64,000 nucleotides of DNA, from positions 31,845-95,844 of the forward strand of contig JAEEKX010000034.1 in NCBI GenBank assembly GCA_016288655.1, read 5' to 3'. Positions 1 to 64,000 of the stretch are shown here, one piece after another. Origin of the DNA: Bacteroidales bacterium (GTDB lineage Bacteria; Bacteroidota; Bacteroidia; Bacteroidales; WCHB1-69). Within the stretch, counting starts at the first letter, position 1. Every line of letters begins with the position of its first letter. The position numbers were made by a program, and so were the translations under genes. The notes beneath the pieces are model-generated. The model had not been told where the DNA came from. It saw only the letters and a list, made by a program, of their open reading frames with translations, and searched no databases.

Positions 1-1411
1 TGAACTTCACGTTGGTCTGTTCGCCCAGCGAATAGTAGTGCCAGATCTCATACGGATAGGCCTGCGGATCGTATGGCTCCTCGGTGATGGTGGTCGGCGG
101 GCCGTAGCGCAGATAGACGCGCCCGCGGTCTGTGCGGAAGCCCTTGATGACCGTACTGCCGTAACGCTCATTCACGTAGTCAACCTTGGCCTTGTATGCC
201 AGCCACGCGCCTTCGGGGTCGTCGGGCGCGCGGTCGATCCAGAAGCCGTAGAAGTACCGTTGCAACTCGTCGAGCGGCACCTTCTTCATCTGCTGTAAAA
301 AGAACTCCTGCTCCGCAACCGTGCCGATAGGATAGAGCGTCGCCACATTCTCTTGAAGTGTCTTCAAATCAGTCATCTTCTCCACAAAAGTGTGCTCCAC
401 CACCACGTCGTCGTAGTGGGAAAGGTCGAGTTGGATCCGCGGATTGCTGCGTTGGAAGAACGCGCGGGAGAAGGCAAGCACCGTGGAGTCGGCGTCCATG
501 ACATAGAGGTTAAGGTGATAGTTGCCCGACGGCAGATGAAAGATGTTGAAAATGTGGACGAAGACGGAGACCGGAGCGGTCTGCACCTCACGACAATAGA
601 CATACTCGGGCTTTGCCGCACGCCCCAGCTCCACAATCTCCGACTTCACGATGAAGGACTTTCCTGCGCCCAGCACCTTGTCAGTGTTGTAAATCTCACA
701 ACTGAAAGGCAGGGAATAGACCTTTTCGGGAGCATACTGCTGGAACAACGGCGTCACCCAGAAGCCGTACTTGTCGAAAACCCCGCCGTCGCCGCTGCGA
801 TTCATCCGCTCGTACAACGAAATGTCGGAGGTCGAGACCCTGTCGGCAGGGAAATCCACATGCACGAAGTCAATATAGCGGATGGAATCGCCATTCCCGT
901 TCACATCTTTCAAGGTGAAATAGAGATAATAGTCGCCATTGGGGACGGCGAGGTTGCGCACGTCGCTGAAATAGGATTTCTCCTGTAGCGACTCCTCCAA
1001 CTTGGGCGGACTGACGAGAATATAATGCAACATGTTGACACTCTCCTCATTACCGCCATCGTTCTTGCGGCGCACATCCACGAGAATATCGACAGAGGCC
1101 TCGTAACGTCCAGCGGACATGGGTTGAGAAACGGCACGTCCATTCTGGACTTCGCCTCGCTTTAAGAGATTCTGGTTGGACATCGGTACGTAATTGACCG
1201 TGCTTCCATCCACGATAAACTGAAATTCAATATACGACTGCATTTCATCCGTAGAATAGGCATGGAAATTCAGAACGGCTTTCAAACTTTTGGTGGCAAT
1301 GCTGTCCGTCTGCGGCTTTGCATTTTTCTTCTTTTGGGCATAGCCGGCGGGAAGAAACAGTGCTGTGAGCAGAAGCAGGACAGTGAATCTCAACAAGTTC
1401 TTTTTCATCAT
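1..1411 (-). CDS. GWxTD domain-containing protein, 3' end outside window
   Basis: I translated this from the minus strand because the ORF track omits it (no stop inside the window). It starts at ATG-ATG-AAA-AAG (1411 or 1408) and stays open for 470 codons to the left edge. The N terminus is a signal peptide (hydrophobic core, then an Ala-Gln cleavage site). The middle looks like a beta-rich region. Near the truncated end the segment GFWIDRAPDDPEGAW is followed by KGFRTDRGRVYLRYGPP, the arrangement of the GWxTD family found in Bacteroidota and some other phyla; the tryptophan motif is GFWID instead of GWxTD. The family has no settled biochemical role. It lies 17 bases after the S8 peptidase gene and is probably co-transcribed with it. 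The family call is confident; function is unknown. Confidence 0.82.
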   Translation of the reverse strand, partial: MMKKNLLRFTVLLLLTALFLPAGYAQKKKNAKPQTDSIATKSLKAVLNFHAYSTDEMQSYIEFQFIVDGSTVNYVPMSNQNLLKRGEVQNGRAVSQPMSAGRYEASVDILVDVRRKNDGGNEESVNMLHYILVSPPKLEESLQEKSYFSDVRNLAVPNGDYYLYFTLKDVNGNGDSIRYIDFVHVDFPADRVSTSDISLYERMNRSGDGGVFDKYGFWVTPLFQQYAPEKVYSLPFSCEIYNTDKVLGAGKSFIVKSEIVELGRAAKPEYVYCREVQTAPVSVFVHIFNIFHLPSGNYHLNLYVMDADSTVLAFSRAFFQRSNPRIQLDLSHYDDVVVEHTFVEKMTDLKTLQENVATLYPIGTVAEQEFFLQQMKKVPLDELQRYFYGFWIDRAPDDPEGAWLAYKAKVDYVNERYGSTVIKGFRTDRGRVYLRYGPPTTITEEPYDPQAYPYEIWHYYSLGEQTNVKF

Positions 1412-1428
1412 TTTACAAGTATAAAAAT

Positions 1429-3135
1429 TTAGTAAAGCCCAATCACTTGGGAATACGAGGTTCCGTCAGGAGATATAACCTTAACTCTCACAAAACTATA
1501 TCCACTATCATAAGCATTGATGTTGAACTTGGGCAGTTTCACTTTGGTAGTGCCGAAGATGTGGCCATCCTCCAAGGCCTGTCCCTTCACCTTGACCTCT
1601 TTCACATAGACGTTGGGATCTCCATCGATTCGCATCTCGAGTTTGATGGTGGAGATGCCTCGGTTGCACAGATAGGCGCAGTTGACGACGGGTTTGTTGG
1701 TGCTGTTGTCGAAGACGATGAGCACGGGAGCGTCGTAGTCGCGGGCGAGGTTGTTGTAGGCAGACATGAAGTTGGGGATACCGTAGCCGGCCTGCGGCTG
1801 CGGATTGCTGTGGAGGTTGCCGGCACGCTGCACGGCATCGATGACATCCTCAACACTTTTCTCGGGGAAGAGTTGCCAGAGGCAGGCGACCATGCCGGAG
1901 AGTACGGGTGAGGAGAAAGAGGTGCCGTAGGATGCCTCAATCTCGTCTTCGGGGGTGATGACCATGACGCGGGAACCGACGGCGATGGCGTCGGGCTTGA
2001 CGCGCCCGTCGGCGGTGGGACCGTAGGAGGAGAACTCGGCCATTGAGCCCTCGCGGTCGATGGCACCCACGGTGAGGACGCCCTCGGCATCGGCGGGCGC
2101 GGTGATGTAGTGCCACTCCTCGTCGCCTTCGTTGCCGGCGCTCACGCAAATGATCATCCCCTTCTGGGCGGCCAACGTGGCGGCCTGCGACGCCCGGCTG
2201 ATCTTGCCGTTCATCTCCTCATATTGATAGGATTGCAATTTGTTGTCGAACTTGTAATATCCCAACGAGGAGTTGAGCACGTCGCAGCCCAGACTGTCGG
2301 CCCACTCCACGCCGGCCACCCAATTGTCCTCCTCGATCTTGTTCTCGCTGCGAGAATCCTCCGTCATCGCCAAGTAGAACGAGGCCTTGGGGGCAGTGCC
2401 CATGAACTCGTTATCGACATAGCCGGTGATGCACGAAAGCACCTCGGAGCCGTGGGAGCCGCTGATGAAGACCGAACGGCCCGGCTGGACGAAATTGCGA
2501 GTGCCCAACAGACGCCCCTCCTGGCGCAACGCCTCGAAACACTCCATCTTGTTGGCGTTCTTGAAGCCGCCGTCCATCACCACCATCAGCATGCCCTCTC
2601 CGCGCGCGCCCAAACGGTGCAGCCAATGAGCCTGGTTCATCGCCAACTGAACGGAGGTCTTGCCGTATGAGAAGTTGCCGACATGCTCATCCGCCACGAA
2701 GACCTCCTTCGTCGTTTTCGGAGGAGTGTAGGTGCTCTGTGGATAGTCGAAAGTCTCCTCGTTCTCTAAAGAAGCCGTGCACTCGCACATCGCCACGCAC
2801 TTCAACTCCCTGATCTGCTTGTCGATATCCTTCACCGTGGAATAAACCGTGATGCCATTGAGCCATTTCGACTTCGTGAGCAGCACCATGTTCTCATCCA
2901 ACGCCAGCACCTGGCGGATGTAACTTTCGTTGACAGGGAAATCCTGCTCGGTGATATCGATGTTGAACCGCTGACGCTTCTCAATGGCCCGCGGCGACAG
3001 GAACTCCTGCGGCCGATCGATTGAATAGGTGGTGTTCGCCTTATCCTTAAACTGCACCCAATATTTGGCGGGCGACTGGGCATACAAGGTCACGAAAAAA
3101 CTCGCGACAATCACAAAAACGAATGTCCTTTTCAT
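1429..3135 (-). CDS. Secreted S8 (subtilisin-like) serine peptidase without sorting tail
   Basis: A 568-residue protein with a signal peptide ending near YAQ. Residues 25-110 form a propeptide-like region (YSIDRPQEFLSPRAIEKR) shared with the second S8 peptidase at 6199-7875. The catalytic domain shows the Asp motif VVMDGG (about residue 188), the His motif GSHGSEV (about 229), the oxyanion Asn in SAGNEGDE and the nucleophile Ser in GTSFSSPVLSGM (about 410). The C terminus is a short beta-sandwich ending in VIGLY and has no T9SS type A tail, so it may stay in the periplasm or leave by another route. Start: an ATG about 20 bases downstream of a TAAATTTG promoter element. It leads an operon with the GWxTD gene and is divergent from the 3255 gene. 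Substrate unknown. Confidence 0.9.
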   Translation of the reverse strand: MKRTFVFVIVASFFVTLYAQSPAKYWVQFKDKANTTYSIDRPQEFLSPRAIEKRQRFNIDITEQDFPVNESYIRQVLALDENMVLLTKSKWLNGITVYSTVKDIDKQIRELKCVAMCECTASLENEETFDYPQSTYTPPKTTKEVFVADEHVGNFSYGKTSVQLAMNQAHWLHRLGARGEGMLMVVMDGGFKNANKMECFEALRQEGRLLGTRNFVQPGRSVFISGSHGSEVLSCITGYVDNEFMGTAPKASFYLAMTEDSRSENKIEEDNWVAGVEWADSLGCDVLNSSLGYYKFDNKLQSYQYEEMNGKISRASQAATLAAQKGMIICVSAGNEGDEEWHYITAPADAEGVLTVGAIDREGSMAEFSSYGPTADGRVKPDAIAVGSRVMVITPEDEIEASYGTSFSSPVLSGMVACLWQLFPEKSVEDVIDAVQRAGNLHSNPQPQAGYGIPNFMSAYNNLARDYDAPVLIVFDNSTNKPVVNCAYLCNRGISTIKLEMRIDGDPNVYVKEVKVKGQALEDGHIFGTTKVKLPKFNINAYDSGYSFVRVKVISPDGTSYSQVIGLY

Positions 3136-3154
3136 CGTAAAATATATTTGGCTG

Positions 3155-3162
3155 CAAATTTA
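3155..3162 (-). promoter_or_regulatory. TAnnTTTG promoter element for S8 peptidase/GWxTD operon
   Basis: The minus strand reads TAAATTTG followed by CAGCC, matching the Bacteroidota -7 element TAnnTTTG. It lies about 20 bases before the ATG at 3135. Confidence 0.7.
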
Positions 3163-3215
3163 CATGAAATTCCCATTTTTTATGATATAAAGGAAAAAAT
3201 TTCAGAATTTTCACG

Positions 3216-3223
3216 TACCTTTG
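3216..3223 (+). promoter_or_regulatory. TAnnTTTG promoter element for the 3255 operon
   Basis: TACCTTTG followed by CAGCC lies about 32 bases before the ATG at 3255. With the minus-strand element at 3155-3162 it makes the 119-base gap a divergent promoter region. Confidence 0.7.
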
Positions 3224-3254
3224 CAGCCGCAATCAACTGCAAAAACTGGTCAAG

Positions 3255-4763
3255 ATGGACGAAACAAAGAAAAAATCACGCAAGAAAGGTTGGCTGATCA
3301 CGCTTCTCGTGCTTTTAGTCCTGGGAACGGGTGCCGGCATCTATTTCTACACCAATTATTTAAGAAAAAGCACCATGGATCCCATGGAGATGGTACCTGG
3401 CGATGCCGCGCTGATGGTGGAGATCAACAACTACGACAGTTTCTTGGAATCCGCGGGGCACTGCCGCGCTTTCCTGAACGATGTGGTGTCACTCGGGGCG
3501 CTCGACGGCATGCAGTTCTTCCTTTCGCAATTCGACCAGCAGACCCTGTCCGGGGAGCCGATGGCGCTCTCGGTGCACCCGACCGACAACGGCAGCGCGC
3601 TGCTGCTGTCGCTGCGCGCCAAGACGTCGGAGTTCGACCGCCTGCTGAAGAAGCTGGAACTCAACCGGAACAACTTCCACGCCCACAGCGGCTATGAGAT
3701 CTACGAGATCGGCACGCACCACCGCACCTTCTACTTCTGCTACCACGACGGACTTTTCACCGTCGCCGAAAACGAGGCGGTGCTGAAGTCGGCGCTCGAC
3801 TGCATGTCATCGCGCAAGACGCTGTGCCGCGCCGAGGCCTTCCAGCCCCTGCGCGAAATGATGGACAAGAACCCGAAACAGAACTGGTTGGTGGTCGCGC
3901 AGTCGGCATTTTGGGAAAGCCAGCAGGGCAACCTGTCGCCCGAAGCCTCGCCCGTGCTTGAGGCCCTGCGCAACGTCACCGACTGGTCGGCCTACCAGAT
4001 CACCGTCAACGCCGGCGAGATCGTCCTGTCGGGCTATAGCGTGCTGAAAGAGGGCGCTTTCCTTAACCGATGGAACGGACAGCATCCCGCCGCCATCACG
4101 ACACCCGAGGAGATCCTCCCCGCCTCCATCGACGATTACGCCGAGTACAACATTTCCGACATCGACGCCTTCTGCCGCAACGCCCAACTTTCCGACAACG
4201 TCAGCACCGCCCTCAAGGCGCTGAAGAGCACCATGTTCCACACATTCACCCTCTCCGACACGCTCACCTACCGCTACTTCGCCGTGCGCGTCCCCACCTG
4301 CGACAGTGCCTTCCTGCAGTCGCTCCTTCCCGACAATCATACGATCGACTCCGTCAAACTCGGCACCCATCGGTTCGGACGCGGCAACTTCGCGCCCGCC
4401 CTCTGTCCCCACGCCACAGCGGTCGCCACCAACACCTTCCTCATCTCCGACGACCTCAACTACCTCGTCTTTTCCGACTCCATCACCAATCTGCAAAAAT
4501 ACAGAGCCGCCCTGTCGAAAAACAAGTCACTGGCTGAAAATCAGATCTATGTCAACTTGAAGAATGACGGCCGCTGGACTTCCCGCGCCGGCTACCAACT
4601 TTTCTTTCAAAACCGAGAGGACTCCATCGACAAATATCTCAACTCCAAACTCATCTCCCGCAACACTCGCCTCCGCGACATCCGATACATTTTATATAAT
4701 GCCCAAGAGCCCGTCGGGCAACTCGTCCCCAACAACATCTACATTCGCTTCTCCACCAAGTAA
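3255..4763 (+). CDS. Membrane-anchored protein of unknown function (DUF3352-like?)
   Basis: A 502-residue protein with a short basic N terminus (KKKSRKKG), one transmembrane helix at about residues 15-35, and a long extracytoplasmic part. After the helix, PMEMVPGDAALMVEINN resembles the opening of DUF3352-type Bacteroidota proteins, where a 'proteins as penalties for subspace' style beta domain follows a membrane anchor; this similarity is from memory and weak. I see no catalytic motif and no cysteine lipobox. It is first in a plus-strand operon: the M20 dipeptidase follows after 41 bases and an S8 peptidase after that. The start is supported by the TACCTTTG element. Function unknown. Confidence 0.7.
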   Translation: MDETKKKSRKKGWLITLLVLLVLGTGAGIYFYTNYLRKSTMDPMEMVPGDAALMVEINNYDSFLESAGHCRAFLNDVVSLGALDGMQFFLSQFDQQTLSGEPMALSVHPTDNGSALLLSLRAKTSEFDRLLKKLELNRNNFHAHSGYEIYEIGTHHRTFYFCYHDGLFTVAENEAVLKSALDCMSSRKTLCRAEAFQPLREMMDKNPKQNWLVVAQSAFWESQQGNLSPEASPVLEALRNVTDWSAYQITVNAGEIVLSGYSVLKEGAFLNRWNGQHPAAITTPEEILPASIDDYAEYNISDIDAFCRNAQLSDNVSTALKALKSTMFHTFTLSDTLTYRYFAVRVPTCDSAFLQSLLPDNHTIDSVKLGTHRFGRGNFAPALCPHATAVATNTFLISDDLNYLVFSDSITNLQKYRAALSKNKSLAENQIYVNLKNDGRWTSRAGYQLFFQNREDSIDKYLNSKLISRNTRLRDIRYILYNAQEPVGQLVPNNIYIRFSTK

Positions 4764-4804
4764 TTTTGAGTACAACGAATTGAATCACAAAAATTTATAA
4801 TATC

Positions 4805-6175
4805 ATGAAAGATTTAAAGAACTACATCGAAACCCACAAAGACCGTTTTTTGGAAGAACTTTTCAGTCTGATCCGCATCCCCTCCATCAGTTCGCAAGAG
4901 GAGCATAAGGGCGACATGGTACGTTGCGCCGAACGCTGGCGTGAGCTGATCCTCGCCGCCGGTGCCGACCGTTGCGAGGTGATGCCCACCGAAGGCAATC
5001 CCGTCGTCTATGGTGAGAAGTTCATCGACGCCAACGCCCCCACCGTGCTAGTGTACGGCCACTACGACGTCATGCCCGTCGATCCCATAGAACTCTGGAA
5101 ATCAGAACCTTTCGAACCCGTCATCCATGACGGAAAGATCTGGGCGCGCGGTGCGGACGACGACAAAGGACAGTCGTTCATGCACGCCAAGGCCTTCGAA
5201 TACATGGTGAAGACCGGCCAGCTGCCCTGCAACGTCAAGTTCATGCTCGAGGGCGAAGAGGAGATCGGCAGCGGCAGTCTCTACGGCTTCTGCGAGAAGA
5301 ACAAGGAACTGCTGAAGGCCGACATCATCCTGGTGTCCGACACCGGCATGATCGCCACCGACATCCCATCCATCACCGTCGGCCTGCGCGGACTGAGTTA
5401 CCTCGAAGTGGAGGTGACCGGCCCCAACAAGGACCTGCATTCCGGCATCTTCGGCGGTGCCGTCGCCAACCCCATCAACATCCTCTGCCAGATGATCGCC
5501 TCCTTGCAGAACGAGAAGAACGAGATCACCATCCCGCACTTCTACGACGACGTGCTGGTGCTCTCCGACGAGGAGCGTGCCCTGATGGCCAAGGCCCCGT
5601 TCAACCTCGAGGAATACAAGAAGGCCATCGACGTAGAAGAACTGCACGGGGAAGAAGGGTACAGCACTATCGAGCGCACCGGCATCCGCCCGACGCTCGA
5701 CCTCTGCGGCATCTGGGGTGGCTACACCGGCGAGGGCTCCAAGACCGTGCTCCCCTCCAAGGCCTGCGCCAAGGTCTCCATGCGCCTTGTGCCCAACCAG
5801 GACTCCACCAAGATCGCCGAACTATTCCAGAAACATTTCGAGAGCATCGCGCCCAAGTGCGTCAAGGTGAAAGTGACTCCGTGCCATGGCGGCGAGGCCT
5901 ACGTCTCCCCCATTGATATGCCCGCCTACAAGGCCGCCGAAAAGGCCTACGAGACCACCTTCGGCAAACGCCCCATTCCCACCCGCAGCGGCGGCAGCAT
6001 CCCGATCATCTCCGGCTTCGAGCGCATCCTCGGCACCAAAGCCATCCTCATGGGCTTCGGCCTCGGCGAAGACGCCATCCACTCCCCCAACGAGAACTAC
6101 AAACTCGAACACTTCTTCAAAGGCATTGAAACCATTCCGTACTTCTATAAATATTATGCTGAGATGATGAAATAA
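4805..6175 (+). CDS. M20 family metallodipeptidase
   Basis: A 456-residue cytoplasmic di-zinc peptidase. It has the M20 landmarks in order: the opening helix LIRIPSISSQEEH; metal ligand His and partner Asp in VYGHYDVMP (about residue 85); the bridging Asp in ARGADDDKGQ (about 118); the catalytic Glu pair in LEGEEEIGS (about 150); a metal Asp in SDTGM (about 178); and the C-terminal His in AIHSPNENYK. Length and the inserted dimerization lid are typical of the M20 dipeptidases that act on dipeptides or blocked dipeptides. There is no signal peptide. It sits between a membrane-anchored protein and a secreted S8 peptidase (23 bases to the latter), which suggests intracellular completion of protein digestion. 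Exact substrate not predictable. Confidence 0.92.
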   Translation: MKDLKNYIETHKDRFLEELFSLIRIPSISSQEEHKGDMVRCAERWRELILAAGADRCEVMPTEGNPVVYGEKFIDANAPTVLVYGHYDVMPVDPIELWKSEPFEPVIHDGKIWARGADDDKGQSFMHAKAFEYMVKTGQLPCNVKFMLEGEEEIGSGSLYGFCEKNKELLKADIILVSDTGMIATDIPSITVGLRGLSYLEVEVTGPNKDLHSGIFGGAVANPINILCQMIASLQNEKNEITIPHFYDDVLVLSDEERALMAKAPFNLEEYKKAIDVEELHGEEGYSTIERTGIRPTLDLCGIWGGYTGEGSKTVLPSKACAKVSMRLVPNQDSTKIAELFQKHFESIAPKCVKVKVTPCHGGEAYVSPIDMPAYKAAEKAYETTFGKRPIPTRSGGSIPIISGFERILGTKAILMGFGLGEDAIHSPNENYKLEHFFKGIETIPYFYKYYAEMMK

Positions 6176-6198
6176 ATCATCCGTCCTTTATTATAAAG

Positions 6199-7875
6199 AT
6201 GAAACGTATCACTCTCTTTCTGCTTTCCGCCATTTTCACCACGGCGGCCTTTTCCCAGAACGTCAACTGTTACCGCATCTATCTGCACGACAAGGAGGGC
6301 ACCCCCTACTCCATCGACCAACCCGAGGAGTTCCTCTCGCAGCGTTGTCTTGACAAGCGCGCCCGCTACGACGTGCCCGTCACCGAGCAGGACCTGCCGC
6401 TCAGTCCCACCTACATCAGTGCGATTGAAGGTGTGAGCGCACAACTGCGGGTGCTGTCGAAGTCGAAATGGACCAACACACTCACGGTGTGGTGCCCCGA
6501 CACAGCCCGCATGGCCGACGTGCGCGCCCTCGCGTTCGTCGATAGCGTAAAGCCCGTCGGCTTCTACGAGAGTATGGACAACCGCCTGTTCGACGACCTG
6601 CCGGTTTACGACCAGACCGTCAACCCAAGTGACTCGACGACCTACGGCAAGGGTGCGGCGCAACTCGCGCTGCACAACGGACAGTTGCTGCACGCCCAGG
6701 GCTACCGCGGCGAGGGGATGCTCATCGCCATGCTGGACGCCGGCTGGCTCGCCTTCGAACGCACGCCGTGGTTTGCCAACCTATACGAAAACGGCCAAAT
6801 CTGGGGCACCCGCAACTTCGTACCGGGCATGGAGAACGTCTATCTGGGACACAGCCACGGCACCAGTTGCGCCTCCACCATTGTGAGCAACGTCTTCGCC
6901 AACGACACGCTCGTGGGCGTCGCCCCCAACGCCAATATCTTCTTCATCCGCACGGAAGACCCCGAATTTGAAATGCTCATCGAGGAGGACTTCTTCGCCG
7001 CCGGACTAGAGGTGGCCGACAGCATCGGCGCCGACATCGTCACGGCGTCGCTGGGCTACACCCGCTTCGACGACTCCTCGTTCGTCTTCGACTACAGCTC
7101 CTGCGACGGGCACACCTCCATCTGCTCGCAAGCCGCCACCATCGCAGCACACAAGGCCATGGTGGTCTGCTCCGCCGCCGGCAACGACGGCGCTAACGAG
7201 TGGCACAAACTCTCCCGCCCCAGCGACGCGGAGGACATCCTCTGTGTGGGCGCCGTCAACGTCGATAGCGTCTATGCACCCTTCTCCAGTTGCGGACCCA
7301 GTTACGACGGCCGCGTCAAGCCCGACGTAGTCTCCTGTGGCTATGACACATACGTGGTCGCCCCAGGTACCTACGATGGCGAAAATCCCTTCCATTACAT
7401 GGTGATCTACGCCGGCAACGGCACATCCTTCGCCACCCCCATCATGGCGGGCATGGCCACCTGCCTTTGGCAGGCGCTGCCGCAACTCAACTCCTTAGAA
7501 ATCATGCAGATCATTCGTGAATCGGGGCACCAGTATAACGCGCCCGACACGCTGTTGGGCTACGGCATTCCCAACATCTACCAGGCCTGGCTCGACCACC
7601 GCACCGACGGCATCGCCGCACCGCTCCTGCCCACCGTCACCTTCACCGCCTTCCCCAACCCGTGCAGCAGCCAACTCACCATCCGCAACCCCGGACACGA
7701 GAGCGTCAACATCTGCGCCTTCGACCTGCGCGGACGGGTGGTTTTCGCCGACAACAACTTCAACGACAACAATTTACAATCCATCAACACCACATCCTGG
7801 CCGGCAGGCACCTATTTAGTGCGCGTGCAACGGCAGTGGGGCCGCGCCGAAATCATCAAGGTGGTCAAGGAATAA
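6199..7875 (+). CDS. Secreted S8 serine peptidase with T9SS type A sorting domain
   Basis: A 558-residue preproprotein. It has a signal peptide (ends FSQN), then a propeptide-like region parallel to that of the 1429-3135 peptidase (YSIDQPEEFLSQRCLDKRAR). Catalytic motifs are Asp in AMLDAGW (about residue 180), His in GHSHGTSCAS (about 220), oxyanion Asn in AAGNDGANEW and Ser in GTSFATPIMAGM (about 412). The last 80 residues (AFPNPCSSQLTI, then AGTYLVRVQ) form a T9SS type A tail, so the enzyme should be exported by T9SS and attached to or released at the cell surface. It is last in the 3255-7875 operon. It converges on gpsA with only 23 bases between the stops. Confidence 0.92.
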   Translation: MKRITLFLLSAIFTTAAFSQNVNCYRIYLHDKEGTPYSIDQPEEFLSQRCLDKRARYDVPVTEQDLPLSPTYISAIEGVSAQLRVLSKSKWTNTLTVWCPDTARMADVRALAFVDSVKPVGFYESMDNRLFDDLPVYDQTVNPSDSTTYGKGAAQLALHNGQLLHAQGYRGEGMLIAMLDAGWLAFERTPWFANLYENGQIWGTRNFVPGMENVYLGHSHGTSCASTIVSNVFANDTLVGVAPNANIFFIRTEDPEFEMLIEEDFFAAGLEVADSIGADIVTASLGYTRFDDSSFVFDYSSCDGHTSICSQAATIAAHKAMVVCSAAGNDGANEWHKLSRPSDAEDILCVGAVNVDSVYAPFSSCGPSYDGRVKPDVVSCGYDTYVVAPGTYDGENPFHYMVIYAGNGTSFATPIMAGMATCLWQALPQLNSLEIMQIIRESGHQYNAPDTLLGYGIPNIYQAWLDHRTDGIAAPLLPTVTFTAFPNPCSSQLTIRNPGHESVNICAFDLRGRVVFADNNFNDNNLQSINTTSWPAGTYLVRVQRQWGRAEIIKVVKE

Positions 7876-7898
7876 CCGGTCAACGAGCCGTACTTATC

Positions 7899-8930
7899 TT
7901 AAATATAGTATTCCGCGATGCGCTTCATCTCGGAACTGACGTTGTTGCCTTCGTACAGAATGCCGTAGATGGTCTCCGAGATCGGGATGGAGGCGCCGAA
8001 CTTCTTGTTCATCTCATGGATGCAGCGGACGGCATAGTAGCCCTCCGCAATCATACTCATCTCCAACTGCGCCACGCGCACCGACAGCCCGTGACCGATC
8101 ATGTTGCCGAACATGCGGTTGCGGCTGAAGTGAGAGTAAGAGGTCACGAGCAGGTCGCCGAGATAGACCGAGTCGTCGAGACAGCGCTCGCCCGGGAAGA
8201 CCTGGCGGACGAAGTTCTTCATCTCGCGCACGCCGTTGGCGATGTAGGCGGCGATGAAGTTGTCGCCATAGCCCAGACCGCTGTAGATGCCGGCGCCAAG
8301 GGCATAGATGTTCTTCATCACGACGGCGAGTTCTGCGCCCTTGATGTCGGAAGAGACGGAAGCCCGCACGTATCGGTTGGTGAACATCCTCGCCACGTCG
8401 GCCGCCAATTCCGCGTTAGTGGAGGCGGCGGTGAGAAAGGTGAACTTCTCTTGCGCGATCTCCTCCGCGTGCGACGGTCCGCTGATCATGGCCATGTTCG
8501 CCATCGGAATATGGAACTCATCATGCAGGTAGTCGGTGATAAACTGCAACCTCTCGGGAATGATACCCTTGACCGCCGTGATGATCTTCTTGTTCGACAT
8601 CCGGCTCTTCTTCAACGGCTCCAACGTCTTCTGCAAAAAAGCGGACGGGGTGACAATGATGACATAGTCGGCGCGGTTGACCACCTGACGCAAGTCATTG
8701 CTCACTTTAACATCTTTTGGGTCGATAAAAGTGGAACTGAGATACTTGGGATTGTGCCCATATTTGTTCACGCCCTCCACGATTTCGGGCTCTCTCACCC
8801 ACCAGTGGATGTGTTCGAGATTGGCCGATAATATCTTGATAATCGCGGTGGCCCAACTACCTCCGCCGATGACAGCGACACGGTAGCGAAGGCGTGTTTT
8901 CTTTCTAAAAGGAGTAGCGGTCTCTTCCAT
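7899..8930 (-). CDS. gpsA: Glycerol-3-phosphate dehydrogenase [NAD(P)+]
   Basis: A 343-residue cytoplasmic enzyme that reduces dihydroxyacetone phosphate to sn-glycerol 3-phosphate for phospholipid synthesis. The Rossmann motif is RVAVIGGGSWATAI (residues about 18-31), where most homologues read GAGSWGTA. Further family signatures are ITAVKGI, ISGPSHAEEIA and the catalytic Lys in VVMKNIYALGAGI, followed by GYGDNFIAAYIANG. Length is normal. A TATTTTTG element in the 82-base gap before it suggests its own promoter, although it also follows sdaA on the same strand. Confidence 0.95.
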   Translation of the reverse strand: MEETATPFRKKTRLRYRVAVIGGGSWATAIIKILSANLEHIHWWVREPEIVEGVNKYGHNPKYLSSTFIDPKDVKVSNDLRQVVNRADYVIIVTPSAFLQKTLEPLKKSRMSNKKIITAVKGIIPERLQFITDYLHDEFHIPMANMAMISGPSHAEEIAQEKFTFLTAASTNAELAADVARMFTNRYVRASVSSDIKGAELAVVMKNIYALGAGIYSGLGYGDNFIAAYIANGVREMKNFVRQVFPGERCLDDSVYLGDLLVTSYSHFSRNRMFGNMIGHGLSVRVAQLEMSMIAEGYYAVRCIHEMNKKFGASIPISETIYGILYEGNNVSSEMKRIAEYYI

Positions 8931-8964
8931 TTAAAAGGAGTCTTTTTAACTTTTTTTAAGTGTG

Positions 8965-8972
8965 CAAAAATA
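8965..8972 (-). promoter_or_regulatory. TAnnTTTG promoter element for gpsA
   Basis: The minus strand reads GTGTATTTTTGCAC; TATTTTTG matches TAnnTTTG. The element is inside a small GTGxA/TxCAC inverted repeat and lies 35 bases before the gpsA ATG. Confidence 0.6.
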
Positions 8973-9012
8973 CACTTTTTTTTTGAAAGAGAGATTTTTT
9001 CAGAAAAATGTG

Positions 9013-10197
9013 CTACTCTTCCGCCGCCAGTCCTCCCAAAGAGGTCTCCTTGTAAAGCGAAGGCAGGTCGTGACCCGTGGCCTTCATCACGCGCACCACT
9101 TGGTCGAAACTGACGATATGCTTGCCGTCGGAGATCACAGCGAAGACGGCGGCGTCGATGGCACGGATGGACGCGAACGCATTCCGTTCGATACAGGGCA
9201 CTTGCACCAATCCGCAGATGGGGTCGCAGGTCAGTCCGAGGTGGTGTTCCAGTCCCATCTCGGCGGCGTATTCCACCTGATACGACGATCCACCCATCAG
9301 TTGGCAGAAGGCGCCGGCGGCCATGGCGCACGCCGATCCGACCTCGCCCTGGCAGCCCACCTCCGCCCCGCTGATGGAGGCGTTGTACTTGATGAGGTTG
9401 CCGATGAGTCCAGCTGTGGCGAGGGCGTGCAATATCTTCTTGTCGTTGCGCTCGTACTGGGTATAGTAGGTGTAGAGCACGGCGGGTAGAACCCCGCACG
9501 AGCCGCACGTGGGCGCGGTGACGATGGTGCGTCCGCTGGCGTTCTCCTCCGCCACGGCAAAGGCATACACCGGCGTGGAGTAGCGATGCTGCAACGACTG
9601 GTTCATCGCCTGCACCCGCGAGTACATGGTGGAGGCCTTGCGCGGCAGCATCAAGCCGCCGGGGAGCGTGCTCTCGTGCTCCAAGCCGCCTTTGATGCAT
9701 TGCTGCATCTCCTCCCACACCCGCTGCAGGTAATCCCATATGTCGGCATCCTCACGGTCGGCGACGTATTCCCACAACTTGCGGTTGCCGATGTGAGCGA
9801 GGATGTCGTCCATGGTGGCGTACTCGTAGATGCGTTCCGTACCATGTCGGGTGCCGTCCTCGGAGATGTCGCCGCCGCCCACGCTGAAGTAGCGCTTGGT
9901 CAGCAGTTCCCTACCGTCGGCCCCCAAGGCCGTGAACTCCATGCCGTTGGGATGCTCCGGCAGGAAGATCTCCGGTTTCCAGAGGATCTCCACCGGCTTC
10001 GGCGCCAACGTCTCCACGATGGCCATGTCGGTCATGTGCCCCTTGCCCGTAGCCGCCAGACTGCCGTAAAGCACCACCCGGTAGCGCGCGCCATCCGGGG
10101 TCAAGGCCAAGAAGGTCGCGGCGGCCTTCGCCGGTCCCATGGTGTGCGAACTCGACGGCCCGCGTCCGATCTTGAAAATGTGCTTGATACTTTCCAT
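9013..10197 (-). CDS. sdaA: L-serine ammonia-lyase, single-chain iron-sulfur form
   Basis: A 394-residue enzyme that deaminates L-serine to pyruvate and ammonia using an oxygen-labile [4Fe-4S] cluster. The N terminus has the family signature KIGRGPSSSHTMGPAKA, followed by the beta domain (ALKGTGHxTD-like region: ATGKGHMTDMA). The catalytic alpha domain carries TAPTCGSCGVLPAVLY and CDPICGLVQVPCIERNA, which supply the cluster cysteines. It is slightly shorter than many homologues (about 400-460). Only three bases separate its ATG from the stop of the DUF748-like gene, so it is co-transcribed with it. With tnaA at the right edge it suggests pyruvate production from amino acids. Confidence 0.95.
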   Translation of the reverse strand: MESIKHIFKIGRGPSSSHTMGPAKAAATFLALTPDGARYRVVLYGSLAATGKGHMTDMAIVETLAPKPVEILWKPEIFLPEHPNGMEFTALGADGRELLTKRYFSVGGGDISEDGTRHGTERIYEYATMDDILAHIGNRKLWEYVADREDADIWDYLQRVWEEMQQCIKGGLEHESTLPGGLMLPRKASTMYSRVQAMNQSLQHRYSTPVYAFAVAEENASGRTIVTAPTCGSCGVLPAVLYTYYTQYERNDKKILHALATAGLIGNLIKYNASISGAEVGCQGEVGSACAMAAGAFCQLMGGSSYQVEYAAEMGLEHHLGLTCDPICGLVQVPCIERNAFASIRAIDAAVFAVISDGKHIVSFDQVVRVMKATGHDLPSLYKETSLGGLAAEE

Positions 10198-10200
10198 TAT

Positions 10201-12579
10201 CTATTCCTCCTCCAAGGCCTCCATGTCGATGCCGAACGACAACAGCGTCTTGCCCTTTGGGGTCTTTTTCTTGCCCAACGGCAGCACCTCTACACGGTCG
10301 GCGGCGACTCCCTGCGAGACCAGATGGCCGACGACCTGCTGGTTGCGGCGTTCGACGTTGGCTTCCACCTGCTGTCGAAGTTGCTCCACATCGTAGAGCG
10401 TCCGGCACTTCACCCGAATGTCGGCAGAGGTCGTGTCAGTCATACGGGAATTGACGTAGGAGACGAAAGCCCGCTGTGTCGGCTTGATCTCTTGAATCGC
10501 CTGGAAGTCTTCCATGCCCAACTGCTTGCCAGGATGCTTCTGCAAATAGAAATCGCGCTTGGCGTTGAAGAGCGCATACTCGCTGATGTTCTCCTCCATG
10601 TCAACCGACTGTTGAATAGTGAGTCTCAACTCGGGTTTCTGTTGCATCGCCGCGGCGATCTTGTTCAGTCGGTCAGACGACTCGCTACCCAAACCCTGCG
10701 GATGGATATCATAGACCATGTCGGCGAACAGGTCGGGATCGCCGCCGATGGCCTTGACCAGGAAATCGACCGGCGCGGCCAGCACCTTCACGAAGAGGTT
10801 GGCCAACGTCTTGAAGATGATCTTACGATAGGAGAAGGTCGGGTCGTTGATGTTGCCCGAAACCGGCAAGTCAAGGCGGATATTGCCCTTGCGGTCGGTG
10901 AGCACATACACGCCCGCCCGCAGCGGGATGTTGTACTCCGGCTTCATCTCCTTGATCTTCTTATCCACCTGACAGTTGTATATATCGACCTTGTTCTGGC
11001 TGGCGATGACAGCATCCGTCAGCGTGTTGTCGCTCACGAACGACAGCACGCCGTCGGTGATCGGGTAGGCCATGTATTCAACACTGTAGGGCGAAGCCAA
11101 CGTCATGGGTACGTTGCTCAGGAAGACCCTAAGTTTCATATTCTCGAAGTCGGAAAGGCAACCCGACCAGTCGGCCATGAGTTTGCCGCCGTCACCGACG
11201 ACAGCCCCGAGTTTCACGGCGAGGGGACCGTCCAAGTCGAAGTTGGGCGCCTTCATGGAGATCTGCTTCACGGGGATTCGAACTTCCTGCCTCATGGTAT
11301 GGTCAATGTAGTTGAAGGAGGAGTTCTCCAAAGAAAGATCGTCGATGTGCAGGCGGAATTTGGAGCGAATGGCGGCGGTGTCAGTCGCGGCAGTGGTGTC
11401 AGTCGCGGCGATGTCATCGGACGTGGCCGACGTGTCGGTTCCCAAGAAAGTGTCGAGGTTGGTGTGGTCTCCGAACTGCTCGTAGTCGAAGTGGGCTCCC
11501 GAAACGGCGAACCGTTTCAAGTGGAAGTTGCCCGTCATCGTGTTGACCTCGGCAATGTCCAAATTCACTTGGCCGACTTGGGCCACGGGAGCGCCGCTCT
11601 TGTCGGTCATCGACAGGTTGGCGAACTTGGCCGTGCCCGTCGCCACCACATCGAGGATATGGTCGGTGTTGCCCTTCAGGTTGAGGTCGGTGGTGAGCCG
11701 CCCGCCGAAGTCGCGGATATTGAGGAACTGCCGCAAGTACGGAGTAATGGTATTCAGTTCAAAATCAGTAAGTTTCACCGACAGGTCATACTCACTGCTA
11801 CGCATGCCGTAGAGAAGTTTCACCTTCAGCCCGCCGCCGTCGGCGAACTTCAGGTCAAGTCCGAGGTCGGTGTCTTCGGTGCTGAAGTAGATGCGCGGGA
11901 CCTTCACGGCCAGTTGTCGCAGGTCGAACTTGCTGCCCACCGAGGAGTCGCGATAGACCACACTCCCTTTCGAAACGGTGATGTTCCGCAAATCGACGGT
12001 CCAACTGCTCGGCTCGTCATCGTCGTCATCATCGTCCTTGTAAAATTCGATGATGTCGGTGAAGTTGAATCTCCCGGGCGACTGAATCACCTCAACGGAA
12101 GGGTTTTCCAGAGTTATCTCACTGATATACACCGTCTTTCCCAGCAATCTCCAAAGCGACATATTGACATAAAGGCGATCGAAGGCGACGAAGGTGTCGC
12201 GATCGTTCTGTTCCAGTCCCACGAATCCCTCCATCTCGACGCTGCCACGGAAGAGGTTGATATTCAAGTCTTCCATGGTAACCACACGGCCGCAGATCTG
12301 TTTGCTGTATTTCTCGATGACCCAATGGGCGATGGGCGAAATGAAGATGGCGAGGAGGAGGAAGAGTGCAACGAGGGAGCCGACGATCCAAAGGAGCACT
12401 TTGGTGATGCGTCGGAGCGGCTTCCTACGCTTCTTCGCTTTTCCGGCGGAGGCGTCGGGGGCCGTTTCCTCGGGTTGCGGGGCGGCCTGCCGAGGCGCAG
12501 ACTCGGTGGTGGTGTTTTCTACTTTCGGCTCTTCCACAAGGGGCGCCGGAGTTCCTTCTACTTCTTCCATCTCTTTCAT
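10201..12579 (-). CDS. AsmA/DUF748-like inner-membrane-anchored protein
   Basis: About 792 residues. The ORF track begins at a TTG (12585); I prefer the ATG at 12579. The first 50 residues are Glu/Pro/Ala-rich and cytoplasmic. A single transmembrane helix at about 55-78 (VLLWIVGSLVALFLLLAIF) is followed by a long periplasmic beta-rich part typical of AsmA-like/DUF748 proteins: SKQICGRVVTMEDLNINLFRG near the helix and SVEYMAYPITDGVLSF later. The last 100 residues (VERRNQQVVGHLVSQGVAADRVEV) resemble an OmpA-type C-terminal segment. The family is linked to envelope lipid transport or outer-membrane assembly; that role is inferred. A very acidic stretch KDDDDDDDEP occurs at about residue 195. It lies four bases after nadC and three before sdaA. 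Confidence 0.82.
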   Translation of the reverse strand: MKEMEEVEGTPAPLVEEPKVENTTTESAPRQAAPQPEETAPDASAGKAKKRRKPLRRITKVLLWIVGSLVALFLLLAIFISPIAHWVIEKYSKQICGRVVTMEDLNINLFRGSVEMEGFVGLEQNDRDTFVAFDRLYVNMSLWRLLGKTVYISEITLENPSVEVIQSPGRFNFTDIIEFYKDDDDDDDEPSSWTVDLRNITVSKGSVVYRDSSVGSKFDLRQLAVKVPRIYFSTEDTDLGLDLKFADGGGLKVKLLYGMRSSEYDLSVKLTDFELNTITPYLRQFLNIRDFGGRLTTDLNLKGNTDHILDVVATGTAKFANLSMTDKSGAPVAQVGQVNLDIAEVNTMTGNFHLKRFAVSGAHFDYEQFGDHTNLDTFLGTDTSATSDDIAATDTTAATDTAAIRSKFRLHIDDLSLENSSFNYIDHTMRQEVRIPVKQISMKAPNFDLDGPLAVKLGAVVGDGGKLMADWSGCLSDFENMKLRVFLSNVPMTLASPYSVEYMAYPITDGVLSFVSDNTLTDAVIASQNKVDIYNCQVDKKIKEMKPEYNIPLRAGVYVLTDRKGNIRLDLPVSGNINDPTFSYRKIIFKTLANLFVKVLAAPVDFLVKAIGGDPDLFADMVYDIHPQGLGSESSDRLNKIAAAMQQKPELRLTIQQSVDMEENISEYALFNAKRDFYLQKHPGKQLGMEDFQAIQEIKPTQRAFVSYVNSRMTDTTSADIRVKCRTLYDVEQLRQQVEANVERRNQQVVGHLVSQGVAADRVEVLPLGKKKTPKGKTLLSFGIDMEALEEE

Positions 12580-12589
12580 GGACAAGGGA

Positions 12590-13432
12590 TTAATCTATGG
12601 CACTAAATTTCAAACTCAGGTCCAGACTGCGGATCTGGTGGGTGAGCGCGCCGACGGAGATGTAATCGACGCCAGTCTCGGCATATTGGCGCAGGGTCTC
12701 GTCGGTGATGCCGCCGGAGGCCTCTGTCTCGCAGCGGCCGTCGATCAGCTGCACGGCCTCGCGGCACTGATCGACCGTGAAGTTGTCGAGCATGATGCGA
12801 TCCACGCCGCCGTGGGCAAGCACGCGCCGCACGTCGTCGAGCGACCGCGTCTCCACCTCAATCTTCAGGTTCAACCCCTTGGCTTTCAGGTAGTCATGGG
12901 TCTTGTCAATGGCCTGCTCGATGCCGCCGGCGAAGTCGATGTGATTATCCTTCAGCATGATCATGTCGAAAAGCCCGAAGCGGTGGTTGGAGGCGCCGCC
13001 GACCTTCACAGCGTACTTCTCGAAGTAGCGCATGTTGGGGGTGGTCTTGCGGGTGTCGAGGATAGTGGTGCGGGTGCCCTTCACCAGGTCGGCGTAATGG
13101 CGCGCGCTGGTGGCGATGCCGCTCATGCGTTGCATAAAGTTGAGCACAGTGCGCTCGGCGGTGAGCATGCTCCGCGCCGGCCCGCGCAGGATGAAGACGA
13201 TGTCGCCCCGGCGGATCTCGTCGCCGTCGTGCATCAACTGTTCCATCTCGATGGCGGGATCGACGATGCGGATGACCTGCTTGGCCACCTCCACGCCGGC
13301 GAGGATGCCCTCCTGTTTCACCAACAGTTTCATCTGTCCGCGGCGATCCGCGGGGATGCAAGCCAACGAGGAGTGGTCGCCATCGCCCACATCTTCCAAA
13401 ATACTCTGTCTGATAATCTCTTCCTGATTCAT
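12590..13432 (-). CDS. nadC: Nicotinate-nucleotide pyrophosphorylase (quinolinate phosphoribosyltransferase)
   Basis: A 280-residue cytoplasmic enzyme of NAD synthesis that turns quinolinate and PRPP into nicotinate mononucleotide. Signatures: EDVGDGDHSSLACIP at the N terminus, RTVLNFMQRMSGIAT, the phosphate/quinolinate loop TRKTTPNMRYFEKYAVKVGG, then NHRFGLFDMIMLKDNHI and the C-terminal EASGGITDETLRQYAETGVDYISVG. Length is standard. It is second in the operon, ten bases after the META lipoprotein gene and four before the DUF748-like gene. No nadA or nadB is in the window. Confidence 0.96.
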   Translation of the reverse strand: MNQEEIIRQSILEDVGDGDHSSLACIPADRRGQMKLLVKQEGILAGVEVAKQVIRIVDPAIEMEQLMHDGDEIRRGDIVFILRGPARSMLTAERTVLNFMQRMSGIATSARHYADLVKGTRTTILDTRKTTPNMRYFEKYAVKVGGASNHRFGLFDMIMLKDNHIDFAGGIEQAIDKTHDYLKAKGLNLKIEVETRSLDDVRRVLAHGGVDRIMLDNFTVDQCREAVQLIDGRCETEASGGITDETLRQYAETGVDYISVGALTHQIRSLDLSLKFSAID

Positions 13433-13442
13433 GTATATAGGA

Positions 13443-13925
13443 TTAATTTTCCTTATCTGCCTTGAAGCGAAGCACTTCCACTTCCTTCTTGGTTCCGTCT
13501 TTCAGTGTCTTCTCCGCCCGGATGATCAACATATCCTTGACAATAACGTAGGTGGTGCGCTCGGATTGAAGCGCGGAGATGAAATCGTACTCCAACTCCA
13601 TGGCATTGCAGAGGCGCTTGGTGGAGCCATCGTATTTGAAGCTGATCTTGCCGCTCCGATTGGCGTAAAATGTGCCGAAGAAGGAGTTGCACCCTAAACA
13701 CCCTGTCATCCGATCGCCAGAGAAGATGATGTAGGGAACTTCAGGAGCGTCTTTCAACGGCTCCGAGTTCAGACTGACGAGCACCCACTTGGTCTCCCGA
13801 AGCGGAGTGTCCGATTCCTGCGCCGCCGTAGCAGATTCGGCGGTGCCGTCCGCGGTTGCCTTGGTCGTGTGACAGCCGCATGCACAGAGAGAAACGACAG
13901 CGAAAAGCAATAAGATTTTTTTCAT
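13443..13925 (-). CDS. META domain lipoprotein
   Basis: A 160-residue lipoprotein. The N terminus MKKILLLFAVVSLCACGC gives a signal peptide with candidate lipobox cysteines near residues 14-18. After a 30-residue linker comes one META domain: TKWVLVSLNSEPL, then MTGCLGCNSFFGTFYANRSGKI, and a C-terminal part ending in strands. META domains occur in HslJ-type heat-shock or secreted proteins, and their molecular role is unclear. It is first in the minus-strand operon leading to nadC, DUF748 and sdaA. A TAACTTTG promoter lies about 47 bases upstream, and an AAGGAA sequence just before the ATG is an above-average ribosome binding site for this genome. Confidence 0.87.
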   Translation of the reverse strand: MKKILLLFAVVSLCACGCHTTKATADGTAESATAAQESDTPLRETKWVLVSLNSEPLKDAPEVPYIIFSGDRMTGCLGCNSFFGTFYANRSGKISFKYDGSTKRLCNAMELEYDFISALQSERTTYVIVKDMLIIRAEKTLKDGTKKEVEVLRFKADKEN

Positions 13926-13971
13926 TTCCTTGATTTTTTTAGCGTTGCGAATACAATGCGATTAGCGGCTG

Positions 13972-13979
13972 CAAAGTTA
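13972..13979 (-). promoter_or_regulatory. TAnnTTTG promoter element for META-nadC-DUF748-sdaA operon
   Basis: The minus strand reads TAACTTTG followed by CAGCCGC. It is the only good -7 element in the gap before 13925. Together with 14057-14064 it defines a divergent promoter region. Confidence 0.7.
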
Positions 13980-14056
13980 CACGATTTTCTTAAAAATAAG
14001 GTTATCAAAAAATAATATTTTTGCAAAATAAACCATTTTATTCAAAATAAATCATG

Positions 14057-14064
14057 TAATTTTG
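14057..14064 (+). promoter_or_regulatory. TAnnTTTG promoter element for the 14092 gene
   Basis: TAATTTTG followed by CAGAC. The start used by the ORF track (TTG at 14062) is inside this element, so translation must begin downstream, at the ATG at 14092. Confidence 0.7.
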
Positions 14065-14091
14065 CAGACTATAAATCAAAATCATACCACA

Positions 14092-14814
14092 ATGAAAAAA
14101 CTGGTACTTTCTATTTTGGCAATGGCCTTCACAATGACCGCTTTCTCACAGGGCATCAACTTGTTATATCATAACGCCCCCGTAGGCGACACCCTCAACT
14201 TCTATTGCACCAACATGGAAGACGAGAATCAGTTAGACCTGATTGTGCAGAACAACACGTCGGATTCGGTCTATTTGAGGGTCGTCAAGGATGTAGTGAG
14301 TGAGCTGGACGGTTCCTACAACACCTTCTGCATGGGCAACTGCTACGATCCGTCGGTGACGACTTCGCCCATCACCTTGAACTTAGCCCCGGGTGAGAGT
14401 TCCGACCCCTCAACGCTTCACTTCATTTACTACCCTGGCAACCAATACGGCACCACTACCGTCGTCTATAGCTTCACCGACGAGAGAAGCGAATCCGCCA
14501 CGGTCGTGGTCAATTACATCACTCTGTCGGAAGGCATCGACAACCACGTTGTCAACGCCAAGGCCTTCAACGCCTATCCGAACCCGGCCACCTCGCAGGT
14601 GACCGTTCAGTACGACCTGTCCAACTGGCAGCCCGGCGACAAGAGCCGCCTCGTCGTCACCAGTCTGGTCGGCAACCAGGTGCGTGCCACCAACCTCTCC
14701 GGTGCCACTGGCCGTGCCACCCTCGACATCTCCGACCTCGTCGCCGGCATCTACTTCTACTCCCTTGAAGTCAACGGCCAGGTTGTCACCACAAAAAAAC
14801 TTATCGTCAAGTAA
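14092..14814 (+). CDS. Small T9SS cargo protein of unknown function
   Basis: About 240 residues from the ATG at 14092. It has a signal peptide (MKKLVLSILAMAFTMTAFSQ) and a 130-residue beta-sandwich-like region (LNLAPGESSDPSTLHF, then YGTTTVVYSFTDERSESATVV). That arrangement looks like an Ig-like or 'DUF1573-type' fold, but I cannot assign a family. The last 80 residues are a T9SS type A tail (AYPNPATSQVTVQYDL, LVAGIYFYSLEVNG, KKLIVK). It should be secreted to the surface. The acyl-CoA ligase gene begins nine bases after its stop, so the two are probably co-transcribed despite unrelated roles. Confidence 0.85.
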   Translation: MKKLVLSILAMAFTMTAFSQGINLLYHNAPVGDTLNFYCTNMEDENQLDLIVQNNTSDSVYLRVVKDVVSELDGSYNTFCMGNCYDPSVTTSPITLNLAPGESSDPSTLHFIYYPGNQYGTTTVVYSFTDERSESATVVVNYITLSEGIDNHVVNAKAFNAYPNPATSQVTVQYDLSNWQPGDKSRLVVTSLVGNQVRATNLSGATGRATLDISDLVAGIYFYSLEVNGQVVTTKKLIVK

Positions 14815-14823
14815 ATCAAGGCC

Positions 14824-16587
14824 ATGGAAGTCACCAGACTCTTCGACCTCCTGCCCCATTATGCCATGCAATTCCCCCGTGAGGACGCGCTCAACGGGAA
14901 GGAGAATGGCATTTGGCGGCACTACGGCATCAAGCAATATGTATCCATCGTCAACAACATCAGTTACGGACTGATGCAGTTGGGCATCAAGAAGGGCGAC
15001 AAGATCGCGTCGGTCAGTTCCGGGCGTCCCGAGTGGAACTTCCTCGACATGGCCATCATGCAACTCGGCGCCATCCATGTGCCCATCTATCCCACCATCA
15101 GCGAGAGCGACTACAAGTTCATCCTGCATAACGCGGATGTGAAGATGGTATTCGTCTCCGGCTGGGACATCCTGCGCAAGATCGAGAACATCCTCTCTGA
15201 AATTCCGCAGTTGAAGGACAATGTATATACATTCCGAAACCTGCGCGGCTACCGCCATCTCAACGAGGTGATCGAATTGGGCATCGCCAACCCGAGTCCG
15301 CAGTATTTAGAGGACATCAAGGAGCGCATCTCGCCCGACGACGTGGCCACCATGATCTACACCTCCGGCACCACCGGCACCATGAAGGGCGTGCAACTCA
15401 CCCACACCAACATCATCGCCAACTTCAAGGCGATCCTGCCCATCGTGCCCACGCATGCGCAGACGAAAGTGTTGAGTTACCTGCCGTTGTGCCACATATA
15501 CGAGCGCATGATGATCTACGCCTGGCACTACCTCGGCATTCCCATCTACTATGCCGAGAGTCTCGGCACCATCGCCGCGGACCTGCAGGACGTGAAACCC
15601 ACCATCCTCACCACCGTGCCGCGTTTGTTGGAGAAGTTCTACGACCGCTTCGTGGCCACGGGCCGCAAGTTGCCGAAGAGCAAGAAGAAGATCTTCTTCT
15701 GGGCCGACGAGGTGGCCAGCCGATATGACATTGAGGGGCGCACCCGCAAGTACGACCGGCAGTTGCGCACGGCCCGGAGTCTGGTACTCAACAAGTTCAA
15801 GAATGCCTTGGGGGGCAAGATCGACGTCATCGTATCTGGTGGCGCGGCCATCCAGCCCCGTCTGTGCCGCATCTTCTGGGCGGCGGGCATGCCCGTGCTC
15901 GAGGGCTATGGCCTCACGGAGACCTCGCCTGTCATCGCCGTCAGCAGTTTCTTCAAGAACGGCATGAAGTTCGGAACGGTGGGTCAACCGCTGCCGGGCG
16001 CCGAGGTCAAGATCGGCGACGACGGCGAGATCCTCACCCGCGGCGCCTGCGTCACGCAGGGCTACTACAACCTGCCCGAGCAGACGAAGGAGGCCATCGA
16101 CGAGGAGGGCTGGTTCCACACCGGCGACATCGGCGAGTTTGAGCCGGAAGGACAGTTGAAGATCACCGGCCGCAAGAAGGAGATGTTCAAGACGGCCTTC
16201 GGCAAGTATGTCGTCCCCACGCAGGTGGAGGGCAAGTTCGCCGAGGACTCCCTGATCGACAACATCATGGTTGTGGGCGAGAACAAGAAATTCGCCGCCG
16301 CCCTCATCGTCCCCAACTTCGCCGACCTGCGTTCGTGGTGCGCCCGCAAGGGCATCACCTACACCACCAACGAGGAGATGGTGAAGCACCCCGACGTGCT
16401 CAAGAAATACAAGAAGGTGGCCGACAAGTGCAACGCCGAACTCAGCGAGACCGAGCGGGTGATGAAGTTCATCCTCATCGACTACGAGTGGGGTATCAGC
16501 ACGGGCGAACTCACCCCGACGCTCAAACTCAAGCGCCGTTTCATCGCAGAGAAATACGCCGACAAGATCGAAGAGCTGTTCGTGTAG
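14824..16587 (+). CDS. Long-chain fatty acid--CoA ligase (AMP-forming)
   Basis: A 587-residue AMP-binding enzyme that activates fatty acids to acyl-CoA. The P-loop-like A3 motif is MIYTSGTTGTMKGVQLTH (about residues 176-193). Later motifs are YLPLCHIYERM, VSGGAAIQPRLCRIFWAAG, EGYGLTETSP, then WFHTGDIGEF and the hinge/adenylation motif KITGRKKEMFKTAFGKYVVP. Length matches the bacterial FadD/long-chain type rather than the shorter acetyl-CoA synthetase type. There is no signal peptide. It follows the small T9SS cargo gene by nine bases. Chain-length preference cannot be read from the sequence. Confidence 0.93.
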   Translation: MEVTRLFDLLPHYAMQFPREDALNGKENGIWRHYGIKQYVSIVNNISYGLMQLGIKKGDKIASVSSGRPEWNFLDMAIMQLGAIHVPIYPTISESDYKFILHNADVKMVFVSGWDILRKIENILSEIPQLKDNVYTFRNLRGYRHLNEVIELGIANPSPQYLEDIKERISPDDVATMIYTSGTTGTMKGVQLTHTNIIANFKAILPIVPTHAQTKVLSYLPLCHIYERMMIYAWHYLGIPIYYAESLGTIAADLQDVKPTILTTVPRLLEKFYDRFVATGRKLPKSKKKIFFWADEVASRYDIEGRTRKYDRQLRTARSLVLNKFKNALGGKIDVIVSGGAAIQPRLCRIFWAAGMPVLEGYGLTETSPVIAVSSFFKNGMKFGTVGQPLPGAEVKIGDDGEILTRGACVTQGYYNLPEQTKEAIDEEGWFHTGDIGEFEPEGQLKITGRKKEMFKTAFGKYVVPTQVEGKFAEDSLIDNIMVVGENKKFAAALIVPNFADLRSWCARKGITYTTNEEMVKHPDVLKKYKKVADKCNAELSETERVMKFILIDYEWGISTGELTPTLKLKRRFIAEKYADKIEELFV

Positions 16588-16593
16588 GTGTGT

Positions 16594-16610
16594 GGAAGCC
16601 GGTGGCTTCC
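16594..16610. terminator. Hairpin after acyl-CoA ligase gene
   Basis: GGAAGCC-GGT-GGCTTCC is a perfect seven-base-pair stem starting seven bases after the stop at 16587. There is no clean U tract, so terminator function is likely but not certain. It sits between two convergent genes and could act on either strand. Confidence 0.5.
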
Positions 16611-16650
16611 GAAGACACGCAAAATTATTAACTTGATATGAATGAGATTA

Positions 16651-17529
16651 TTAGCGCATACTGGTGCTTATAATCCCATCGTGGTAAAACTCTCCGTATT
16701 CATCGCGTATCCATGTGACCGTATGGCCTTCCAACCTTCCCCGAATATACGAATAACTTATCTCCTCTTCCGTCTCCTTCTCCATGTTCACGTCAACAAT
16801 GCCGTTGGTCCGCAGGATCACATTTGTGATTTTCATCCCGTCGGCCTTGACTTGTCTCAGCAGTTTGTCGCTGTTGGTCAGACCGGCAAGCCAGGAATAG
16901 GACATCTCCTTTCCTGGATACTCTTGCAAATCCCCATTGTCATCCACATATAAATAATAGGTATAGTAGCAACGTCCCACGGTCATACGGGCGTTTTTAT
17001 CATACATCATATTCAAGTCAGTTGTTACGCAGGTGTACTCTCTATCCGCCAACCATTTCAGTGCGCCTGGGCTTTCGATTTCGGCAAGATTATCATTGCT
17101 GAACTTGTACAAGTAGTTGATAGCGCCGGGGCCGCCCCAACCGATGGAGAAAGAGAGCAGAGCTTCCGCACCATCCTTGGTTGAGAAGCGGTGCAACTCC
17201 ACATCTGAATACAAAAACCCAACGAGTCCCTCGTCTGTCAAACTTTCCACCTTTACATCGCCATTTATCCTGTGGACGAGGAACAGATAATACGTTTTGT
17301 CATCATCCTCCGAACTCGGGGTCATCACGACGGCAATGATCTCGCTCTTCCCGTCATAGTCAAAATCATCATAAAAGACCTTCCAATCATCAAAAGCAGC
17401 CAAAGTCTCTTTAGGAGCCGCCGCTTTCAATGCTTGGAGGAATTCCTTCTTCTGGGAAGTGGTGTTCTGGGCCGCACCGACCATTGTCAGCAACAAGAGA
17501 ACAACAATCAAGACACTTTTTCTCATCAT
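16651..17529 (-). CDS. Secreted protein of unknown function
   Basis: About 292 residues from the ATG pair at 17529/17526. The ORF-track start at 17547 is a TTG just past a promoter element and is unlikely. The signal peptide is MMRKSVLIVVLLLLTMVGAAQ. The mature part contains DDFDYDGKSEIIAVVM, an Asp-rich turn like those in VCBS/FG-GAP repeats, followed by FLVHRINGDVKVES and SIGWGGPGAINYLYKF. There is no T9SS tail and no catalytic motif I recognise. It lies just downstream of the giant surface-protein gene on the same strand, but its own promoter and the terminator between them suggest separate transcription. Confidence 0.75.
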   Translation of the reverse strand: MMRKSVLIVVLLLLTMVGAAQNTTSQKKEFLQALKAAAPKETLAAFDDWKVFYDDFDYDGKSEIIAVVMTPSSEDDDKTYYLFLVHRINGDVKVESLTDEGLVGFLYSDVELHRFSTKDGAEALLSFSIGWGGPGAINYLYKFSNDNLAEIESPGALKWLADREYTCVTTDLNMMYDKNARMTVGRCYYTYYLYVDDNGDLQEYPGKEMSYSWLAGLTNSDKLLRQVKADGMKITNVILRTNGIVDVNMEKETEEEISYSYIRGRLEGHTVTWIRDEYGEFYHDGIISTSMR

Positions 17530-17551
17530 GTTCGTTTTTTTTAACAACCTG

Positions 17552-17559
17552 CAAAATTA
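17552..17559 (-). promoter_or_regulatory. TAnnTTTG promoter element for the 16651-17529 gene
   Basis: The minus strand reads TAATTTTG followed by CAGG, 23 bases before the ATG at 17529. It rules out the longer TTG start at 17547. Confidence 0.65.
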
Positions 17560-17643
17560 TAACTTTTGACGAAATCTATAAAATATTTTTACGGTCAGCA
17601 ATAAAAAAAAACATCAAAACATGCAACCAACTCCTCTCCCCAT

Positions 17644-17674
17644 AAAAAAAACCCCCAGGTTTCCCCAGGGGTTT
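17644..17674 (-). terminator. Rho-independent terminator of the giant gene
   Basis: On the minus strand AAACCCC, an 11-12 base loop region and GGGGTTT are followed by a run of T (GGGGGTTTTTTTT). It begins about 20 bases after the TAA of the 6,685-codon gene. Confidence 0.75.
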
Positions 17675-17694
17675 GACTTTCGCAAATGCAGGAT

Positions 17695-20600
17695 TTACTT
17701 CGTAATGACCAGCTTCTGTGTCAGCACTTGGTCGGTCGTGCGGACGGTGACGAAATAGACGCCGGCGCTCCATTGAGCGACGTTGAGGTCAAGCGGAGTG
17801 CCTTCGGCCGGCAGTTCGACATCGTAGATCGTCTGGCCGTTCATGTCGGTGATGGTGCAACGGCTGTCGCGCAGTGATGTCTGGATGCGGACCACATCGC
17901 GGGCCGGGTTCGGATAGACCTGCAACGTGCTGCCATCCTCGAAGGCAGCCACGCCCATCGGCGCGCCCACACTCTCGATGGTGTAGTTCAACGTAGCAGA
18001 AGCCAACACGGTGTTCGTAGCGACAGCGTTCTTGCCACCGATGCGGTGCGTGCCATCCCATGTCAACGCCAGGTCGGAACCGCCCTGCATTGTCAGAAGG
18101 TCAAAGACGATCTTGTAGTTGCCCGGCTGGTGCCATGTGGCGTTGATGGTGGTATAGACATCATCGTCGGAGAGATAGTTCATGTAGAAGTAGTTGTAAT
18201 TGTACATCTGTGCAATCGAGAAGGTGTTGCCCGGGATGCTGCCCGAAGGATCAGTCACCGCGGCGCCGTAAGCGTTGTGCATCGAAGGCACATACGTGCT
18301 CATGTAGATGCTACCACTGTTGACGACATCGCTCAACGGCTCGTCATCGCGGAACAGCGTGTATCTGACCGCCACCTTGGCATTGGAATCGTAGTCGTTG
18401 TCATCGCAGGTGAGCGTGACGCTGGAAGCGGGTTCCGTGACATTGGTTTCCGACAACGTCAGCATCGGGTTGCCCAAGAGATCCTCATTCGTATTGCCGA
18501 TGGTGAAAGTGTACGAAGTGCTGGCGATAGCGGCAGCACCCTCCACGCTGTTCTTACCACCGATTCTGCGGGTGACGCCATCCTGCGTGTAGGTGATGGC
18601 CAGATCCGTGCCATTCTCCTCCGGCATCAACTCGAACACCATGGTGTAAGTGCCTGGGACGGTGAAGTCGTAAGACACCGTATTCTGGCGGCGGTTGAGG
18701 AAGTGCAGATAGAAGAAGTCGTAATGGGTATTGCCGATGAGGCAGTTGCTGGACGGGATATTGCCCTGTCCGGCCGTGATGTAGCCGCCCAGGTTGCCGC
18801 CGTTGAAGTCTGTACCTACATTCATCGTCCCTCCACATTCTGTTGCGATGGCATCCACAAGCACATTTTGCTGCGTGGCCGGATCGAGACGATAGAGCGA
18901 GTAGTTGATGGATACCTTCGTCTCAGGATCGAGGGTGTTGGCAAATGCCCTCACCTCGAAGCTGTTGTCGTCAATGGCCTCTGCCGTGATGAACGCCTCA
19001 CCGTTGTACGGGTCGATGATCGTCAGCGTGAAGGTCACCAGACTGTCGCAGTAGCCGTTCGGGTCGGGAACATTCACCTCATAAGTGCCGGCAGTTTCGT
19101 ACTGCGCACCGTTATAGACGAACGGCAGGTCAGTCACATCCACGGTCACCTCGAAGGTGCGGGCATGACGTTCGTGCACATTCAGCATCAAGGTGTAGAT
19201 GGTGTCGCACTCCTCACCGGAGACGGTCCAAGTGTACGTGTCTTCAGCGCTGTACTCCTCTCCGTTCGGGGCGGTGTAGGTCTCGCCCTCGCAGATGTCG
19301 GCTGTCAGTTCCACAGTCGGATTGTCGAGCGTGGTGATGCCGAACTGCTGTACATTGACGCAGGCGCCGGAATAGACGCTCACCATCATCGAAGACTCGA
19401 AGTCATCGCGCGTAAGCGCCAACTCCATGCCTTCACCGGCCAAATCGTTGTTGACATACCAACGGATGCTGTCAACAACCTGGTTGTTGGTCTCGATTAC
19501 CAGCAGCGTCTCGTCGATGTTGGCGCAGACCTCCGTACCCATGATCTCCACCTCAGGCATCTCGTCGAAATGGACGGTGACGAGACGGATGCTGTCGCAG
19601 CCAGTAGTCTCCTGCGTATAGCGCACCTCGATGGTCGTATCGCCATAGAGGAGGAATTGCTGGTCATTTTCCTCATAGGAAGCCGGCCAATACAAGGGAG
19701 CGCACAAGCTCACACTCGCCTGGGAATAGGCGGTCGGAAGGATGTGGAGCCGCAGTTCGGTGATGCTGTCGCAGCTAAATTCGGTTTCATCGTAGTTATA
19801 GACGACGACCTCATTCATCTGCTGCGTCTGTCCGCGGAGCGTCTCGATAGAGTCGGCACTGAGGAGGAACCCGTGACCTTGATAGCCGTAGCCCTCGCAC
19901 ACCTCATCCTCCACAGTGGCGAAGCCCACGACGGCGTTGTAGGCCGGATGGACCGTCAGCGTAAGATGGGCGGTGTGGATGCCACAGTAGGAACGTCCCA
20001 GTTCGACGATGGTGTCAACGATGCCGACCGTCTGGGTCTTGGCTGCCTCCACGTCGAAAATCTCGTCCATGTAGGGCTCGCCTTGGCAGACCTCGGCCTC
20101 GTACTCATCCACACGGTCAACTGGCAGCATCGTCAGTTCGATGGAGTCGGATGCAACGCAGACCACGTCATCATAATACTGGGAAACTGCAGGATAGACA
20201 ACACTACCCGTAACATAGACGGTCAGGTCGGAGGTGATCGTCAGCATCGGGTTGTCGCCGACGAGCGTGTCAATACTCCAGGTGTACTCTTCCGCGCCCG
20301 AAGCCGACAGCGGGATGGCGACGCCCTCGCAAACCATGGTGGTCGGAGCGGCGAGTTCAACCTGCGGCAACGGCTTCACGAAGAGGGTCAAGGTCACCGT
20401 GCTGTCGCAACCGGCGGCCGTCTGACCGGCAAGGGTGAAGACAGCGCGGTCGCTGTTGGCAGCCATCTGGGCGATGGTGTCGGCCGACAGGTCGAAGTTG
20501 TTGTCGGCGTAAGGTTCACCAGCGCAGAGGTAGGCGGTGTCATAGAGCGCATACTCCGGATTCACATGCAAGGTGAAGGTGACGACGGTATCATAGATAT

Positions 20601-23600
20601 GGTACGGATCGCTGAACTCGATGGTCGCATCCGGAGCGGTGGCCTCAGTGAAAGTATGGTCATGATAGGTGAACGGCAACTGGCTTTCGCAGATGGTGGT
20701 GTCGATGGTGAGCAGTGTGGGGACCACCTCGTAGTGCATCACTACGGAATCGACCGCCAACTCGCCGGCCAGCGTAGTGGCGCCGCCGCCGCCCACAAGG
20801 CCTTCGCCGCTGTTGTATGTCAGCATGTAGTCCTCGCCGCCTTCGCGCTCGCGCAAGAAGAACTTGATCTTGTACTCGCCCGGCACGTTCCACTGAGCCG
20901 TCAGGTGGTTCGTGGTGGAAGTGAGGAAGTCGAGGTACCAGTACGTGTATCTGTAATAGACCACGCGGAAGGTATTGGTCGGGATACTGCCCGCACCCGT
21001 CAGCAGATTTCGTCCAACATTCTGCTGGATGTCGGCATAATAGGTTGAGAAATAGACCGAACCGTAGTCCGAAACATCACTGATAACCTCGCCATTGCGG
21101 GTGATTTCATAGTCGATGCACACCTTGCGGTTGCTGAGGCCGGAGCCATTGACATTCATGCTGAAAATGGCCGTATCGCCCAGATTGTCGGCAAACTGGG
21201 TCGTGTCGATGTCAATGCCGACGGGCACCTCGACGATGTTCAGATGGATGATGCTGTCGCAGCCGCTGGCACTTGGCAACACAATGTCGTAGTTGCCGGC
21301 CTGGTCGAAGACATTGTCATCGTCAAACGCATAGGGCAGTTGCATCGGAGCCACATTCACCTCAATGGTGGTATCGGACGGCTCGTTGATGGTGAGGTTC
21401 AACTCATAGACCGCCGGGCAGTTCTCATACGTGCTGTTGTACGTATAGTTGCCGGAAGTCGTGTAGGTCTGACCGTCGATCCAAGTGTAGGAGCCGCAGG
21501 CCGTGACGTTGTCGGTGAGGTGGAAGTCGCCCGTGCCGATGCTCAGGTGCATCGTCACCACGCTGTCGCAGCCGTTGGCGGCCGGCAGGGTGGCCTCGTA
21601 GTCGCCAGCACTGTAGTACTCCTGGTTGTTCCAAACATAACTGCTCACGCAGTTGCCCAGTTCAACGCTGAACTCATGATAAACCGTAGGCGTGATCTCC
21701 ACGTTGACCGGATACATCTGATAGGATCCTTCGTTGCCGTTGAACACTTCGTAGTATCCGCTTTCGGTAAATTCGACATCGTACAGGTATTGCGGCAGTT
21801 CGCTTTCGCAGAATTGGAGGTTCTGCACAGGCATCGTGTCAACGGGACCGACATGGAAGTTGATAAAGACGGTGTCGGAGAGCACCGAGTCGGTCTGCCA
21901 GGAGCCGGCGCCGCCGAGCACCCGTCCGTACTCGTCCACATACGCATAGTCCATGCCGCTGGCGCTCGCCTTGCGGAGCACCACGAGTTGGAGTCGGTAC
22001 TCGCCCGGTTCGTTCCACATGGCAGTCACCGTGTTATCGACGCTGCACATGTAGTCGGCGTAGAAGTAATCGTAGTTGTAATTGTACATGTTGTAGGTGT
22101 TGCCCGGCAGTTCGCCCGTGCCATTCCACAGCATGGCGCCGAAGTTGTCGTCGGCAACCGGCGAGTATGTGCTCATGCTCACTTGTCCGTAGTCCTCCAC
22201 CCGTTCGATAAGCGTATCGTCCTTGTAAAGTTGATAGGCGATGGCCAACTTGGCGCCCGGGAAGTCACAATCCTTGCGGACATTGAATGCAGCCGTGGCC
22301 GTCTGTCCCACGGGCACGACGACATCCGTGACAGGCACATCCAGGAACGGCTCGTTGGAGATGTTGAACTCAAGGGTATAGATGATGCTGTCGCACTGGT
22401 GGTTGTCGATGTCGCTGAAGGAAGAGACGCACGGCACAATCACCTCACGGGTGATGGTGGTGTCCTTCATCGTGGGTCCACCCAGACGCTCGCCCGTCAC
22501 CGGCCATACGTACTCAGGACTATAGTTGCAGTAGTGGATGCGGGTGGCACGTTCGATCGGATACGTCACCGTGAGCGTCAGGTTGACGATGCTGTCGCAA
22601 CCGTCGGCGGTGGTGTAGTGATAACTATAGTTGCCCGACTGCGTGCATACCTCGTCGGGGTGGTTGACGGCATCGAAGACGTAGTCAAGGTCGGAAGCGC
22701 AGATGTGCACTGCCGTATCCTTGGAGTAGAGGAACACCTGCAACGTGGCCTCCACCGTAGCGGCGCAGCCATGTTCGCTTTCGGTGGCCGTGACCGTGTA
22801 GATACGCTGTCCCGGTGCCGCGGGAGTGGCATGCACCGTGGCGCCGGTGGTGGCGTCGAGTTCCTCACTGGCCTCCCACGCAAAGGTGGCGCCGGCAATG
22901 TCACTGTGGGCAACCAACTCGTAGGTCGGACCCAAGCAGACCATATCGACTTCGGGCGTCACGGTCAGATGGTGGGAAGGATAGACGGCAATCCGCACGG
23001 CGTTGCTGTAGGCGACACCGCAGGCGTTGGTGTCGGCATGGCGCAGCCACTGGCCATTCCACAAGTCGGCATCAATGCCGTTCTCAACATCCACCTCCAC
23101 CAGATCGTCCGCCTGAGAGAAAGCGCTGTCGGCGCTCAAGTACCAGCCGGAGCCGGTCACAGGTTCGCCATTTTCGGAGAGCACCGTCGGCACGTCGAGA
23201 TTGAAATCGTCACCGGAGCAATAAGTATCGCTCGGTGCAAGCAACTCGCTCACCGTCGGCACATCGTTCACCAGCAACTGCACGCTGTTGGTCGTCATGG
23301 AACCGCATTCATTACCAATGTAATAACGGATGAAGGCGAGGTTCATGCCATAGTCGATGATAGTGTCGGCCGGGAAGCGGGTGTACAAATTGGATCCGTA
23401 AGCCATCGTATATTCCCAACCCTGGGTGATGGTGCCGCCGAACTCATGGGTGACCGGAGGCAGGATCGCCAACGGCTGGCCCGCACAAACAGCTCCGTCA
23501 AGGGCGGTGATGTCCTCGGCCGTCGGGGCCTGCATGAAGAGCATCTGAATGGTATCCGAATAGACCTCTCCACAGCCGTTGCTGGCGAAGTACCACGCCT

Positions 23601-26600
23601 TTACCTCAGGACCATAGTTGAACTCACGGTCGGCGGAGAAATCCACCTCAACGCCATCCACCATGACCTTCCAACCTTCAGAGACATCAGAACCACTGTT
23701 GTTGTGATAGTTGACGGTCGGCTGATAGGTATCCCACGGGAACACACCCGACCCGCAGATGGGATCCGGTTGAGGAATCTCCGAAATCTCCGGCAGACTA
23801 TCCACCTTGAGTTGGAGAACGTTGCTGTAGCCCGTCACGCAATCCGTGGTGACGAAGTAGCGGAGATACCAGTCATTGTACGACATCATAACAGGGTCGG
23901 TAACCGTGAAGTCCTCGTAGTTGACGCCGTCTTCCGAAATCTGCCATCCCTGAGCATCGACGGTCACGCCGAGCGCGTCAAGGAAGGTGACAAAATGCGG
24001 GGTGTCGATATTCAAGGCACTGCCGGCGCAGATGTGCTCCGGCGCCGCGATCTCATCAATAACGGGAGCGTCAAGCACATAGACGGTCTTGTCCACGCAC
24101 TCTGTAGTCCCGCACACCTCGGAATCAAACCGCACATAGTAGGTGGTCGTCTGCGTGGGCGTTACCGTAATCTGATAATCGCCCTCGCCGGAGAAGAGCA
24201 GCGTTCCGTCATCGCAACTGCTGCTACGCCATTCATACACGGCATCAGTACCCTGCGTACCTCCTTCAGCCGTCAACTCAACCGACTGTCCATTACAGAC
24301 GTAGTCGTCACTCTGGATGCTCATACCCTCAATGGAAGAGGGAGCGTTGATATAGACCTCCACATAATAACTATCCTGTGAGACACATCCGAACTGGGTT
24401 TCCCCGTAGAGCGTGTAGTGGATGTCGCCCAGGAAGTGGAAGTTGCCATGCGTAGAAGAGAAAGCATTGTCGCCGGAGGCGGTTCCGTAGCCGGCATGGA
24501 TCGAGAGCGCACTGGTGCTGTACTGGTTGAGCAGCTGGCCGGGAACGATACCCGCGGTATTGTTGGATTGAGAACCGTAAAGTCGGTAATACAAGTCATT
24601 ACCACTGAGGATGTAGAAAGTGAAGGTCTCTCCGGCATGGATGTTCACGGGAGCGTTCAAAGGCACGGTGCACAGTTCGCGCGGCACCATGTCGAATTCG
24701 CCCTGACCGATCAGGTTCCAACCCTGCTGGTGCGTCGCCGTAGCCATACAACTGCCCCGACGATAATAGACCTGCGCATTGGCGTTTCCTCCATATCTCG
24801 GATAGAAACTCAACGAGTCGATGGTCATGTCGGCATTGGCCGTCACATCGACGAAGACGCCGTACCCCGTGTGGTTGCCGGACAAGCCCGTAGCGAGTTC
24901 AAAGGAACCGGACAGAGAGACCAGGTCGGTGGCCGCGTATGCGTAATAAACTGCATAATCGGCCGTTCCGTACTCCTCGGCGGGTACAGAGAAGATGTCA
25001 AGACTTTCGCTGGCACCGAGGAACTCGTTGTCTTCATTATACCAGATCAGCATGGGCTGTTCTTCTTCAAAATCACCTTCGGAGACAAAGGTCTCACCCG
25101 TCAGAAGAATATCCTGACCAGAGCAGAAGACATCCGTCCATTCCATGTCCTCATTCACAGACCATGCATCGGGAAAATCGATGGGCTGCGGCAGCACCTG
25201 CACCTGTCCGACGGAAGACTCGCACTGGTACTGTTCGGGGTAGTAGTAGTGGATGAGAACGTAGCCGTTCTTTGTATCGACCGGTTTCGCGGGCAGGGTA
25301 GGATCGTTGCCGGAAATCATGGTCGTGTTGATCAGTTGACGGGAGGCATCGACAGCATAGGATGCCGGGGCATAGCCGTTGGTCTCGGACTCACTGGTCC
25401 AGACGAAGCCGCTGCCGCCGCCGCCACCGGCGAAGAGGTTGGCACCCGCGCCGGACGCGCCGCCGTACCAGCCGCCGCCGCCACCACCGCCGTTCGTGGC
25501 GATGGCCGTGTTGGCCGTTCCGAAAGCGCCGATGAGGTTGTCTCCTGCTTCGTTGAAGCCGGCAGCGACCTGCGAGGCGCCGTTACCACCCTGATCAGCC
25601 GCGCTGACGCCATTGCCGCCGTTGCCGCCGGACAAGCCGCCGCCATAGCCGCCGAGCACATGGCGACTGCTGGTGGTAAAGCCGCTGCCACCGCCGCCGC
25701 CAGCCACAATCAGACGGCTGTTGTAGTGTTCGTTGCTGTTGGCCTCGGCGTTGACGAGCGCGACGTCGGTCGCACCGCCGCCGCCACCGCCGGCAGAAGC
25801 GCTGGCAGTGCCGCCACCGTTGTAGCCGCCGATAGAGCCCACACCACGTCCGCCAACATAGATGTAGAGTTGCGAAAGACCATCCACATTGTTGAGCGTG
25901 CCCACGGTGTAACCGCCACGGCCGCCCGCGGTGTCAGGCACGTTGCCACCTGTAATCGCTCTCGTGCCGCCGTCGGCGCCCCAGACCTCAAAGGTGAGTC
26001 TGCTGACTCCGTCCGGAATATCAAAGACCTGAACGTCGTTCGTGTAGGCGAATCCCTGCTCGCCCTCTTGCGCGGAGGCCAGCAGACCACGGAAAGCTTT
26101 CACATAATAGGTGACCGTATCGGTGTTGGACGCACCGTCGAGGTCATAGGTGGAGCCACGGTTCACCTCGTTGTGGCATGTAGGATCGGAATACCAAACA
26201 TAGGTGAGCGATGCGTTGGGATTGTTGACGGAAAGGGTGACGGGCGTTCCGCAAACCATCTCTTGGTCGGTCAGTTCCGGAGCCGCAAGCGGCTGTACCG
26301 TCACCGTCACCGGCGTTGCCTCGGTAAGACAGAGGGTGTCGAAGTTGGGGCGCAGGTAGGAGATGATGGCCACGCCGTTGCCCGCACGACCGTAGGTATA
26401 GCCGCCGGTGGGACTGGGCATGCGTTCGTCGCCAGCGATGAGGGAGGTATGGGTGAGGGAAGAGCCGACATAGCCGGATCCGCCGCCGCCCGCGCCGGAT
26501 TGGTCGGCAGAGGCGCCGCCGCCGCCGCCATAGTAACCGCCGCCGCCACCAGAGCCGCCGCTACCGCCGTTGCCGCCGGAGCCGCCCTGGCCACTGGTCG

Positions 26601-29600
26601 TGCCAGGCATGCCGTTGGCCGTGCCGTTGTAACCGCCGGCACCGGCAGAAGAGCTCGTGGCTCCCCTACCGTAACGGTTGGCGATGGTAGAAGTTCCGTT
26701 GACGCCAGACAGGCCGCCGCCGGCACCGCCGGTGATGGTGGATGCTGTGTTGGCATACGCCGCGCCGCCGCCGCCACCCGCGACCAACAAGCGGTCTTCC
26801 AGCATATTGCTGCCCAGACGGATGTCAGTGGCACCGCCACCGCCCGCACCGGGATAGTAGTTCACACTCGCCGTGCTGGCACTGCCGCCGTAACCGCCGC
26901 CGTTGAAACCGCCGGCAGCGGCCGTGCCGACATGACCGTTCACGCCGTTTTCTCCCTGACCGCCCACATTCACGTAGAGCGTCTCGCCACCCTCAACGGC
27001 CAAAGTACCGGCTGCATAGCCGCCCTTGCCGCCATATTGGATGGTGGAGAGGTTGGAACCGTACTGGACGCTACCACCCTGAGCGCCCCATGCCTGCAAC
27101 GCGACTTCGCTCACAGCCATCGGGACAACGAACTCAAAGGTGTTTCCATTATAAGTAATGACAGAATCCACCAACTCGGTGCCGGGGACTTGGCTCAAGC
27201 CAAAGGAGCGGACATAGAAGGTGGTCGTGGTCCCCATGTTGGGAGCATCCCAGGTCGCACCCGTATGTACCAGTTGCGTACACTCCGGATCGGCATACCA
27301 GTTATAGTTGAGACCATTGACGGCATTGGAGACTTCCAAGTGCGCCGTCATGCCACAGTCCACCGTGACATCCTCGACCTGGACAGGTTCGGGTTCGCTG
27401 GTGGTGATGGTGATGGATGCGGCCTCGGAGATGCAGGGAGATTCGACCATGCCGATGGGGATGATGCGGGCGTAGCCGTTGCCGGGATGGCCAACCTCCG
27501 TATTGCCATCGGGAGCGGGCATGCTCAGGTTGCCGGCGATAGTCTGGGCTTCAGTCAAGCCATCTATGTAGCCGGAACCGCCGCTGCCGGCATTGCCGGC
27601 AGCGCCACCGTACCAGCCGCCACCGCCGCCACAAACGGTTGAACCGCTCGTCTGCGATGATCCTTGTCCAAATGACGCATTGTTATTGTACGAGTCTGTG
27701 CCAGGTCCCGACTGGGTACCGCCCGTGCGTTCTCCGTTAACACCAGACAGACCGCCACCGGCACCTGCGGTGTACGAGTTGCCATCATAATACAAGTTGC
27801 CTCCACCACCGCCAGCCACAATCTTCACGGCCGAACGATTAGAGGAGAGTGTGCTCAACAGGCCGGAAGCAGTGGCAATATGCGTAGCACCGCCACCAGC
27901 ACCTCTCACACCATTATCTCCATGATATCCGGCACCTCCGCCATTGTAGCCCCCTGTGGAAGAACCCGACAAGGAAGCCGACGATGAGGAACCGCCGCCC
28001 TGTCCTCCGACATGGACATACAAAATCTGACCGGGTTCGACCTCCAGCGTACCATTGGAGTAGCCACCACGGCCACCCATGTTGCTCGGGCCGCCTTGAC
28101 CACCCTGCGCGCCCCAGACTTCCAGACGCACTTGATGGATGCCGTTCGGAATCTCATAAGTCTGTTCCGAACCCGTATAGCTGAACTCCACAGGCACGAC
28201 CGCAGCCGCCTGCGGAACACTTCTCACATAGTAAGTGGTGTTGCCACCAACCATCGTCGTGTAGGTGGCACCCTCGTGCATCACCGCACCGAAAGCGGGA
28301 TCCGTGCTCCATTGATAGATCAACTGGTCATCGGGATTCTCCACCGACAGCGTGACCTGCGTACCACAGATGACATTGTCGTTGGAGGCCGTCACCGTCG
28401 GAGCCACATCGGGGTTGATGTGTACCGTCACCGGCAACACGACAGACGGGCAGCCCGAAGCGATACGGATTTGTCCGGAGATGCGGGCATAGCCGCTGCC
28501 GGTGCGACCGGTCACCGTACTGCCCGTGGGCGACGGCATGCTCTGGTTGCCGGCCAACAGCGAAGTATTGGTCAGAAAATGGTCGCTCGCAAAGTGATAG
28601 CCCGACGGATGATAGGAGTCGGCAGTGTTGACATAGCCGCTGCCGCCGCCGCACATCTCACGGTAGTAAGAGTAACTGTCGGTATAATTCTGATAAGAGC
28701 CGCCGCCGTACCAGCCGCCGCCGCCACCGGCAGGACAATATCTGTAATTGGATACAGAAACGGAGTTTGCTCCTTGTCCGAAACTACCGCTGGAACCGGC
28801 TGCAGACTGCGTACCGTAATAGCTGGAGGAGTATCCGGCCCCCGTAGTACCACCACCGGCCCAGCCGACATTGCTGTTGGAAGCGCCAGAGCCGCCACCG
28901 GCTACGATGATACGATCGTACAAGGAGGTCCCGTTCAAACGGATATCGGTTGCGCCGCCACCGCCTTGCGCGTATGTATAGGTTCCCGACCATGACGTCA
29001 TGCGGCCATTGCCGCCGCCATTGTATCCGCCAGGAATGGTATAACCCGCATTATTGGTTGTATAACTGCTCGGCTGACCGCCGACATAGACATGCAACAC
29101 GTCGCCAGGAGTCACGGCCAACGTTCCGGCCGCATAACCACCCTTGCCACCTTGGTAAGTGGAAGAGTAGTTGCCACCCTGGGCGCCCCAAACCTGTAAG
29201 GTGAGTTCCGAAACTCCATCCGGCACCGTATAGGTGTAACTGCCGGATGAGCTGTAGTTCATCTCAATATCCTGCATAATCTCTTCATAAGCCTGCACAT
29301 AATAGGTTGTCTCCTCGGTAATATCGGGTGTGGTCAACGTGGTGCCCACATGGATGAGGTCCGTACACTGGGCATCCGAGAACCAGCAGTACTGGAGAGT
29401 CGGATTCGGATCCTGCACCGACAACGTGGTGTGGGTGCCGCAAGAGACGTATGCGTCGGCGATGACAGGCTGAGGCAGAGCGGCGACAACCGTCAAGACG
29501 CTGCTGTTCTGAGAAGCAGTCCACGTGTTGTCGCAGCCGTTCTGGAATTCACGGGTGAAGACGTGCTGTCCCGGCGTGAGCGACGCCAGCACGCTGCCCG

Positions 29601-32600
29601 GCAATTCGAACGAGGGAACATCGGAATCATCCAACACTGTGCCGTCCACCAACCAACGATAGCTCGAATAACCGCCTGAAACGCCATCAACCAAGGTGCT
29701 GAAGACGACCGGCTGCGTCTCGGAAGCACATACAGTATGCGCAGTGGTCGCGATGGAACCGGCATTGAAAATCGGCTCCGTAACGATATGCGAACCCGTG
29801 GCGGAACATCCATGAGCGGAGGTCCCGGTGACCAGATAGGTGCCGACGGCATCCACGGTGATAGTAGAACCGTTTTCACCCGTACTCCACTCGTAGGACT
29901 CCGCGCCGGAAGCTGTGAGGTCGACGCTGCCACCCGCGCAGAGTGCCTCCGGCGAAGAGGTGATCTCCACATCGGGATTCACATGCACGTCGTAGGAGAG
30001 CACCGCATCGCAGTTGTAACCGGGCGCGGAAACCGTGACCGTATAGGTCTGATCCTCCGTCGGATTCACCGTGATGGACTCCGTCTCATCACCCGTGTTC
30101 CAGGAATAGGAGTACTGACCGCGCGGCTCGAACGCATAGACCGTGCCGGAGGTGAGGTACGATGCACCCACCCCTGTGATGTTGTCATTGCCCGTAACGG
30201 TGGAGGTCGTTGCCGTGCCAGCACCGGTGGGAGTGACACTTATGAAGGAGAACTGCCCATCGACATTGCTGTTGATGCCGATGGATGCACTGGATCCGAT
30301 AGAAGAGCTGAAGCCACTGCCGTACCAGAACTCGATCTTGTTGCTGCCTTCATATAATTTGACTTGATAGTAGAACGGATAACCACTGTAACTCAATTGA
30401 TATCCATAATGCTGGAACGTAAATACCCTGTTGGGCGCGGTTCCCGTGGTCTGATACTTGACCGTAGTGCCATACAAATCGTCCCAGAAAGGAGCCAATA
30501 TGTTGTAGTAACTGCCACTGGCAAGTTGATTGTAATGGTAAGCGCTGGTACCACCCAACTGGAGGAAACCATTGCTGCTTCCCTGTGTGATGGTGGTGTA
30601 ATCCGTACCGCAGTAATTGAACGTGAATCCAATCGGAATGTTCGCAGGGTAACTGTCGTCGGAACCAGAGATGCAGGTGGTGCCGCCAGAAAGGGTCTGG
30701 AAAGTCTCATGGCGGACACTGAAGTCGTAATTGTCTGCGCCCGTGGCATTCGAGGAGGCACCCTCCACCTGGAGGGTGAAGTCGGCGCCGTTCTCAAGGC
30801 AGAAGGCCTCGTCGGAAACGCTCAACGTCACTTCGGGAGAGGCGACATGGATGGTCACCTCATCGGTGATGGTGCACCCCTCGTTGGAGGCGGTGAGCGT
30901 ATAGGTCGTGGTCACGCCTGGGCTCACGTAGTAGTGGCCGTCGCGCTCATAAACGCCTTCGCTGAAGGAGTGGGTCAGCACGTCGCCGGAGAGTTGTACC
31001 GAGAGTTCGATCTCCTCCTGGTTACAGGCCTCGTTGGAGGATGCCGTCAGCTCGGCAGTCGGGACCGGGTAGGGATTCACCTGGACGGGGATGATGTCGG
31101 TGCCGCAGGTGCTATTGTTGACAGATTGTAGGATTGTGATGCGGGCGAAGCCGTTGCCGGCATGACCGGTTTCGGTACCGCCGTTGGGGGCGGGCATGCT
31201 GAGGTTGCCCGCCACGAGTTCGCTGCCAGTGACGGCTGTGCCGGCATGTCCGGAGCCGCCGCCACCGCTATAGCAACTGGTGCTGTTGCCGCCACGGCCA
31301 CCGCCGCCGCCATACCAGCCGCCGCCACCACCGGCACCGCCGGTGTAACTACCCGACAGGTTGCCGCCACGGCCGCCCTGGCCGAATGTGCCCGCCAAAC
31401 CGTCGTTGGTGCCATACGATGAACCAGCACCACCAGCCGACTGGGTGCCACCCTTACCATAGTAGGAAGAACTGCTGTAGGGCGAACCGCCAACGAGACC
31501 GCCGCCGTAGCCGCCGGGATAACTGCTCGCGTATCCGCTGCCCGCGCCGCCACCGGCCACCAACAGGACATCGCCCTGATGGCCCGACAACGACGAAAGC
31601 ACACCGGAACGGGTGGCGATATGCGTGGCGCCACCACCGGCACCACCTTGATAATAGTAACCGGAATATCCGTGGTATCCACTGTTGCCGCCACCGTTGT
31701 AGCCGCCTTGACGAGCCGCATACGTGCTGCTCTGATTCAACGCAGGCGCTCCCTGCCCGCCAACGTTGACATACAACGCAGTGAGGTTGGAGACGTCGAT
31801 GGTGCCTGCCGCATATCCACCCTTGCCGCCAGCATAACTGGTAGTGGAACTATTGCGGCCTTCTCCACCTTGGGCACCCCAAACCTCCAAACGGACGGAA
31901 GTGACACCCGCAGGGATCTCATACACCTGCTCTGAACCAGTGTATTCAAAGTCGGTGACAGGTGAGGAGATAATCATGCCCTGTACATAGTAGGTCGTGG
32001 GACCACTCACCGTGGGGGTGAAAGTGATGGCCGTGTCAAGCGGATTGGAACCGTCGGCATTGGCACTCCACACATAACTGTACCCGGGAATCGGGTTGGT
32101 TACCGTCAACGATGAAGGAATGCCCTCACACGAAGAGACTTCCACCACCGGGTTCTCCGGATCGAGCTTATGGACGGCCACAGGGATGATCTCCGAAGGG
32201 CACCCCAACAGCACGCGGCGCGTCACCTCGATGGTCGCATAGCCGTTGCCGCTGCGGGAGCCAGAAGTCATGGAAGTATTAGTAAGCATCGGGCTAAGAT
32301 AGCCAGAACCGCCGCCGGCACTGTAGCAACTGGTGCTGCTGCCGCCGCGGCCGCCGCCACCGCCGTACCAACCGCCGCCGCCACCGGCACCGCCGGTGTA
32401 ACTACCCGACAGGTTGCCGCCACGGCCGCCCTGGCCGAATGAACCCGCCAGACCGTCGTTGGTGCCATACGATGAACCGGCGCCACCAGCCGACTGGGTG
32501 CCGCCCTTACCATAGAAATTGCTGGTGTACGGAGTGCCGCCATTGGCACCACCGCCGGCACCACCACCATAACTGGTGGAATAGCCGCCATGACCACCGC

Positions 32601-35600
32601 CGCCACCGGCTACGATGAGCACATCCCCACGGTAGTCCGACAATGACGAGAGCACACCCGAACGGGTGGCGATATGCGTGGCACCACCACCGGCGCCCCC
32701 TTGGTAATAGGATGAATAACCGTGGTATCCACTGTTGCCGCCACCGTTGTAGCCGCCCTGACGGGCAGCATAGGTCGAACTCTGGTTCAAGGCAGACTCG
32801 CCCTGGCCACCCACATTCACATACAACGTGCTGATCCCGTTCAAGTCGATGGTACCCGTGGCATATCCGCCCAGACCGCCAGAATAGGTGGAGGAACTGC
32901 TATAACGTCCGGATCCACCCTGTGCGCCATAGACTCGCAAGACCGCACTCTGCGCACCATCAGGCACCTGGAACACCTGCTCGGCACCCGTGTAGTTGAA
33001 GGTCGTCGTCTGAGTGGTGATGTTCACATGTTCAACCTGCAAATAGAAAACCGTATCTTCCGTGATGGCCGGCGTCGTGAACTCGGCACCCTCATGCAGC
33101 AGGTTCTCCCCTGCCGGGTCGGAATACCAACGATAGAAATAATCGTTGCCACTATATCCGGATGCTGTCAGCGTGGTGGAAGTACCGCAAGCCACCATGG
33201 TCTCGCCGCTTATGGCCGGAGCCGTCATCGGCGGGTTGATGGTCAACGTGGCCGTGGCACCGGGAACGGAACTGCCGCATTCGTCATCGAAAGTGCGCGT
33301 CACCGCAAAGACACCGATGCCCAGAGTCTCCCTGTCGGCCGCCGTCAAAGTATAAGAAGGCGTGGTCGTATTGACATTGACAGAAGGACCGATTTGCCAA
33401 TGATAAGTGATGTCGCCTCCGCCCGTGGCCGGAGTCCCGACAAGCGTAATCTCGTATTCGCTTTGGCAAACCTCCAAATCGTCAACACTCCCAGCATGAG
33501 GTGTAGTCAACTCGTTGACAGTGACAATATTGGAGTTTGCGACACATCCCTCTTCAGTCATTCCTTCAACCACATAACTGGCCGCATCGGCAGTGTAGGT
33601 GGCACCTGTCCCTACCTGCACGCCATTCCGCCTCCACACGTAGTTGTCCGCGCCACTGGCTGTCAAAAGGACAGTAGCACCGGCACACGTATAAGGATTC
33701 TCTGGCGCAACCTCGACAGTAGGAATCACCCGAACCGTATGGTCGATGACCGCATCGCAGTTGAATGAAGGACTGGAAACGGTGACCGTGTATGTTGTTG
33801 TCTCATTAGGAGTTACCGTCAACGTGTTGCTCGTCGCTCCGAGAATCGGCTCACCATTGGCCGCCCATGCATACGTCGGATTTGACATACAGTAAACATC
33901 TGCCTCCCAGCCCGAATAAAGCACCGAACCATCTGAATAGAAATAGACGGTCAGACTGTTACCCGTAGAAGTGAATGTATGACCGTTCCATGTGGAATTA
34001 CCGCTGCTGGTACCCATCTGGGGGGCTGAGCTGCTGGTGCCATTGTAGATGGTGATATAGTCGCAGCAGGACTCGAAATTGGCACTGTTGATGATCAGTG
34101 TGACATGATTGCCCACAGGGGCGGTAAAGGTTGTATAGTAGGAGGCGGAATTGGAATAATTGCCGGTGGGACCGCCATTGTCGTAGAAGTGGTATCTGTC
34201 GCCGGCATTCAACGTCCGGACAGTGGTGCCGGCATACATGTTGATCGTGCCTGTATAGCTGCTCGGGACGACCGATCCACCCTGTACCGTGAGGGTGCTG
34301 CTGCTGCCCGCCGACACGCACTCGCCATTATCGCTAGCCATAAAATCCACTGAGGGAGCATCCACAACAATGGTCTGAGCATGCTCCGTGCTGCAATAGT
34401 CATTGTAGGCCGACACCGTGTAGGTGGTGGTGATGCCCGGAGTGACCGTGTGCGTGGTGGAAGTGCTCACCGTGCCGTCACTCCACTCGTAGCGGACAAT
34501 GTCGCTGCTGGGGTTGTTGATGGTGAGGGTCACCGGCATCCGACACGTGGTGTTGGCAGATGCGGAGAGGGTGAAACTGGGCTGCGCGCCCAAGACGACC
34601 GGCACCGTGGTGATGGCCGACTGACAGGCCACCGTCATTCCCTCGAAAGTAATGCGTGCATAGCCGTTGCCCGTATGTCCAGTCTCCGTGCCGCCGCCAG
34701 GTGCGGTGAAGGAGGTGTTGCCGGCGATGGTTTGAGCGCCGGTCAGATAATAGTCGGAGGAGACGTTGTAGCCGGAGGGCGCGTTGGAAGCAGTGGAGGA
34801 GGTCCAGACATAGCCGGAACCGCCGCCGCCGTATCTGCCGTCGGAGTCGGAGTCGCTATCATAGGCGCCGCCGCCGCCGTACCAGCCGCCGCCGCCGCCA
34901 CCGCAGGAGTAGTTGTATGCGTCGCCGCCCTGTCCGAACGTTCCACGGGTGGAGGTGATACTGTTCCATGAGATGCCGCCCTGAGTCGGGGTGGCGCCGC
35001 CGCCGCTGCGGTTGGCGCCAGTGACATAGGAACCCGAAACGTAGTTGTAGTAGCCGTCACCGCCATAGGCGCCGCCACCGCAACCTGCCGGATTCGCGCT
35101 GCCGTAGGAGATGCCCGCGCCACCGCCGCCGCCGGCGACGATGATCCTGTCGTACAAGGTGCTGCCGATCACGCGGATGTCTGTGCCACCACCGCCGCCA
35201 CGGCCATTGATGACACCGTCGCCGCCGCCGTTCCAGCCGCCCGTGGTGTTCGTGCTGCCAGCACCACCAACATATACGTTGAACTGGCTGATGCCCGACA
35301 AGTTAGAGATCGTGCCGACAGAGTAGCCGCCACGACCGCCCGTATAACTGCCGTAAGTGCCGCCTTGCGCACCCCACACCTGCAGGGTGGCAGCGGTGGC
35401 GCCGCTGGGCACCGCAACCGTCTGAACGCTTCCCGTAAACGAGAAGTCATACACCGGATTGTATGTACCTGAATAGGCGCGTACATAATAAGTGGCGTTG
35501 CTATAGTTGTTGTTCACCGTGTAGGTAGTACCCTCGTGCAGCGGATCGCCCGAACAACTGGCGTTGCTCCACCAGCCGTAGGTCAGGCCCGGCACTGGGT

Positions 35601-37752
35601 TAGTGACCGTCAGCGTGAGGTCCTCGCCAGGACAACGGCCATCCACCTCCACCACAGGAGCGGGCGGAATGGAGGCCGCACCCACCAACACGTTCGTCGC
35701 AGACGAATAGGTGTATATGGGAGGAAGCACATACGAGATGCGGGCATAGCCGTGGCCCGTGCGGCCGGTCATGGTGCCGCCGTTGGGGCTGGGCATGGAG
35801 GCATTGCCCGCGACGGTGCTGCCGCCGCTGACGCCGCCGATGTAACTGGCGCCGCCGCCGCCACCGCGGTCGTCGTCACTACTTCCGTCAGGATAGGTGC
35901 CGCAGCCGCCGTACCAGCCACCGCCACCGGCGCCGCCGTAACCGGAACTCCTGTAGATGCCGGAGCCGCCGTAGCCGAAGCCGCCGCCCCAGTAGGTAGA
36001 AGAGGAATAACTCGTACCCGAAAGCCCGGTCGTATATTGAGTCGTATTGGTATAACCGCCGCTGCTGGTCTGGTTGCCGGCGTTACCACCACTGCCGTAT
36101 CCACCGGAGGCCGCGATGCCCGTGGTGCCACCGCCCGCAGCACCGGCATAGGAAGATCCGCCGTCGGAACCGCCGCCACCAGCCACCAACTTCACAGCCG
36201 ATTGGTTGGTTCTCAGGTTTTTCAGCACGCCCGAGGCAGTGGCAAAGTGCGTGGCACCACCACCACCATGGTAACCATATCGATAACCACCGCCGTTGTA
36301 GCCACCGGCATAGACGCCGCTGGAATAACTGCCGGAATTGCCGGAACCACCCACGTTCACGTAGATGGTCTGCCCCGGCGTGACGGACAAAGTGCCCGTG
36401 GCATAGCCGCCCTTGCCGCCGTAGGTAGAACTGGAACGGTAGCCCCCCTGCGCGCCCCACGCCTGCAAGGTGAGACTAGTCACCCCGGAAGGTACCACAA
36501 AGGTCTGCTGACCACCGGTATAGTCATAATTGAGCGTGACATCCTGCCCCATCTGCACGGAGCAACTGGCTTTGCAGTATATCGTTTGCGGGGTCTCGCC
36601 CGCCGTAAAACTGTAACTGGATCCCTCTCCCAACAACTGCGTGCAGGCGGCATCGGAATACCACAAGTATTGTGAGAAGTCACCCGTGGTTGTCAATGTC
36701 ACATCCTGTCCGCAGACCAGATTGCTGAGGTCGGTGCTGGGGGTGACCGTCGGCGCAGGCACGGAAGCGGGACACGGACGCGTGAAAGTCGTATAAGAGC
36801 ACCCCTCGGCCTCTCCATTACTATTGTACGGCTGCACCCAACAGAAATACTGCCCGTAGTTCAGGCCCGTCGCCGCCACCGAAGTGGATGTGGTGGTGTA
36901 GGTCGGCGTGGAGGGAATGGTAGGAGAAGTGGAGAGATAGACGTGATAGCCCGTGGCTCCCGAAACGGAAGGCCAACTCAACGTGGTCATAGAGCCGTCG
37001 ATGTTGGAGCCGTTGGCCGGAGAGGAGAGTTGCGTGCACGACGGTATCAACATCATCGACAACCGGATCTGGTTCTTGCTCATCAGACGGGTCCCGCTAT
37101 AGCCCGACGGACTGGACGGACTATAGTTCGTGCCATCGCTGTATATATACATCGCCTGGTACCCGCTGGTGCTGTAAACATAGTCGGTGCAACTGCTCAC
37201 ATAATCGCCGGTGTTGTCGTCCACGCACAGTAGAAGGTTGCTCGTCCCATCGTAATGGAAAGGCGTGGTCAGGTTGACGGTGTACCACCCCGATGAAGAG
37301 GGAATGGACATCGACCCTTGATACACCAGGTCGCTGGAAGAGACAGCCACCCAATCGGAGGTGCTCGAGAACTCGTTTTTGTTCGTGTGCTTCAAATAGA
37401 CAGCGACAGTACGTGTTGCTGACGTTGAACTGTGGTAGAAACTGATGGACAGAATACGACCGGCGCCACCACCCGCAGCCGCGATCTCCGATGCCGTATA
37501 GATCTGCTGCGACAACGTGTAAGAGTACCACTCATACGTTGGAAGATAGGAATTAGTAGTAGAGGCGGTGCCAATAGTCACATTGGTCTGCGCCTTCACG
37601 CCAGTGGGCATAAAGGAAAGAAGCGCGACAGCCAGGCCAAGCAGCCAGAGCGTCATGCTCAGCGACAGCCGACGGTTCAGACACTTCTTTGAGGATGCTT
37701 TCAATCCCGATCTTGAGACTTGAAGATTTGAAGGGGTAGTTTTTGCTTCCAT
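17695..37752 (-). CDS. Giant T9SS surface protein with eight ALK/LTK-like glycine-rich domains
   Basis: One uninterrupted 6,685-codon reading frame. Approximate residues: 1-55 signal peptide with a long basic n-region; 57-230 beta domain; 233-325 fibronectin type III-like; eight Ig-like plus glycine-rich modules between 330 and 4170; CUB at 1162-1287; a possible nidogen-like region at 2348-2517; beta domain at 4210-4480; many Ig-like repeats with endings such as GCDSIVNLTLTV; four related repeats at 5137-5304, 5511-5674, 6246-6420 and 6426-6594; T9SS type A tail from 6605 (VYPNPARDVVRI to KLVITK). It should cross the outer membrane by T9SS and be displayed or released. Adhesion or matrix building is inferred. 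No enzyme motif was found. No canonical promoter lies upstream; the closest match is TATTATTG near 37784. A terminator follows. Confidence 0.93.
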   Translation of the reverse strand: MEAKTTPSNLQVSRSGLKASSKKCLNRRLSLSMTLWLLGLAVALLSFMPTGVKAQTNVTIGTASTTNSYLPTYEWYSYTLSQQIYTASEIAAAGGGAGRILSISFYHSSTSATRTVAVYLKHTNKNEFSSTSDWVAVSSSDLVYQGSMSIPSSSGWYTVNLTTPFHYDGTSNLLLCVDDNTGDYVSSCTDYVYSTSGYQAMYIYSDGTNYSPSSPSGYSGTRLMSKNQIRLSMMLIPSCTQLSSPANGSNIDGSMTTLSWPSVSGATGYHVYLSTSPTIPSTPTYTTTSTSVAATGLNYGQYFCWVQPYNSNGEAEGCSYTTFTRPCPASVPAPTVTPSTDLSNLVCGQDVTLTTTGDFSQYLWYSDAACTQLLGEGSSYSFTAGETPQTIYCKASCSVQMGQDVTLNYDYTGGQQTFVVPSGVTSLTLQAWGAQGGYRSSSTYGGKGGYATGTLSVTPGQTIYVNVGGSGNSGSYSSGVYAGGYNGGGYRYGYHGGGGATHFATASGVLKNLRTNQSAVKLVAGGGGSDGGSSYAGAAGGGTTGIAASGGYGSGGNAGNQTSSGGYTNTTQYTTGLSGTSYSSSTYWGGGFGYGGSGIYRSSGYGGAGGGGWYGGCGTYPDGSSDDDRGGGGGASYIGGVSGGSTVAGNASMPSPNGGTMTGRTGHGYARISYVLPPIYTYSSATNVLVGAASIPPAPVVEVDGRCPGEDLTLTVTNPVPGLTYGWWSNASCSGDPLHEGTTYTVNNNYSNATYYVRAYSGTYNPVYDFSFTGSVQTVAVPSGATAATLQVWGAQGGTYGSYTGGRGGYSVGTISNLSGISQFNVYVGGAGSTNTTGGWNGGGDGVINGRGGGGGTDIRVIGSTLYDRIIVAGGGGGAGISYGSANPAGCGGGAYGGDGYYNYVSGSYVTGANRSGGGATPTQGGISWNSITSTRGTFGQGGDAYNYSCGGGGGGWYGGGGAYDSDSDSDGRYGGGGSGYVWTSSTASNAPSGYNVSSDYYLTGAQTIAGNTSFTAPGGGTETGHTGNGYARITFEGMTVACQSAITTVPVVLGAQPSFTLSASANTTCRMPVTLTINNPSSDIVRYEWSDGTVSTSTTHTVTPGITTTYTVSAYNDYCSTEHAQTIVVDAPSVDFMASDNGECVSAGSSSTLTVQGGSVVPSSYTGTINMYAGTTVRTLNAGDRYHFYDNGGPTGNYSNSASYYTTFTAPVGNHVTLIINSANFESCCDYITIYNGTSSSAPQMGTSSGNSTWNGHTFTSTGNSLTVYFYSDGSVLYSGWEADVYCMSNPTYAWAANGEPILGATSNTLTVTPNETTTYTVTVSSPSFNCDAVIDHTVRVIPTVEVAPENPYTCAGATVLLTASGADNYVWRRNGVQVGTGATYTADAASYVVEGMTEEGCVANSNIVTVNELTTPHAGSVDDLEVCQSEYEITLVGTPATGGGDITYHWQIGPSVNVNTTTPSYTLTAADRETLGIGVFAVTRTFDDECGSSVPGATATLTINPPMTAPAISGETMVACGTSTTLTASGYSGNDYFYRWYSDPAGENLLHEGAEFTTPAITEDTVFYLQVEHVNITTQTTTFNYTGAEQVFQVPDGAQSAVLRVYGAQGGSGRYSSSSTYSGGLGGYATGTIDLNGISTLYVNVGGQGESALNQSSTYAARQGGYNGGGNSGYHGYSSYYQGGAGGGATHIATRSGVLSSLSDYRGDVLIVAGGGGGHGGYSTSYGGGAGGGANGGTPYTSNFYGKGGTQSAGGAGSSYGTNDGLAGSFGQGGRGGNLSGSYTGGAGGGGGWYGGGGGRGGSSTSCYSAGGGSGYLSPMLTNTSMTSGSRSGNGYATIEVTRRVLLGCPSEIIPVAVHKLDPENPVVEVSSCEGIPSSLTVTNPIPGYSYVWSANADGSNPLDTAITFTPTVSGPTTYYVQGMIISSPVTDFEYTGSEQVYEIPAGVTSVRLEVWGAQGGEGRNSSTTSYAGGKGGYAAGTIDVSNLTALYVNVGGQGAPALNQSSTYAARQGGYNGGGNSGYHGYSGYYYQGGAGGGATHIATRSGVLSSLSGHQGDVLLVAGGGAGSGYASSYPGGYGGGLVGGSPYSSSSYYGKGGTQSAGGAGSSYGTNDGLAGTFGQGGRGGNLSGSYTGGAGGGGGWYGGGGGRGGNSTSCYSGGGGSGHAGTAVTGSELVAGNLSMPAPNGGTETGHAGNGFARITILQSVNNSTCGTDIIPVQVNPYPVPTAELTASSNEACNQEEIELSVQLSGDVLTHSFSEGVYERDGHYYVSPGVTTTYTLTASNEGCTITDEVTIHVASPEVTLSVSDEAFCLENGADFTLQVEGASSNATGADNYDFSVRHETFQTLSGGTTCISGSDDSYPANIPIGFTFNYCGTDYTTITQGSSNGFLQLGGTSAYHYNQLASGSYYNILAPFWDDLYGTTVKYQTTGTAPNRVFTFQHYGYQLSYSGYPFYYQVKLYEGSNKIEFWYGSGFSSSIGSSASIGINSNVDGQFSFISVTPTGAGTATTSTVTGNDNITGVGASYLTSGTVYAFEPRGQYSYSWNTGDETESITVNPTEDQTYTVTVSAPGYNCDAVLSYDVHVNPDVEITSSPEALCAGGSVDLTASGAESYEWSTGENGSTITVDAVGTYLVTGTSAHGCSATGSHIVTEPIFNAGSIATTAHTVCASETQPVVFSTLVDGVSGGYSSYRWLVDGTVLDDSDVPSFELPGSVLASLTPGQHVFTREFQNGCDNTWTASQNSSVLTVVAALPQPVIADAYVSCGTHTTLSVQDPNPTLQYCWFSDAQCTDLIHVGTTLTTPDITEETTYYVQAYEEIMQDIEMNYSSSGSYTYTVPDGVSELTLQVWGAQGGNYSSTYQGGKGGYAAGTLAVTPGDVLHVYVGGQPSSYTTNNAGYTIPGGYNGGGNGRMTSWSGTYTYAQGGGGATDIRLNGTSLYDRIIVAGGGSGASNSNVGWAGGGTTGAGYSSSYYGTQSAAGSSGSFGQGANSVSVSNYRYCPAGGGGGWYGGGSYQNYTDSYSYYREMCGGGSGYVNTADSYHPSGYHFASDHFLTNTSLLAGNQSMPSPTGSTVTGRTGSGYARISGQIRIASGCPSVVLPVTVHINPDVAPTVTASNDNVICGTQVTLSVENPDDQLIYQWSTDPAFGAVMHEGATYTTMVGGNTTYYVRSVPQAAAVVPVEFSYTGSEQTYEIPNGIHQVRLEVWGAQGGQGGPSNMGGRGGYSNGTLEVEPGQILYVHVGGQGGGSSSSASLSGSSTGGYNGGGAGYHGDNGVRGAGGGATHIATASGLLSTLSSNRSAVKIVAGGGGGNLYYDGNSYTAGAGGGLSGVNGERTGGTQSGPGTDSYNNNASFGQGSSQTSGSTVCGGGGGWYGGAAGNAGSGGSGYIDGLTEAQTIAGNLSMPAPDGNTEVGHPGNGYARIIPIGMVESPCISEAASITITTSEPEPVQVEDVTVDCGMTAHLEVSNAVNGLNYNWYADPECTQLVHTGATWDAPNMGTTTTFYVRSFGLSQVPGTELVDSVITYNGNTFEFVVPMAVSEVALQAWGAQGGSVQYGSNLSTIQYGGKGGYAAGTLAVEGGETLYVNVGGQGENGVNGHVGTAAAGGFNGGGYGGSASTASVNYYPGAGGGGATDIRLGSNMLEDRLLVAGGGGGAAYANTASTITGGAGGGLSGVNGTSTIANRYGRGATSSSAGAGGYNGTANGMPGTTSGQGGSGGNGGSGGSGGGGGYYGGGGGASADQSGAGGGGSGYVGSSLTHTSLIAGDERMPSPTGGYTYGRAGNGVAIISYLRPNFDTLCLTEATPVTVTVQPLAAPELTDQEMVCGTPVTLSVNNPNASLTYVWYSDPTCHNEVNRGSTYDLDGASNTDTVTYYVKAFRGLLASAQEGEQGFAYTNDVQVFDIPDGVSRLTFEVWGADGGTRAITGGNVPDTAGGRGGYTVGTLNNVDGLSQLYIYVGGRGVGSIGGYNGGGTASASAGGGGGGATDVALVNAEANSNEHYNSRLIVAGGGGGSGFTTSSRHVLGGYGGGLSGGNGGNGVSAADQGGNGASQVAAGFNEAGDNLIGAFGTANTAIATNGGGGGGGWYGGASGAGANLFAGGGGGSGFVWTSESETNGYAPASYAVDASRQLINTTMISGNDPTLPAKPVDTKNGYVLIHYYYPEQYQCESSVGQVQVLPQPIDFPDAWSVNEDMEWTDVFCSGQDILLTGETFVSEGDFEEEQPMLIWYNEDNEFLGASESLDIFSVPAEEYGTADYAVYYAYAATDLVSLSGSFELATGLSGNHTGYGVFVDVTANADMTIDSLSFYPRYGGNANAQVYYRRGSCMATATHQQGWNLIGQGEFDMVPRELCTVPLNAPVNIHAGETFTFYILSGNDLYYRLYGSQSNNTAGIVPGQLLNQYSTSALSIHAGYGTASGDNAFSSTHGNFHFLGDIHYTLYGETQFGCVSQDSYYVEVYINAPSSIEGMSIQSDDYVCNGQSVELTAEGGTQGTDAVYEWRSSSCDDGTLLFSGEGDYQITVTPTQTTTYYVRFDSEVCGTTECVDKTVYVLDAPVIDEIAAPEHICAGSALNIDTPHFVTFLDALGVTVDAQGWQISEDGVNYEDFTVTDPVMMSYNDWYLRYFVTTDCVTGYSNVLQLKVDSLPEISEIPQPDPICGSGVFPWDTYQPTVNYHNNSGSDVSEGWKVMVDGVEVDFSADREFNYGPEVKAWYFASNGCGEVYSDTIQMLFMQAPTAEDITALDGAVCAGQPLAILPPVTHEFGGTITQGWEYTMAYGSNLYTRFPADTIIDYGMNLAFIRYYIGNECGSMTTNSVQLLVNDVPTVSELLAPSDTYCSGDDFNLDVPTVLSENGEPVTGSGWYLSADSAFSQADDLVEVDVENGIDADLWNGQWLRHADTNACGVAYSNAVRIAVYPSHHLTVTPEVDMVCLGPTYELVAHSDIAGATFAWEASEELDATTGATVHATPAAPGQRIYTVTATESEHGCAATVEATLQVFLYSKDTAVHICASDLDYVFDAVNHPDEVCTQSGNYSYHYTTADGCDSIVNLTLTVTYPIERATRIHYCNYSPEYVWPVTGERLGGPTMKDTTITREVIVPCVSSFSDIDNHQCDSIIYTLEFNISNEPFLDVPVTDVVVPVGQTATAAFNVRKDCDFPGAKLAIAYQLYKDDTLIERVEDYGQVSMSTYSPVADDNFGAMLWNGTGELPGNTYNMYNYNYDYFYADYMCSVDNTVTAMWNEPGEYRLQLVVLRKASASGMDYAYVDEYGRVLGGAGSWQTDSVLSDTVFINFHVGPVDTMPVQNLQFCESELPQYLYDVEFTESGYYEVFNGNEGSYQMYPVNVEITPTVYHEFSVELGNCVSSYVWNNQEYYSAGDYEATLPAANGCDSVVTMHLSIGTGDFHLTDNVTACGSYTWIDGQTYTTSGNYTYNSTYENCPAVYELNLTINEPSDTTIEVNVAPMQLPYAFDDDNVFDQAGNYDIVLPSASGCDSIIHLNIVEVPVGIDIDTTQFADNLGDTAIFSMNVNGSGLSNRKVCIDYEITRNGEVISDVSDYGSVYFSTYYADIQQNVGRNLLTGAGSIPTNTFRVVYYRYTYWYLDFLTSTTNHLTAQWNVPGEYKIKFFLREREGGEDYMLTYNSGEGLVGGGGATTLAGELAVDSVVMHYEVVPTLLTIDTTICESQLPFTYHDHTFTEATAPDATIEFSDPYHIYDTVVTFTLHVNPEYALYDTAYLCAGEPYADNNFDLSADTIAQMAANSDRAVFTLAGQTAAGCDSTVTLTLFVKPLPQVELAAPTTMVCEGVAIPLSASGAEEYTWSIDTLVGDNPMLTITSDLTVYVTGSVVYPAVSQYYDDVVCVASDSIELTMLPVDRVDEYEAEVCQGEPYMDEIFDVEAAKTQTVGIVDTIVELGRSYCGIHTAHLTLTVHPAYNAVVGFATVEDEVCEGYGYQGHGFLLSADSIETLRGQTQQMNEVVVYNYDETEFSCDSITELRLHILPTAYSQASVSLCAPLYWPASYEENDQQFLLYGDTTIEVRYTQETTGCDSIRLVTVHFDEMPEVEIMGTEVCANIDETLLVIETNNQVVDSIRWYVNNDLAGEGMELALTRDDFESSMMVSVYSGACVNVQQFGITTLDNPTVELTADICEGETYTAPNGEEYSAEDTYTWTVSGEECDTIYTLMLNVHERHARTFEVTVDVTDLPFVYNGAQYETAGTYEVNVPDPNGYCDSLVTFTLTIIDPYNGEAFITAEAIDDNSFEVRAFANTLDPETKVSINYSLYRLDPATQQNVLVDAIATECGGTMNVGTDFNGGNLGGYITAGQGNIPSSNCLIGNTHYDFFYLHFLNRRQNTVSYDFTVPGTYTMVFELMPEENGTDLAITYTQDGVTRRIGGKNSVEGAAAIASTSYTFTIGNTNEDLLGNPMLTLSETNVTEPASSVTLTCDDNDYDSNAKVAVRYTLFRDDEPLSDVVNSGSIYMSTYVPSMHNAYGAAVTDPSGSIPGNTFSIAQMYNYNYFYMNYLSDDDVYTTINATWHQPGNYKIVFDLLTMQGGSDLALTWDGTHRIGGKNAVATNTVLASATLNYTIESVGAPMGVAAFEDGSTLQVYPNPARDVVRIQTSLRDSRCTITDMNGQTIYDVELPAEGTPLDLNVAQWSAGVYFVTVRTTDQVLTQKLVITK
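17697..17940 (-). other. T9SS type A C-terminal sorting domain of the giant protein
   Basis: The last 80 codons encode LQVYPNPARDVVRIQ, TDMNGQTIYDVELPAEG, WSAGVYFVTVRT and KLVITK: the conserved order YPNP, NxxGQxV, GxYxVxV and a KxxVxK-like end of type A tails. This is the signal for T9SS export and attachment. Confidence 0.9.
17970..22340 (-). repeat. Four copies of an unassigned ~165-residue repeat
   Basis: Copies are encoded at about 22340-21840, 21220-20730, 19015-18490 and 18475-17970. All share an opening strand region, a line of the type Y-x-L-[YF]-x-D (AYQLYKDD, DYEITRNG, NYSLYRLD, RYTLFRDD), then YGxVxxSTY or its relative, G-x-[GL]-x-IPxNT[FY], a Tyr-rich stretch such as YNYDYFYADYM, and W-x-x-PG-x-Y-x-[IL]-x-F. 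The last two copies are adjacent. The first three are separated by Ig-like repeats. I cannot match the unit to a named family. Confidence 0.75.
31253..31770 (-). repeat. Near-identical direct repeat, copy in glycine-rich domain 4
   Basis: About 520 bases almost identical to 32306-32820, read in the same direction. The offset is 1,053 bases, becoming 1,050 after a one-codon indel (GYSGYYYQ against GYSSYYQ). For example TAGCAACTGGTGCTG is at 31271 and 32324. Confidence 0.85.
32306..32820 (-). repeat. Near-identical direct repeat, copy in glycine-rich domain 3
   Basis: Partner of 31253-31770. It shares long exact blocks, such as the stretch containing CCGGTGTAACTACCCGACAG, whereas the other glycine-rich domains have diverged. 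Confidence 0.85.
33887..34268 (-). other. CUB domain within the giant protein
   Basis: About 125 residues: an opening GTINMYAG, then FYDNGGPTGNYSNSASYYTTF, VTLIINSANFESCCDYITIYNG and SLTVYFYSDGSVLYSGWEADVYC. The order 'GNYxN', 'FxxExCCDYIxIYNG' and 'FxSDGSxxxxGWxAxxxC' is the CUB pattern, including the acidic calcium-site region around CCDY and SDGS. Confidence 0.85.
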
Positions 37753-38195
37753 AAGCGATATTTTTTTTTTACTAATTTTCTACAATAATATATATATTTA
37801 GGTGAAGAATCCATTTCATTCAGCGAAACAATCCACTGAAAACAGACGAGCATTTATACAAGAAATGATATTTTTATTGATAGTTATCAACATTTCGCTG
37901 AAATATTTAGGGAGTTTTCCGCAAAATTTCAAGCAAAAACGCTGCCTACAAAATCCTTGAGCTTTCTTCATAAGAGACAAGATATCAGATAATTGGTAGA
38001 TACACTTCCCACTTTTCCACATTTCACAAAATCAACTGCCAATTTACGATTATTTTCAACTAAACAATCGCAAAATAAAGAATTTTAGAAAAAGTTATCA
38101 ACAAAAAGCCCGAAACGGCCACAAAAGGGTGGCGTAAATGCTATTAAATCCAGGGATGGAATGGGAAAGGATGTGTTTGGGGGGAGAAAAAAAAA
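37753..38195. promoter_or_regulatory. AT-rich leader/upstream region of the giant gene
   Basis: About 440 bases with no credible gene. It holds a perfect 6-2-6 palindrome TTGATAGTTATCAA (37877-37890), two TTATCAACA sequences (37884, 38095) and TTTTCCACA (38013). The last fits the DnaA-box pattern TTWTNCACA and the first two are one base off. No perfect TAnnTTTG precedes the giant gene; TATTATTG about 32 bases before the ATG is the closest. It probably contains the giant gene's control region. Confidence 0.45.
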
Positions 38196-38196
38196 G

Positions 38197-38229
38197 CAAA
38201 AAAAAACCAGCCCGGAATCGGACTGGTTT
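38197..38229 (-). terminator. Rho-independent terminator after the tRNA cluster
   Basis: On the minus strand AAACCAG, TCCGATTCCGGG and CTGGTTT are followed by a T run. The stem begins about 13 bases after the encoded CCA of tRNA-Gly and separates the tRNA transcript from the giant gene. Confidence 0.75.
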
Positions 38230-38241
38230 AGATTTTGCCGT

Positions 38242-38317
38242 TGGAGCGGTAGACGGGTCTCGAACCCGCTACCTGCAGCTTGGAAGGCTGCCGCTCTACC
38301 AAATGAGCTACTACCGC
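38242..38317 (-). tRNA. tRNA-Gly (anticodon TCC), CCA encoded
   Basis: The minus strand gives the acceptor stem GCGGTAG/CTACCGC, the D arm GCTCATTTGGTAGAGC, the anticodon stem-loop GCAGCCTTCCAAGCTGC (anticodon TCC) and the T arm GCGGGTTCGAGACCCGT. The discriminator is T, followed by CCA and then A, so CCA is encoded here but not in the two neighbouring tRNAs. Confidence 0.96.
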
Positions 38318-38324
38318 AGGTTTG

Positions 38325-38406
38325 TGGGGGAGGGTGGACTCGAACCACCGAACTCCGAAGAGGACAGATTTACAGTCTGTTGCAATTGCCGCTATGCGAC
38401 TCCCCC
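38325..38406 (-). tRNA. tRNA-Tyr (anticodon GTA)
   Basis: The minus strand gives acceptor GGGGGAG/CTCCCCC, the anticodon loop CTGTAAA (GTA) on stem ACAGA/TCTGT, a long variable arm (CCTCTTCGGAG) as expected for bacterial tRNA-Tyr, the T loop GGTTCGAGTCC, and discriminator A. No CCA is encoded. Confidence 0.95.
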
Positions 38407-38422
38407 GTGCTCTCCATGTTCG

Positions 38423-38495
38423 AGCCGATAGACGGACTCGAACCGCCGACCGGCTGATTACAAATCAGCTGCTCTACCAACTGAGCTATATCGGC
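38423..38495 (-). tRNA. tRNA-Thr (anticodon TGT)
   Basis: The minus strand gives acceptor GCCGATA/TATCGGC, the D arm GCTCAGTTGGTAGAGC, the anticodon stem-loop CTGATTTGTAATCAG (TGT), the T arm GGCGGTTCGAGTCCGTC and discriminator T. It is first in the Thr-Tyr-Gly cluster, the order seen in thrU-tyrU-glyT operons; no tuf gene follows here. Confidence 0.95.
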
Positions 38496-38539
38496 TTTAG
38501 GATTTGGTTTTCAAAAAACGTTCATCGTTTTAGCGGCTG

Positions 38540-38547
38540 CAAAAATA
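38540..38547 (-). promoter_or_regulatory. TAnnTTTG promoter element for the tRNA cluster
   Basis: The minus strand reads GTGTATTTTTGCAGCC, with TATTTTTG about 45 bases before the 5' end of tRNA-Thr. Confidence 0.65.
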
Positions 38548-38723
38548 CACTTTTTTTCAATCCCCGCCACACAATTTCCGAAATTTTTTTTCTTTTTCAC
38601 AACCCACTGAATTAAAAGAAGATAATTTTCCAAAAGAATGATTCTCCCCTCTTTTTCAAGGTTAATGACAAAACATTGTGCATAAATTTTCGGGAGCAAA
38701 CCGCGAATTTGATGAAAAAGAAG

Positions 38724-38731
38724 TAACTTTG
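38724..38731 (+). promoter_or_regulatory. TAnnTTTG promoter element for the symporter gene
   Basis: TAACTTTG lies 17 bases before the ATG at 38748, leaving a leader of only about a dozen bases without a Shine-Dalgarno sequence. Confidence 0.65.
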
Positions 38732-38747
38732 CGCAATCTTTACTAAT

Positions 38748-40220
38748 ATGGGAACGTTAATCCTCATCCTCTTCGCGACCTACACCGTCCTCCTGTTTGT
38801 GGTGATGTGGGCGACGGCCCGCAAGGCCGACAACGCCACCTACTTCACCGGGAACCGCCGTTCCCCCTGGTTTGTCGTCGCCTACGGCATGATCGGGGCC
38901 TCCCTCTCCGGCGTCACCTTCATGTCGGTGCCCGGCGACGTGGCCAACATCCACTTCACCTACTTCGGCATCGTCATCGGATACATCCTCGGCTACATCG
39001 CCATCGCCTACATCCTGCTGCCCATCTACTACAAACTCAACGTCACCTCCGTCTATGAGGTGCTCGAGCAGCGGATGGGGGAATCCGCCCACAAGACCGG
39101 ATCCATCTTCTTCATCCTGTCGCGGCTGCTCGGCTCCGCCCTGCGCATGTACCTGGTCATCTTCGTCCTGCAGACCTTCGTATTCGACGGCCTCGGAATC
39201 CCCGTCTGGCTCACCGCTACCGGCATGGTCATCATCATCCTGCTTTACACCATGCGCGGCGGCATCAAGACCGTCGTCTGGACCGACACCCTGCAGACCA
39301 CCTTCATGCTCACCGCCCTCGTGCTCACCATCGTCATCATCGTCCGGCAACTCGGCATGCCGCTCACCGACATCTGGGGGCAGATGAAGTCCGCCGGCCA
39401 CACCCAACTGTTCGAGACCGACTGGCACGAGAAGAACTTCTTCCTCAAACAGATCGTCAGCGGCATGTTCATCACCATCGTAATGACTGGCCTCGACCAG
39501 GACATGATGCAGAAGAACCTGACCTGCAAGAGCTTGCCCGACGCACGGCGCAACATGCTCACCTTCTCGGGCATCCTGGTCGTCGCCAACGCGCTCTTTC
39601 TCTTCCTCGGCGCCCTGCTGCTGGTCTATGCGCAGAACAAGGGCATCGACCTCTCCCAGATCATCACCGACCACAAGACCGACCGCATCTATCCCGAGAT
39701 CGCCTTCAACCACTTGGGCGGCATCACCGCCGTGGTCTTCATCATCGGGCTCATCTCCGCCGGCTACTCCAGCGCCGACGGCACCCTCACCGCCCTCACC
39801 ACCTCGGTCTGCTACGACATCATCCACCTCGAGAAGATCACCCCCGACCTGAGACGGCAGACCCTCATCCGCCGCTGCATCCACGTCGGCATCGCCATCC
39901 TCTTCCTGCTCACCATCATCATCTTCTCCAACTACCACAACGACTCGCTCATCAGCATCATCTTCAACGTGGCCAGTTACACCTACGGCCCCATCCTCGG
40001 CATGTTCGTCTTCAGCATCTACACCCGCCGCCGGATCCGCTTCCCCGCCCTCGTCCCCGCCATCGCCATCCTCTCCCCCACCCTCTGCTTCTTCCTCAAC
40101 CGCTACTCCGAACAACTCTTCTGGGGCTACAAGTTCGGCTTCGAACTGCTCATCATCAACGGCCTCCTCACCCTCCTCGGCCTCCTCGCCATCTCCCGCC
40201 GGGAACACGCTCTCGAATGA
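38748..40220 (+). CDS. Sodium:solute symporter family (SSS) transporter
   Basis: A 490-residue polytopic membrane protein with about 13 hydrophobic segments. The first is GTLILILFATYTVLLFVVMWA. The SSS hallmark region follows: YFTGNRRSPWFVVAYGMIGASLSGVTFMSVPG (a broken first helix with the sodium-site serines), then LGYIAIAYILLPIYYKLNVTSVYEVLEQRMG, and later QIVSGMFITIVMTGLDQDMMQKNLTCKS and SAGYSSADGTLTALTTSVCYDII. Family and length fit Na+-coupled uptake of an organic solute (sugar, amino acid, sialic acid and others are known in the family). No neighbouring catabolic gene reveals the substrate. It is divergent from the tRNA cluster. Confidence 0.93.
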   Translation: MGTLILILFATYTVLLFVVMWATARKADNATYFTGNRRSPWFVVAYGMIGASLSGVTFMSVPGDVANIHFTYFGIVIGYILGYIAIAYILLPIYYKLNVTSVYEVLEQRMGESAHKTGSIFFILSRLLGSALRMYLVIFVLQTFVFDGLGIPVWLTATGMVIIILLYTMRGGIKTVVWTDTLQTTFMLTALVLTIVIIVRQLGMPLTDIWGQMKSAGHTQLFETDWHEKNFFLKQIVSGMFITIVMTGLDQDMMQKNLTCKSLPDARRNMLTFSGILVVANALFLFLGALLLVYAQNKGIDLSQIITDHKTDRIYPEIAFNHLGGITAVVFIIGLISAGYSSADGTLTALTTSVCYDIIHLEKITPDLRRQTLIRRCIHVGIAILFLLTIIIFSNYHNDSLISIIFNVASYTYGPILGMFVFSIYTRRRIRFPALVPAIAILSPTLCFFLNRYSEQLFWGYKFGFELLIINGLLTLLGLLAISRREHALE

Positions 40221-40239
40221 AAAAAAATGAACATTTACC

Positions 40240-40253
40240 GTACAAAAATGTAC
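40240..40253. terminator. Small hairpin after the symporter gene
   Basis: GTACA-AAAA-TGTAC, a five-base-pair AT-rich stem 20 bases after the stop codon. It is a weak terminator candidate. Confidence 0.3.
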
Positions 40254-40340
40254 TAATATATAAAATCCATCCATCGTCTATTCCAAAACAATAAACAATC
40301 CATACCAACATCCTCATCAATAATCTTTATCCCAAAAATC

Positions 40341-40376
40341 AATTCGTATAATTCGCGTTAAACCGCGAAATTCGCA
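40341..40376. repeat. AATTCG-type intergenic repeat with inverted repeat TTCGCG/CGCGAA
   Basis: AATTCGTATAATTCGCGTTAAACCGCGAAATTCGC: three AATTCG-like cores, and a TTCGCG-TTAAAC-CGCGAA inverted repeat (40352-40369), 38 bases before nth. The motif style resembles short intergenic repeats common in Bacteroidales genomes. Its role here is unknown. Confidence 0.4.
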
Positions 40377-40406
40377 CCTCCCAAAGCACCGCAAACTTTA
40401 TAAAAA

Positions 40407-41057
40407 ATGACCCTCAAACAACAGTACACCTATCTCATCGACTACTTCAGCGAGCACAACCCGGACGCCAAATCGGAGTTGGAGTTCCAGAACAGTTTCG
40501 AACTGCTGGTCGCCGTGATGCTCTCCGCGCAGTGCACCGACAAGCGGGTCAACATCGTCACCCCAACGCTCTTCGCCCACTACCCCACCCCGCAGGCCAT
40601 GGCACAGGCGAGCGTGGCGGAGCTGTACGAGGACATCAAGTCGGTGTCGTATCCCAACAGCAAGGCCAGCCACCTGAGCGGGATGGCCAGAATGCTGGTG
40701 GAGGAATTCCACGGCGAGGTGCCCGGCACCATGGAGGAGCTCACCCGCCTGCCCGGCGTGGGCCGCAAGACCGCCAACGTCATCCTCTCCATCGTCTTCG
40801 ACCAGCCCGCCATGGCCGTCGATACCCACGTCTTCCGCGTCTCCCACCGCCTCGGCATTGTCAACGCCAAGGCCACCACCCCGCGGGAGGTCGAACGGCA
40901 ACTCACCAACCACATCCCCGCCGAAAAGATCCCCATCGCCCACCACTGGCTCATCCTCCACGGCCGATACGTCTGCACCGCCCGCAACCCCAAATGCGAC
41001 GCCTGCGGCATCCGTGAGGCCTGCGCCACCTTCAAAAAAGAGAACAAACCACTGTAA
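40407..41057 (+). CDS. nth: Endonuclease III (DNA glycosylase/AP lyase)
   Basis: A 216-residue base-excision-repair enzyme that removes oxidized pyrimidines and cuts at abasic sites. The helix-hairpin-helix is LTRLPGVGRKTANVILS, which contains the catalytic Lys (about residue 122). The catalytic Asp is in AVDTHVFRVSHRLG (about 140). The [4Fe-4S] loop at the C terminus is C-x6-C-x2-C-x5-C (CTARNPKCDACGIREAC), complete. Length is standard. The relA/spoT gene starts 11 bases after its stop, so they are probably co-transcribed. Confidence 0.97.
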   Translation: MTLKQQYTYLIDYFSEHNPDAKSELEFQNSFELLVAVMLSAQCTDKRVNIVTPTLFAHYPTPQAMAQASVAELYEDIKSVSYPNSKASHLSGMARMLVEEFHGEVPGTMEELTRLPGVGRKTANVILSIVFDQPAMAVDTHVFRVSHRLGIVNAKATTPREVERQLTNHIPAEKIPIAHHWLILHGRYVCTARNPKCDACGIREACATFKKENKPL

Positions 41058-41068
41058 ATCAGCATAAA

Positions 41069-43321
41069 ATGGCCATCTACATTCCCAACGCGGAACTGGA
41101 ACGCAAAACCATCCTCAGAAAATACCGCGAACTGCTGTCGCTGGTGTGGGACAAGACCACCCCAGCACAACGCGAAACCATCCACAAAGCCATGGCCCTC
41201 GCCGCCAAAGCCCACAAGGACATGCGGCGAAAGAGCGGCGAACCCTACATCTACCACCCCCTCGCCGTCGCCAAGATCGTCGTCCAAGACATCAACCTCG
41301 GCACCACCTCCGTCGTCTGCGCCCTCCTCCACGACGTCGTCGAAGATACCGAATACACCCTCGAGGACATCCGCGACATGTTCGGCGACAAGGTGGCCCG
41401 CATCACCGACGGACTCACCAAGATCGAGAACCTCACCCTCAGCCAGGACGAATCCATCCAGGCCGAGAACTTCCGCAAGATCTTCCTCTCCATGTCGGAA
41501 GACATCCGCGTCATCCTCATCAAACTCGCCGACCGCCTCCACAACATGCGCACCCTCGAGTCGATGCCGCCCGAAAAACAGTGGAAAATATCCTCCGAAA
41601 CCACCTACTTCTACGTGCCCATCGCCCACCGTCTCGGCCTCTACAGCATCAAAAGCGAATTGGAAGACTACGCGATGCAATATACCGACCCCATTAACTA
41701 CAGACTGATTTACAACAAGTTAAAAGACACGGAGAAGACACGTGAGACCATGATCCACGACTTTGTGGTCCCCATCCAACAACAACTGGAAGAGGAAGGT
41801 ATCGTGGCGCAGGTGTCCGGACGCACCAAGAGCATCTGCTCCATCTACCAGAAGATGAAACGCCAGAACTGCCAATTCGAGGATGTCTATGACGTCTTCG
41901 CCGTGCGCTTCGTCTTCGAAGCCGAACCGCAGGACGAGGTGAAGCGTTGCTGGGACATCTTCCGGATAGTCAGCAAGATATACCCGCACAACAAGCCCGA
42001 CCGCATCCGCGACTTCCTCACCAACCCCAAACCCAACGGCTACCAGGCGCTCCACACCACCGTGATGGGACGCAGCGGCAAGTGGATCGAAGTGCAGATC
42101 CGGTCGCACCGCATGGACGAGATCGCCGAACGCGGTTTCGCCGCCCACTACAAGTACAAGGAGGACGGCCGCACCCCGAAGGAGTACGACAACCGCGTGG
42201 AGGACTGGCTCGCCACCATCCGCACCATCCTCAAGAGCGACGACAGCAGCGCCCTCGACTTCCTCAACGAGGTGAAACTCAACCTTGAACTCAAAGAGGT
42301 CTATGTCTTCACCCCCAAGGGCGACATGCGCACACTCCCCGCCGGCTCCACCGTCCTCGACTTCGCCTACGATCTCCACACCAACCTCGGCAACAAATGC
42401 CTCGGCGGCAAAGTCAACTCCAACATCGTGCCCCGCAACTACGTCCTCAAGAACGGCGACCAGGTCGAAATCATCACCTCCAAGAACCAGCACCCCACCA
42501 CCGAGTGGTTTGACTTCGTGAAGACCACCCGCGCCAAAGAGCGCATCAAGGAGGCCATCAAACTGGAACAGAAGAAGTTCTCGCAGGAAGGCATGCGCAT
42601 CCTTGAGGGCTATTTCAAGGAACTCGACTACGGATTCACACCGCAGAACATCGGCAAGATCCAAGGCGCCACCAAGATCCGCTCGCCCTTCGAGTTCTGG
42701 AACTACGTCGCCGACGGCAAACTGTCGAAAGAGCGCGTCGCCCAGATCCTCTCCGAAGAGAAGAACAAGAACCTCGAGACCTTCCAGAAGTCCATCACCA
42801 ACGCCCTCAACGAGAAGTCGTTGGACACCCTCATCGACGAAGAGTTGGAGAAGAACCCCGAAATCTTCATGCTGGACGAGTCCTCTTCCGAGAAGATCAA
42901 GCACGTCATCGCCCCCTGCTGCCAGCCCATCCCGGGCGACCAAGTGGTTGGTTTCCAGATCTCCAGCGATGAGATCGTGGTCCACCGCACCAACTGCCCC
43001 GAAGCCATCGAGCAGATGTCGAAATTCGGCAACCGCATTGTCAAGGCCAAATGGCGCAAGGACCGCGAGATCGCCTTCCTCGCCGGAATCAAGTTGGAAG
43101 GATTCGACAAGAAGGGCATGATCAAAGAGATCATCGACATCATCTCCGCGCAGCACAACCTCAACATCCGCTCGCTCAACATCGCCACGAAAAACGGCGT
43201 CTTCACCGGCAAGTTGATGCTTTACATCGAAAACGTCAAGGCACTCAACGAACTCATCGAACAACTGCACGGCATCGACAACCTGGAGAAGATCCAGCGC
43301 GTCGGTTTCGATTTATTATAA
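41069..43321 (+). CDS. Bifunctional (p)ppGpp synthetase/hydrolase, RelA/SpoT family
   Basis: A 750-residue long RSH protein controlling the stringent response. The N-terminal HD hydrolase domain has EPYIYHPLAVAKIV and LLHDVVEDT (HD at about residues 91-92) and later KLADRLHNMRTLESM, so hydrolysis should be functional. The synthetase domain has EDVYDVFAVRFVF and DFLTNPKPNGYQALHTTVMG followed by VQIRSHRMDEIAERGFAAHYKYKE (about 265-370). The TGS domain begins VYVFTPKGDMRTLPAGSTVLDFAY (about 408). A helical linker follows, then a Cys-containing region (APCCQPIPGDQVVGF) and a C-terminal ACT domain (EIIDIISAQHNLNIRSLNIAT). All domains appear intact. It converges on corA with 14 bases between them. 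Confidence 0.96.
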   Translation: MAIYIPNAELERKTILRKYRELLSLVWDKTTPAQRETIHKAMALAAKAHKDMRRKSGEPYIYHPLAVAKIVVQDINLGTTSVVCALLHDVVEDTEYTLEDIRDMFGDKVARITDGLTKIENLTLSQDESIQAENFRKIFLSMSEDIRVILIKLADRLHNMRTLESMPPEKQWKISSETTYFYVPIAHRLGLYSIKSELEDYAMQYTDPINYRLIYNKLKDTEKTRETMIHDFVVPIQQQLEEEGIVAQVSGRTKSICSIYQKMKRQNCQFEDVYDVFAVRFVFEAEPQDEVKRCWDIFRIVSKIYPHNKPDRIRDFLTNPKPNGYQALHTTVMGRSGKWIEVQIRSHRMDEIAERGFAAHYKYKEDGRTPKEYDNRVEDWLATIRTILKSDDSSALDFLNEVKLNLELKEVYVFTPKGDMRTLPAGSTVLDFAYDLHTNLGNKCLGGKVNSNIVPRNYVLKNGDQVEIITSKNQHPTTEWFDFVKTTRAKERIKEAIKLEQKKFSQEGMRILEGYFKELDYGFTPQNIGKIQGATKIRSPFEFWNYVADGKLSKERVAQILSEEKNKNLETFQKSITNALNEKSLDTLIDEELEKNPEIFMLDESSSEKIKHVIAPCCQPIPGDQVVGFQISSDEIVVHRTNCPEAIEQMSKFGNRIVKAKWRKDREIAFLAGIKLEGFDKKGMIKEIIDIISAQHNLNIRSLNIATKNGVFTGKLMLYIENVKALNELIEQLHGIDNLEKIQRVGFDLL

Positions 43322-43335
43322 AGAAAATCAGATAG

Positions 43336-44250
43336 TTACATCCACCTCTTCCGCTTCAGGAAGATGAGCAGGATGATGACCGTGAGCAGGCACACGCCCA
43401 TCACGCCCCAAAAAGCCCAGGACTTGTCGGCGAAGGGCAGCCCCACGTTCATGCCGTACAACCCAGTGAAAAACGTCAACGGGAGTACGATGGTGGAGAT
43501 GAGTGTCAGCACGCGCATGATCTCGTTGGTGCGGTTGGTCTGCAACGAGTCGAACGTGCTCGACAGGCCGGCCACCAACTCGCCGTAGTCATCCACCATA
43601 TCCCACATCTTCTGGTAGAAGTCGAGGATATTGCCCCAGTAGTCCTCCATGTCCTCCACGTAACCCTTCACATCTCCGGATTCAAAACGGTGGAACAGAC
43701 GCAGTTGCGGCTTGAACATGGTGTTCAGCTGGATGATGTTCTTGCGGAAGATCGACATCCGTTCGATGGTCTTCTCCGACTTGCGGCTGAAAAGGTCGCG
43801 GTTGATGGCCTCCAACTCCGTGCCCAGCCGCTCCACCAAAAGGAACGTCTCCTTCATCATGCGATAAAGCACTTTATAAAGGATACCGTCGCTGGTGCCG
43901 CCGATCTGCTCGTCGTCGTCCATCTCCTCGGGATCCATCTTGGTCAAATCGAAAAGATCCTGCACCACATAGTGCGAGTTGCCGACCGTGATCAGAAAGT
44001 CGTGTCCCCAGAAGATCTTGGTCTCCTCGGTACGCACAAGGTTGGTGCGCGCATCCAGCAGCGGGAAGTGCAAGACAAGGAAATAATAGTCGTCGTAAAC
44101 GTCGATTTTCGGGCGTTGCACGAAACTGTAGCAGTCCTCAATATCCAAGGGGTGAAAGTGGAAGTTGTTCCTCAAGAAGTCCATATCCTCCACCGTGGGA
44201 TTCGTAATATGATGCCATTTCAGCACACCAAAACTAATGGTGTCAACCAT
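43336..44250 (-). CDS. corA: CorA-family magnesium/cobalt transport protein
   Basis: A 304-residue CorA-like channel. The cytoplasmic N-terminal part (about 1-240) is alpha/beta then helical (HWHxI/DIEDCYSFVQRPKIDVYDDYYFLVLHFP). Two C-terminal transmembrane helices follow. The first ends in the signature FFTGLYGMNVGLPF with the GMN selectivity motif. The second is FWGVMGVCLLTVIILLIFL, followed by a basic tail KRKRWM. Ion preference (Mg, Co, Ni or Zn efflux in relatives) cannot be read from sequence. The leader is unusual: an AGGAGGTG ribosome binding site just before the ATG. A TATTTTTG element lies about 72 bases upstream. Confidence 0.93.
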   Translation of the reverse strand: MVDTISFGVLKWHHITNPTVEDMDFLRNNFHFHPLDIEDCYSFVQRPKIDVYDDYYFLVLHFPLLDARTNLVRTEETKIFWGHDFLITVGNSHYVVQDLFDLTKMDPEEMDDDEQIGGTSDGILYKVLYRMMKETFLLVERLGTELEAINRDLFSRKSEKTIERMSIFRKNIIQLNTMFKPQLRLFHRFESGDVKGYVEDMEDYWGNILDFYQKMWDMVDDYGELVAGLSSTFDSLQTNRTNEIMRVLTLISTIVLPLTFFTGLYGMNVGLPFADKSWAFWGVMGVCLLTVIILLIFLKRKRWM

Positions 44251-44254
44251 TTTT

Positions 44255-44264
44255 CACCTCCTTT
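44255..44264 (-). promoter_or_regulatory. Strong Shine-Dalgarno site before corA
   Basis: The minus strand reads AAAGGAGGTGAAAAATG: AGGAGGTG is a full-strength anti-SD match five to six bases before the start. Most genes in this window have none. Confidence 0.75.
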
Positions 44265-44321
44265 CTATTAACGGATGCTGCTCTATTCTACATTCGTGTT
44301 GATATTAAAATTTTTCGGCGG

Positions 44322-44329
44322 CAAAAATA
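44322..44329 (-). promoter_or_regulatory. TAnnTTTG promoter element for corA
   Basis: The minus strand reads TATTTTTG followed by CCGCCG, giving a leader of about 65-70 bases that ends in the strong SD site. Confidence 0.6.
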
Positions 44330-44377
44330 GAAAAAAAATTTCATTTTTCACCCGCAAAAAAAAACATTTTCTTGACA

Positions 44378-45001
44378 TTAAATTCCATAGATTTTGGCGA
44401 AAAGCGAGACCCGCCGTTCCACCGCCCTGCTGCCAAAAAGTTGCAGATAGTCGTACATCCGCAATGCGTCCCACTGCTCGAAGACAAGACTTTCCTTCAA
44501 GGCAAATTTTCTCATATCTTCTTCTGTATCATAATATTCAGGGGAAAGATAGAAAAGGTCGAGCAGCGCTTTCTCCGGTGTCGCCATAGCAAATTCAAAC
44601 GGCGGATTTCCCTGTTTCTCGAATCCGAAAATCAAATCCTCCTTCATCCGATGAAAGTCGAAAAAACCGATCGGACAACGGAATTCGTTGGTTTTGAGAC
44701 GGGAAACGCAACTCACCTGCAATTGTATTGGGGCAGGCAGATAGCCGTGGTAAATCAGGGCGGAATGCAGGCTCACATAACTATCGCCATACATTTTATT
44801 GGCTATAAAATATTGAAAGTCACTATTTTGTAAAAATTCCGGAAAGACATAGCACCCGTTTCGCACCTTCACTAAATAGCCGTTCGCGCACCAGCGGGTA
44901 AGACTGTTCTTGTCGAAATGCCGGCCGGATGCGTCAAAGTCGCGTTTCGTCACGCAACCCGCCGACCCGAAAAGGGTCCGAAATGTCCGAAAATCCATCA
45001 T
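44378..45001 (-). CDS. AbiEi-like antitoxin-type protein, no partner toxin
   Basis: About 207 residues from the ATG pair at 45001/44998; the ORF-track start is a GTG upstream of the promoter. The N terminus (FRTFRTLFGSAGCVTKRDFD, then LTRWCANGYLVKVRNGCYVF) reads as a winged helix. After it come SYVSLHSALIYHGYLP, QLQVSCVSRLKTNEFRCPIGFFDFHR and MATPEKALLDLFYL, the pattern of AbiEi-type (type IV toxin-antitoxin) regulators. AbiEi normally precedes an AbiEii nucleotidyltransferase toxin; here the next gene is corA, 127 bases away, and no partner is present. It may be a stand-alone transcription regulator or a leftover antitoxin. The -7 element sits only six to nine bases before the start. Confidence 0.72.
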   Translation of the reverse strand: MMDFRTFRTLFGSAGCVTKRDFDASGRHFDKNSLTRWCANGYLVKVRNGCYVFPEFLQNSDFQYFIANKMYGDSYVSLHSALIYHGYLPAPIQLQVSCVSRLKTNEFRCPIGFFDFHRMKEDLIFGFEKQGNPPFEFAMATPEKALLDLFYLSPEYYDTEEDMRKFALKESLVFEQWDALRMYDYLQLFGSRAVERRVSLFAKIYGI

Positions 45002-45006
45002 GGCGG

Positions 45007-45014
45007 CAAAAATA
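45007..45014 (-). promoter_or_regulatory. TAnnTTTG element immediately before the AbiEi-like gene
   Basis: The minus strand reads ATGTATTTTTGCCGCCATGATG. Transcription should begin at or next to the start codon, so the mRNA is probably leaderless. Confidence 0.6.
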
Positions 45015-45077
45015 CATGTTTTTTCGTCACGATACAAAAAATTTTCACGCACGCGAGGTTAATTCGGGAAAAACACG

Positions 45078-45085
45078 TACTTTTG
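45078..45085 (+). promoter_or_regulatory. TAnnTTTG promoter element for the bat operon
   Basis: TACTTTTG followed by CTG lies 28 bases before the ATG at 45114. Confidence 0.7.
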
Positions 45086-45113
45086 CTGTTCTGAAAACAA
45101 CTTCGTAAACTGC

Positions 45114-47150
45114 ATGTTAAGGTTTGAAAATCAGGGAATTTTATACTTGTTGCTGGTGATACTCCTCTTCATCGGCATCTATGTGATCGTCTATTTTGTG
45201 GATCGAAGCCGAATGCGGCGGAACATCGACCCCGTTTTATTGAAGAAGTTGATGCCCGGGCGGCGGAAGCTGATGCCTCACCTGAAATTCGCGCTCTGCA
45301 TGATGGCGTTGGCCTGCCTGATTGTGGCGGCGGCGAACCCGCAGACGCCGGGGAAAGAGATCACGGCCGACCGCAGCGGTGTGGACGTGCTCTTCTGCCT
45401 GGACGTCTCGAAGAGTATGGAGGCGAAAGACGTACAGCCCTCGCGCTTGGAGGCCTGCAAGATGGCCATCAACCACTGCATCAACCGAATGAGCGGCAGC
45501 CGTGTGAGTGCAGTCATTTTCGCCGGCACCGCCGAAGTCGCCCTGCCCGCCACCACCGATTACGAAGCGGCCAAGAGCACAATCAACCTACTCACTACCA
45601 GAAAGATAGATATTCAAGGCACTAACCTTGCCGAGGCGATGTACCGCTCCGCCGCAGCGTTGGGCGTTCCCATCCACGATGAGGACGCCGACGCCCCCGA
45701 CACGGCCGACGTCACCCAAAAGGCCGTCATCCTCATCTCCGACGGCGAGGACCACGCCCCCGACGCCGTCGCAGCCGCCCAACAACTCAACAGGCACGGC
45801 ATCCTCGTCTTCACCATCGGCATCGGCACGCCGACGGGCGCCACCATCCCCGACGGCAACGACGTGAAACGCGACAACACCGGACGCCCCGTCGTCACCA
45901 AACTGAACGAACAGATCCTCATGGACATCGCCGAGAAGGGCGGCGGCACCTACACCCACGCCGACAACGTCCACTCCAGTTTCGACGCGCTCTTCGACGA
46001 GATCGACCAAATGGCCCGCACCGACTTCGGCAAGGTGAAACTCAAGACCTACGAGTCCCAGTTCCAATATCCGTTGGCGCTCGGTCTCATCCTGCTCGTC
46101 GTAGAGGGATTCCTGCTCATGGGCAAGCCCCGTCGCCGGCTCACCACACTGCTGCTGCTCCCCGTCATCGGACTGCTTTTCGTCCAGTGCCACAAAGGCG
46201 ACGGTACCCGCGAGAACCCGCTGCTCGCCACCGCCAACGGACAGTTCGCCCGCGCCGACTCCATCGCCCACGAAGGAGACCCCTACGACCTGCCCGCCGA
46301 CGCCGACACGCTGTACCACAAAGCCCTGCGCACCTACCAGCAAGTCGCCACCCAATACCCGGACTTCCGCGACCAGGCCCTTTTCAACCAGATCGACGCC
46401 AACTACCGCATCGGCAACTACGACTCCATCCCGCACCTCGCCGACTCCCTTTTGCAACTCACTACCGACCAGAAACTGACCGCCGACATCCACTACAACG
46501 TCGGCAATGCCCACCTCGCCAACGGACAATACCTCATGCAGTCCGCCCAAGCCGAAGGCAACGACTCTCTCAAGAACCTCGCTTACAACGAGTACGGAGC
46601 CGCCATCGAATCCTACAAGTCCTGCCTGCGCATCCACCCCTCCGACATGGACGCCAAATACAACTTGACCTATGCCCAGAAGCTCCTCCCCAAGGGCCAA
46701 GGTGGCGGCGGTGGCGGCAACGGCCAACAGAACCAAAATCAGCAACAGCAAGGACAAAACGGCCAAAACCAGCAACAGCAAGGACAGAACGGCCAAGACC
46801 AACAACAACAAGGACAGAACCAACAGCAGGACAAACAGAACCAGCAGGGGCAGTCGGGACAAGACCAGCAACAGCAGCGCAAGGAGGAGCAGAAGCAACG
46901 TGGCAACTCCGGCAAGGAGGGACAGGAGCAGCAGAAAGAGAAGCAGCCCCAGCCGCAAGAGGGAGAGAAGCAGCAGAATCAACAGCCGAAACAGCAGGGG
47001 CAGGGACAGCCGCGACAGCCCAAGAGCGACGAGCAGAAAACCACGGAACGCCAACTGAACGCCCTGCGCCAAAACGACAAGAACAGACAAAAAGAGCACT
47101 ACCAACTCACCCTCCCCCAACAACGCCAGAACATGGAGAAGGATTGGTAA
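45114..47150 (+). CDS. BatB-BatC fusion: VWA domain membrane protein with TPR and Gln-rich tail
   Basis: 678 residues. Two N-terminal transmembrane helices (LYLLLVILLFIGIYVIVYF and LKFALCMMALACLIVAAA). Then a von Willebrand A domain with the MIDAS motif CLDVSKSM (about residue 100) and LISDGEDHA. A third helix is at about 320-338 (YPLALGLILLVVEGFLLMG). A second hydrophobic stretch ends LLFVQC at Cys359, like a lipoprotein signal. TPR-like repeats follow to about 525 (ADIHYNVGNAHLANGQYL, then YKSCLRIHPSDMDAKYNLTYA), then a Gln-rich tail. In Bacteroides-type bat clusters the VWA part is BatB and the TPR part BatC, as separate genes. moxR and batA are absent upstream. Bat proteins are linked to stress tolerance; the mechanism is unsettled. 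Confidence 0.88.
   Translation: MLRFENQGILYLLLVILLFIGIYVIVYFVDRSRMRRNIDPVLLKKLMPGRRKLMPHLKFALCMMALACLIVAAANPQTPGKEITADRSGVDVLFCLDVSKSMEAKDVQPSRLEACKMAINHCINRMSGSRVSAVIFAGTAEVALPATTDYEAAKSTINLLTTRKIDIQGTNLAEAMYRSAAALGVPIHDEDADAPDTADVTQKAVILISDGEDHAPDAVAAAQQLNRHGILVFTIGIGTPTGATIPDGNDVKRDNTGRPVVTKLNEQILMDIAEKGGGTYTHADNVHSSFDALFDEIDQMARTDFGKVKLKTYESQFQYPLALGLILLVVEGFLLMGKPRRRLTTLLLLPVIGLLFVQCHKGDGTRENPLLATANGQFARADSIAHEGDPYDLPADADTLYHKALRTYQQVATQYPDFRDQALFNQIDANYRIGNYDSIPHLADSLLQLTTDQKLTADIHYNVGNAHLANGQYLMQSAQAEGNDSLKNLAYNEYGAAIESYKSCLRIHPSDMDAKYNLTYAQKLLPKGQGGGGGGNGQQNQNQQQQGQNGQNQQQQGQNGQDQQQQGQNQQQDKQNQQGQSGQDQQQQRKEEQKQRGNSGKEGQEQQKEKQPQPQEGEKQQNQQPKQQGQGQPRQPKSDEQKTTERQLNALRQNDKNRQKEHYQLTLPQQRQNMEKDW
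46735..46830 (+). repeat. Tandem Gln/Asn-rich coding repeat in the BatB-BatC protein
   Basis: AACCAGCAACAGCAAGGACA-type units of about 39 bases (QNGQNQQQQG, QNGQDQQQQG, QNQQQDKQ) open a roughly 110-residue low-complexity Gln-rich region. It is expected to vary in length between strains. Confidence 0.75.
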
Positions 47151-47171
47151 CATTTTGGAAGCAATTAGATT

Positions 47172-48953
47172 ATGAAGGCAATAAAGTCATTTTTACTATT
47201 GATGTTCCTGCTGACGACCGCCACCGTCGGCCACGCCCAAACCTGCACGGCCCAGGCCCCCGCCAAAGTCGGCATCAACCAACAATTCCAATATAGCGTC
47301 ACCCTCAACCAGGACGGCAACATCTCCTCAACCGACTTCGGCCCCTTCACCAAGGTCGGCGGACCCTCATCCAGCACATCCACTTCCATCAGCTTTGTCA
47401 ACGGTCAGCAATCCACCTCGCACACCACCACCTTCACCTACGTACTGAAACCCACCAAGTTGGGGAAACAGACCATCCCGGGCGTCACCTGCAATGTCGG
47501 CGGCAAATCGGTGAAGAGCAACGCCGTCACCGTGGAAGTCACCAAAGAAGACCAGCAGACCCAGCAGCAGCGGCAACGTTTCCGCGATCCCTTCGAAGAT
47601 TTCTTCCGCGATCCCTGGGGCGACCAACAACGCCAGCAGCAGCAACAGCCCTCTTACGACGTCTTCGTCCGCGGCTCCGTCTCCAACACTGCCCCTTTCC
47701 AAGGCGAAGTGGTGACCGTGGTTTACAAACTTTACACTTACAACGTCGCCCAATGGCAGGCCAACGACGTGAAGATGCCCCAGCAAACCGACCTGTGGAC
47801 CTACCGCCTTGACGACCCCGACGGCAAGTTGGTGGAGAAGACCGAGACCATCAACGGCAAACGCTACTCCGTCTATGAGATCTACCGTTCGGCCGTGGCA
47901 CCGCAGAAGAGCGGCTCGCTCACCATCAGCCCCTTCTCCCTCGACATGACCATGATCGTCGGACGCGGCTTCTGGGCATCCCGCTCTGACCAGACGATCA
48001 AATCCAACACGCTGACACTCAACGTCAAGCCGCTGCCGAAAGCCAACCGTCCCGACGACTTCTCCGGCTTGGTCGGGCAATACGAACTCACCTCCACCCT
48101 CGCCCCCACCGAAGTCGATGTCAACGACGCCGCCGACTTCACTGTCACCCTCTCTGGCAAGGGCGCCATACAACTCGCCGACCTGCCCGAGTTCAACTTC
48201 CCCGACAACATCGACGTCACCGACCCCATCATCGACGACAAGGTGGCCACCGCCAACGGATTAGGCGGGAAACGCACCTTCAAATACGTGCTCATCCCCC
48301 GCCAGAACGGCACCTACGTCATCCCCGCCACCACCTTCTCCTACTTCGACCCCACTTCCCAGACCTACAAACAACTATCCACGCAGGCCTGCTCCATGAA
48401 GGTGAAGGGCGAAGGATCCACCGCCAAGAAGAAAAAAGAGAACGACACCGTCGAAGCCGACGGCACCACTGACGTCGTCGGAAATCTCAAGGCCTTCTTC
48501 AGCAAATACTGGATCCTCTTCGTCCTCATTCCCGTGCTCATCATCGTGGTCATCCTCGTGCTGCTGCTCGTCCGCCTGCTCCAGCGGTCGAAGGGAAAGA
48601 AGAGTCCCGCACAGAAGCGGGTGCGGCATGCCAACCGCATCGCCGCCCGACGCCTCAAGAAGGCGCAGAAACTGATGACCGCCGGCGAAGACGACGCCTT
48701 CTTCGAAGAGGTGGCGCACGCCCTGTGGGACTACCTCGGGCACAAGTTCCGCATCCCGCTCGCCGACCTCTCCATCGACGCCGTGCGCAACAAACTCATC
48801 GACAAGGGAATGAGCGAAGACGAGATCGCCCAGTTCACCCAAACCCTCGACAACTGCGAGTACTCCCGCTTCGCCCCGGGCGACAAAGCCGAGATGATGA
48901 GCCAACTGTACGACCAGGCCCGCGACTTCATCACCCGCATGGAAGGCAAATAA
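47172..48953 (+). CDS. batD: BatD family protein
   Basis: 593 residues with a signal peptide (ending TVGHAQ). A large periplasmic beta-sandwich region follows: QAPAKVGINQQFQYSVTLNQ, FGPFTKVGGPSSSTSTS, then PYDVFVRGSVSNTAPFQGEVVTVVYKLYT-like repeats typical of BatD. One transmembrane helix at about 455-480 (ILFVLIPVLIIVVILVLLLV) precedes a cytoplasmic basic C terminus with a helical domain (AKKAQKLM, then GHKFRIPLADLSIDAVRNKLIDKG). It starts 21 bases after the fused BatB-BatC gene and probably forms a membrane complex with it. Gln-rich around residue 130 (QQTQQQRQRF). No batE is found downstream. Confidence 0.9.
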   Translation: MKAIKSFLLLMFLLTTATVGHAQTCTAQAPAKVGINQQFQYSVTLNQDGNISSTDFGPFTKVGGPSSSTSTSISFVNGQQSTSHTTTFTYVLKPTKLGKQTIPGVTCNVGGKSVKSNAVTVEVTKEDQQTQQQRQRFRDPFEDFFRDPWGDQQRQQQQQPSYDVFVRGSVSNTAPFQGEVVTVVYKLYTYNVAQWQANDVKMPQQTDLWTYRLDDPDGKLVEKTETINGKRYSVYEIYRSAVAPQKSGSLTISPFSLDMTMIVGRGFWASRSDQTIKSNTLTLNVKPLPKANRPDDFSGLVGQYELTSTLAPTEVDVNDAADFTVTLSGKGAIQLADLPEFNFPDNIDVTDPIIDDKVATANGLGGKRTFKYVLIPRQNGTYVIPATTFSYFDPTSQTYKQLSTQACSMKVKGEGSTAKKKKENDTVEADGTTDVVGNLKAFFSKYWILFVLIPVLIIVVILVLLLVRLLQRSKGKKSPAQKRVRHANRIAARRLKKAQKLMTAGEDDAFFEEVAHALWDYLGHKFRIPLADLSIDAVRNKLIDKGMSEDEIAQFTQTLDNCEYSRFAPGDKAEMMSQLYDQARDFITRMEGK

Positions 48954-48974
48954 ACACCTTTAAGACAGAAACTT

Positions 48975-50141
48975 ATGAACGATACGCAGCTATTTGTAGC
49001 CAAGACCTACGCAGGGCTTGAAGAGATTCTGAAAGAAGAGTTGGAACGGCTCGGCGCCCGCCGTTGCCGCGCCGTCACCCGCGCCGTGGAGTTCGAAGGC
49101 GACATGGAGCTGATGTATCGCGCCAACTACTTCTGTCGCTTTGCGTTGCGGATTCTGTGGCAGGTACACCAGTTCGCCTTCCGCGACAACAAGCAGTTCT
49201 ACGAACAGATCTACAAATACCCCGCCGAGCGGGTGATGTCACCCGAAGGCACCCTCGCCTTCAGCGTCACCATGAGCGGCAACGCCTTCAAGACCCCGCT
49301 CTTCGCGGCGCAACTCGCCAAGGACGCCGTCTGCGACCGTTTCCGCGAGAAGTTCGACCGCCGGCCGTCGGTGGACAGGAACGCGCCCGACGTGCAGTTC
49401 CACCTCCACATCCACGACAACAACGCCGCGCTCTTCCTCGATAGCTCCGGCGAGTCGCTGCACAAGCGCGGCTACCGCGTCGCCGACCACCCCGCCCAGA
49501 TCAGCGAAGTGGTCGCCGCCGCCATGGTCGAACTCTCCGGCTGGCGCGCCGACTGCGACCTCATCGACCCCATGTGCGGCTCCGCCACCATCCTCATCGA
49601 AGGCGCCATGAAGGCCCTCAACATCCCCGCCGGATTCTTCCGCCACGACTACGGCTTCTTCCACTGGAGCAACTTCGACCGCAAACGCTGGAACCGCATC
49701 ACCGACGAAGCCGACATCCACGACGACATCCCCATCGACTTCTACGGCAGCGACATCTCCGCCCGCTTTCTGGACTTGGCCCGCGACAACGTGCGCCAGG
49801 CCCGCCTCTCCGACTTCATCCACCTCGGCCGCAAAGCCATGCGCGACACCACCCCGCCCCGCACACCCGCCTTCCTCATCTTCAACCCACCCTACGGCGA
49901 ACGCCTCGACATGGAAGACATCGACACCCTATACCGCGAAATCGGCGACACCCTCAAACAGAAATACGCTGGCTGCACTGCCTGCATCATCAGTTCCAAC
50001 ATGCAGGCAATCAAGAATATAGGACTGCATTCCTCCAAAAAATCCACCCTCTACAACGGTGCCTTGGAGTGCAAATTCCTGCGCTATGACCTCTACTCCG
50101 GAAGCAAAAGACAAAATCCTCAAACCTTTATAAACCCTTAA
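48975..50141 (+). CDS. THUMP-domain class I SAM-dependent RNA methyltransferase (RlmL N-terminal type)
   Basis: 388 residues. A ferredoxin-like/THUMP N-terminal part: LFVAKTYAGLEEILKEELE, then AVEFEGDMELMYRANYFCR. It continues through VQFHLHIHDNNAALFLDSSGESLHKRGYR, the link to the catalytic domain. SAM-binding motif: CDLIDPMCGSATILIEGAM (about residue 195). Catalytic motif IV is NPPYGERL (about 300), typical of N2-guanine methylation. It corresponds to the first half of E. coli RlmL, which makes m2G2445 in 23S rRNA. Bacteroidota often encode this half alone. The rRNA position is inferred. It follows batD by 21 bases but is functionally unrelated. Confidence 0.92.
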   Translation: MNDTQLFVAKTYAGLEEILKEELERLGARRCRAVTRAVEFEGDMELMYRANYFCRFALRILWQVHQFAFRDNKQFYEQIYKYPAERVMSPEGTLAFSVTMSGNAFKTPLFAAQLAKDAVCDRFREKFDRRPSVDRNAPDVQFHLHIHDNNAALFLDSSGESLHKRGYRVADHPAQISEVVAAAMVELSGWRADCDLIDPMCGSATILIEGAMKALNIPAGFFRHDYGFFHWSNFDRKRWNRITDEADIHDDIPIDFYGSDISARFLDLARDNVRQARLSDFIHLGRKAMRDTTPPRTPAFLIFNPPYGERLDMEDIDTLYREIGDTLKQKYAGCTACIISSNMQAIKNIGLHSSKKSTLYNGALECKFLRYDLYSGSKRQNPQTFINP

Positions 50142-50151
50142 ACCCCTTATT

Positions 50152-51726
50152 ATGAAAAAGTTACCCATTGCTTTTCTGCTGTTTTTCTGCTGTCTTTCCC
50201 TTTTTTCACAGAAAAACCAACCCTCCGAAAATTGGGTCACCTGCTGGAATATGGTTGAGCAGGGACAGTACGAAGAAGCCATTGCCTGCTTCGACCAAGA
50301 AGTCAAAACGAACCCTAAGTCGGGCTACAACTACTTTGGAAAAGGTATCGCCTTAGCCGCATACGGAGCGTACGACGAGTCTCTCCAGAACTTCGAGATT
50401 TCCCTGAAACTGCTGCCCAAGTCGGAGCGAGCAGGCGTGTATGTTTACATGTCATTGGTGAACAAATTGAAAGGAGAGCTCAAGCTGGCGTTAGAACAGA
50501 TCAACTCGGCCATCAAACTCGATCCCAACGACATGGATAAATACAGATTCCGGGGTGAAATCCACGAGTTGATGGGAGACACCACAGCCGCCATCGCCGA
50601 CTACCAGCACATCATTGACATAGCGCCCCAAGAACCCGATGGATACCTATCCATGTGTTACATTCTGAAAGACAAGGATTTGGGTGAAGCCACCGCAGTC
50701 TGTGAAAAAGGGATGTCGGCCAATCGCAACTTCGCGGATTTCTACCTCGTGCATGCCATGCTAAAGTGCCGGGCAGAACAGTACGAGGTCGCCCTCGGAG
50801 ACCTCATCCGATACATCAACATGGACTATTGGCACGATACCATCGGCACCCTCTTCAAACTCATCGCCGACAACATTCCCGAAACCATGTTCCAGTACTT
50901 GGAGGCCCAACAGAACAAACAGACCCAAAACACCTTCTGGATATCCATGACGGGCGAAATGTACTACTACTTGGGACAACGTTATCATGCCCGCCAGTGC
51001 TATCTCGATGCCTACGAGCGCATCCCGGATTCCACCACCCTCGAGAGACTTATCACAATGGACTTGGGTGCGGGCGAAATCGCTGCAGCAAAGCAGCATC
51101 TGGACGAACTGCAACGGCAATATCACCTCGATTCGTTTGAAGTCGAAGAACGCAAGGCAGTCATTGCATACTGCAGCGGACAATTCGACGAAGCCATCCA
51201 CATCTGCGACTCACTCTTGGCTATTCAATATAAAGACGACATCTTCATCGAGAACATTCAATTATTGTACAACGCCGAAAGATACTCGGAACTCGTCCAA
51301 CGCCTTGAAATCTATTTAGACACCTGCCAGCAACCCGGCACGCTCTTCAACACCCGCGGCCATGCCCATCTCGTCTTGGGAGACACCGCCGCGGCATTCA
51401 AAGACTTCCACCAATCACTGGCCATTGACTCCAATCGGATCATCCCCTATCACTTCCTCGGGGACCATGAAAAGGCACTTTCGCAAATGGAAGTGTTCTA
51501 CGACCTCAACAGCAAGGATGGGCAAGAACTTTACACTATTGCCTCTACCTATGTCATTCTCGGAGAATTGGATCTGGCCATGGAGTTCCTTCGGAAATCC
51601 TTCCAAAAAGGCACCTATTGGGAACATCGACACATCATTGGTAATGACCCCGACTTCGCCCCACTGCGCACCCGCGACGACTACAAGGCCCTCATTCAGG
51701 AATATGAACAGAAAGAAAAGGAGTAA
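50152..51726 (+). CDS. Secreted TPR-repeat protein of unknown function
   Basis: 524 residues with a signal peptide (LPIAFLLFFCCLSLFSQ). Helical repeats throughout fit TPRs: WNMVEQGQYEEAIACFDQEV, YNYFGKGIALAAYGAYDESL, LALEQINSAIKLDPND, ELMGDTTAAIADYQHIIDIAP. Later copies include HARQCYLDAYERIPDSTTLE and GDTAAAFKDFHQSLAIDSN. There is no T9SS tail and no lipobox, so it is probably periplasmic. It starts ten bases after the methyltransferase stop and converges on porT with eight bases between the stops. Partners unknown. Confidence 0.85.
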   Translation: MKKLPIAFLLFFCCLSLFSQKNQPSENWVTCWNMVEQGQYEEAIACFDQEVKTNPKSGYNYFGKGIALAAYGAYDESLQNFEISLKLLPKSERAGVYVYMSLVNKLKGELKLALEQINSAIKLDPNDMDKYRFRGEIHELMGDTTAAIADYQHIIDIAPQEPDGYLSMCYILKDKDLGEATAVCEKGMSANRNFADFYLVHAMLKCRAEQYEVALGDLIRYINMDYWHDTIGTLFKLIADNIPETMFQYLEAQQNKQTQNTFWISMTGEMYYYLGQRYHARQCYLDAYERIPDSTTLERLITMDLGAGEIAAAKQHLDELQRQYHLDSFEVEERKAVIAYCSGQFDEAIHICDSLLAIQYKDDIFIENIQLLYNAERYSELVQRLEIYLDTCQQPGTLFNTRGHAHLVLGDTAAAFKDFHQSLAIDSNRIIPYHFLGDHEKALSQMEVFYDLNSKDGQELYTIASTYVILGELDLAMEFLRKSFQKGTYWEHRHIIGNDPDFAPLRTRDDYKALIQEYEQKEKE

Positions 51727-51734
51727 CGGCTTCC

Positions 51735-52457
51735 TTATTCGAAAATAAAGGAGATCTGGAACATCTTGGAACGGAGCGACTGCACCGTCTCCGCATACAT
51801 GTTGTCCTCCTTCACCAAAAGGTTCACCAAGCCAAACGACATCTTGAACTCCGTGGTGAACTTGAAATAGGCGCAATAGAAGTCCAACCCGACACCCACC
51901 TGCGCCTGCACGTCATTGGGATAGAGTTTCAACATGATCTCGTGAGGGTTGTTGTTCTGCTTCTTCGCCGCCGAAATCAGGTCGAGACTGTACTGCGCAC
52001 CCCCGATGACATACGCGCGCACGTTGTGCATACGCGACGACTTGAACTTCACCAACAGCGGCAAATCCAGATAGACAGACTCGACGCGCTTCTTCGTGAT
52101 CAGGTCGGAGCCGTCGGAGTAGTGGATGGTATAGCGCACCACGCGGTCGCCGAAGGATAGCCCGGGGATGAACCGCAGGTCGAAGAACTTGCCCAAGCGC
52201 AGGTTGGTGACAATGCCGAGGTTGAAACCGCTCATCGGCGCCGTGTTGATGATCATCAGCGAGTCGTACCGGCTGAGGTCGGCATCGGAGCGGATGGCAA
52301 AATCGAACTGGTTGTATCCCAGCATGAAGCCGAAGTGGAAAAGTTGGTTATCGTACTTCTGCAGGTTCGGAACACCGAAACTCGACCGCTGCGACGAAGC
52401 CGGCAGCAACGATGCCGCAAGAAGAAGAGTGACGATTATGGTTTTGAGATGTTTCAC
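51735..52457 (-). CDS. porT: PorT-like type IX secretion outer-membrane protein
   Basis: A 240-residue outer-membrane barrel with a signal peptide (LLAASLLPASSQ). The mature part opens NLQKYDNQLFHFGFMLGYNQFDF, then FNLGIVTNLRLGKFFDLRFIPGLSFGDR, YLDLPLLVKFKSSRMHNVRAYVIGG and FKFTTEFKMSFGLVN, ending in ISFIFE with a terminal aromatic. This is the pattern and length (about 240) of PorT (SprT in Flavobacterium), a protein needed for T9SS secretion. It fits the three T9SS-tagged proteins in this window. It is last in the five-gene operon with the TPR paralogues, dedA and aroE. Identity rests on recognition of conserved strands, not on an alignment. Confidence 0.82.
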   Translation of the reverse strand: MKHLKTIIVTLLLAASLLPASSQRSSFGVPNLQKYDNQLFHFGFMLGYNQFDFAIRSDADLSRYDSLMIINTAPMSGFNLGIVTNLRLGKFFDLRFIPGLSFGDRVVRYTIHYSDGSDLITKKRVESVYLDLPLLVKFKSSRMHNVRAYVIGGAQYSLDLISAAKKQNNNPHEIMLKLYPNDVQAQVGVGLDFYCAYFKFTTEFKMSFGLVNLLVKEDNMYAETVQSLRSKMFQISFIFE

Positions 52458-52493
52458 GATTTCAATTTAAGGAAAACAAAACGAGCAATTTTT

Positions 52494-53270
52494 TCATTTA
52501 TTGCATGAAAAGGGAAAAAGGCACTCCCCGCCCCCATTCCAAAACTTCCAACTGGCCAACGCCTGCTCGTGCAGCATCGTCAGTCCGTTGAAGACACGGG
52601 CGGCCCGTTCCCTACCCTTTTGCATAAAAGGTGTGACGGCAGGATTATAGACTAAATCAATCAATGTATGTTGTTGTGTAATAGATGAATATGGAATATC
52701 TGGACAGCGGGTATCACAGGCCATTCCCAATGGCGTCGCATTGATAATCAAGTTGTATCTTTGAATAATAGAAGGGGTGAGTTCGTTGTATGTGTAGTCT
52801 CCTTTTTCCGATTGTCGGGAGACGAATGCGGCATCTATTCCATTATTTTTCAGCACATTGAAAACAGCTTTGGCAGCACCGCCGGTACCCAAGACCAACG
52901 CCGCACGTGGCGGTTGCGGGCAGGCCTCGCGCAACAGGCAGGCGAAACCCGCGCCGTCGGTGTTGTGGCCCACCAGCCGAACCTTCCCGTTCTCCCGCAT
53001 CACCAGAACCGTGTTCACGGCACCCACCTCTTCTGCCTCCTTCGTCAACGAATCCACGTACGACATCACCGCCTGCTTGTGGGGATGCGTCACGTTGAAG
53101 CCGACCCAATCCGGATTTTCGGCCATCAATTCCGGCAAAAAACGAATATCCTTCAACGGGAAAAGTCGATATTCCGCATCGACAATTCCTTCTTTTTCAA
53201 ATAGTTGATGAAAGAAAGCCGGCGACTGACTCTGAGCCACCGGATAGCCGACCAAACCGAACAGTCGCAT
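52494..53270 (-). CDS. aroE: Shikimate dehydrogenase
   Basis: 258 residues catalysing NADPH-dependent reduction of 3-dehydroshikimate to shikimate in aromatic amino acid synthesis. The substrate site opens with FGLVGYPVAQSQSPAFHxx. FNVTHPHKQAVMSYVD carries the catalytic Lys, and GAVNTVLVMRENG and GHNTDGAGFACLL carry the Asp. The nucleotide-binding motif is ALVLGTGGAAKAVFNVL (about 124-140), followed by the Rossmann region. Normal length. Its ATG overlaps the dedA stop (TGATG), which implies coupled translation. Confidence 0.95.
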   Translation of the reverse strand: MRLFGLVGYPVAQSQSPAFFHQLFEKEGIVDAEYRLFPLKDIRFLPELMAENPDWVGFNVTHPHKQAVMSYVDSLTKEAEEVGAVNTVLVMRENGKVRLVGHNTDGAGFACLLREACPQPPRAALVLGTGGAAKAVFNVLKNNGIDAAFVSRQSEKGDYTYNELTPSIIQRYNLIINATPLGMACDTRCPDIPYSSITQQHTLIDLVYNPAVTPFMQKGRERAARVFNGLTMLHEQALASWKFWNGGGECLFPFSCNK

Positions 53271-54073
53271 CAGGAAGCGGATTGTTGGGCGTTACGTTTT
53301 CTCTTTCGGATACCTTTCCATATAAGGTAGGCGACAAAAAGGACGCCGAGGCCGAGGAGCACCCACGAGATCTCGTGGATGTACTTGTTGATGAGGTCTT
53401 CCTGTCCGTGCAGGAAATAACCGACGAGGGCGAGGATGATGTTCCAGATTCCGGCGCCGAGGGCGGTGTAGCCGATGAAGGGCAGGATGGGCATCTTGGC
53501 CAACCCCGCGGGGATGGAGATGAACTGCCGCACCACGGGCACCAACCGTCCGATGAAGGTGGACGACCGGCCATGTTTCACGAAGTAGTCCTCCGCCCGC
53601 CTCACCTTCTCGCCGCTGAGCATCAGCAAATGCCCCACCTTGGTATCGACGAACCAATAGATGAAGGGCCTACCGAGGAAGTAGGAGAGAAGGTAGTTGA
53701 TGAGTGCGCCGATGATGGCGCCGAGGGTGGCGAAGAGCACTACCAAAGCGATATTGACGAACTTGGAGTCGGTGGTGTGGAGCGGGGTTGTCTCGTCGCA
53801 GGAGGCCCATGCGGCGGGCGGCACCACGATCTCCGACGGGAACGGGATGAAGGAACTCTCCAGTCCCATCAGCAGCGAAACCGTGCCGTAGTTGAGGTGA
53901 TGGAAGTACCAGTTTTTGACCCTCATCACAACGCTGGTGGTATCCACAGCGCCGCCGGCATCGAAGGTGGATGCCGGCGGTGTGTTTGGAGCTGCGGTGG
54001 CGGTGTCGGCAGGCGTGGCCTGCATGTTGCCGCCGAGGAGCAGCGCGGTAAGCAGTATCAGGATTCTTTTCAT
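53270..54073 (-). CDS. DedA family membrane protein
   Basis: 267 residues. A signal-like N terminus (ILILLTALLLGGNMQATP) precedes an unusual 30-residue linker, then the DedA domain: NWYFHHLNYGTVSLLMGLESSFIPFPSEIVVPPAAW, the re-entrant loop with the conserved E and PFPSE. After it come ALINYLLSYFLGRPFIYWFVD, FVKHGRSSTFIGRLVPVVRQFISIPAGLAKM with the second conserved loop (GRxxPxxR), and a final helix. DedA proteins act in polyprenyl-phosphate or phospholipid recycling. It follows the second TPR gene by 13 bases and overlaps aroE. Confidence 0.9.
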   Translation of the reverse strand: MKRILILLTALLLGGNMQATPADTATAAPNTPPASTFDAGGAVDTTSVVMRVKNWYFHHLNYGTVSLLMGLESSFIPFPSEIVVPPAAWASCDETTPLHTTDSKFVNIALVVLFATLGAIIGALINYLLSYFLGRPFIYWFVDTKVGHLLMLSGEKVRRAEDYFVKHGRSSTFIGRLVPVVRQFISIPAGLAKMPILPFIGYTALGAGIWNIILALVGYFLHGQEDLINKYIHEISWVLLGLGVLFVAYLIWKGIRKRKRNAQQSAS

Positions 54074-54086
54074 GCCTGAGTGCGGA

Positions 54087-55259
54087 CTACTTCAGACCTT
54101 CCGGAATGTCCTTGCCCAACTGCGTTCCCAACTGTTTCACAATGCTGTTGTTGGAAGGATCGTTGGCGTTGGCGTTGTATGCCTTGAGGCCCCAGTTGTA
54201 CGATTTCTCCATCATAGACTTTTGCTGCTCGCTGTATTGGTTCTTGAGAGCGATACGCTCACTCATCTCAAGGTCTGTGCGGGAGAAGACGCTCTTGATG
54301 AGGGAAGTGAACTCATCAGCTTGCAGGAAGTAAGTGTAGGCGTATGCGCTGGCGATCTCGAAGCAGTCGGGGGTCTTCAGTTGCGCGGAGTCGAGCAATT
54401 GGATGGCCATGTCGAACTTCTTGGTGTTGGCCAGTGAAAGGGCGCAGTCACGCATCACAGAGGAGTCGGCCGTGTATTTCAACACGTTCTTGAGGCACTT
54501 CTCGAAGGCGACGCTGTCATTGGTGATGCTCGTGTAGTCGAGTTCGAGAGCGTAAATGGGACCTCTCTCCTCCTTGGCGACGTTTTTCTTGGCAAGCTTC
54601 AAGATATCACCGCATTTGACGGTGTCCTTCTTGTTGGATGCCACGTTGTAAGCCATACGGTAGATGACGTCGTAAGTGGTATTGACTTTCATCGCATTCT
54701 CAAGGGCGGTTTCATAACCCTCCATATCTTGGATGCCATAGCAAATTATGGCTACATTGTAATATGCCAAACCGGAGTAGAAACGACCTTTCTCTTCATC
54801 GAGCAACAAGGCCCTGGCGGCGGCATTGTAGTACTTTATGGCCTTTTCGTTGTCGCCGGCCTTCTTGGCTCTTCCCGCGATGTCGAACATCTCGGAAGCG
54901 CAAGTCAACTGACCGGTCTTGGCATCCACCAAACCGGTGATGGGCGCGACGTCATGATCGAGTTCGATGGCTTTGTAGAAGCTCTCATACGAGGTGAGAA
55001 TCGCATCGGGAAAACGGGTTTGGTAACTCGGATCCTTTTTCAGACGTTCATTATCAAGTTGATAAACCTGGAGATAGACATTTCCACGGAAAAGCCAGGC
55101 ACGGGGATTGGTCTGGTTGACGGGCATGCACTCTTCAATTTTCTTCTGGGCGGGGTAGATCTTCTTGTTCTGCAACAGCAGCCATACGTCTTCAACGTTC
55201 TGTGCACTCAGCCCGATGGCGAAGAGGAATGTCAATGCGATTAAAAACAGCTTTTTCAT
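54087..55259 (-). CDS. Periplasmic TPR-like protein (paralogue of the next upstream gene)
   Basis: 390 residues with a signal peptide (KKLFLIALTFLFAIGLSAQ). Helical repeats: WLLLQNKKIYPAQKKIEECMP, AWLFRGNVYLQVYQLDNERL and AILTSYESFYKAIELDHDV. Its order and spacing parallel the N-terminal repeats of the 55305-56480 protein (LFYDQDYVKAKECIDECIQ, TWLYKANIEYRLALDDYS), so the two probably arose by duplication. There is no enzyme motif, lipobox or T9SS tail. Second gene of the operon that ends in porT, so a structural role in the envelope is possible but not shown. Confidence 0.82.
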   Translation of the reverse strand: MKKLFLIALTFLFAIGLSAQNVEDVWLLLQNKKIYPAQKKIEECMPVNQTNPRAWLFRGNVYLQVYQLDNERLKKDPSYQTRFPDAILTSYESFYKAIELDHDVAPITGLVDAKTGQLTCASEMFDIAGRAKKAGDNEKAIKYYNAAARALLLDEEKGRFYSGLAYYNVAIICYGIQDMEGYETALENAMKVNTTYDVIYRMAYNVASNKKDTVKCGDILKLAKKNVAKEERGPIYALELDYTSITNDSVAFEKCLKNVLKYTADSSVMRDCALSLANTKKFDMAIQLLDSAQLKTPDCFEIASAYAYTYFLQADEFTSLIKSVFSRTDLEMSERIALKNQYSEQQKSMMEKSYNWGLKAYNANANDPSNNSIVKQLGTQLGKDIPEGLK

Positions 55260-55304
55260 GATGATATGGTATTAAGTTTAATGATTATTGATTCTTATTT
55301 GCGA

Positions 55305-56480
55305 TTAAGGTTTAATTTTCTGCTCGATTTCCTGTGCCTTACCCTCTTGTCCGAGACGGAGATAGATTTGACGGAGGCGTTGCAACACCTTGGTGTCGTC
55401 GGGGTTGGATTGAAGTGCGGCCTCGAAGTAGGTGGCGGCGCGGGCGAGATACTCGTCGCTCTCCGCACGCATGGCCTGGTATGTGTTCTTGTCGGTTTTG
55501 AGTTTGATGCGCTCAGCTTCAAGGTATTTGAATTCGCCCATGTTGGAGCAGCAGACGCCAAGGTTGTGCGCGATGATGGCATTGTCGGGAGCGAGACGGT
55601 ACGCCTGGGTGAGCAACGTCTCGGCTTCGCTGTACAGACTATCGCTGAGCATGAGGTTGGCAGCGTTGATGGCGCACTGCGGATTCTGGGAGACGGAGGC
55701 GGGCAGGTGTTGCAGCTTCTGCCGTCCCTGTGCCTGCTGGTCGGTCCAATAGAGGTAGTCGGCTTCCGCCACACGCAGGAAAGCATTGTTCGGTTCCTTC
55801 TGCAATCCTTTGGCTATCAAGTTCTTCACCTCGTCCTTCTTGCCTTCCGACTTGTAGGAGTCGATCAGTCCGACAAAGACGTTGATGTTCTGGGAACCAT
55901 CGTCGAGGGCCTTCTGGTAGTAGATGCGGGCCTGTTCCGGCTGCTCCAGCATGGTGAAGACGTAAGCGTAGTAGTAATAGAGTTCTCCGTTGAGAGGATA
56001 CTGTGGAGCTTGGATTTCGTAACTTTCGACGGCTAAGGCGAGGATGTCGCGGGCGGCTTCATACCGTTTGGCGTTGATCTCATCGACGCCTTCCAAAAAG
56101 AGCACGGGGTAAAGCACCGGCATGGCCTGATAGGGGGAGTACATGTCGGTGGCCTCGATGTTCTTGTTGAGTTCCTGGGCCTTCTTGAAAGCCAAGTAGG
56201 AATCGCGGGGAGCCGTGGGGTAGAGCGGCTGGTGATTCGCGTCCTTCTGGCGTGCCGAATAGTCGTCCAACGCAAGGCGATACTCGATGTTGGCCTTGTA
56301 GAGCCATGTGTTGGCCTTGGTGGAGAATTTCTCGTCCTGAATGCACTCGTCAATGCACTCCTTGGCCTTCACATAGTCTTGGTCATAAAAAAGATTGTAG
56401 GCGCGCATCGGCGTATTCTTTTGCGCGGAAACGTATAATACGCTTACAATCAACATGATAAGAAAAACTCCTCGTTTCAT
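55305..56480 (-). CDS. Periplasmic TPR-like protein, first gene of the porT operon
   Basis: About 391 residues from the ATG at 56480 (MKRGVFLIMLIVSVLYVSAQ, a signal peptide). The ORF-track start at 56582 is a TTG upstream of the promoter element and should be dropped. The repeats read RAYNLFYDQDYVKAKECIDE, YLAFKKAQELNKNIE, PLNGELYYYYAYVFTMLEQ, ARIYYQKALDDGSQN and YFEAALQSNPDDTKVLQRLRQIYLRLG, the last a clear TPR. Paralogue of the 54087-55259 protein. No other domain seen. Confidence 0.85.
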   Translation of the reverse strand: MKRGVFLIMLIVSVLYVSAQKNTPMRAYNLFYDQDYVKAKECIDECIQDEKFSTKANTWLYKANIEYRLALDDYSARQKDANHQPLYPTAPRDSYLAFKKAQELNKNIEATDMYSPYQAMPVLYPVLFLEGVDEINAKRYEAARDILALAVESYEIQAPQYPLNGELYYYYAYVFTMLEQPEQARIYYQKALDDGSQNINVFVGLIDSYKSEGKKDEVKNLIAKGLQKEPNNAFLRVAEADYLYWTDQQAQGRQKLQHLPASVSQNPQCAINAANLMLSDSLYSEAETLLTQAYRLAPDNAIIAHNLGVCCSNMGEFKYLEAERIKLKTDKNTYQAMRAESDEYLARAATYFEAALQSNPDDTKVLQRLRQIYLRLGQEGKAQEIEQKIKP

Positions 56481-56501
56481 CGATTCATTTTTTAGAATGG
56501 G

Positions 56502-56509
56502 CAAAAATA
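56502..56509 (-). promoter_or_regulatory. TAnnTTTG promoter element for the TPR-dedA-aroE-porT operon
   Basis: The minus strand reads ATGTATTTTTGCCC, with TATTTTTG 22 bases before the ATG at 56480. It fixes the start of the first gene. Confidence 0.7.
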
Positions 56510-56592
56510 CATGATTTTTTTCACATTGACAAGGATTAAAATCCATTTGATTGATTTCAGTAAAAAAAAGAACGGATTTCAACGAAAAAATG

Positions 56593-56600
56593 TATTTTTG
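56593..56600 (+). promoter_or_regulatory. TAnnTTTG promoter element for the 56633 gene
   Basis: TATTTTTG followed by CAG lies 33 bases before the ATG at 56633, divergent from 56502-56509. Confidence 0.7.
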
Positions 56601-56632
56601 CAGTTTGAATTATTCGCATAATCTTTCTCCCT

Positions 56633-59146
56633 ATGAAAAGAGCGCTATTACTTTCCACCTTATTGATAATCTTCTCTTTGACAGCGTTTTCGCAAAACGA
56701 GGCGACGGGAGCCGACAGCACGACGCGCGTTTCGGGCAATGTCGAAGGGACCACATTCGACACGGAGAGTCTCGACGACGAGGATGTCACGACGGGCGGC
56801 TACGTGCCCGGACTGCTGCACTCCTCTCGCGACATTTACAGCAGCAACACGTCGTATGCCTTCAGCATCGCCTATTTCAAGTCGCGCGGCGTGGATTCGA
56901 AGTACCAGAGCATCGCCATCAACGGGTTGGAGATGGAGAATGCCGTGACGGGGCGCGCCTCCTACTCGCAGTGGGGCGGGCTGAACCGAGTCTTCCGCTG
57001 GCCAGAGAACGTCGGCAACCTCGACCCGGTCACCTTCCTGTTCGGCGACGTGGGCGGTTCCACCAACTACAGCACCCGCGCCTCCTCGTACCGTCATCAG
57101 TTCCACGCCAACTACTCGCTCTGCAACCGCAACTACAACAACCGCATCATGCTCACCTACGCCTCCGGGCTGTTGAAGAACGGCTGGTCGGTCGCGGCCT
57201 CCGCCTCCACCCGCTTCGGCTCGCAGTTGAGTTACGTTGACGGCAGCAGTTACACCGGCTTCGCCTACTTCCTCGCCGCCGAGAAGCGGTTCAACAACGA
57301 GCACGCCCTCAACCTGACCGTCTGGGGCTCCCCCACCTCGCGCAGTCTGCAGGCCAACTCCACGCAGGAGGTCTATGACCTCACCGGCGACCACTACTAC
57401 AACTCCAACTGGGGCTGGTACGACGGCAAGAAGCGCAATGCCCGCATCCGCGACACCTACGAGCCCGTCTTCATGCTGTCGCATTTCTACACCCCTGAAA
57501 ACGGCAAACTACAGATCACCAGTAACATCGCCTCCACTTTCGGACGACAGAGCACCACTTCCCTCAACTGGAACAACGTGCCCGACCCACGTCCCGACTA
57601 CTACCGTTATCTGCCCAGTTACTTCAACGACGACCCCGAACTGCAGGCGTGGTACACCGAGCAGTGGACCCACAACAAGGGCATGCGCCAACTCGACTGG
57701 GACCACATGTATGAGGTGAACCAACTGGCCGCCGCCATCGACGAGCAGGCACAGTACATCGTCGAGAACCGCGTCATCGACCACGTGATGGTGGCCGCTT
57801 CGTCCAACCTCGTCGCCAACCTCAGCGACAACATCAAGTTGTCGGCGGGCGTGGACATTCGCGGATACAGACAACGCAACTACAAAACCATCAACGACTT
57901 GCTGGGCGGTGCCTACTGGCTCAACGAGGACAAGTACGCCGACGGCGAGAGTCCCGACAACCCATACCTGCTGTACGACGACCTCGACAACATCGGCGCG
58001 CACCTCGGCGTGGGCGACAGATTCGGCTACGACTACGCCTACAACATCTACCGTCAGAATCTGTGGGCCACGGCCAAGTTCTCGTACAGCCACATCGACT
58101 TCCACGTCGGCCTGAACGGGACATCCACCGAGATGTGGCGCACCGGCTTCATGCGCAACGGCCGTTTCCCCGACAACTCGCAGGGAAATTCCGCTCACCA
58201 GATATTTCTCAACTACGGTGCCAAGGCCGGCTTGACCTACAAGATCAACGGTCGTAACTACCTGGTGTTGAACGGGCAATGGCAGACGCAAGCCCCCAGC
58301 ATCTTAGACGCCTTCATCAGCCCCACCATCCGCAACGACTACGTGAACGGACTGACCAACGAGAAAGACCTCGGCGTTGATTTCTCCTACGTCATGCGCT
58401 ATCCCTTCATGCGGATGCGTCTGTCGGTCTTTTACTACAAGTTCATGGATGTGACCGACCAGTTCAGTTTCTACCACGACGACTACGGCAGTTTCGTCAA
58501 CTACGCCATGACCGACATCGACAAGCAGAACATGGGCGTGGAGTTGGGCGTGGAGATCCCGATCGGCTCGATGTTCACGGTGGCTTTGGCCGGCACTTAC
58601 GGCGACTACATCTACACCAACCGTCCGAACGTGACAATCACGGCGGACAACGGCTACGACGTGCTTGGCAACGGCAAGAGCGAATATACCGAGCAGGTCT
58701 ATTGGAAGAACTTCCACGTGGCCGGCAGTCCGCAGGTGGGCGCTACCCTCGGCGTGAAATTCAACTACAAATATTGGTTTGTCAGCGTGAATGCCAACTA
58801 CTTCGACAAGATCTACGCCGACATGAACCCTGAGCGCCGCACCACGGCCGCCCGCGGCACCCTGGAGAGCAGCAGCCAGTTGTACCAAGACCTGGTGGCG
58901 CAGGAGCGGCTGAAAGGGCAGTTCACCCTCGACGCCTCCATCGGCAAGTCCTGGAAGGTGAAACGCAACACCATCGGCTTCAACGTGAGCGTGACCAACC
59001 TCACCAACAACAAGAACCTGGTCACCTCCGCTTGGGAGCAGCGCCGGTTCGACTACAGCGACTACAACGTCAACAAGTTCCCGAACAAGTACTACTACGC
59101 CCAAGGGCTGACCTTCTACATCGGCATCAACTACACGTTCCAATAG
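56633..59146 (+). CDS. TonB-dependent-receptor-like outer membrane protein
   Basis: 837 residues with a signal peptide (KRALLLSTLLIIFSLTAFSQ). After a short acidic linker the segment GLLHSSRDIYSSNTSYAFS to SIAINGLEMENAVTG reads as a reduced plug, followed by alternating amphipathic strands to the end, finishing in a strand with aromatic residues (LTFYIGINYTFQ). It lacks a carboxypeptidase-D-like N-terminal domain and no SusD partner follows, which sets it apart from SusC types. The barrel runs about 150-837. Substrate unknown. It stands alone between the porT operon and recQ, with its own promoter. Confidence 0.85.
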   Translation: MKRALLLSTLLIIFSLTAFSQNEATGADSTTRVSGNVEGTTFDTESLDDEDVTTGGYVPGLLHSSRDIYSSNTSYAFSIAYFKSRGVDSKYQSIAINGLEMENAVTGRASYSQWGGLNRVFRWPENVGNLDPVTFLFGDVGGSTNYSTRASSYRHQFHANYSLCNRNYNNRIMLTYASGLLKNGWSVAASASTRFGSQLSYVDGSSYTGFAYFLAAEKRFNNEHALNLTVWGSPTSRSLQANSTQEVYDLTGDHYYNSNWGWYDGKKRNARIRDTYEPVFMLSHFYTPENGKLQITSNIASTFGRQSTTSLNWNNVPDPRPDYYRYLPSYFNDDPELQAWYTEQWTHNKGMRQLDWDHMYEVNQLAAAIDEQAQYIVENRVIDHVMVAASSNLVANLSDNIKLSAGVDIRGYRQRNYKTINDLLGGAYWLNEDKYADGESPDNPYLLYDDLDNIGAHLGVGDRFGYDYAYNIYRQNLWATAKFSYSHIDFHVGLNGTSTEMWRTGFMRNGRFPDNSQGNSAHQIFLNYGAKAGLTYKINGRNYLVLNGQWQTQAPSILDAFISPTIRNDYVNGLTNEKDLGVDFSYVMRYPFMRMRLSVFYYKFMDVTDQFSFYHDDYGSFVNYAMTDIDKQNMGVELGVEIPIGSMFTVALAGTYGDYIYTNRPNVTITADNGYDVLGNGKSEYTEQVYWKNFHVAGSPQVGATLGVKFNYKYWFVSVNANYFDKIYADMNPERRTTAARGTLESSSQLYQDLVAQERLKGQFTLDASIGKSWKVKRNTIGFNVSVTNLTNNKNLVTSAWEQRRFDYSDYNVNKFPNKYYYAQGLTFYIGINYTFQ

Positions 59147-59196
59147 TGGAAAGTTAAAGTTGAAAGGTTAAAGTCGTTTTTCAGTTTGACTACCCC

Positions 59197-59227
59197 GGCC
59201 TGCGGCCATCCCTTTTGAGAGAAGGGA
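59197..59227. terminator. Hairpins between the 56633 gene and recQ
   Basis: GGCC-TGC-GGCC (59197-59207) and TCCCTT-TTGAGAG-AAGGGA (59209-59227) lie in the 131-base convergent gap. Either may end transcription. The first 50 bases carry A/T-rich repeats like AAAGTTAAAGTTGAAAGGTTAAAG. No gene is seen here. Confidence 0.4.
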
Positions 59228-59277
59228 ATGGGTTGCCGATGTCATTGTCGGAATGAAGTGTTGTTTGCTCCTCTACC

Positions 59278-61164
59278 TTACGACAGTTTGTTGTTGTCGA
59301 TCAGCCAGCGGGTCACCTCCACGATGCGATCCTCATCGAAACGGTTGCCCAGGAGGTTGACCAACTCCCTGATGTCGGCGCACTGCGGGTAGGCCTCGAT
59401 GACGGCCTGCCGGATTTGGTTGAACTCGTCGCGGCGAAGACGGGCGGCCCGGACGGCGCGACAGACATCGCACTTGCCACACGCATCGCTTTCCGTCTCC
59501 CCGAAATAGGCCAGTAGTTGGCGGCTACGGCAGACGGTGTTATCTGTCACATAGTGCGTTACGGAATCCAGCCGTTTTTTTGCCACCTGCTTGCGGCTGT
59601 CATACACGCTGCGGTCGTAAAAGAGGTACTTCTCATCGACGCGCGGTCGAGTGAAGAGCACCTTGGGCAGGGAATTGCGCGGGTGGTATTCTACATAGCC
59701 GAACTTGGCAAGATAGTTGAGCCGCTCCTTCACGACCTTTTCGGTGCAGTCGGCGCGGCGGGCGATCTCGGCCTCGTCGATGATGACAGGATGCGCGAAG
59801 ATGCCGCTGTAGGAGCGCAGGAGCAACTGAATGAAGGGTTCCGCCTTCTGGTACAGCGGTGTTTTTTTCAGATTGTCAATATCTTCTTGAGAAAGCAGGA
59901 ACATCAGTTGTGCGGGCTCGCACTTGTCGTCGTCGTAAGCGATGGCGCCGGTCTTCTCCATGAGCCGGATGGATTGATAGACCTCGACGGGATTCCACTC
60001 GTGGCGGCGGGCGAAGTCAGCCAAGTCAACGGGATAGGACTCGTCGAGGCCGCCGGCGATGGGAATGTGGAGATCGCTACAAAGGGTGCGATAGACCTGT
60101 TGGATGAAGGGCAGCGGCGGGAAGGCGGTCTGAAAGTTGCGTTTCAGGTCGCGGAGGTCGGCGTCGTCGTATAGCAGGATGGCGACGGAGGGCTGGAGGT
60201 CGCGCCCGCCGCGGCCGGCCTCTTGGAAGTAGCCCTCGAGGGTGTCGGGGATGTCGATGTGGACGACGAAGCGGACGTCGGGCTTGTCGATGCCCATGCC
60301 GAAGGCGTTGGTGGAGACGATGACGCGGGTGGTGCCGTCCATCCATGCCTGCTGCTTGCGGTCGCGCACGGCGGGGTCGAGTCCGGCGTGGTAGTAGTCG
60401 GCGCTGATGCCGTGGCGTTGCAGGAACTCGGCGGTCTCGCGGGTCTTTCGGCGGTTGCGCACATACACGATGCCCGTGCCCGGGTAGTGCTGCATGATGC
60501 GCAACATCCGCCCGAGCTTGTCCTGCTCCTTCTGCACGTAATAGGTCAGGTTGTCGCGTTTAAAACTCTTCTGAAAGACATTTTTCTCCTTGAACCGCAG
60601 TTTCTCCTGGATGTCATCGACCACCTCGGGGGTGGCAGTGGCGGTGAGCGCCAGAACGGGGGCCCCTGGGCAATACTGCCGGATGTTGGCGATTTCAAGG
60701 TAAGGCGGACGGAAGTCGTAGCCCCACTGGGAGATGCAGTGCGCCTCATCAACGGCGATCATGCCGACTTTCATCCGCTTGAGATGAGCCAAAAAGACCT
60801 CCGTTGTCAAGCGTTCGGGCGACAGGTAGAGAAACTTCAACTCCTTATCGAACAAACAGTTGTCGAGGATGACGCCGATCTCGGCGCGGCTCATGCCGGA
60901 GTAGATGGCGGCGGCCTTGACGCCCTTCTTGCGCAGGTTGGCCACCTGATCCTTCATGAGGGCGATGAGGGGGGAGACGACGAGGCAGACGCCTTCGCGG
61001 GCGAGCGCGGGCACCTGGAAGCAGATGGACTTGCCGCCACCGGTGGGCAGCAGGGCGAGCGTATCGCGGTTGTCGAGAACGGAAAGGATGGTATCCTCCT
61101 GCAACGGCCGGAATTGGTCGTAGCCCCAATGTTCTTTCAGAATTTGATGGATCCGTTGGCGCAT
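59278..61164 (-). CDS. recQ: RecQ-family ATP-dependent DNA helicase
   Basis: About 628 residues from the ATG at 61164; the ORF-track TTG start lies inside the promoter element. Motif 0 FRPLQEDTI, Walker A LLPTGGGKSICFQVPA (about residue 40), motif Ib LIALMKDQV, DEAH box VDEAHCISQWGYDFRP (about 140), motif III LTATATPEV, motif V/VI IVSTNAFGMGIDKPDVRFVVHIDIP and QEAGRGGRD. After the helicase core come a winged-helix-like part (IDEAEIARRADCTEKVVKERLNYL) and then a Cys cluster (CRSRQLL, CGKCDVC), placed after the winged helix, the reverse of E. coli RecQ. No HRDC domain is obvious. It unwinds DNA 3' to 5' in recombination and fork repair. Confidence 0.95.
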   Translation of the reverse strand: MRQRIHQILKEHWGYDQFRPLQEDTILSVLDNRDTLALLPTGGGKSICFQVPALAREGVCLVVSPLIALMKDQVANLRKKGVKAAAIYSGMSRAEIGVILDNCLFDKELKFLYLSPERLTTEVFLAHLKRMKVGMIAVDEAHCISQWGYDFRPPYLEIANIRQYCPGAPVLALTATATPEVVDDIQEKLRFKEKNVFQKSFKRDNLTYYVQKEQDKLGRMLRIMQHYPGTGIVYVRNRRKTRETAEFLQRHGISADYYHAGLDPAVRDRKQQAWMDGTTRVIVSTNAFGMGIDKPDVRFVVHIDIPDTLEGYFQEAGRGGRDLQPSVAILLYDDADLRDLKRNFQTAFPPLPFIQQVYRTLCSDLHIPIAGGLDESYPVDLADFARRHEWNPVEVYQSIRLMEKTGAIAYDDDKCEPAQLMFLLSQEDIDNLKKTPLYQKAEPFIQLLLRSYSGIFAHPVIIDEAEIARRADCTEKVVKERLNYLAKFGYVEYHPRNSLPKVLFTRPRVDEKYLFYDRSVYDSRKQVAKKRLDSVTHYVTDNTVCRSRQLLAYFGETESDACGKCDVCRAVRAARLRRDEFNQIRQAVIEAYPQCADIRELVNLLGNRFDEDRIVEVTRWLIDNNKLS

Positions 61165-61179
61165 GATGAAATGACGGGG

Positions 61180-61187
61180 CAAAGGTA
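61180..61187 (-). promoter_or_regulatory. TAnnTTTG promoter element for recQ
   Basis: The minus strand reads GAGTACCTTTGCCCC, with TACCTTTG 15 bases before the ATG at 61164. The ORF-track start (TTG at 61182) overlaps the element. Confidence 0.7.
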
Positions 61188-61281
61188 CTCTTTTTTTTTC
61201 AGAAAACAGAGAAGGTCAGGAAACGAAATCCCCTCAAATTTGTACATTATAATAAGAGTTGGATAATCAAGAAATTTTATG

Positions 61282-61289
61282 TAATTTTG
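61282..61289 (+). promoter_or_regulatory. TAnnTTTG promoter element for the 61354 operon
   Basis: TAATTTTG followed by CAGC, 65 bases before the ATG at 61354. Confidence 0.7.
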
Positions 61290-61353
61290 CAGCTTAAGAT
61301 TATTACAACTAAATTATTGAAAACAAAAAACATAATTCAATCAGAATTGCCCT

Positions 61354-62118
61354 ATGGAAGAGATGGAAGATAAAAAAGAGGTCGTGACTCCCGCGGAGAA
61401 CCGGACCGAATTCATTGCGCCAGCAGCCGAGCCGGAGGCAGATCAGCCGGAAGCCGGAGAGAAAAAGAAGAAGAAATGCAGTTGCGGACACATGGCCCAC
61501 TGGGTTGTGGAGTGCCTGTTGCTGATCGCCGTCGTGGTGCTGTTCATCCTCCACTTTTGCGGTGGCAAATGCGCTTCCTCGGACAACGAATCCACCAAGA
61601 GCACGCCCGTGAAGGTGGCCACCAAGCCCGGCAACGGCAACATTCTCTATCTCAACATGGACACGATTTACGAGTGTGCGCTTTGGAAAGAGAAGCAGGC
61701 CATTCTTGACGAAGAGGCCGACAAGTTGGAAGCATCCTTCACCACCCGCCAGAAGAAACTCGAGGCCGACGCCGCCCAGTTCCAGAAGAATGTCCAAGCC
61801 GGTGTGCTGACCGAGGAGCAGATGCAATATACCTATCAGCAGTTGGGCGAGGCAGACCAGAAGATCAAGGAGGACTATCAGACCGCGATGGAAGGGTTGG
61901 CCAAAAAGCAGGCCGACATCACCGAAGAGATGATGCAGGTATTGCGTGATGCCGCCAACACGGTCAACAACGCCGTGGACGGCTCCCCTGCCTCCTACAT
62001 CATCACCTACTCCTCCGCCAACCCCACCGTCATCGTGGCCGACCCGACACGCGACATCACCCGGAACGTGATCGAGGAGTTGGACAAGAAATGCACTCCC
62101 AAGAAAACCGACAAATAA
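61354..62118 (+). CDS. OmpH/Skp-like periplasmic chaperone with membrane anchor
   Basis: 254 residues. A charged N-terminal cytoplasmic segment (EEMEDKKEVVTPAENRTEF) ends in KKKKCSCGHMAH. Then one transmembrane helix (VVECLLLIAVVVLFILHFCGG, about 50-70) and an OmpH/Skp domain: NILYLNMDTIYEC, a long coiled coil (KQAILDEEADKLEASFTTRQKKLEADAAQFQK), and a C-terminal strand segment ASYIITYSSANPTVIVADP. Skp-like proteins hold unfolded outer-membrane proteins in the periplasm. Here the domain is tethered to the membrane by an N-terminal anchor rather than released by signal peptidase. The lipoprotein gene at 62125 follows at six bases, so they are co-expressed. Confidence 0.85.
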   Translation: MEEMEDKKEVVTPAENRTEFIAPAAEPEADQPEAGEKKKKKCSCGHMAHWVVECLLLIAVVVLFILHFCGGKCASSDNESTKSTPVKVATKPGNGNILYLNMDTIYECALWKEKQAILDEEADKLEASFTTRQKKLEADAAQFQKNVQAGVLTEEQMQYTYQQLGEADQKIKEDYQTAMEGLAKKQADITEEMMQVLRDAANTVNNAVDGSPASYIITYSSANPTVIVADPTRDITRNVIEELDKKCTPKKTDK

Positions 62119-62124
62119 TCCACG

Positions 62125-62730
62125 ATGAAAAGAGTCATCATCATTCTTTGCGCGTGCCTCTTCGCGCTCTCTTCATGCAAAGAGAAGGAGAAACCGGCGA
62201 AGCAGGTGGAGATGGGCGAGAAGACCACGACCTTCCTGCAAGGGGACCCGTATGCCGAGATGCCGCGGATGGTGGAGATCACCCCGGACAGTCTGAAGAA
62301 CCCCAATGCGCCCAACATCGATAGCACGGCGTACATTCTGGGCAAAGACAGCACCGGCGCGCTCAGCAATCAGATCACCTGCAAGGTTTCGTACAGCCAA
62401 GGCAAGGTCTATATCGTCGAGAACCTTCACAATGGCGTGCGCGACAGTGTCTGCACCGCTTACTACCCCAACGGACAACTCTGGTCGCAGGAGACCTACC
62501 GCAACGGGCTTCAGATCGGAGACGAGTTGGCCTATCAAGAGAACGGCTATCCCCTTTACATCGGTCATTACGACAACAACGGCAACTGCACCGGCACGTG
62601 GAAATACTACCGTAAGAACGGGGAACTCGACCACTCCGTGAGTGTCAACGAGCAAACCATCCAATGCGGGCATTGTGCCAAATGCGTGCTGTTGAAGCAT
62701 CAACGGCAAGGAAAGAAAACAGCAAAATAG
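62125..62730 (+). CDS. MORN-repeat lipoprotein
   Basis: 201 residues with a lipoprotein signal peptide (KRVIIILCACLFALSSCKE, lipobox Cys at about residue 18). After a linker it has MORN-like repeats in the C-terminal half: TAYYPNGQLWSQETYRNG, GDELAYQENGYPLYIGHYDNNG and GTWKYYRKNGELDHSV. A closing Cys-rich segment (CGHCAKCVLLKH) could bind a metal or form disulfides. It directly follows the OmpH-like gene and is likely a membrane-attached partner in the same envelope process. Function unknown. Confidence 0.83.
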   Translation: MKRVIIILCACLFALSSCKEKEKPAKQVEMGEKTTTFLQGDPYAEMPRMVEITPDSLKNPNAPNIDSTAYILGKDSTGALSNQITCKVSYSQGKVYIVENLHNGVRDSVCTAYYPNGQLWSQETYRNGLQIGDELAYQENGYPLYIGHYDNNGNCTGTWKYYRKNGELDHSVSVNEQTIQCGHCAKCVLLKHQRQGKKTAK

Positions 62731-62777
62731 TGAATATCAATATTTTAAAATAATTAATAACTTCAAAAAACAACGTT

Positions 62778-64000
62778 ATGGAAATTCCCTTTGCAGAAGC
62801 GTGGAAAATCAAGATGGTGGAGCCCATCAAGAAATCCACTCGCGAAGAACGCGAAAAATGGCTTCATGAAGCCCACGAGAACATTTTTATGCTCAAGAGC
62901 GACTACGTCTATATCGACCTGCTCACCGATTCCGGCACCGGTGCCATGAGCGACCGGCAGTGGAGCGCGATGATGATGGGCGACGAGAGTTACGGCGGCG
63001 CCCGTTCCTTCTACCACATGAAAGACACCATCACGGAGATCACGGGATTTCCTTACGTCATCCCGACTCACCAGGGCCGTGCCGCCGAGAACGTGCTCTT
63101 CTCCTATTTAGTGAAGCCCGGCATGGTGGTTCCCGGCAACGCCCACTTCGACACCACAAAGGGACACATCGAGAGCCGCAAGGCCTTCGCCATCGACGTC
63201 ACCGTGCCCGAGGCCTACGACACCCAACTCGAGGTTCCCTTCAAGGGCAACGTCAGCATCGAGAAGTTGGAGAAGGTGCTGAAGGAGAATGAGGGCAAGG
63301 TGCCCTTCATGGTCCTCACCGTCACCAACAACACCGTCGGCGGTCAGCCCGTTTCGATGCAGAACATCCGCGAGACCTGCGAGTTGTGCCACAAGTACGG
63401 CGTGCCTGTCAACATCGACAGCGCCCGTTTCATCGAGAACGCCTACTTCATCAAGACCCGTGAGAAGGGGTACGAGAACAAGAGTCTCCGCGAGATCTGC
63501 AAGGAGATGTTCTCCTATGCCGACAGCATGACGATGAGCGCCAAGAAGGACGGTTTGGTCAACATGGGCGGTTTCATCGCCACCCGCAAGCAGGAGTGGT
63601 ACGAAGGCGCCAAGTTGTTCTGCATTCCTTTCGAGGGCTTCCTGACCTACGGCGGCATGAACGGTCGTGACATGGACGCCCTGGCCGTCGGTCTGAAGGA
63701 GAACTTGGAGTTCGAGATGGTCGAGACCCGCGTGAAGCAGGTGAAATACCTGGCCGACAAACTCGACGAATACGGCATCCCCTACCAGCGTCCTGCCGGT
63801 GGCCACGCCATCTTCGTCGATGCCGACAAGGTGCTCACCCAAGTGCCGAAGGAGGAGTTTCCGGCCCAGACGCTGACCTGCGAGTTGTATCTGGAAGCCG
63901 GCATCCGCGCCTGCGAGATCGGATACGTCCTCGCCGACCGCGACCCCGTGACCCGCGAGAACCGCTTCGGAGGCAATGACTTCGTGCGTCTCTGCATCCC
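62778..64000 (+). CDS. tnaA: Tryptophanase, 3' end outside window
   Basis: I translated this from the ATG at 62778; it has no stop in the window and is not in the ORF track. About 407 codons are present of roughly 460. It breaks L-tryptophan into indole, pyruvate and ammonia using PLP. Motifs: IDLLTDSGTGAMSDRQW, THQGRAAENVLFS, the PLP Lys region TMSAKKDGLVNMGGF and YGGMNGRDMDALAVGL. Asp in FDTTKGH (where tyrosine phenol-lyase has Thr) and Cys, not Arg, in GIRACEIG point to tryptophanase rather than tyrosine phenol-lyase. No tnaC-type leader peptide is evident. A long AT-rich leader (62731-62777) precedes the start, with no clear TAnnTTTG. Confidence 0.93.
   Translation, partial: MEIPFAEAWKIKMVEPIKKSTREEREKWLHEAHENIFMLKSDYVYIDLLTDSGTGAMSDRQWSAMMMGDESYGGARSFYHMKDTITEITGFPYVIPTHQGRAAENVLFSYLVKPGMVVPGNAHFDTTKGHIESRKAFAIDVTVPEAYDTQLEVPFKGNVSIEKLEKVLKENEGKVPFMVLTVTNNTVGGQPVSMQNIRETCELCHKYGVPVNIDSARFIENAYFIKTREKGYENKSLREICKEMFSYADSMTMSAKKDGLVNMGGFIATRKQEWYEGAKLFCIPFEGFLTYGGMNGRDMDALAVGLKENLEFEMVETRVKQVKYLADKLDEYGIPYQRPAGGHAIFVDADKVLTQVPKEEFPAQTLTCELYLEAGIRACEIGYVLADRDPVTRENRFGGNDFVRLCI

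Follow-up and report, generated by a model that had tools for sequence, protein, structure and literature searches.

An eight-copy array of ALK/LTK-type glycine-rich domains on a giant protein with a T9SS sorting domain from a gut-type Bacteroidales

SprB of Flavobacterium johnsoniae is a giant and repetitive protein carrying a type B sorting domain. It is an established type IX secretion system (T9SS) surface adhesin, serving gliding (PMC8986121). Bundles of glycine helices have been described in the animal receptors ALK and LTK and in the S16 adhesin gp38 (PMC13243192); in gp38, hypervariable loops between the polyglycine helices track host range (PMC6851490). The ALK/LTK domain (PF12810; PDB IDs 7mzy, 7nx3, 7nx1, 7n00 and 7lrz) is present once per receptor chain, together with an EGF-like domain, a membrane helix and a kinase. 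Although these two animal receptors are almost its only known bearers, the domain is common in scattered lineages of bacteria. Searching the literature for bacterial PF12810 proteins and for ALKAL-contact residues gave nothing useful; within the library covered, a single paper mentions PF12810, and no function appears to have been assigned to the bacterial domain.

The 64,000-nucleotide stretch of DNA analysed here (the window) belongs to a gut-type Bacteroidales and holds a single ORF of 6,685 amino acids on the minus strand (17695-37752), which carries eight copies of this domain instead of the one found in ALK and LTK. Ig-like linkers stand where the receptors have the EGF-like domain, secretion is expected by T9SS, and the membrane and kinase parts are missing: a Pfam search of the whole giant protein gave no EGF-like or kinase domain, and no membrane helix is evident when the translation is read by eye from the array to the C-terminus. 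The protein is therefore not an ALK-type receptor. Compared to SprB, the likeness lies in T9SS export and in the surface adhesin role, established for SprB and only proposed here; the differences are that SprB serves gliding and that the window protein has a type A sorting domain.

Architecture of the giant ORF

From the N-terminus, the ORF is composed of a signal peptide, a conserved N-terminal region, the eight glycine-rich domains (amino acids 409-4170, window positions 25243-36528), a stalk of β-domains, four C-terminal repeats and a T9SS sorting domain. Its features are as follows, all on the minus strand (-).

37591..37752 (-): N-terminal signal peptide region (aa 1-54), hydrophobic SMTLWLLGLAVALLSFMPTGVKA, judged by eye from the translation
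36529..37590 (-): N-terminal region preceding copy 1, free of Pfam domains above cut-off and conserved in G009 and G012
35728..36528 (-): glycine-rich domain copy 1 (aa 409-675), PF12810 above cut-off
35446..35727 (-): Ig-like linker between copies 1 and 2 (94 aa), from PF19081 (Ig_7) and spacing
34642..35445 (-): glycine-rich domain copy 2 (aa 770-1037), PF12810 above cut-off, placed in tree
33001..34641 (-): spacer 1 (547 aa), Ig-like units and a CUB domain, from Pfam and spacer comparison
33901..34170 (-): CUB domain within spacer 1, PF00431 (E 2.7e-7 and 5.1e-8)
32221..33000 (-): glycine-rich domain copy 3 (aa 1585-1844), PF12810 above cut-off, sister to copy 4
31951..32220 (-): Ig-like linker between copies 3 and 4 (90 aa), from Ig_7 in that part of the protein and spacing
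31129..31950 (-): glycine-rich domain copy 4 (aa 1935-2208), PF12810 above cut-off
29260..31128 (-): spacer 2 (622 aa), Ig-like units, from Pfam and spacer comparison
28471..29259 (-): glycine-rich domain copy 5, PF12810 above cut-off, placed in tree
28186..28470 (-): Ig-like linker between copies 5 and 6 (95 aa), from Pfam and spacing
27454..28185 (-): glycine-rich domain copy 6 (aa 3190-3433), the modelled copy, from AlphaFold, PDB fold matches and tree
27160..27453 (-): Ig-like linker between copies 6 and 7 (98 aa), from Pfam and spacing
26353..27159 (-): glycine-rich domain copy 7 (aa 3532-3800), PF12810 above cut-off
26053..26352 (-): Ig-like linker between copies 7 and 8 (100 aa), from Pfam and spacing
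25243..26052 (-): glycine-rich domain copy 8 (aa 3901-4170), the most divergent copy, PF12810 above cut-off, placed in tree
21772..22332 (-): C-terminal repeat unit 1, without Pfam name, weakly Ig-like β-sandwich, from self-similarity, alignment, model and fold search
20653..21207 (-): C-terminal repeat unit 2, the modelled unit, same evidence as unit 1
18457..18945 (-): C-terminal repeat unit 3, from self-similarity and alignment
17944..18459 (-): C-terminal repeat unit 4, from self-similarity and alignment
17704..17919 (-): T9SS type A C-terminal sorting domain (Por_Secre_tail), PF18962 (E 1.3e-12) and TIGR04183 (E 1.4e-11)

The gaps between successive glycine-rich domains measure 94, 547, 90, 622, 95, 98 and 100 amino acids. 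The five short ones are Ig_7-type linkers, while the two long ones hold further Ig-like units, with the CUB domain in the first. The repeating idea is a pair of heads with a single Ig-like linker between them, although heads 5 to 8 make up one run. An earlier, sequence-only reading of this DNA had placed eight glycine-rich copies at 25235-36530, a few bases off the present boundaries, and had seen them interleaved with Ig-like units on a T9SS protein; all of this holds, Ig_7 (PF19081) lying between copies and Por_Secre_tail at the C-terminus.

The protein combines the features of a T9SS type A cargo, namely a signal peptide (by eye), the TIGR04183/PF18962 domain and a genome with T9SS. Since this genome encodes SprA, a translocon protein of T9SS (match at 8e-165), and has 82 matches to the PF18962 sorting domain, export is expected. 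The gene lies among housekeeping genes, and its surroundings thus give no hint of function. A cluster of tRNA-Thr, tRNA-Tyr and tRNA-Gly is located just upstream of it (38242-38495, minus strand); the stretches examined around the arrays of relatives showed no tRNA.

Family membership and predicted fold of the glycine-rich domain

All eight copies score 75-132 bits against PF12810 (ALK_LTK_GRD), whose curated gathering cut-off is 24.5 bits. When the entire genome (2.26 Mb, 93% complete) was searched in six frames, exactly eight matches came up, all in the giant ORF. With an HMM built only from the copies of other genomes, the eight score 150-215 bits, against a maximum of -9 bits for 1,600 residue-shuffled versions. 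The match is therefore not an effect of glycine composition. The motifs [AV][WY]GA[QD]GG and GGGG[WY]YGG are present in every copy, VGGxG in seven (copy 5 reads VGGQP) and the exact [LIV][LIV]VAGGG in six, the other two having VKLVAGGGG and VKIVAGGGG. They follow the order that had been read from the sequence, and the conserved elements GA-GG, GGGAT, AGGGG and GGGGxxGG come in the same order in ALK and LTK.

A profile (A2) built on 85 bacterial copies, drawn from many lineages, was run against 177,635 PDB sequences and found only ALK (best 1.2e-10) and LTK (8.2e-6), with alignments spanning nearly the whole domain. A profile of the eight copies alone meets ALK in the PDB at a non-significant E of 1.4-2, as eight copies make too narrow a profile. 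By profile comparison, the eight domains belong to the ALK/LTK glycine-rich domain family, PF12810.

The AlphaFold model of copy 6, computed without templates, has a mean pLDDT of 95.3 and a pTM of 0.93. In a PDB fold search its best 21 matches are all ALK/LTK, including an invertebrate ALK, with E from 2e-8 to 2e-5 and 16-20% identity in the structural alignments; a TM of about 0.5 and an rmsd of 7-10 Å make this a fit at family level. The domain very probably adopts the ALK-type fold, a β core with an inserted glycine-helix bundle. The glycine-rich stretches of copy 6 are confidently modelled as neither α nor β and match structures known to hold polyglycine-II helices; we infer from this that the copies would contain left-handed polyglycine-II helices packed in a bundle. 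The sequence-only reading had proposed this family and the modelling of one module, and had named the lack of a family match and of such a fold as what would speak against it; this outcome did not arise.

Glycine makes up 57% of the conserved columns of the domain and 14% of the variable ones, in which Ser/Thr/Asn account for 33%. Insertions and length differences cluster at a few loop positions. The modules have few charged residues and few or no cysteines, and are rich in tyrosine. Such a dense set of bacterial copies amounts to a natural experiment on the fixed and the free parts of the fold, and offers soluble modules for structural work.

The next PDB fold matches after ALK/LTK are the Bxb1 phage tail tip (9d93) and the Pam3 phage fibre (7ypx), which also hold glycine-helix bundles but differ in topology. 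The S16 gp38 adhesin (PDB ID 6F45) shares the glycine-helix bundle and the variable inter-helix loops; it also differs in topology and is absent among the fold matches listed for copy 6. A search of the viral structure library BFVD with the same model matched many viral proteins. A phage origin by sequence was rejected, no tblastn match being found in the phage record collection, so that the link to phages is one of fold. Several BFVD entries with this fold (A0A8S5SE10, A0A8S5URB1, A0A1D7SXD8) are named “receptor protein-tyrosine kinase”, a misnomer that the shared domain seems to have caused and an annotation trap for phage proteins of this type.

History of the array and variable tips in other Bacteroidales

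The domain is present in 8 of 13 genomes of the genus (that of the window counted) and in 3 of 23 other genomes of the family; it is absent from 24 genomes of other families in the order and was found in 5 of 395 other genomes sampled across the phylum. It also occurs in Bacilli, Clostridia, Saccharibacteria, myxobacteria and others. Those close relatives that are named are metagenome assemblies, from ruminant gut or similar. Several sister genomes hold 4-10 copies each, and ORFs of unrelated rumen/gut Bacilli (L041, L045, L082) hold 8-9 copies, so the copy number is not unique. The array had been called notable for its eight copies: it is real, but the count itself loses weight, the array being, as far as these searches reach, one among several in bacteria. 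The arrays of the Bacilli likewise stand on giant ORFs, in organisms without T9SS and with other linkers. A genome of the same family (G025) has a six-copy array on C18 and one of at least four copies on C98, which ends at the contig edge; these domains are again on giant ORFs, with different linkers and a spacing of about 250-260 amino acids, versus 90-100 in the window. On another contig of this genome (L112, G025:C65), five tandem ORFs of 515-567 amino acids have one glycine-rich domain each, near the N-terminus.

The giant ORF is orthologous to a 7,774-residue ORF of same-genus G009, with 41% identity at the N-terminus and 35% over the C-terminal 2,500 amino acids. The pair-spacer-pair-spacer-(pair...) layout is common to the window and to same-genus G009 and G006, whose gap series are 92-537-92-636-96 and 88-534-90-615, respectively. 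Spacer 1 is orthologous to spacer 1 of both (44-47% identity) and spacer 2 to their spacer 2 (39-41%); spacer 2 partly duplicates spacer 1, two stretches showing 33-35% identity. Among 43 modules placed in a tree, copies 5 and 6 group with copies 5 and 6 of G009, respectively, and copy 2 falls beside G009 copy 1 and G006:C85 copy 3. Only copies 3 and 4 are sisters inside the window, and even these differ by 68 synonymous and 67 nonsynonymous codon changes in 259; identity to copy 1 ranges from 36 to 46%. A recent tandem expansion or an assembly artefact was ruled out, since individual copies and layout are orthologous across genomes of the genus and the only close sisters have many synonymous differences: the array has been maintained. 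Judged from these alignments and the tree, it predates the species compared, its order having been kept with slow duplication and loss and without homogenisation.

Segatella-type genomes use the domain in another way: it forms the variable tip in families of lipoproteins. A 34-kb stretch of G454 (L124:6505-20000 through L125 to L126:619; G454:C1, about 1,956,500-1,990,600) contains two opposed tandem runs of lipoprotein-type genes, of which 15 carry the domain C-terminally and one lacks it. Among 13 tandem lipoproteins, the base (N-terminal part) has a mean identity of 71%, versus 50% for the glycine-rich head, and non-identical pairs whose bases are more than 80% identical have heads only 41-63% identical. 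Near-identical copies suggest ongoing duplication or conversion.

Segatella albensis DSM 11370 has 38 PF12810 matches, nearly all in frames without start or base and on both strands:

L042 (all), L151:4262-14938, L152:207-980, L152:2976-6459, L152:10583-12444, L153:162-4682 and L154, both strands: about 38 copies of the domain, mostly promoterless cassettes

The 17-bp site CACACGGGAAGTGTRCA occurs 32 times in this genome (15 forward, 17 reverse; 0 for the reversed control) and in none of three other genomes tested. The cassettes that were read start at this site, within codons for HTGSVQ. A candidate expression gene for a lipoprotein (L151:2362-4404), just downstream of two fimbrillin-like genes, ends in a cassette junction, with ACACGGGAAGTGTGCA in frame followed by an assembly gap; up to this gap its sequence is that of one cassette. 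A tyrosine recombinase (L153:5014-6210, minus strand; Phage_integrase 8.5e-28) adjoins one cassette cluster. The pattern looks like what a cassette-switching surface tip would leave, the exchange itself being putative.

Proposed role of the heads, and the unnamed C-terminal repeats

The plan of fixed helices and variable loops, as in gp38, together with the SprB precedent and the expected export, leads us to read the protein as a multi-head surface adhesin. It is probably a giant modular T9SS adhesin of the cell surface, of SprB size, with eight rigid glycine-helix heads. The C-terminal sorting domain would carry the protein across the outer membrane and lead to its attachment at the surface, where the Ig-like and related β-domains would form a long stalk. 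The eight ALK/LTK-type domains, mostly in Ig-linked pairs, would be the working heads, each a small β core bearing a rigid polyglycine-II helix bundle. Conserved glycines would build the bundle, and the inter-helix loops, variable in sequence and length, would provide the surface for contacts. Bearing eight different heads, a single stalk would offer high avidity and several specificities at once, with plant particles, mucus or other cells as possible targets. The location of the variation in the glycine-rich tip of the G454 lipoproteins and of the S. albensis cassettes favours this reading. Rigid helix bundles serving adhesion or ligand binding, as first suggested from the sequence, are a plausible proposal. 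Against the adhesin, giant repetitive proteins can also play structural roles, the match to ALK is at family level, and the gene neighbourhood is uninformative.

Such a structural role would make the domains inert, rigid, protease-resistant blocks of a surface layer or of a long fibre, with loops that bind nothing specific. The few charged residues, the few or no cysteines per module, the very high-confidence rigid model and the large Ig-like share of the protein would all suit a spacer. But the loops vary strongly while the core is kept, and relatives concentrate variation in the domain over a conserved base, with exchangeable-looking cassettes in S. albensis, which an inert spacer would not need. 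One gene per genome with eight different copies would also be an odd S-layer, and we regard this explanation as unlikely. Cohesion within a biofilm matrix or between cells, in which the heads would not recognise a foreign ligand but attach to one another or to a polysaccharide made by the cell itself, agrees with the multivalency, the T9SS export, the Ser/Thr/Asn-rich loops and the tyrosine-rich modules. Self-association, however, usually keeps repeats alike, and the copies have diverged to the extent given above; this role is held to be somewhat less probable still than that of a spacer.

The sequence-only reading had also speculated on an interaction with host receptors. As mimics or decoys, the domains would engage ALKAL-type cytokines or the ALK/LTK of host cells, and they do share family and fold with the ligand-binding region of these receptors. 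The receptors contact ALKAL cytokines through acidic residues, of which the C-terminal ones lie beyond the end of the HMM alignment. The low identity to ALK/LTK and the missing EGF-like, membrane and kinase parts speak against it; moreover, the nearest relatives are other bacteria, including non-gut lineages, and, by fold, viral proteins, and nothing puts the window copies closer to animal ALK than other bacterial copies. This idea is very improbable and is not retained. The bacterial copies nevertheless bear on the origin of the ALK/LTK head. Beyond the adhesin reading of the window protein, we put forward tentatively, as a possibility with the odds rather against it, that the domain is a recognition scaffold of old standing in bacteria (and phages), with loops diversified in three ways (T9SS multi-head arrays, tandem variable-tip lipoproteins and recombinase-exchanged silent cassettes), and that animal ALK/LTK inherited a ready-made ligand-binding head from that pool.

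Towards its C-terminus, the giant protein has four units of a repeated domain of ~165-185 amino acids without a Pfam name. The model of unit 2 (pLDDT 79.5) is an Ig-like β-sandwich; a recognisable binding fold was discarded for these repeats, their PDB matches being weak and generically Ig-like, none at E <= 0.001. The same domain is found in 11 of 13 genomes of the genus (that of the window counted) and in some others of the family; it sometimes immediately precedes a T9SS sorting domain.

Follow-up and report, generated by a model that had tools for sequence, protein, structure and literature searches.

Within the window, that is, the whole stretch of 64,000 nucleotides analyzed, the minus strand carries a toxin-less AbiEi-type coding sequence (44378..45001) of 207 residues, which opens with a tandem ATG ATG at 45001-44996 and closes with a stop codon at 44380-44378. 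A GTG start farther upstream, at 45052, was rejected, since several orthologs have in-frame stops within the extra N-terminus that it would add. The downstream gene, corA (43336..44250, minus strand), is read in the same direction from its own promoter; on the other side, a divergent VWA-domain gene of the Bat cluster (45114..47150, plus strand), for which a separate -7 box, TACTTTTG, lies at 45078-45085, is followed by BatD (47172-48953). The initial annotation had noted that only corA, and no toxin, was near: no toxin is indeed adjacent, while corA, although close by in this window, adjoins the orphan gene in only 8 of 12 genomes, in varying arrangement and orientation, and the orphan persists where corA lies elsewhere. 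We therefore rejected corA as an obligate functional partner. The other neighbors are varied housekeeping-type genes, so that none is convincing in that role.

By its PADLOC profile match and its predicted wHTH-plus-CTD fold, the 207-residue product belongs to the AbiEi family as a protein. The PADLOC AbiEi profile PDLC02241 covers residues 2-204 of 207 (E=3e-54), and a second PADLOC AbiEi profile also matches the protein along its full length, at E=2e-45; NCBIfam TAA_AbiEi matches at E=1e-8, under its curated cut-off, and Pfam AbiEi_4 reaches 21.7 bits where its cut-off is 25. The AlphaFold model (pLDDT 89.9) has as its top Foldseek match in the PDB the AbiEi of S. agalactiae, 6Y8Q (E=6.5e-7, probability 1.00, 203 columns; whole-chain TM 0.53), with M. 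tuberculosis Rv2827c as the runner-up. A PDB sequence search with the protein returned nothing relevant, and these relatives surfaced only by fold search. In the model, the segment encoded at 44843..45001 (minus strand) contains helices at residues 4-14, 19-25, and 31-39 and strands at 44-46 and 50-52, following the AbiEi domain layout (PMC7319586); the region of the recognition helix H3 comprises residues 29-39, FDKNSLTRWCA (44885..44917, minus strand). The C-terminal domain (CTD; residues 54-207, 44381..44842, minus strand), which is the antitoxicity domain in studied AbiEi proteins, is present at full length. The orphan thus resembles S. agalactiae AbiEi (6Y8Q; PMC3985639, PMC7319586) in size and in its two-domain wHTH and CTD fold; it differs in having no AbiEii partner, no operator at its promoter, a short or absent leader, and substitutions at CTD residues that are invariant in paired proteins.

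The absence of a toxin extends well beyond the window. The initial annotation had called for a genome-wide search for AbiEii, the DUF1814 nucleotidyltransferase toxin of the type IV AbiE system. Such a search found no PF08843 match anywhere in the 2.26-Mb, 93%-complete assembly of 50 contigs, and a profile made from the AbiEii toxins of the closest pairs likewise gave no match in this genome at E<=10; no AbiEii lies beside the gene or elsewhere in the assembly. Among the 13 genus genomes, all of them draft assemblies, 12 carry an ortholog with an intact full-length reading frame (46-63% identity), and none of the 12 orthologs has an adjacent AbiEii. Five of the 12 carrier genomes have no AbiEii at all (G000, which is the present genome, and G079, G083, G085, and G086). 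The single genome without an ortholog, G077, is also without corA. The proposal that the gene is an orphan therefore holds, and it is much better supported than a single window allows, because orphanhood is genus-wide and ancestral. One alternative is that the gene still belongs to a toxin-antitoxin pair, whose toxin is of an unrecognized kind and encoded elsewhere in the chromosome. Orphan antitoxins with unrecognized toxins have been proposed before (PMC7192599), and the genome does encode two small NTP_transf_2 proteins; we nevertheless consider this improbable, given the failure of both toxin searches in this genome, the housekeeping-type neighbors that vary between genomes, and the operator loss described below, which speaks against a dosage-controlled pair.

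To place the orphan among its relatives, we drew a comparison set of the best 80 loci from an alignment-based scan of the named genome collection; a scan with the single protein had found no relative. The 80 loci comprise 10 genus orthologs, from Bacteroidales MAGs largely of herbivore gut origin (yak, sheep, and buffalo rumen; sheep cecum; horse feces), and 70 loci from outside the genus at 34-44% identity. AbiEii lies directly downstream in 69 of these 70 extra-genus loci, with the toxin cut by a contig end in three. The lone exception among these 70 is a locus of Paludibacter sp. 47-17 (L111), where an AbiEi gene with a complete palindromic operator has no AbiEii directly downstream; the opposite strand carries a distant AbiEii-like ORF some 4.5 kb off. 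In paired Bacteroidales systems (L077, L080, and L137, for example), which are about 34-44% identical to the orphan over the full length and share the recognition-helix motif FD(K/R)NNLTRW, AbiEi overlaps AbiEii, the -7 box lies 17-37 nt from the ATG, and an operator mostly surrounds the box, in all of which the orphan differs. We also noted relA near the paired AbiE genes of one locus (L014), in a differing orientation that we attribute to coincidence.

In a tree of 96 proteins, the toxin-less proteins form one clade (support 100/100), which nests among paired proteins (99/99) when rooted with other paired AbiEi as outgroup, with some long branches that leave the fine placement uncertain. Because the toxin-less clade lies within paired AbiEi, the toxin was lost once in this lineage rather than never gained, and the tree points to a single AbiEii loss before the greater part of this Bacteroidales genus of herbivore guts diversified. 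Two further loci, L019 (genome G034, contig C81) and L169 (the second locus of genome G080, contig C29), encode an intact AbiEi followed by only a C-terminal remnant of AbiEii. These look like recent losses of the toxin that took place outside the main toxin-less clade, and they suggest that loss of the toxin with retention of the antitoxin recurs in the family.

The promoter of the orphan gene fits the Bacteroidota sigma-A consensus TTTG / TAnnTTTG (PMC7366714, PMC6847099). A -7 element, TATTTTTG, occupies 45007..45014 on the minus strand, with a -33 element, TTTG, 20 bases farther upstream (45035..45038, minus strand); position 45014, at which the initial annotation had ended the feature, is the 5' end of this -7 box. 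That annotation also described an element ending six bases before ATG-ATG and proposed a leaderless transcript. The element and the short gap are borne out, the gap being five bases (CCGCC), and the likely leaderless state gains support from the -7 and -33 elements. Because the final G of the -7 box sits at -5 in F. johnsoniae (PMC6847099), we predict transcription to start at 45002 (±1) on the minus strand, 1 nt before the ATG, with a leader of 0-2 nt, and the orphan mRNA is thus likely to be near-leaderless in this genome. Such an arrangement appears uncommon: in about 440 kb of the same genome a -7 box lies 3-8 nt before the ATG at 2 of roughly 231 ORF starts, the orphan gene included, a background that rests on crude ORF calling and is rough only. 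In the other short-gap gene (L214, contig C4, near 9533), 4 nt separate the -7 box, TAATTTTG, from the ATG, and a second leaderless mRNA is likely. Leaderless mRNAs are scarce elsewhere in the phylum as well: about 3.7% of 5' UTRs in B. thetaiotaomicron are shorter than 10 nt (PMC7366714), and the leaderless fraction in F. psychrophilum is 5.5% (PMC9723704).

Paired relatives have a different promoter layout, with 17-37 bases (median 26) between the -7 box and the ATG. Among the 11 toxin-less orthologs analyzed, the box lies 5-13 bases before the ATG in 8, for a predicted leader of 0-9 nt; the other three (L068-L070) have no recognizable -7 box near the start, so that the short leader is not universal in the clade. 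Judged against dinucleotide-preserving shuffles, the -7 box is flanked by a significant inverted repeat in 58 of the 87 relatives that fall outside the clade versus 0 of 11 clade members. Repeats that bracket the promoter are what AbiEi autoregulation would lead one to expect (PMC7319586, PMC3985639). The predicted operator of one large paired group (within L071-L140) reads TTTTGTTTCTAAAA-N18-TTTTAGAAACAAAA, the second arm falling within the leader, and other paired groups in this set use different arms, for example TTTATTCAA / TTGAATAAA. Most simply, self-repression, the leader, and the operator arm that it held were lost together. Binding of the gene product to its own promoter, suggested as a test by the initial annotation, is accordingly disfavored, because the 11 clade members analyzed have lost the operator typical of paired relatives. 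Autoregulation could instead continue through a changed operator that the repeat scan missed, such as half-sites inside the coding sequence, and by eye CGAAAAAACAT and ATGGATTTTCG do flank the orphan's own -7 box with a spacing like that of paired operators. These two arms are not conserved, however, and no inverted repeat rises above the shuffled background in the 11 orthologs, which makes continued autoregulation of this kind quite doubtful.

The orphan promoter resembles that of neighboring corA, with TATTTTTGCCGCC common to both, and the 5' leader of corA drew our attention in its own right. This leader (44251-44329 of the window, minus strand; also L141-L152 and L245-L252) is strongly conserved and consists, in order, of a -7 box, (C/G)GAATGTAG(A/G)A.TTTAG, and GAAAGGAGGT(G/T). 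The last of these is a near-perfect Shine-Dalgarno sequence 3-5 nt before the start; such sequences are rare in the phylum, and we find one at 1 of about 231 starts in some 440 kb of this genome. An invariant ATGTAG within the leader forms a start-stop pair. A sequence model of the leader matches 35 of 104 family genomes from 10 genera, and corA lies downstream of the match in all 8 extra-genus loci checked. We found no common secondary structure and no Rfam match for this leader, which we regard as a candidate cis-regulatory leader of the Mg2+ transporter gene.

The orphan protein is under strong purifying selection, with dN/dS of 0.057-0.069 between close ortholog pairs. It might be argued that the gene is a decaying remnant of a toxin-antitoxin locus, since toxin and operator are gone and the remnants at L019 and in G080 show that such decay occurs; this is very improbable for a reading frame that stays intact and full length in 12 genomes at 46-63% identity with dN/dS near 0.06. 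The recognition helix is unusually conserved. Mean pairwise identity over residues 29-39 is 0.785 in the clade versus 0.673 (SD 0.035) in matched paired sets, and none of 2,000 matched subsets reaches the clade value; each subset comprised 11 paired proteins of equal overall divergence, with phylogeny unmatched, so that the effect size is approximate. The CTD is conserved about as well as the rest of the protein and has a one-residue insertion in the toxin-less clade. Three of its positions are replaced in the whole clade: Arg167, which all 80 paired proteins share, by Ala, and Leu166 and Tyr85, both invariant or nearly so among the 80 paired antitoxins, by Phe and His, respectively.

These substitutions bear on the main alternative, that the protein is a standing anti-addiction antitoxin, made constitutively and neutralizing AbiEii encoded on mobile elements or elsewhere in the genome. 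AbiE pairs are common in the family, where 72 of 104 genomes have AbiEii, and the CTD, which alone suffices for antitoxicity in studied AbiEi (PMC7319586), is full length and constrained in the orphan. Two genomes look suggestive, G081 with the orphan and an intact close pair, and G080 with the orphan and a related pair of whose toxin only a remnant is left. Such a remnant also occurs where no orphan is present (L019), however, and the share of genomes with related pairs is no lower in the genus (2/13) than among the other family members (about 17/91). With Arg167 replaced in every clade member and invariant in all 80 paired CTDs, we judge an anti-addiction role to be unlikely, though far from negligible.

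The reading we favor is that the protein is an ex-antitoxin that, after a single AbiEii loss, was kept by selection as a constitutive, trans-acting DNA-binding regulator; judged from sequence comparisons, we put its chances at about even. The comparisons show the single AbiEii loss and the retention of the antitoxin since then, under selection, as a stand-alone protein; on the favored reading it would be made constitutively from a leaderless or near-leaderless mRNA. The product would act in trans by sequence-specific binding at one or more chromosomal sites elsewhere, and would have largely given up toxin neutralization. Retained DNA binding is favored over toxin control because the recognition helix is conserved and the paired-invariant CTD residues are changed, and action away from its own promoter is suggested by the missing operator, as proposed for Rv1044. 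Between the two roles that the initial annotation had offered, a general regulator or a decoy antitoxin, the conserved helix and replaced CTD residues thus lean toward the regulator and make the decoy the less favored. Somewhat more tentatively, and at rather less than an even chance, we propose a genus-wide regulator that arose in an orderly way, by loss of the toxin and by joint loss of the operator and leader, which ended self-repression, its helix frozen on new chromosomal targets and its CTD freed from toxin recognition.

Studied relatives offer precedents for such a role. In AbiEi proteins examined so far, the CTD alone neutralizes the toxin and repression needs the full-length protein (PMC7319586, PMC3985639). 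M. tuberculosis Rv1044, an AbiEi relative without identifiable inverted repeats in its own promoter, binds DNA but not that promoter, and regulation elsewhere has been proposed for it (PMC7319586); unlike the orphan, Rv1044 retains its toxin, Rv1045. The AbiEi of M. huakuii acts as a wider regulator (PMC8436566). A search for the ancestral-type operator as a regulon motif gave no clear enrichment in the genus genomes, with a degenerate pattern that also matches poly-T/poly-A runs and came near its reversed-pattern control in most genomes. In 440 kb of the present genome, we found one strong case of a palindrome around a -7 box, a perfect 10-bp inverted repeat, TCATTTCAAT...ATTGAAATGA (L211, contig C4, 5610-5653), upstream of a gene for a small predicted secreted or envelope protein. 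It was rejected as a target, being absent from the 12 other genus genomes.

Orphan antitoxins are already known, and what is new here is the clade-level variant. The Klebsiella orphan antitoxins (PMC7192599) likewise lack an adjacent toxin but are mostly sporadic copies in a species complex, whereas the present gene is near-fixed across a genus after one loss. The fate of antitoxins after their toxins are gone has mostly been described from scattered orphans. Here a single loss can be studied with many orthologs and a large outgroup of paired systems, so that promoter, operator, and protein can be compared before and after it, which makes it possible to test how an antitoxin is domesticated. 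Tyr85, Leu166, and Arg167, the residues replaced, in turn provide specific predictions of the parts of AbiEi that may serve toxin control.
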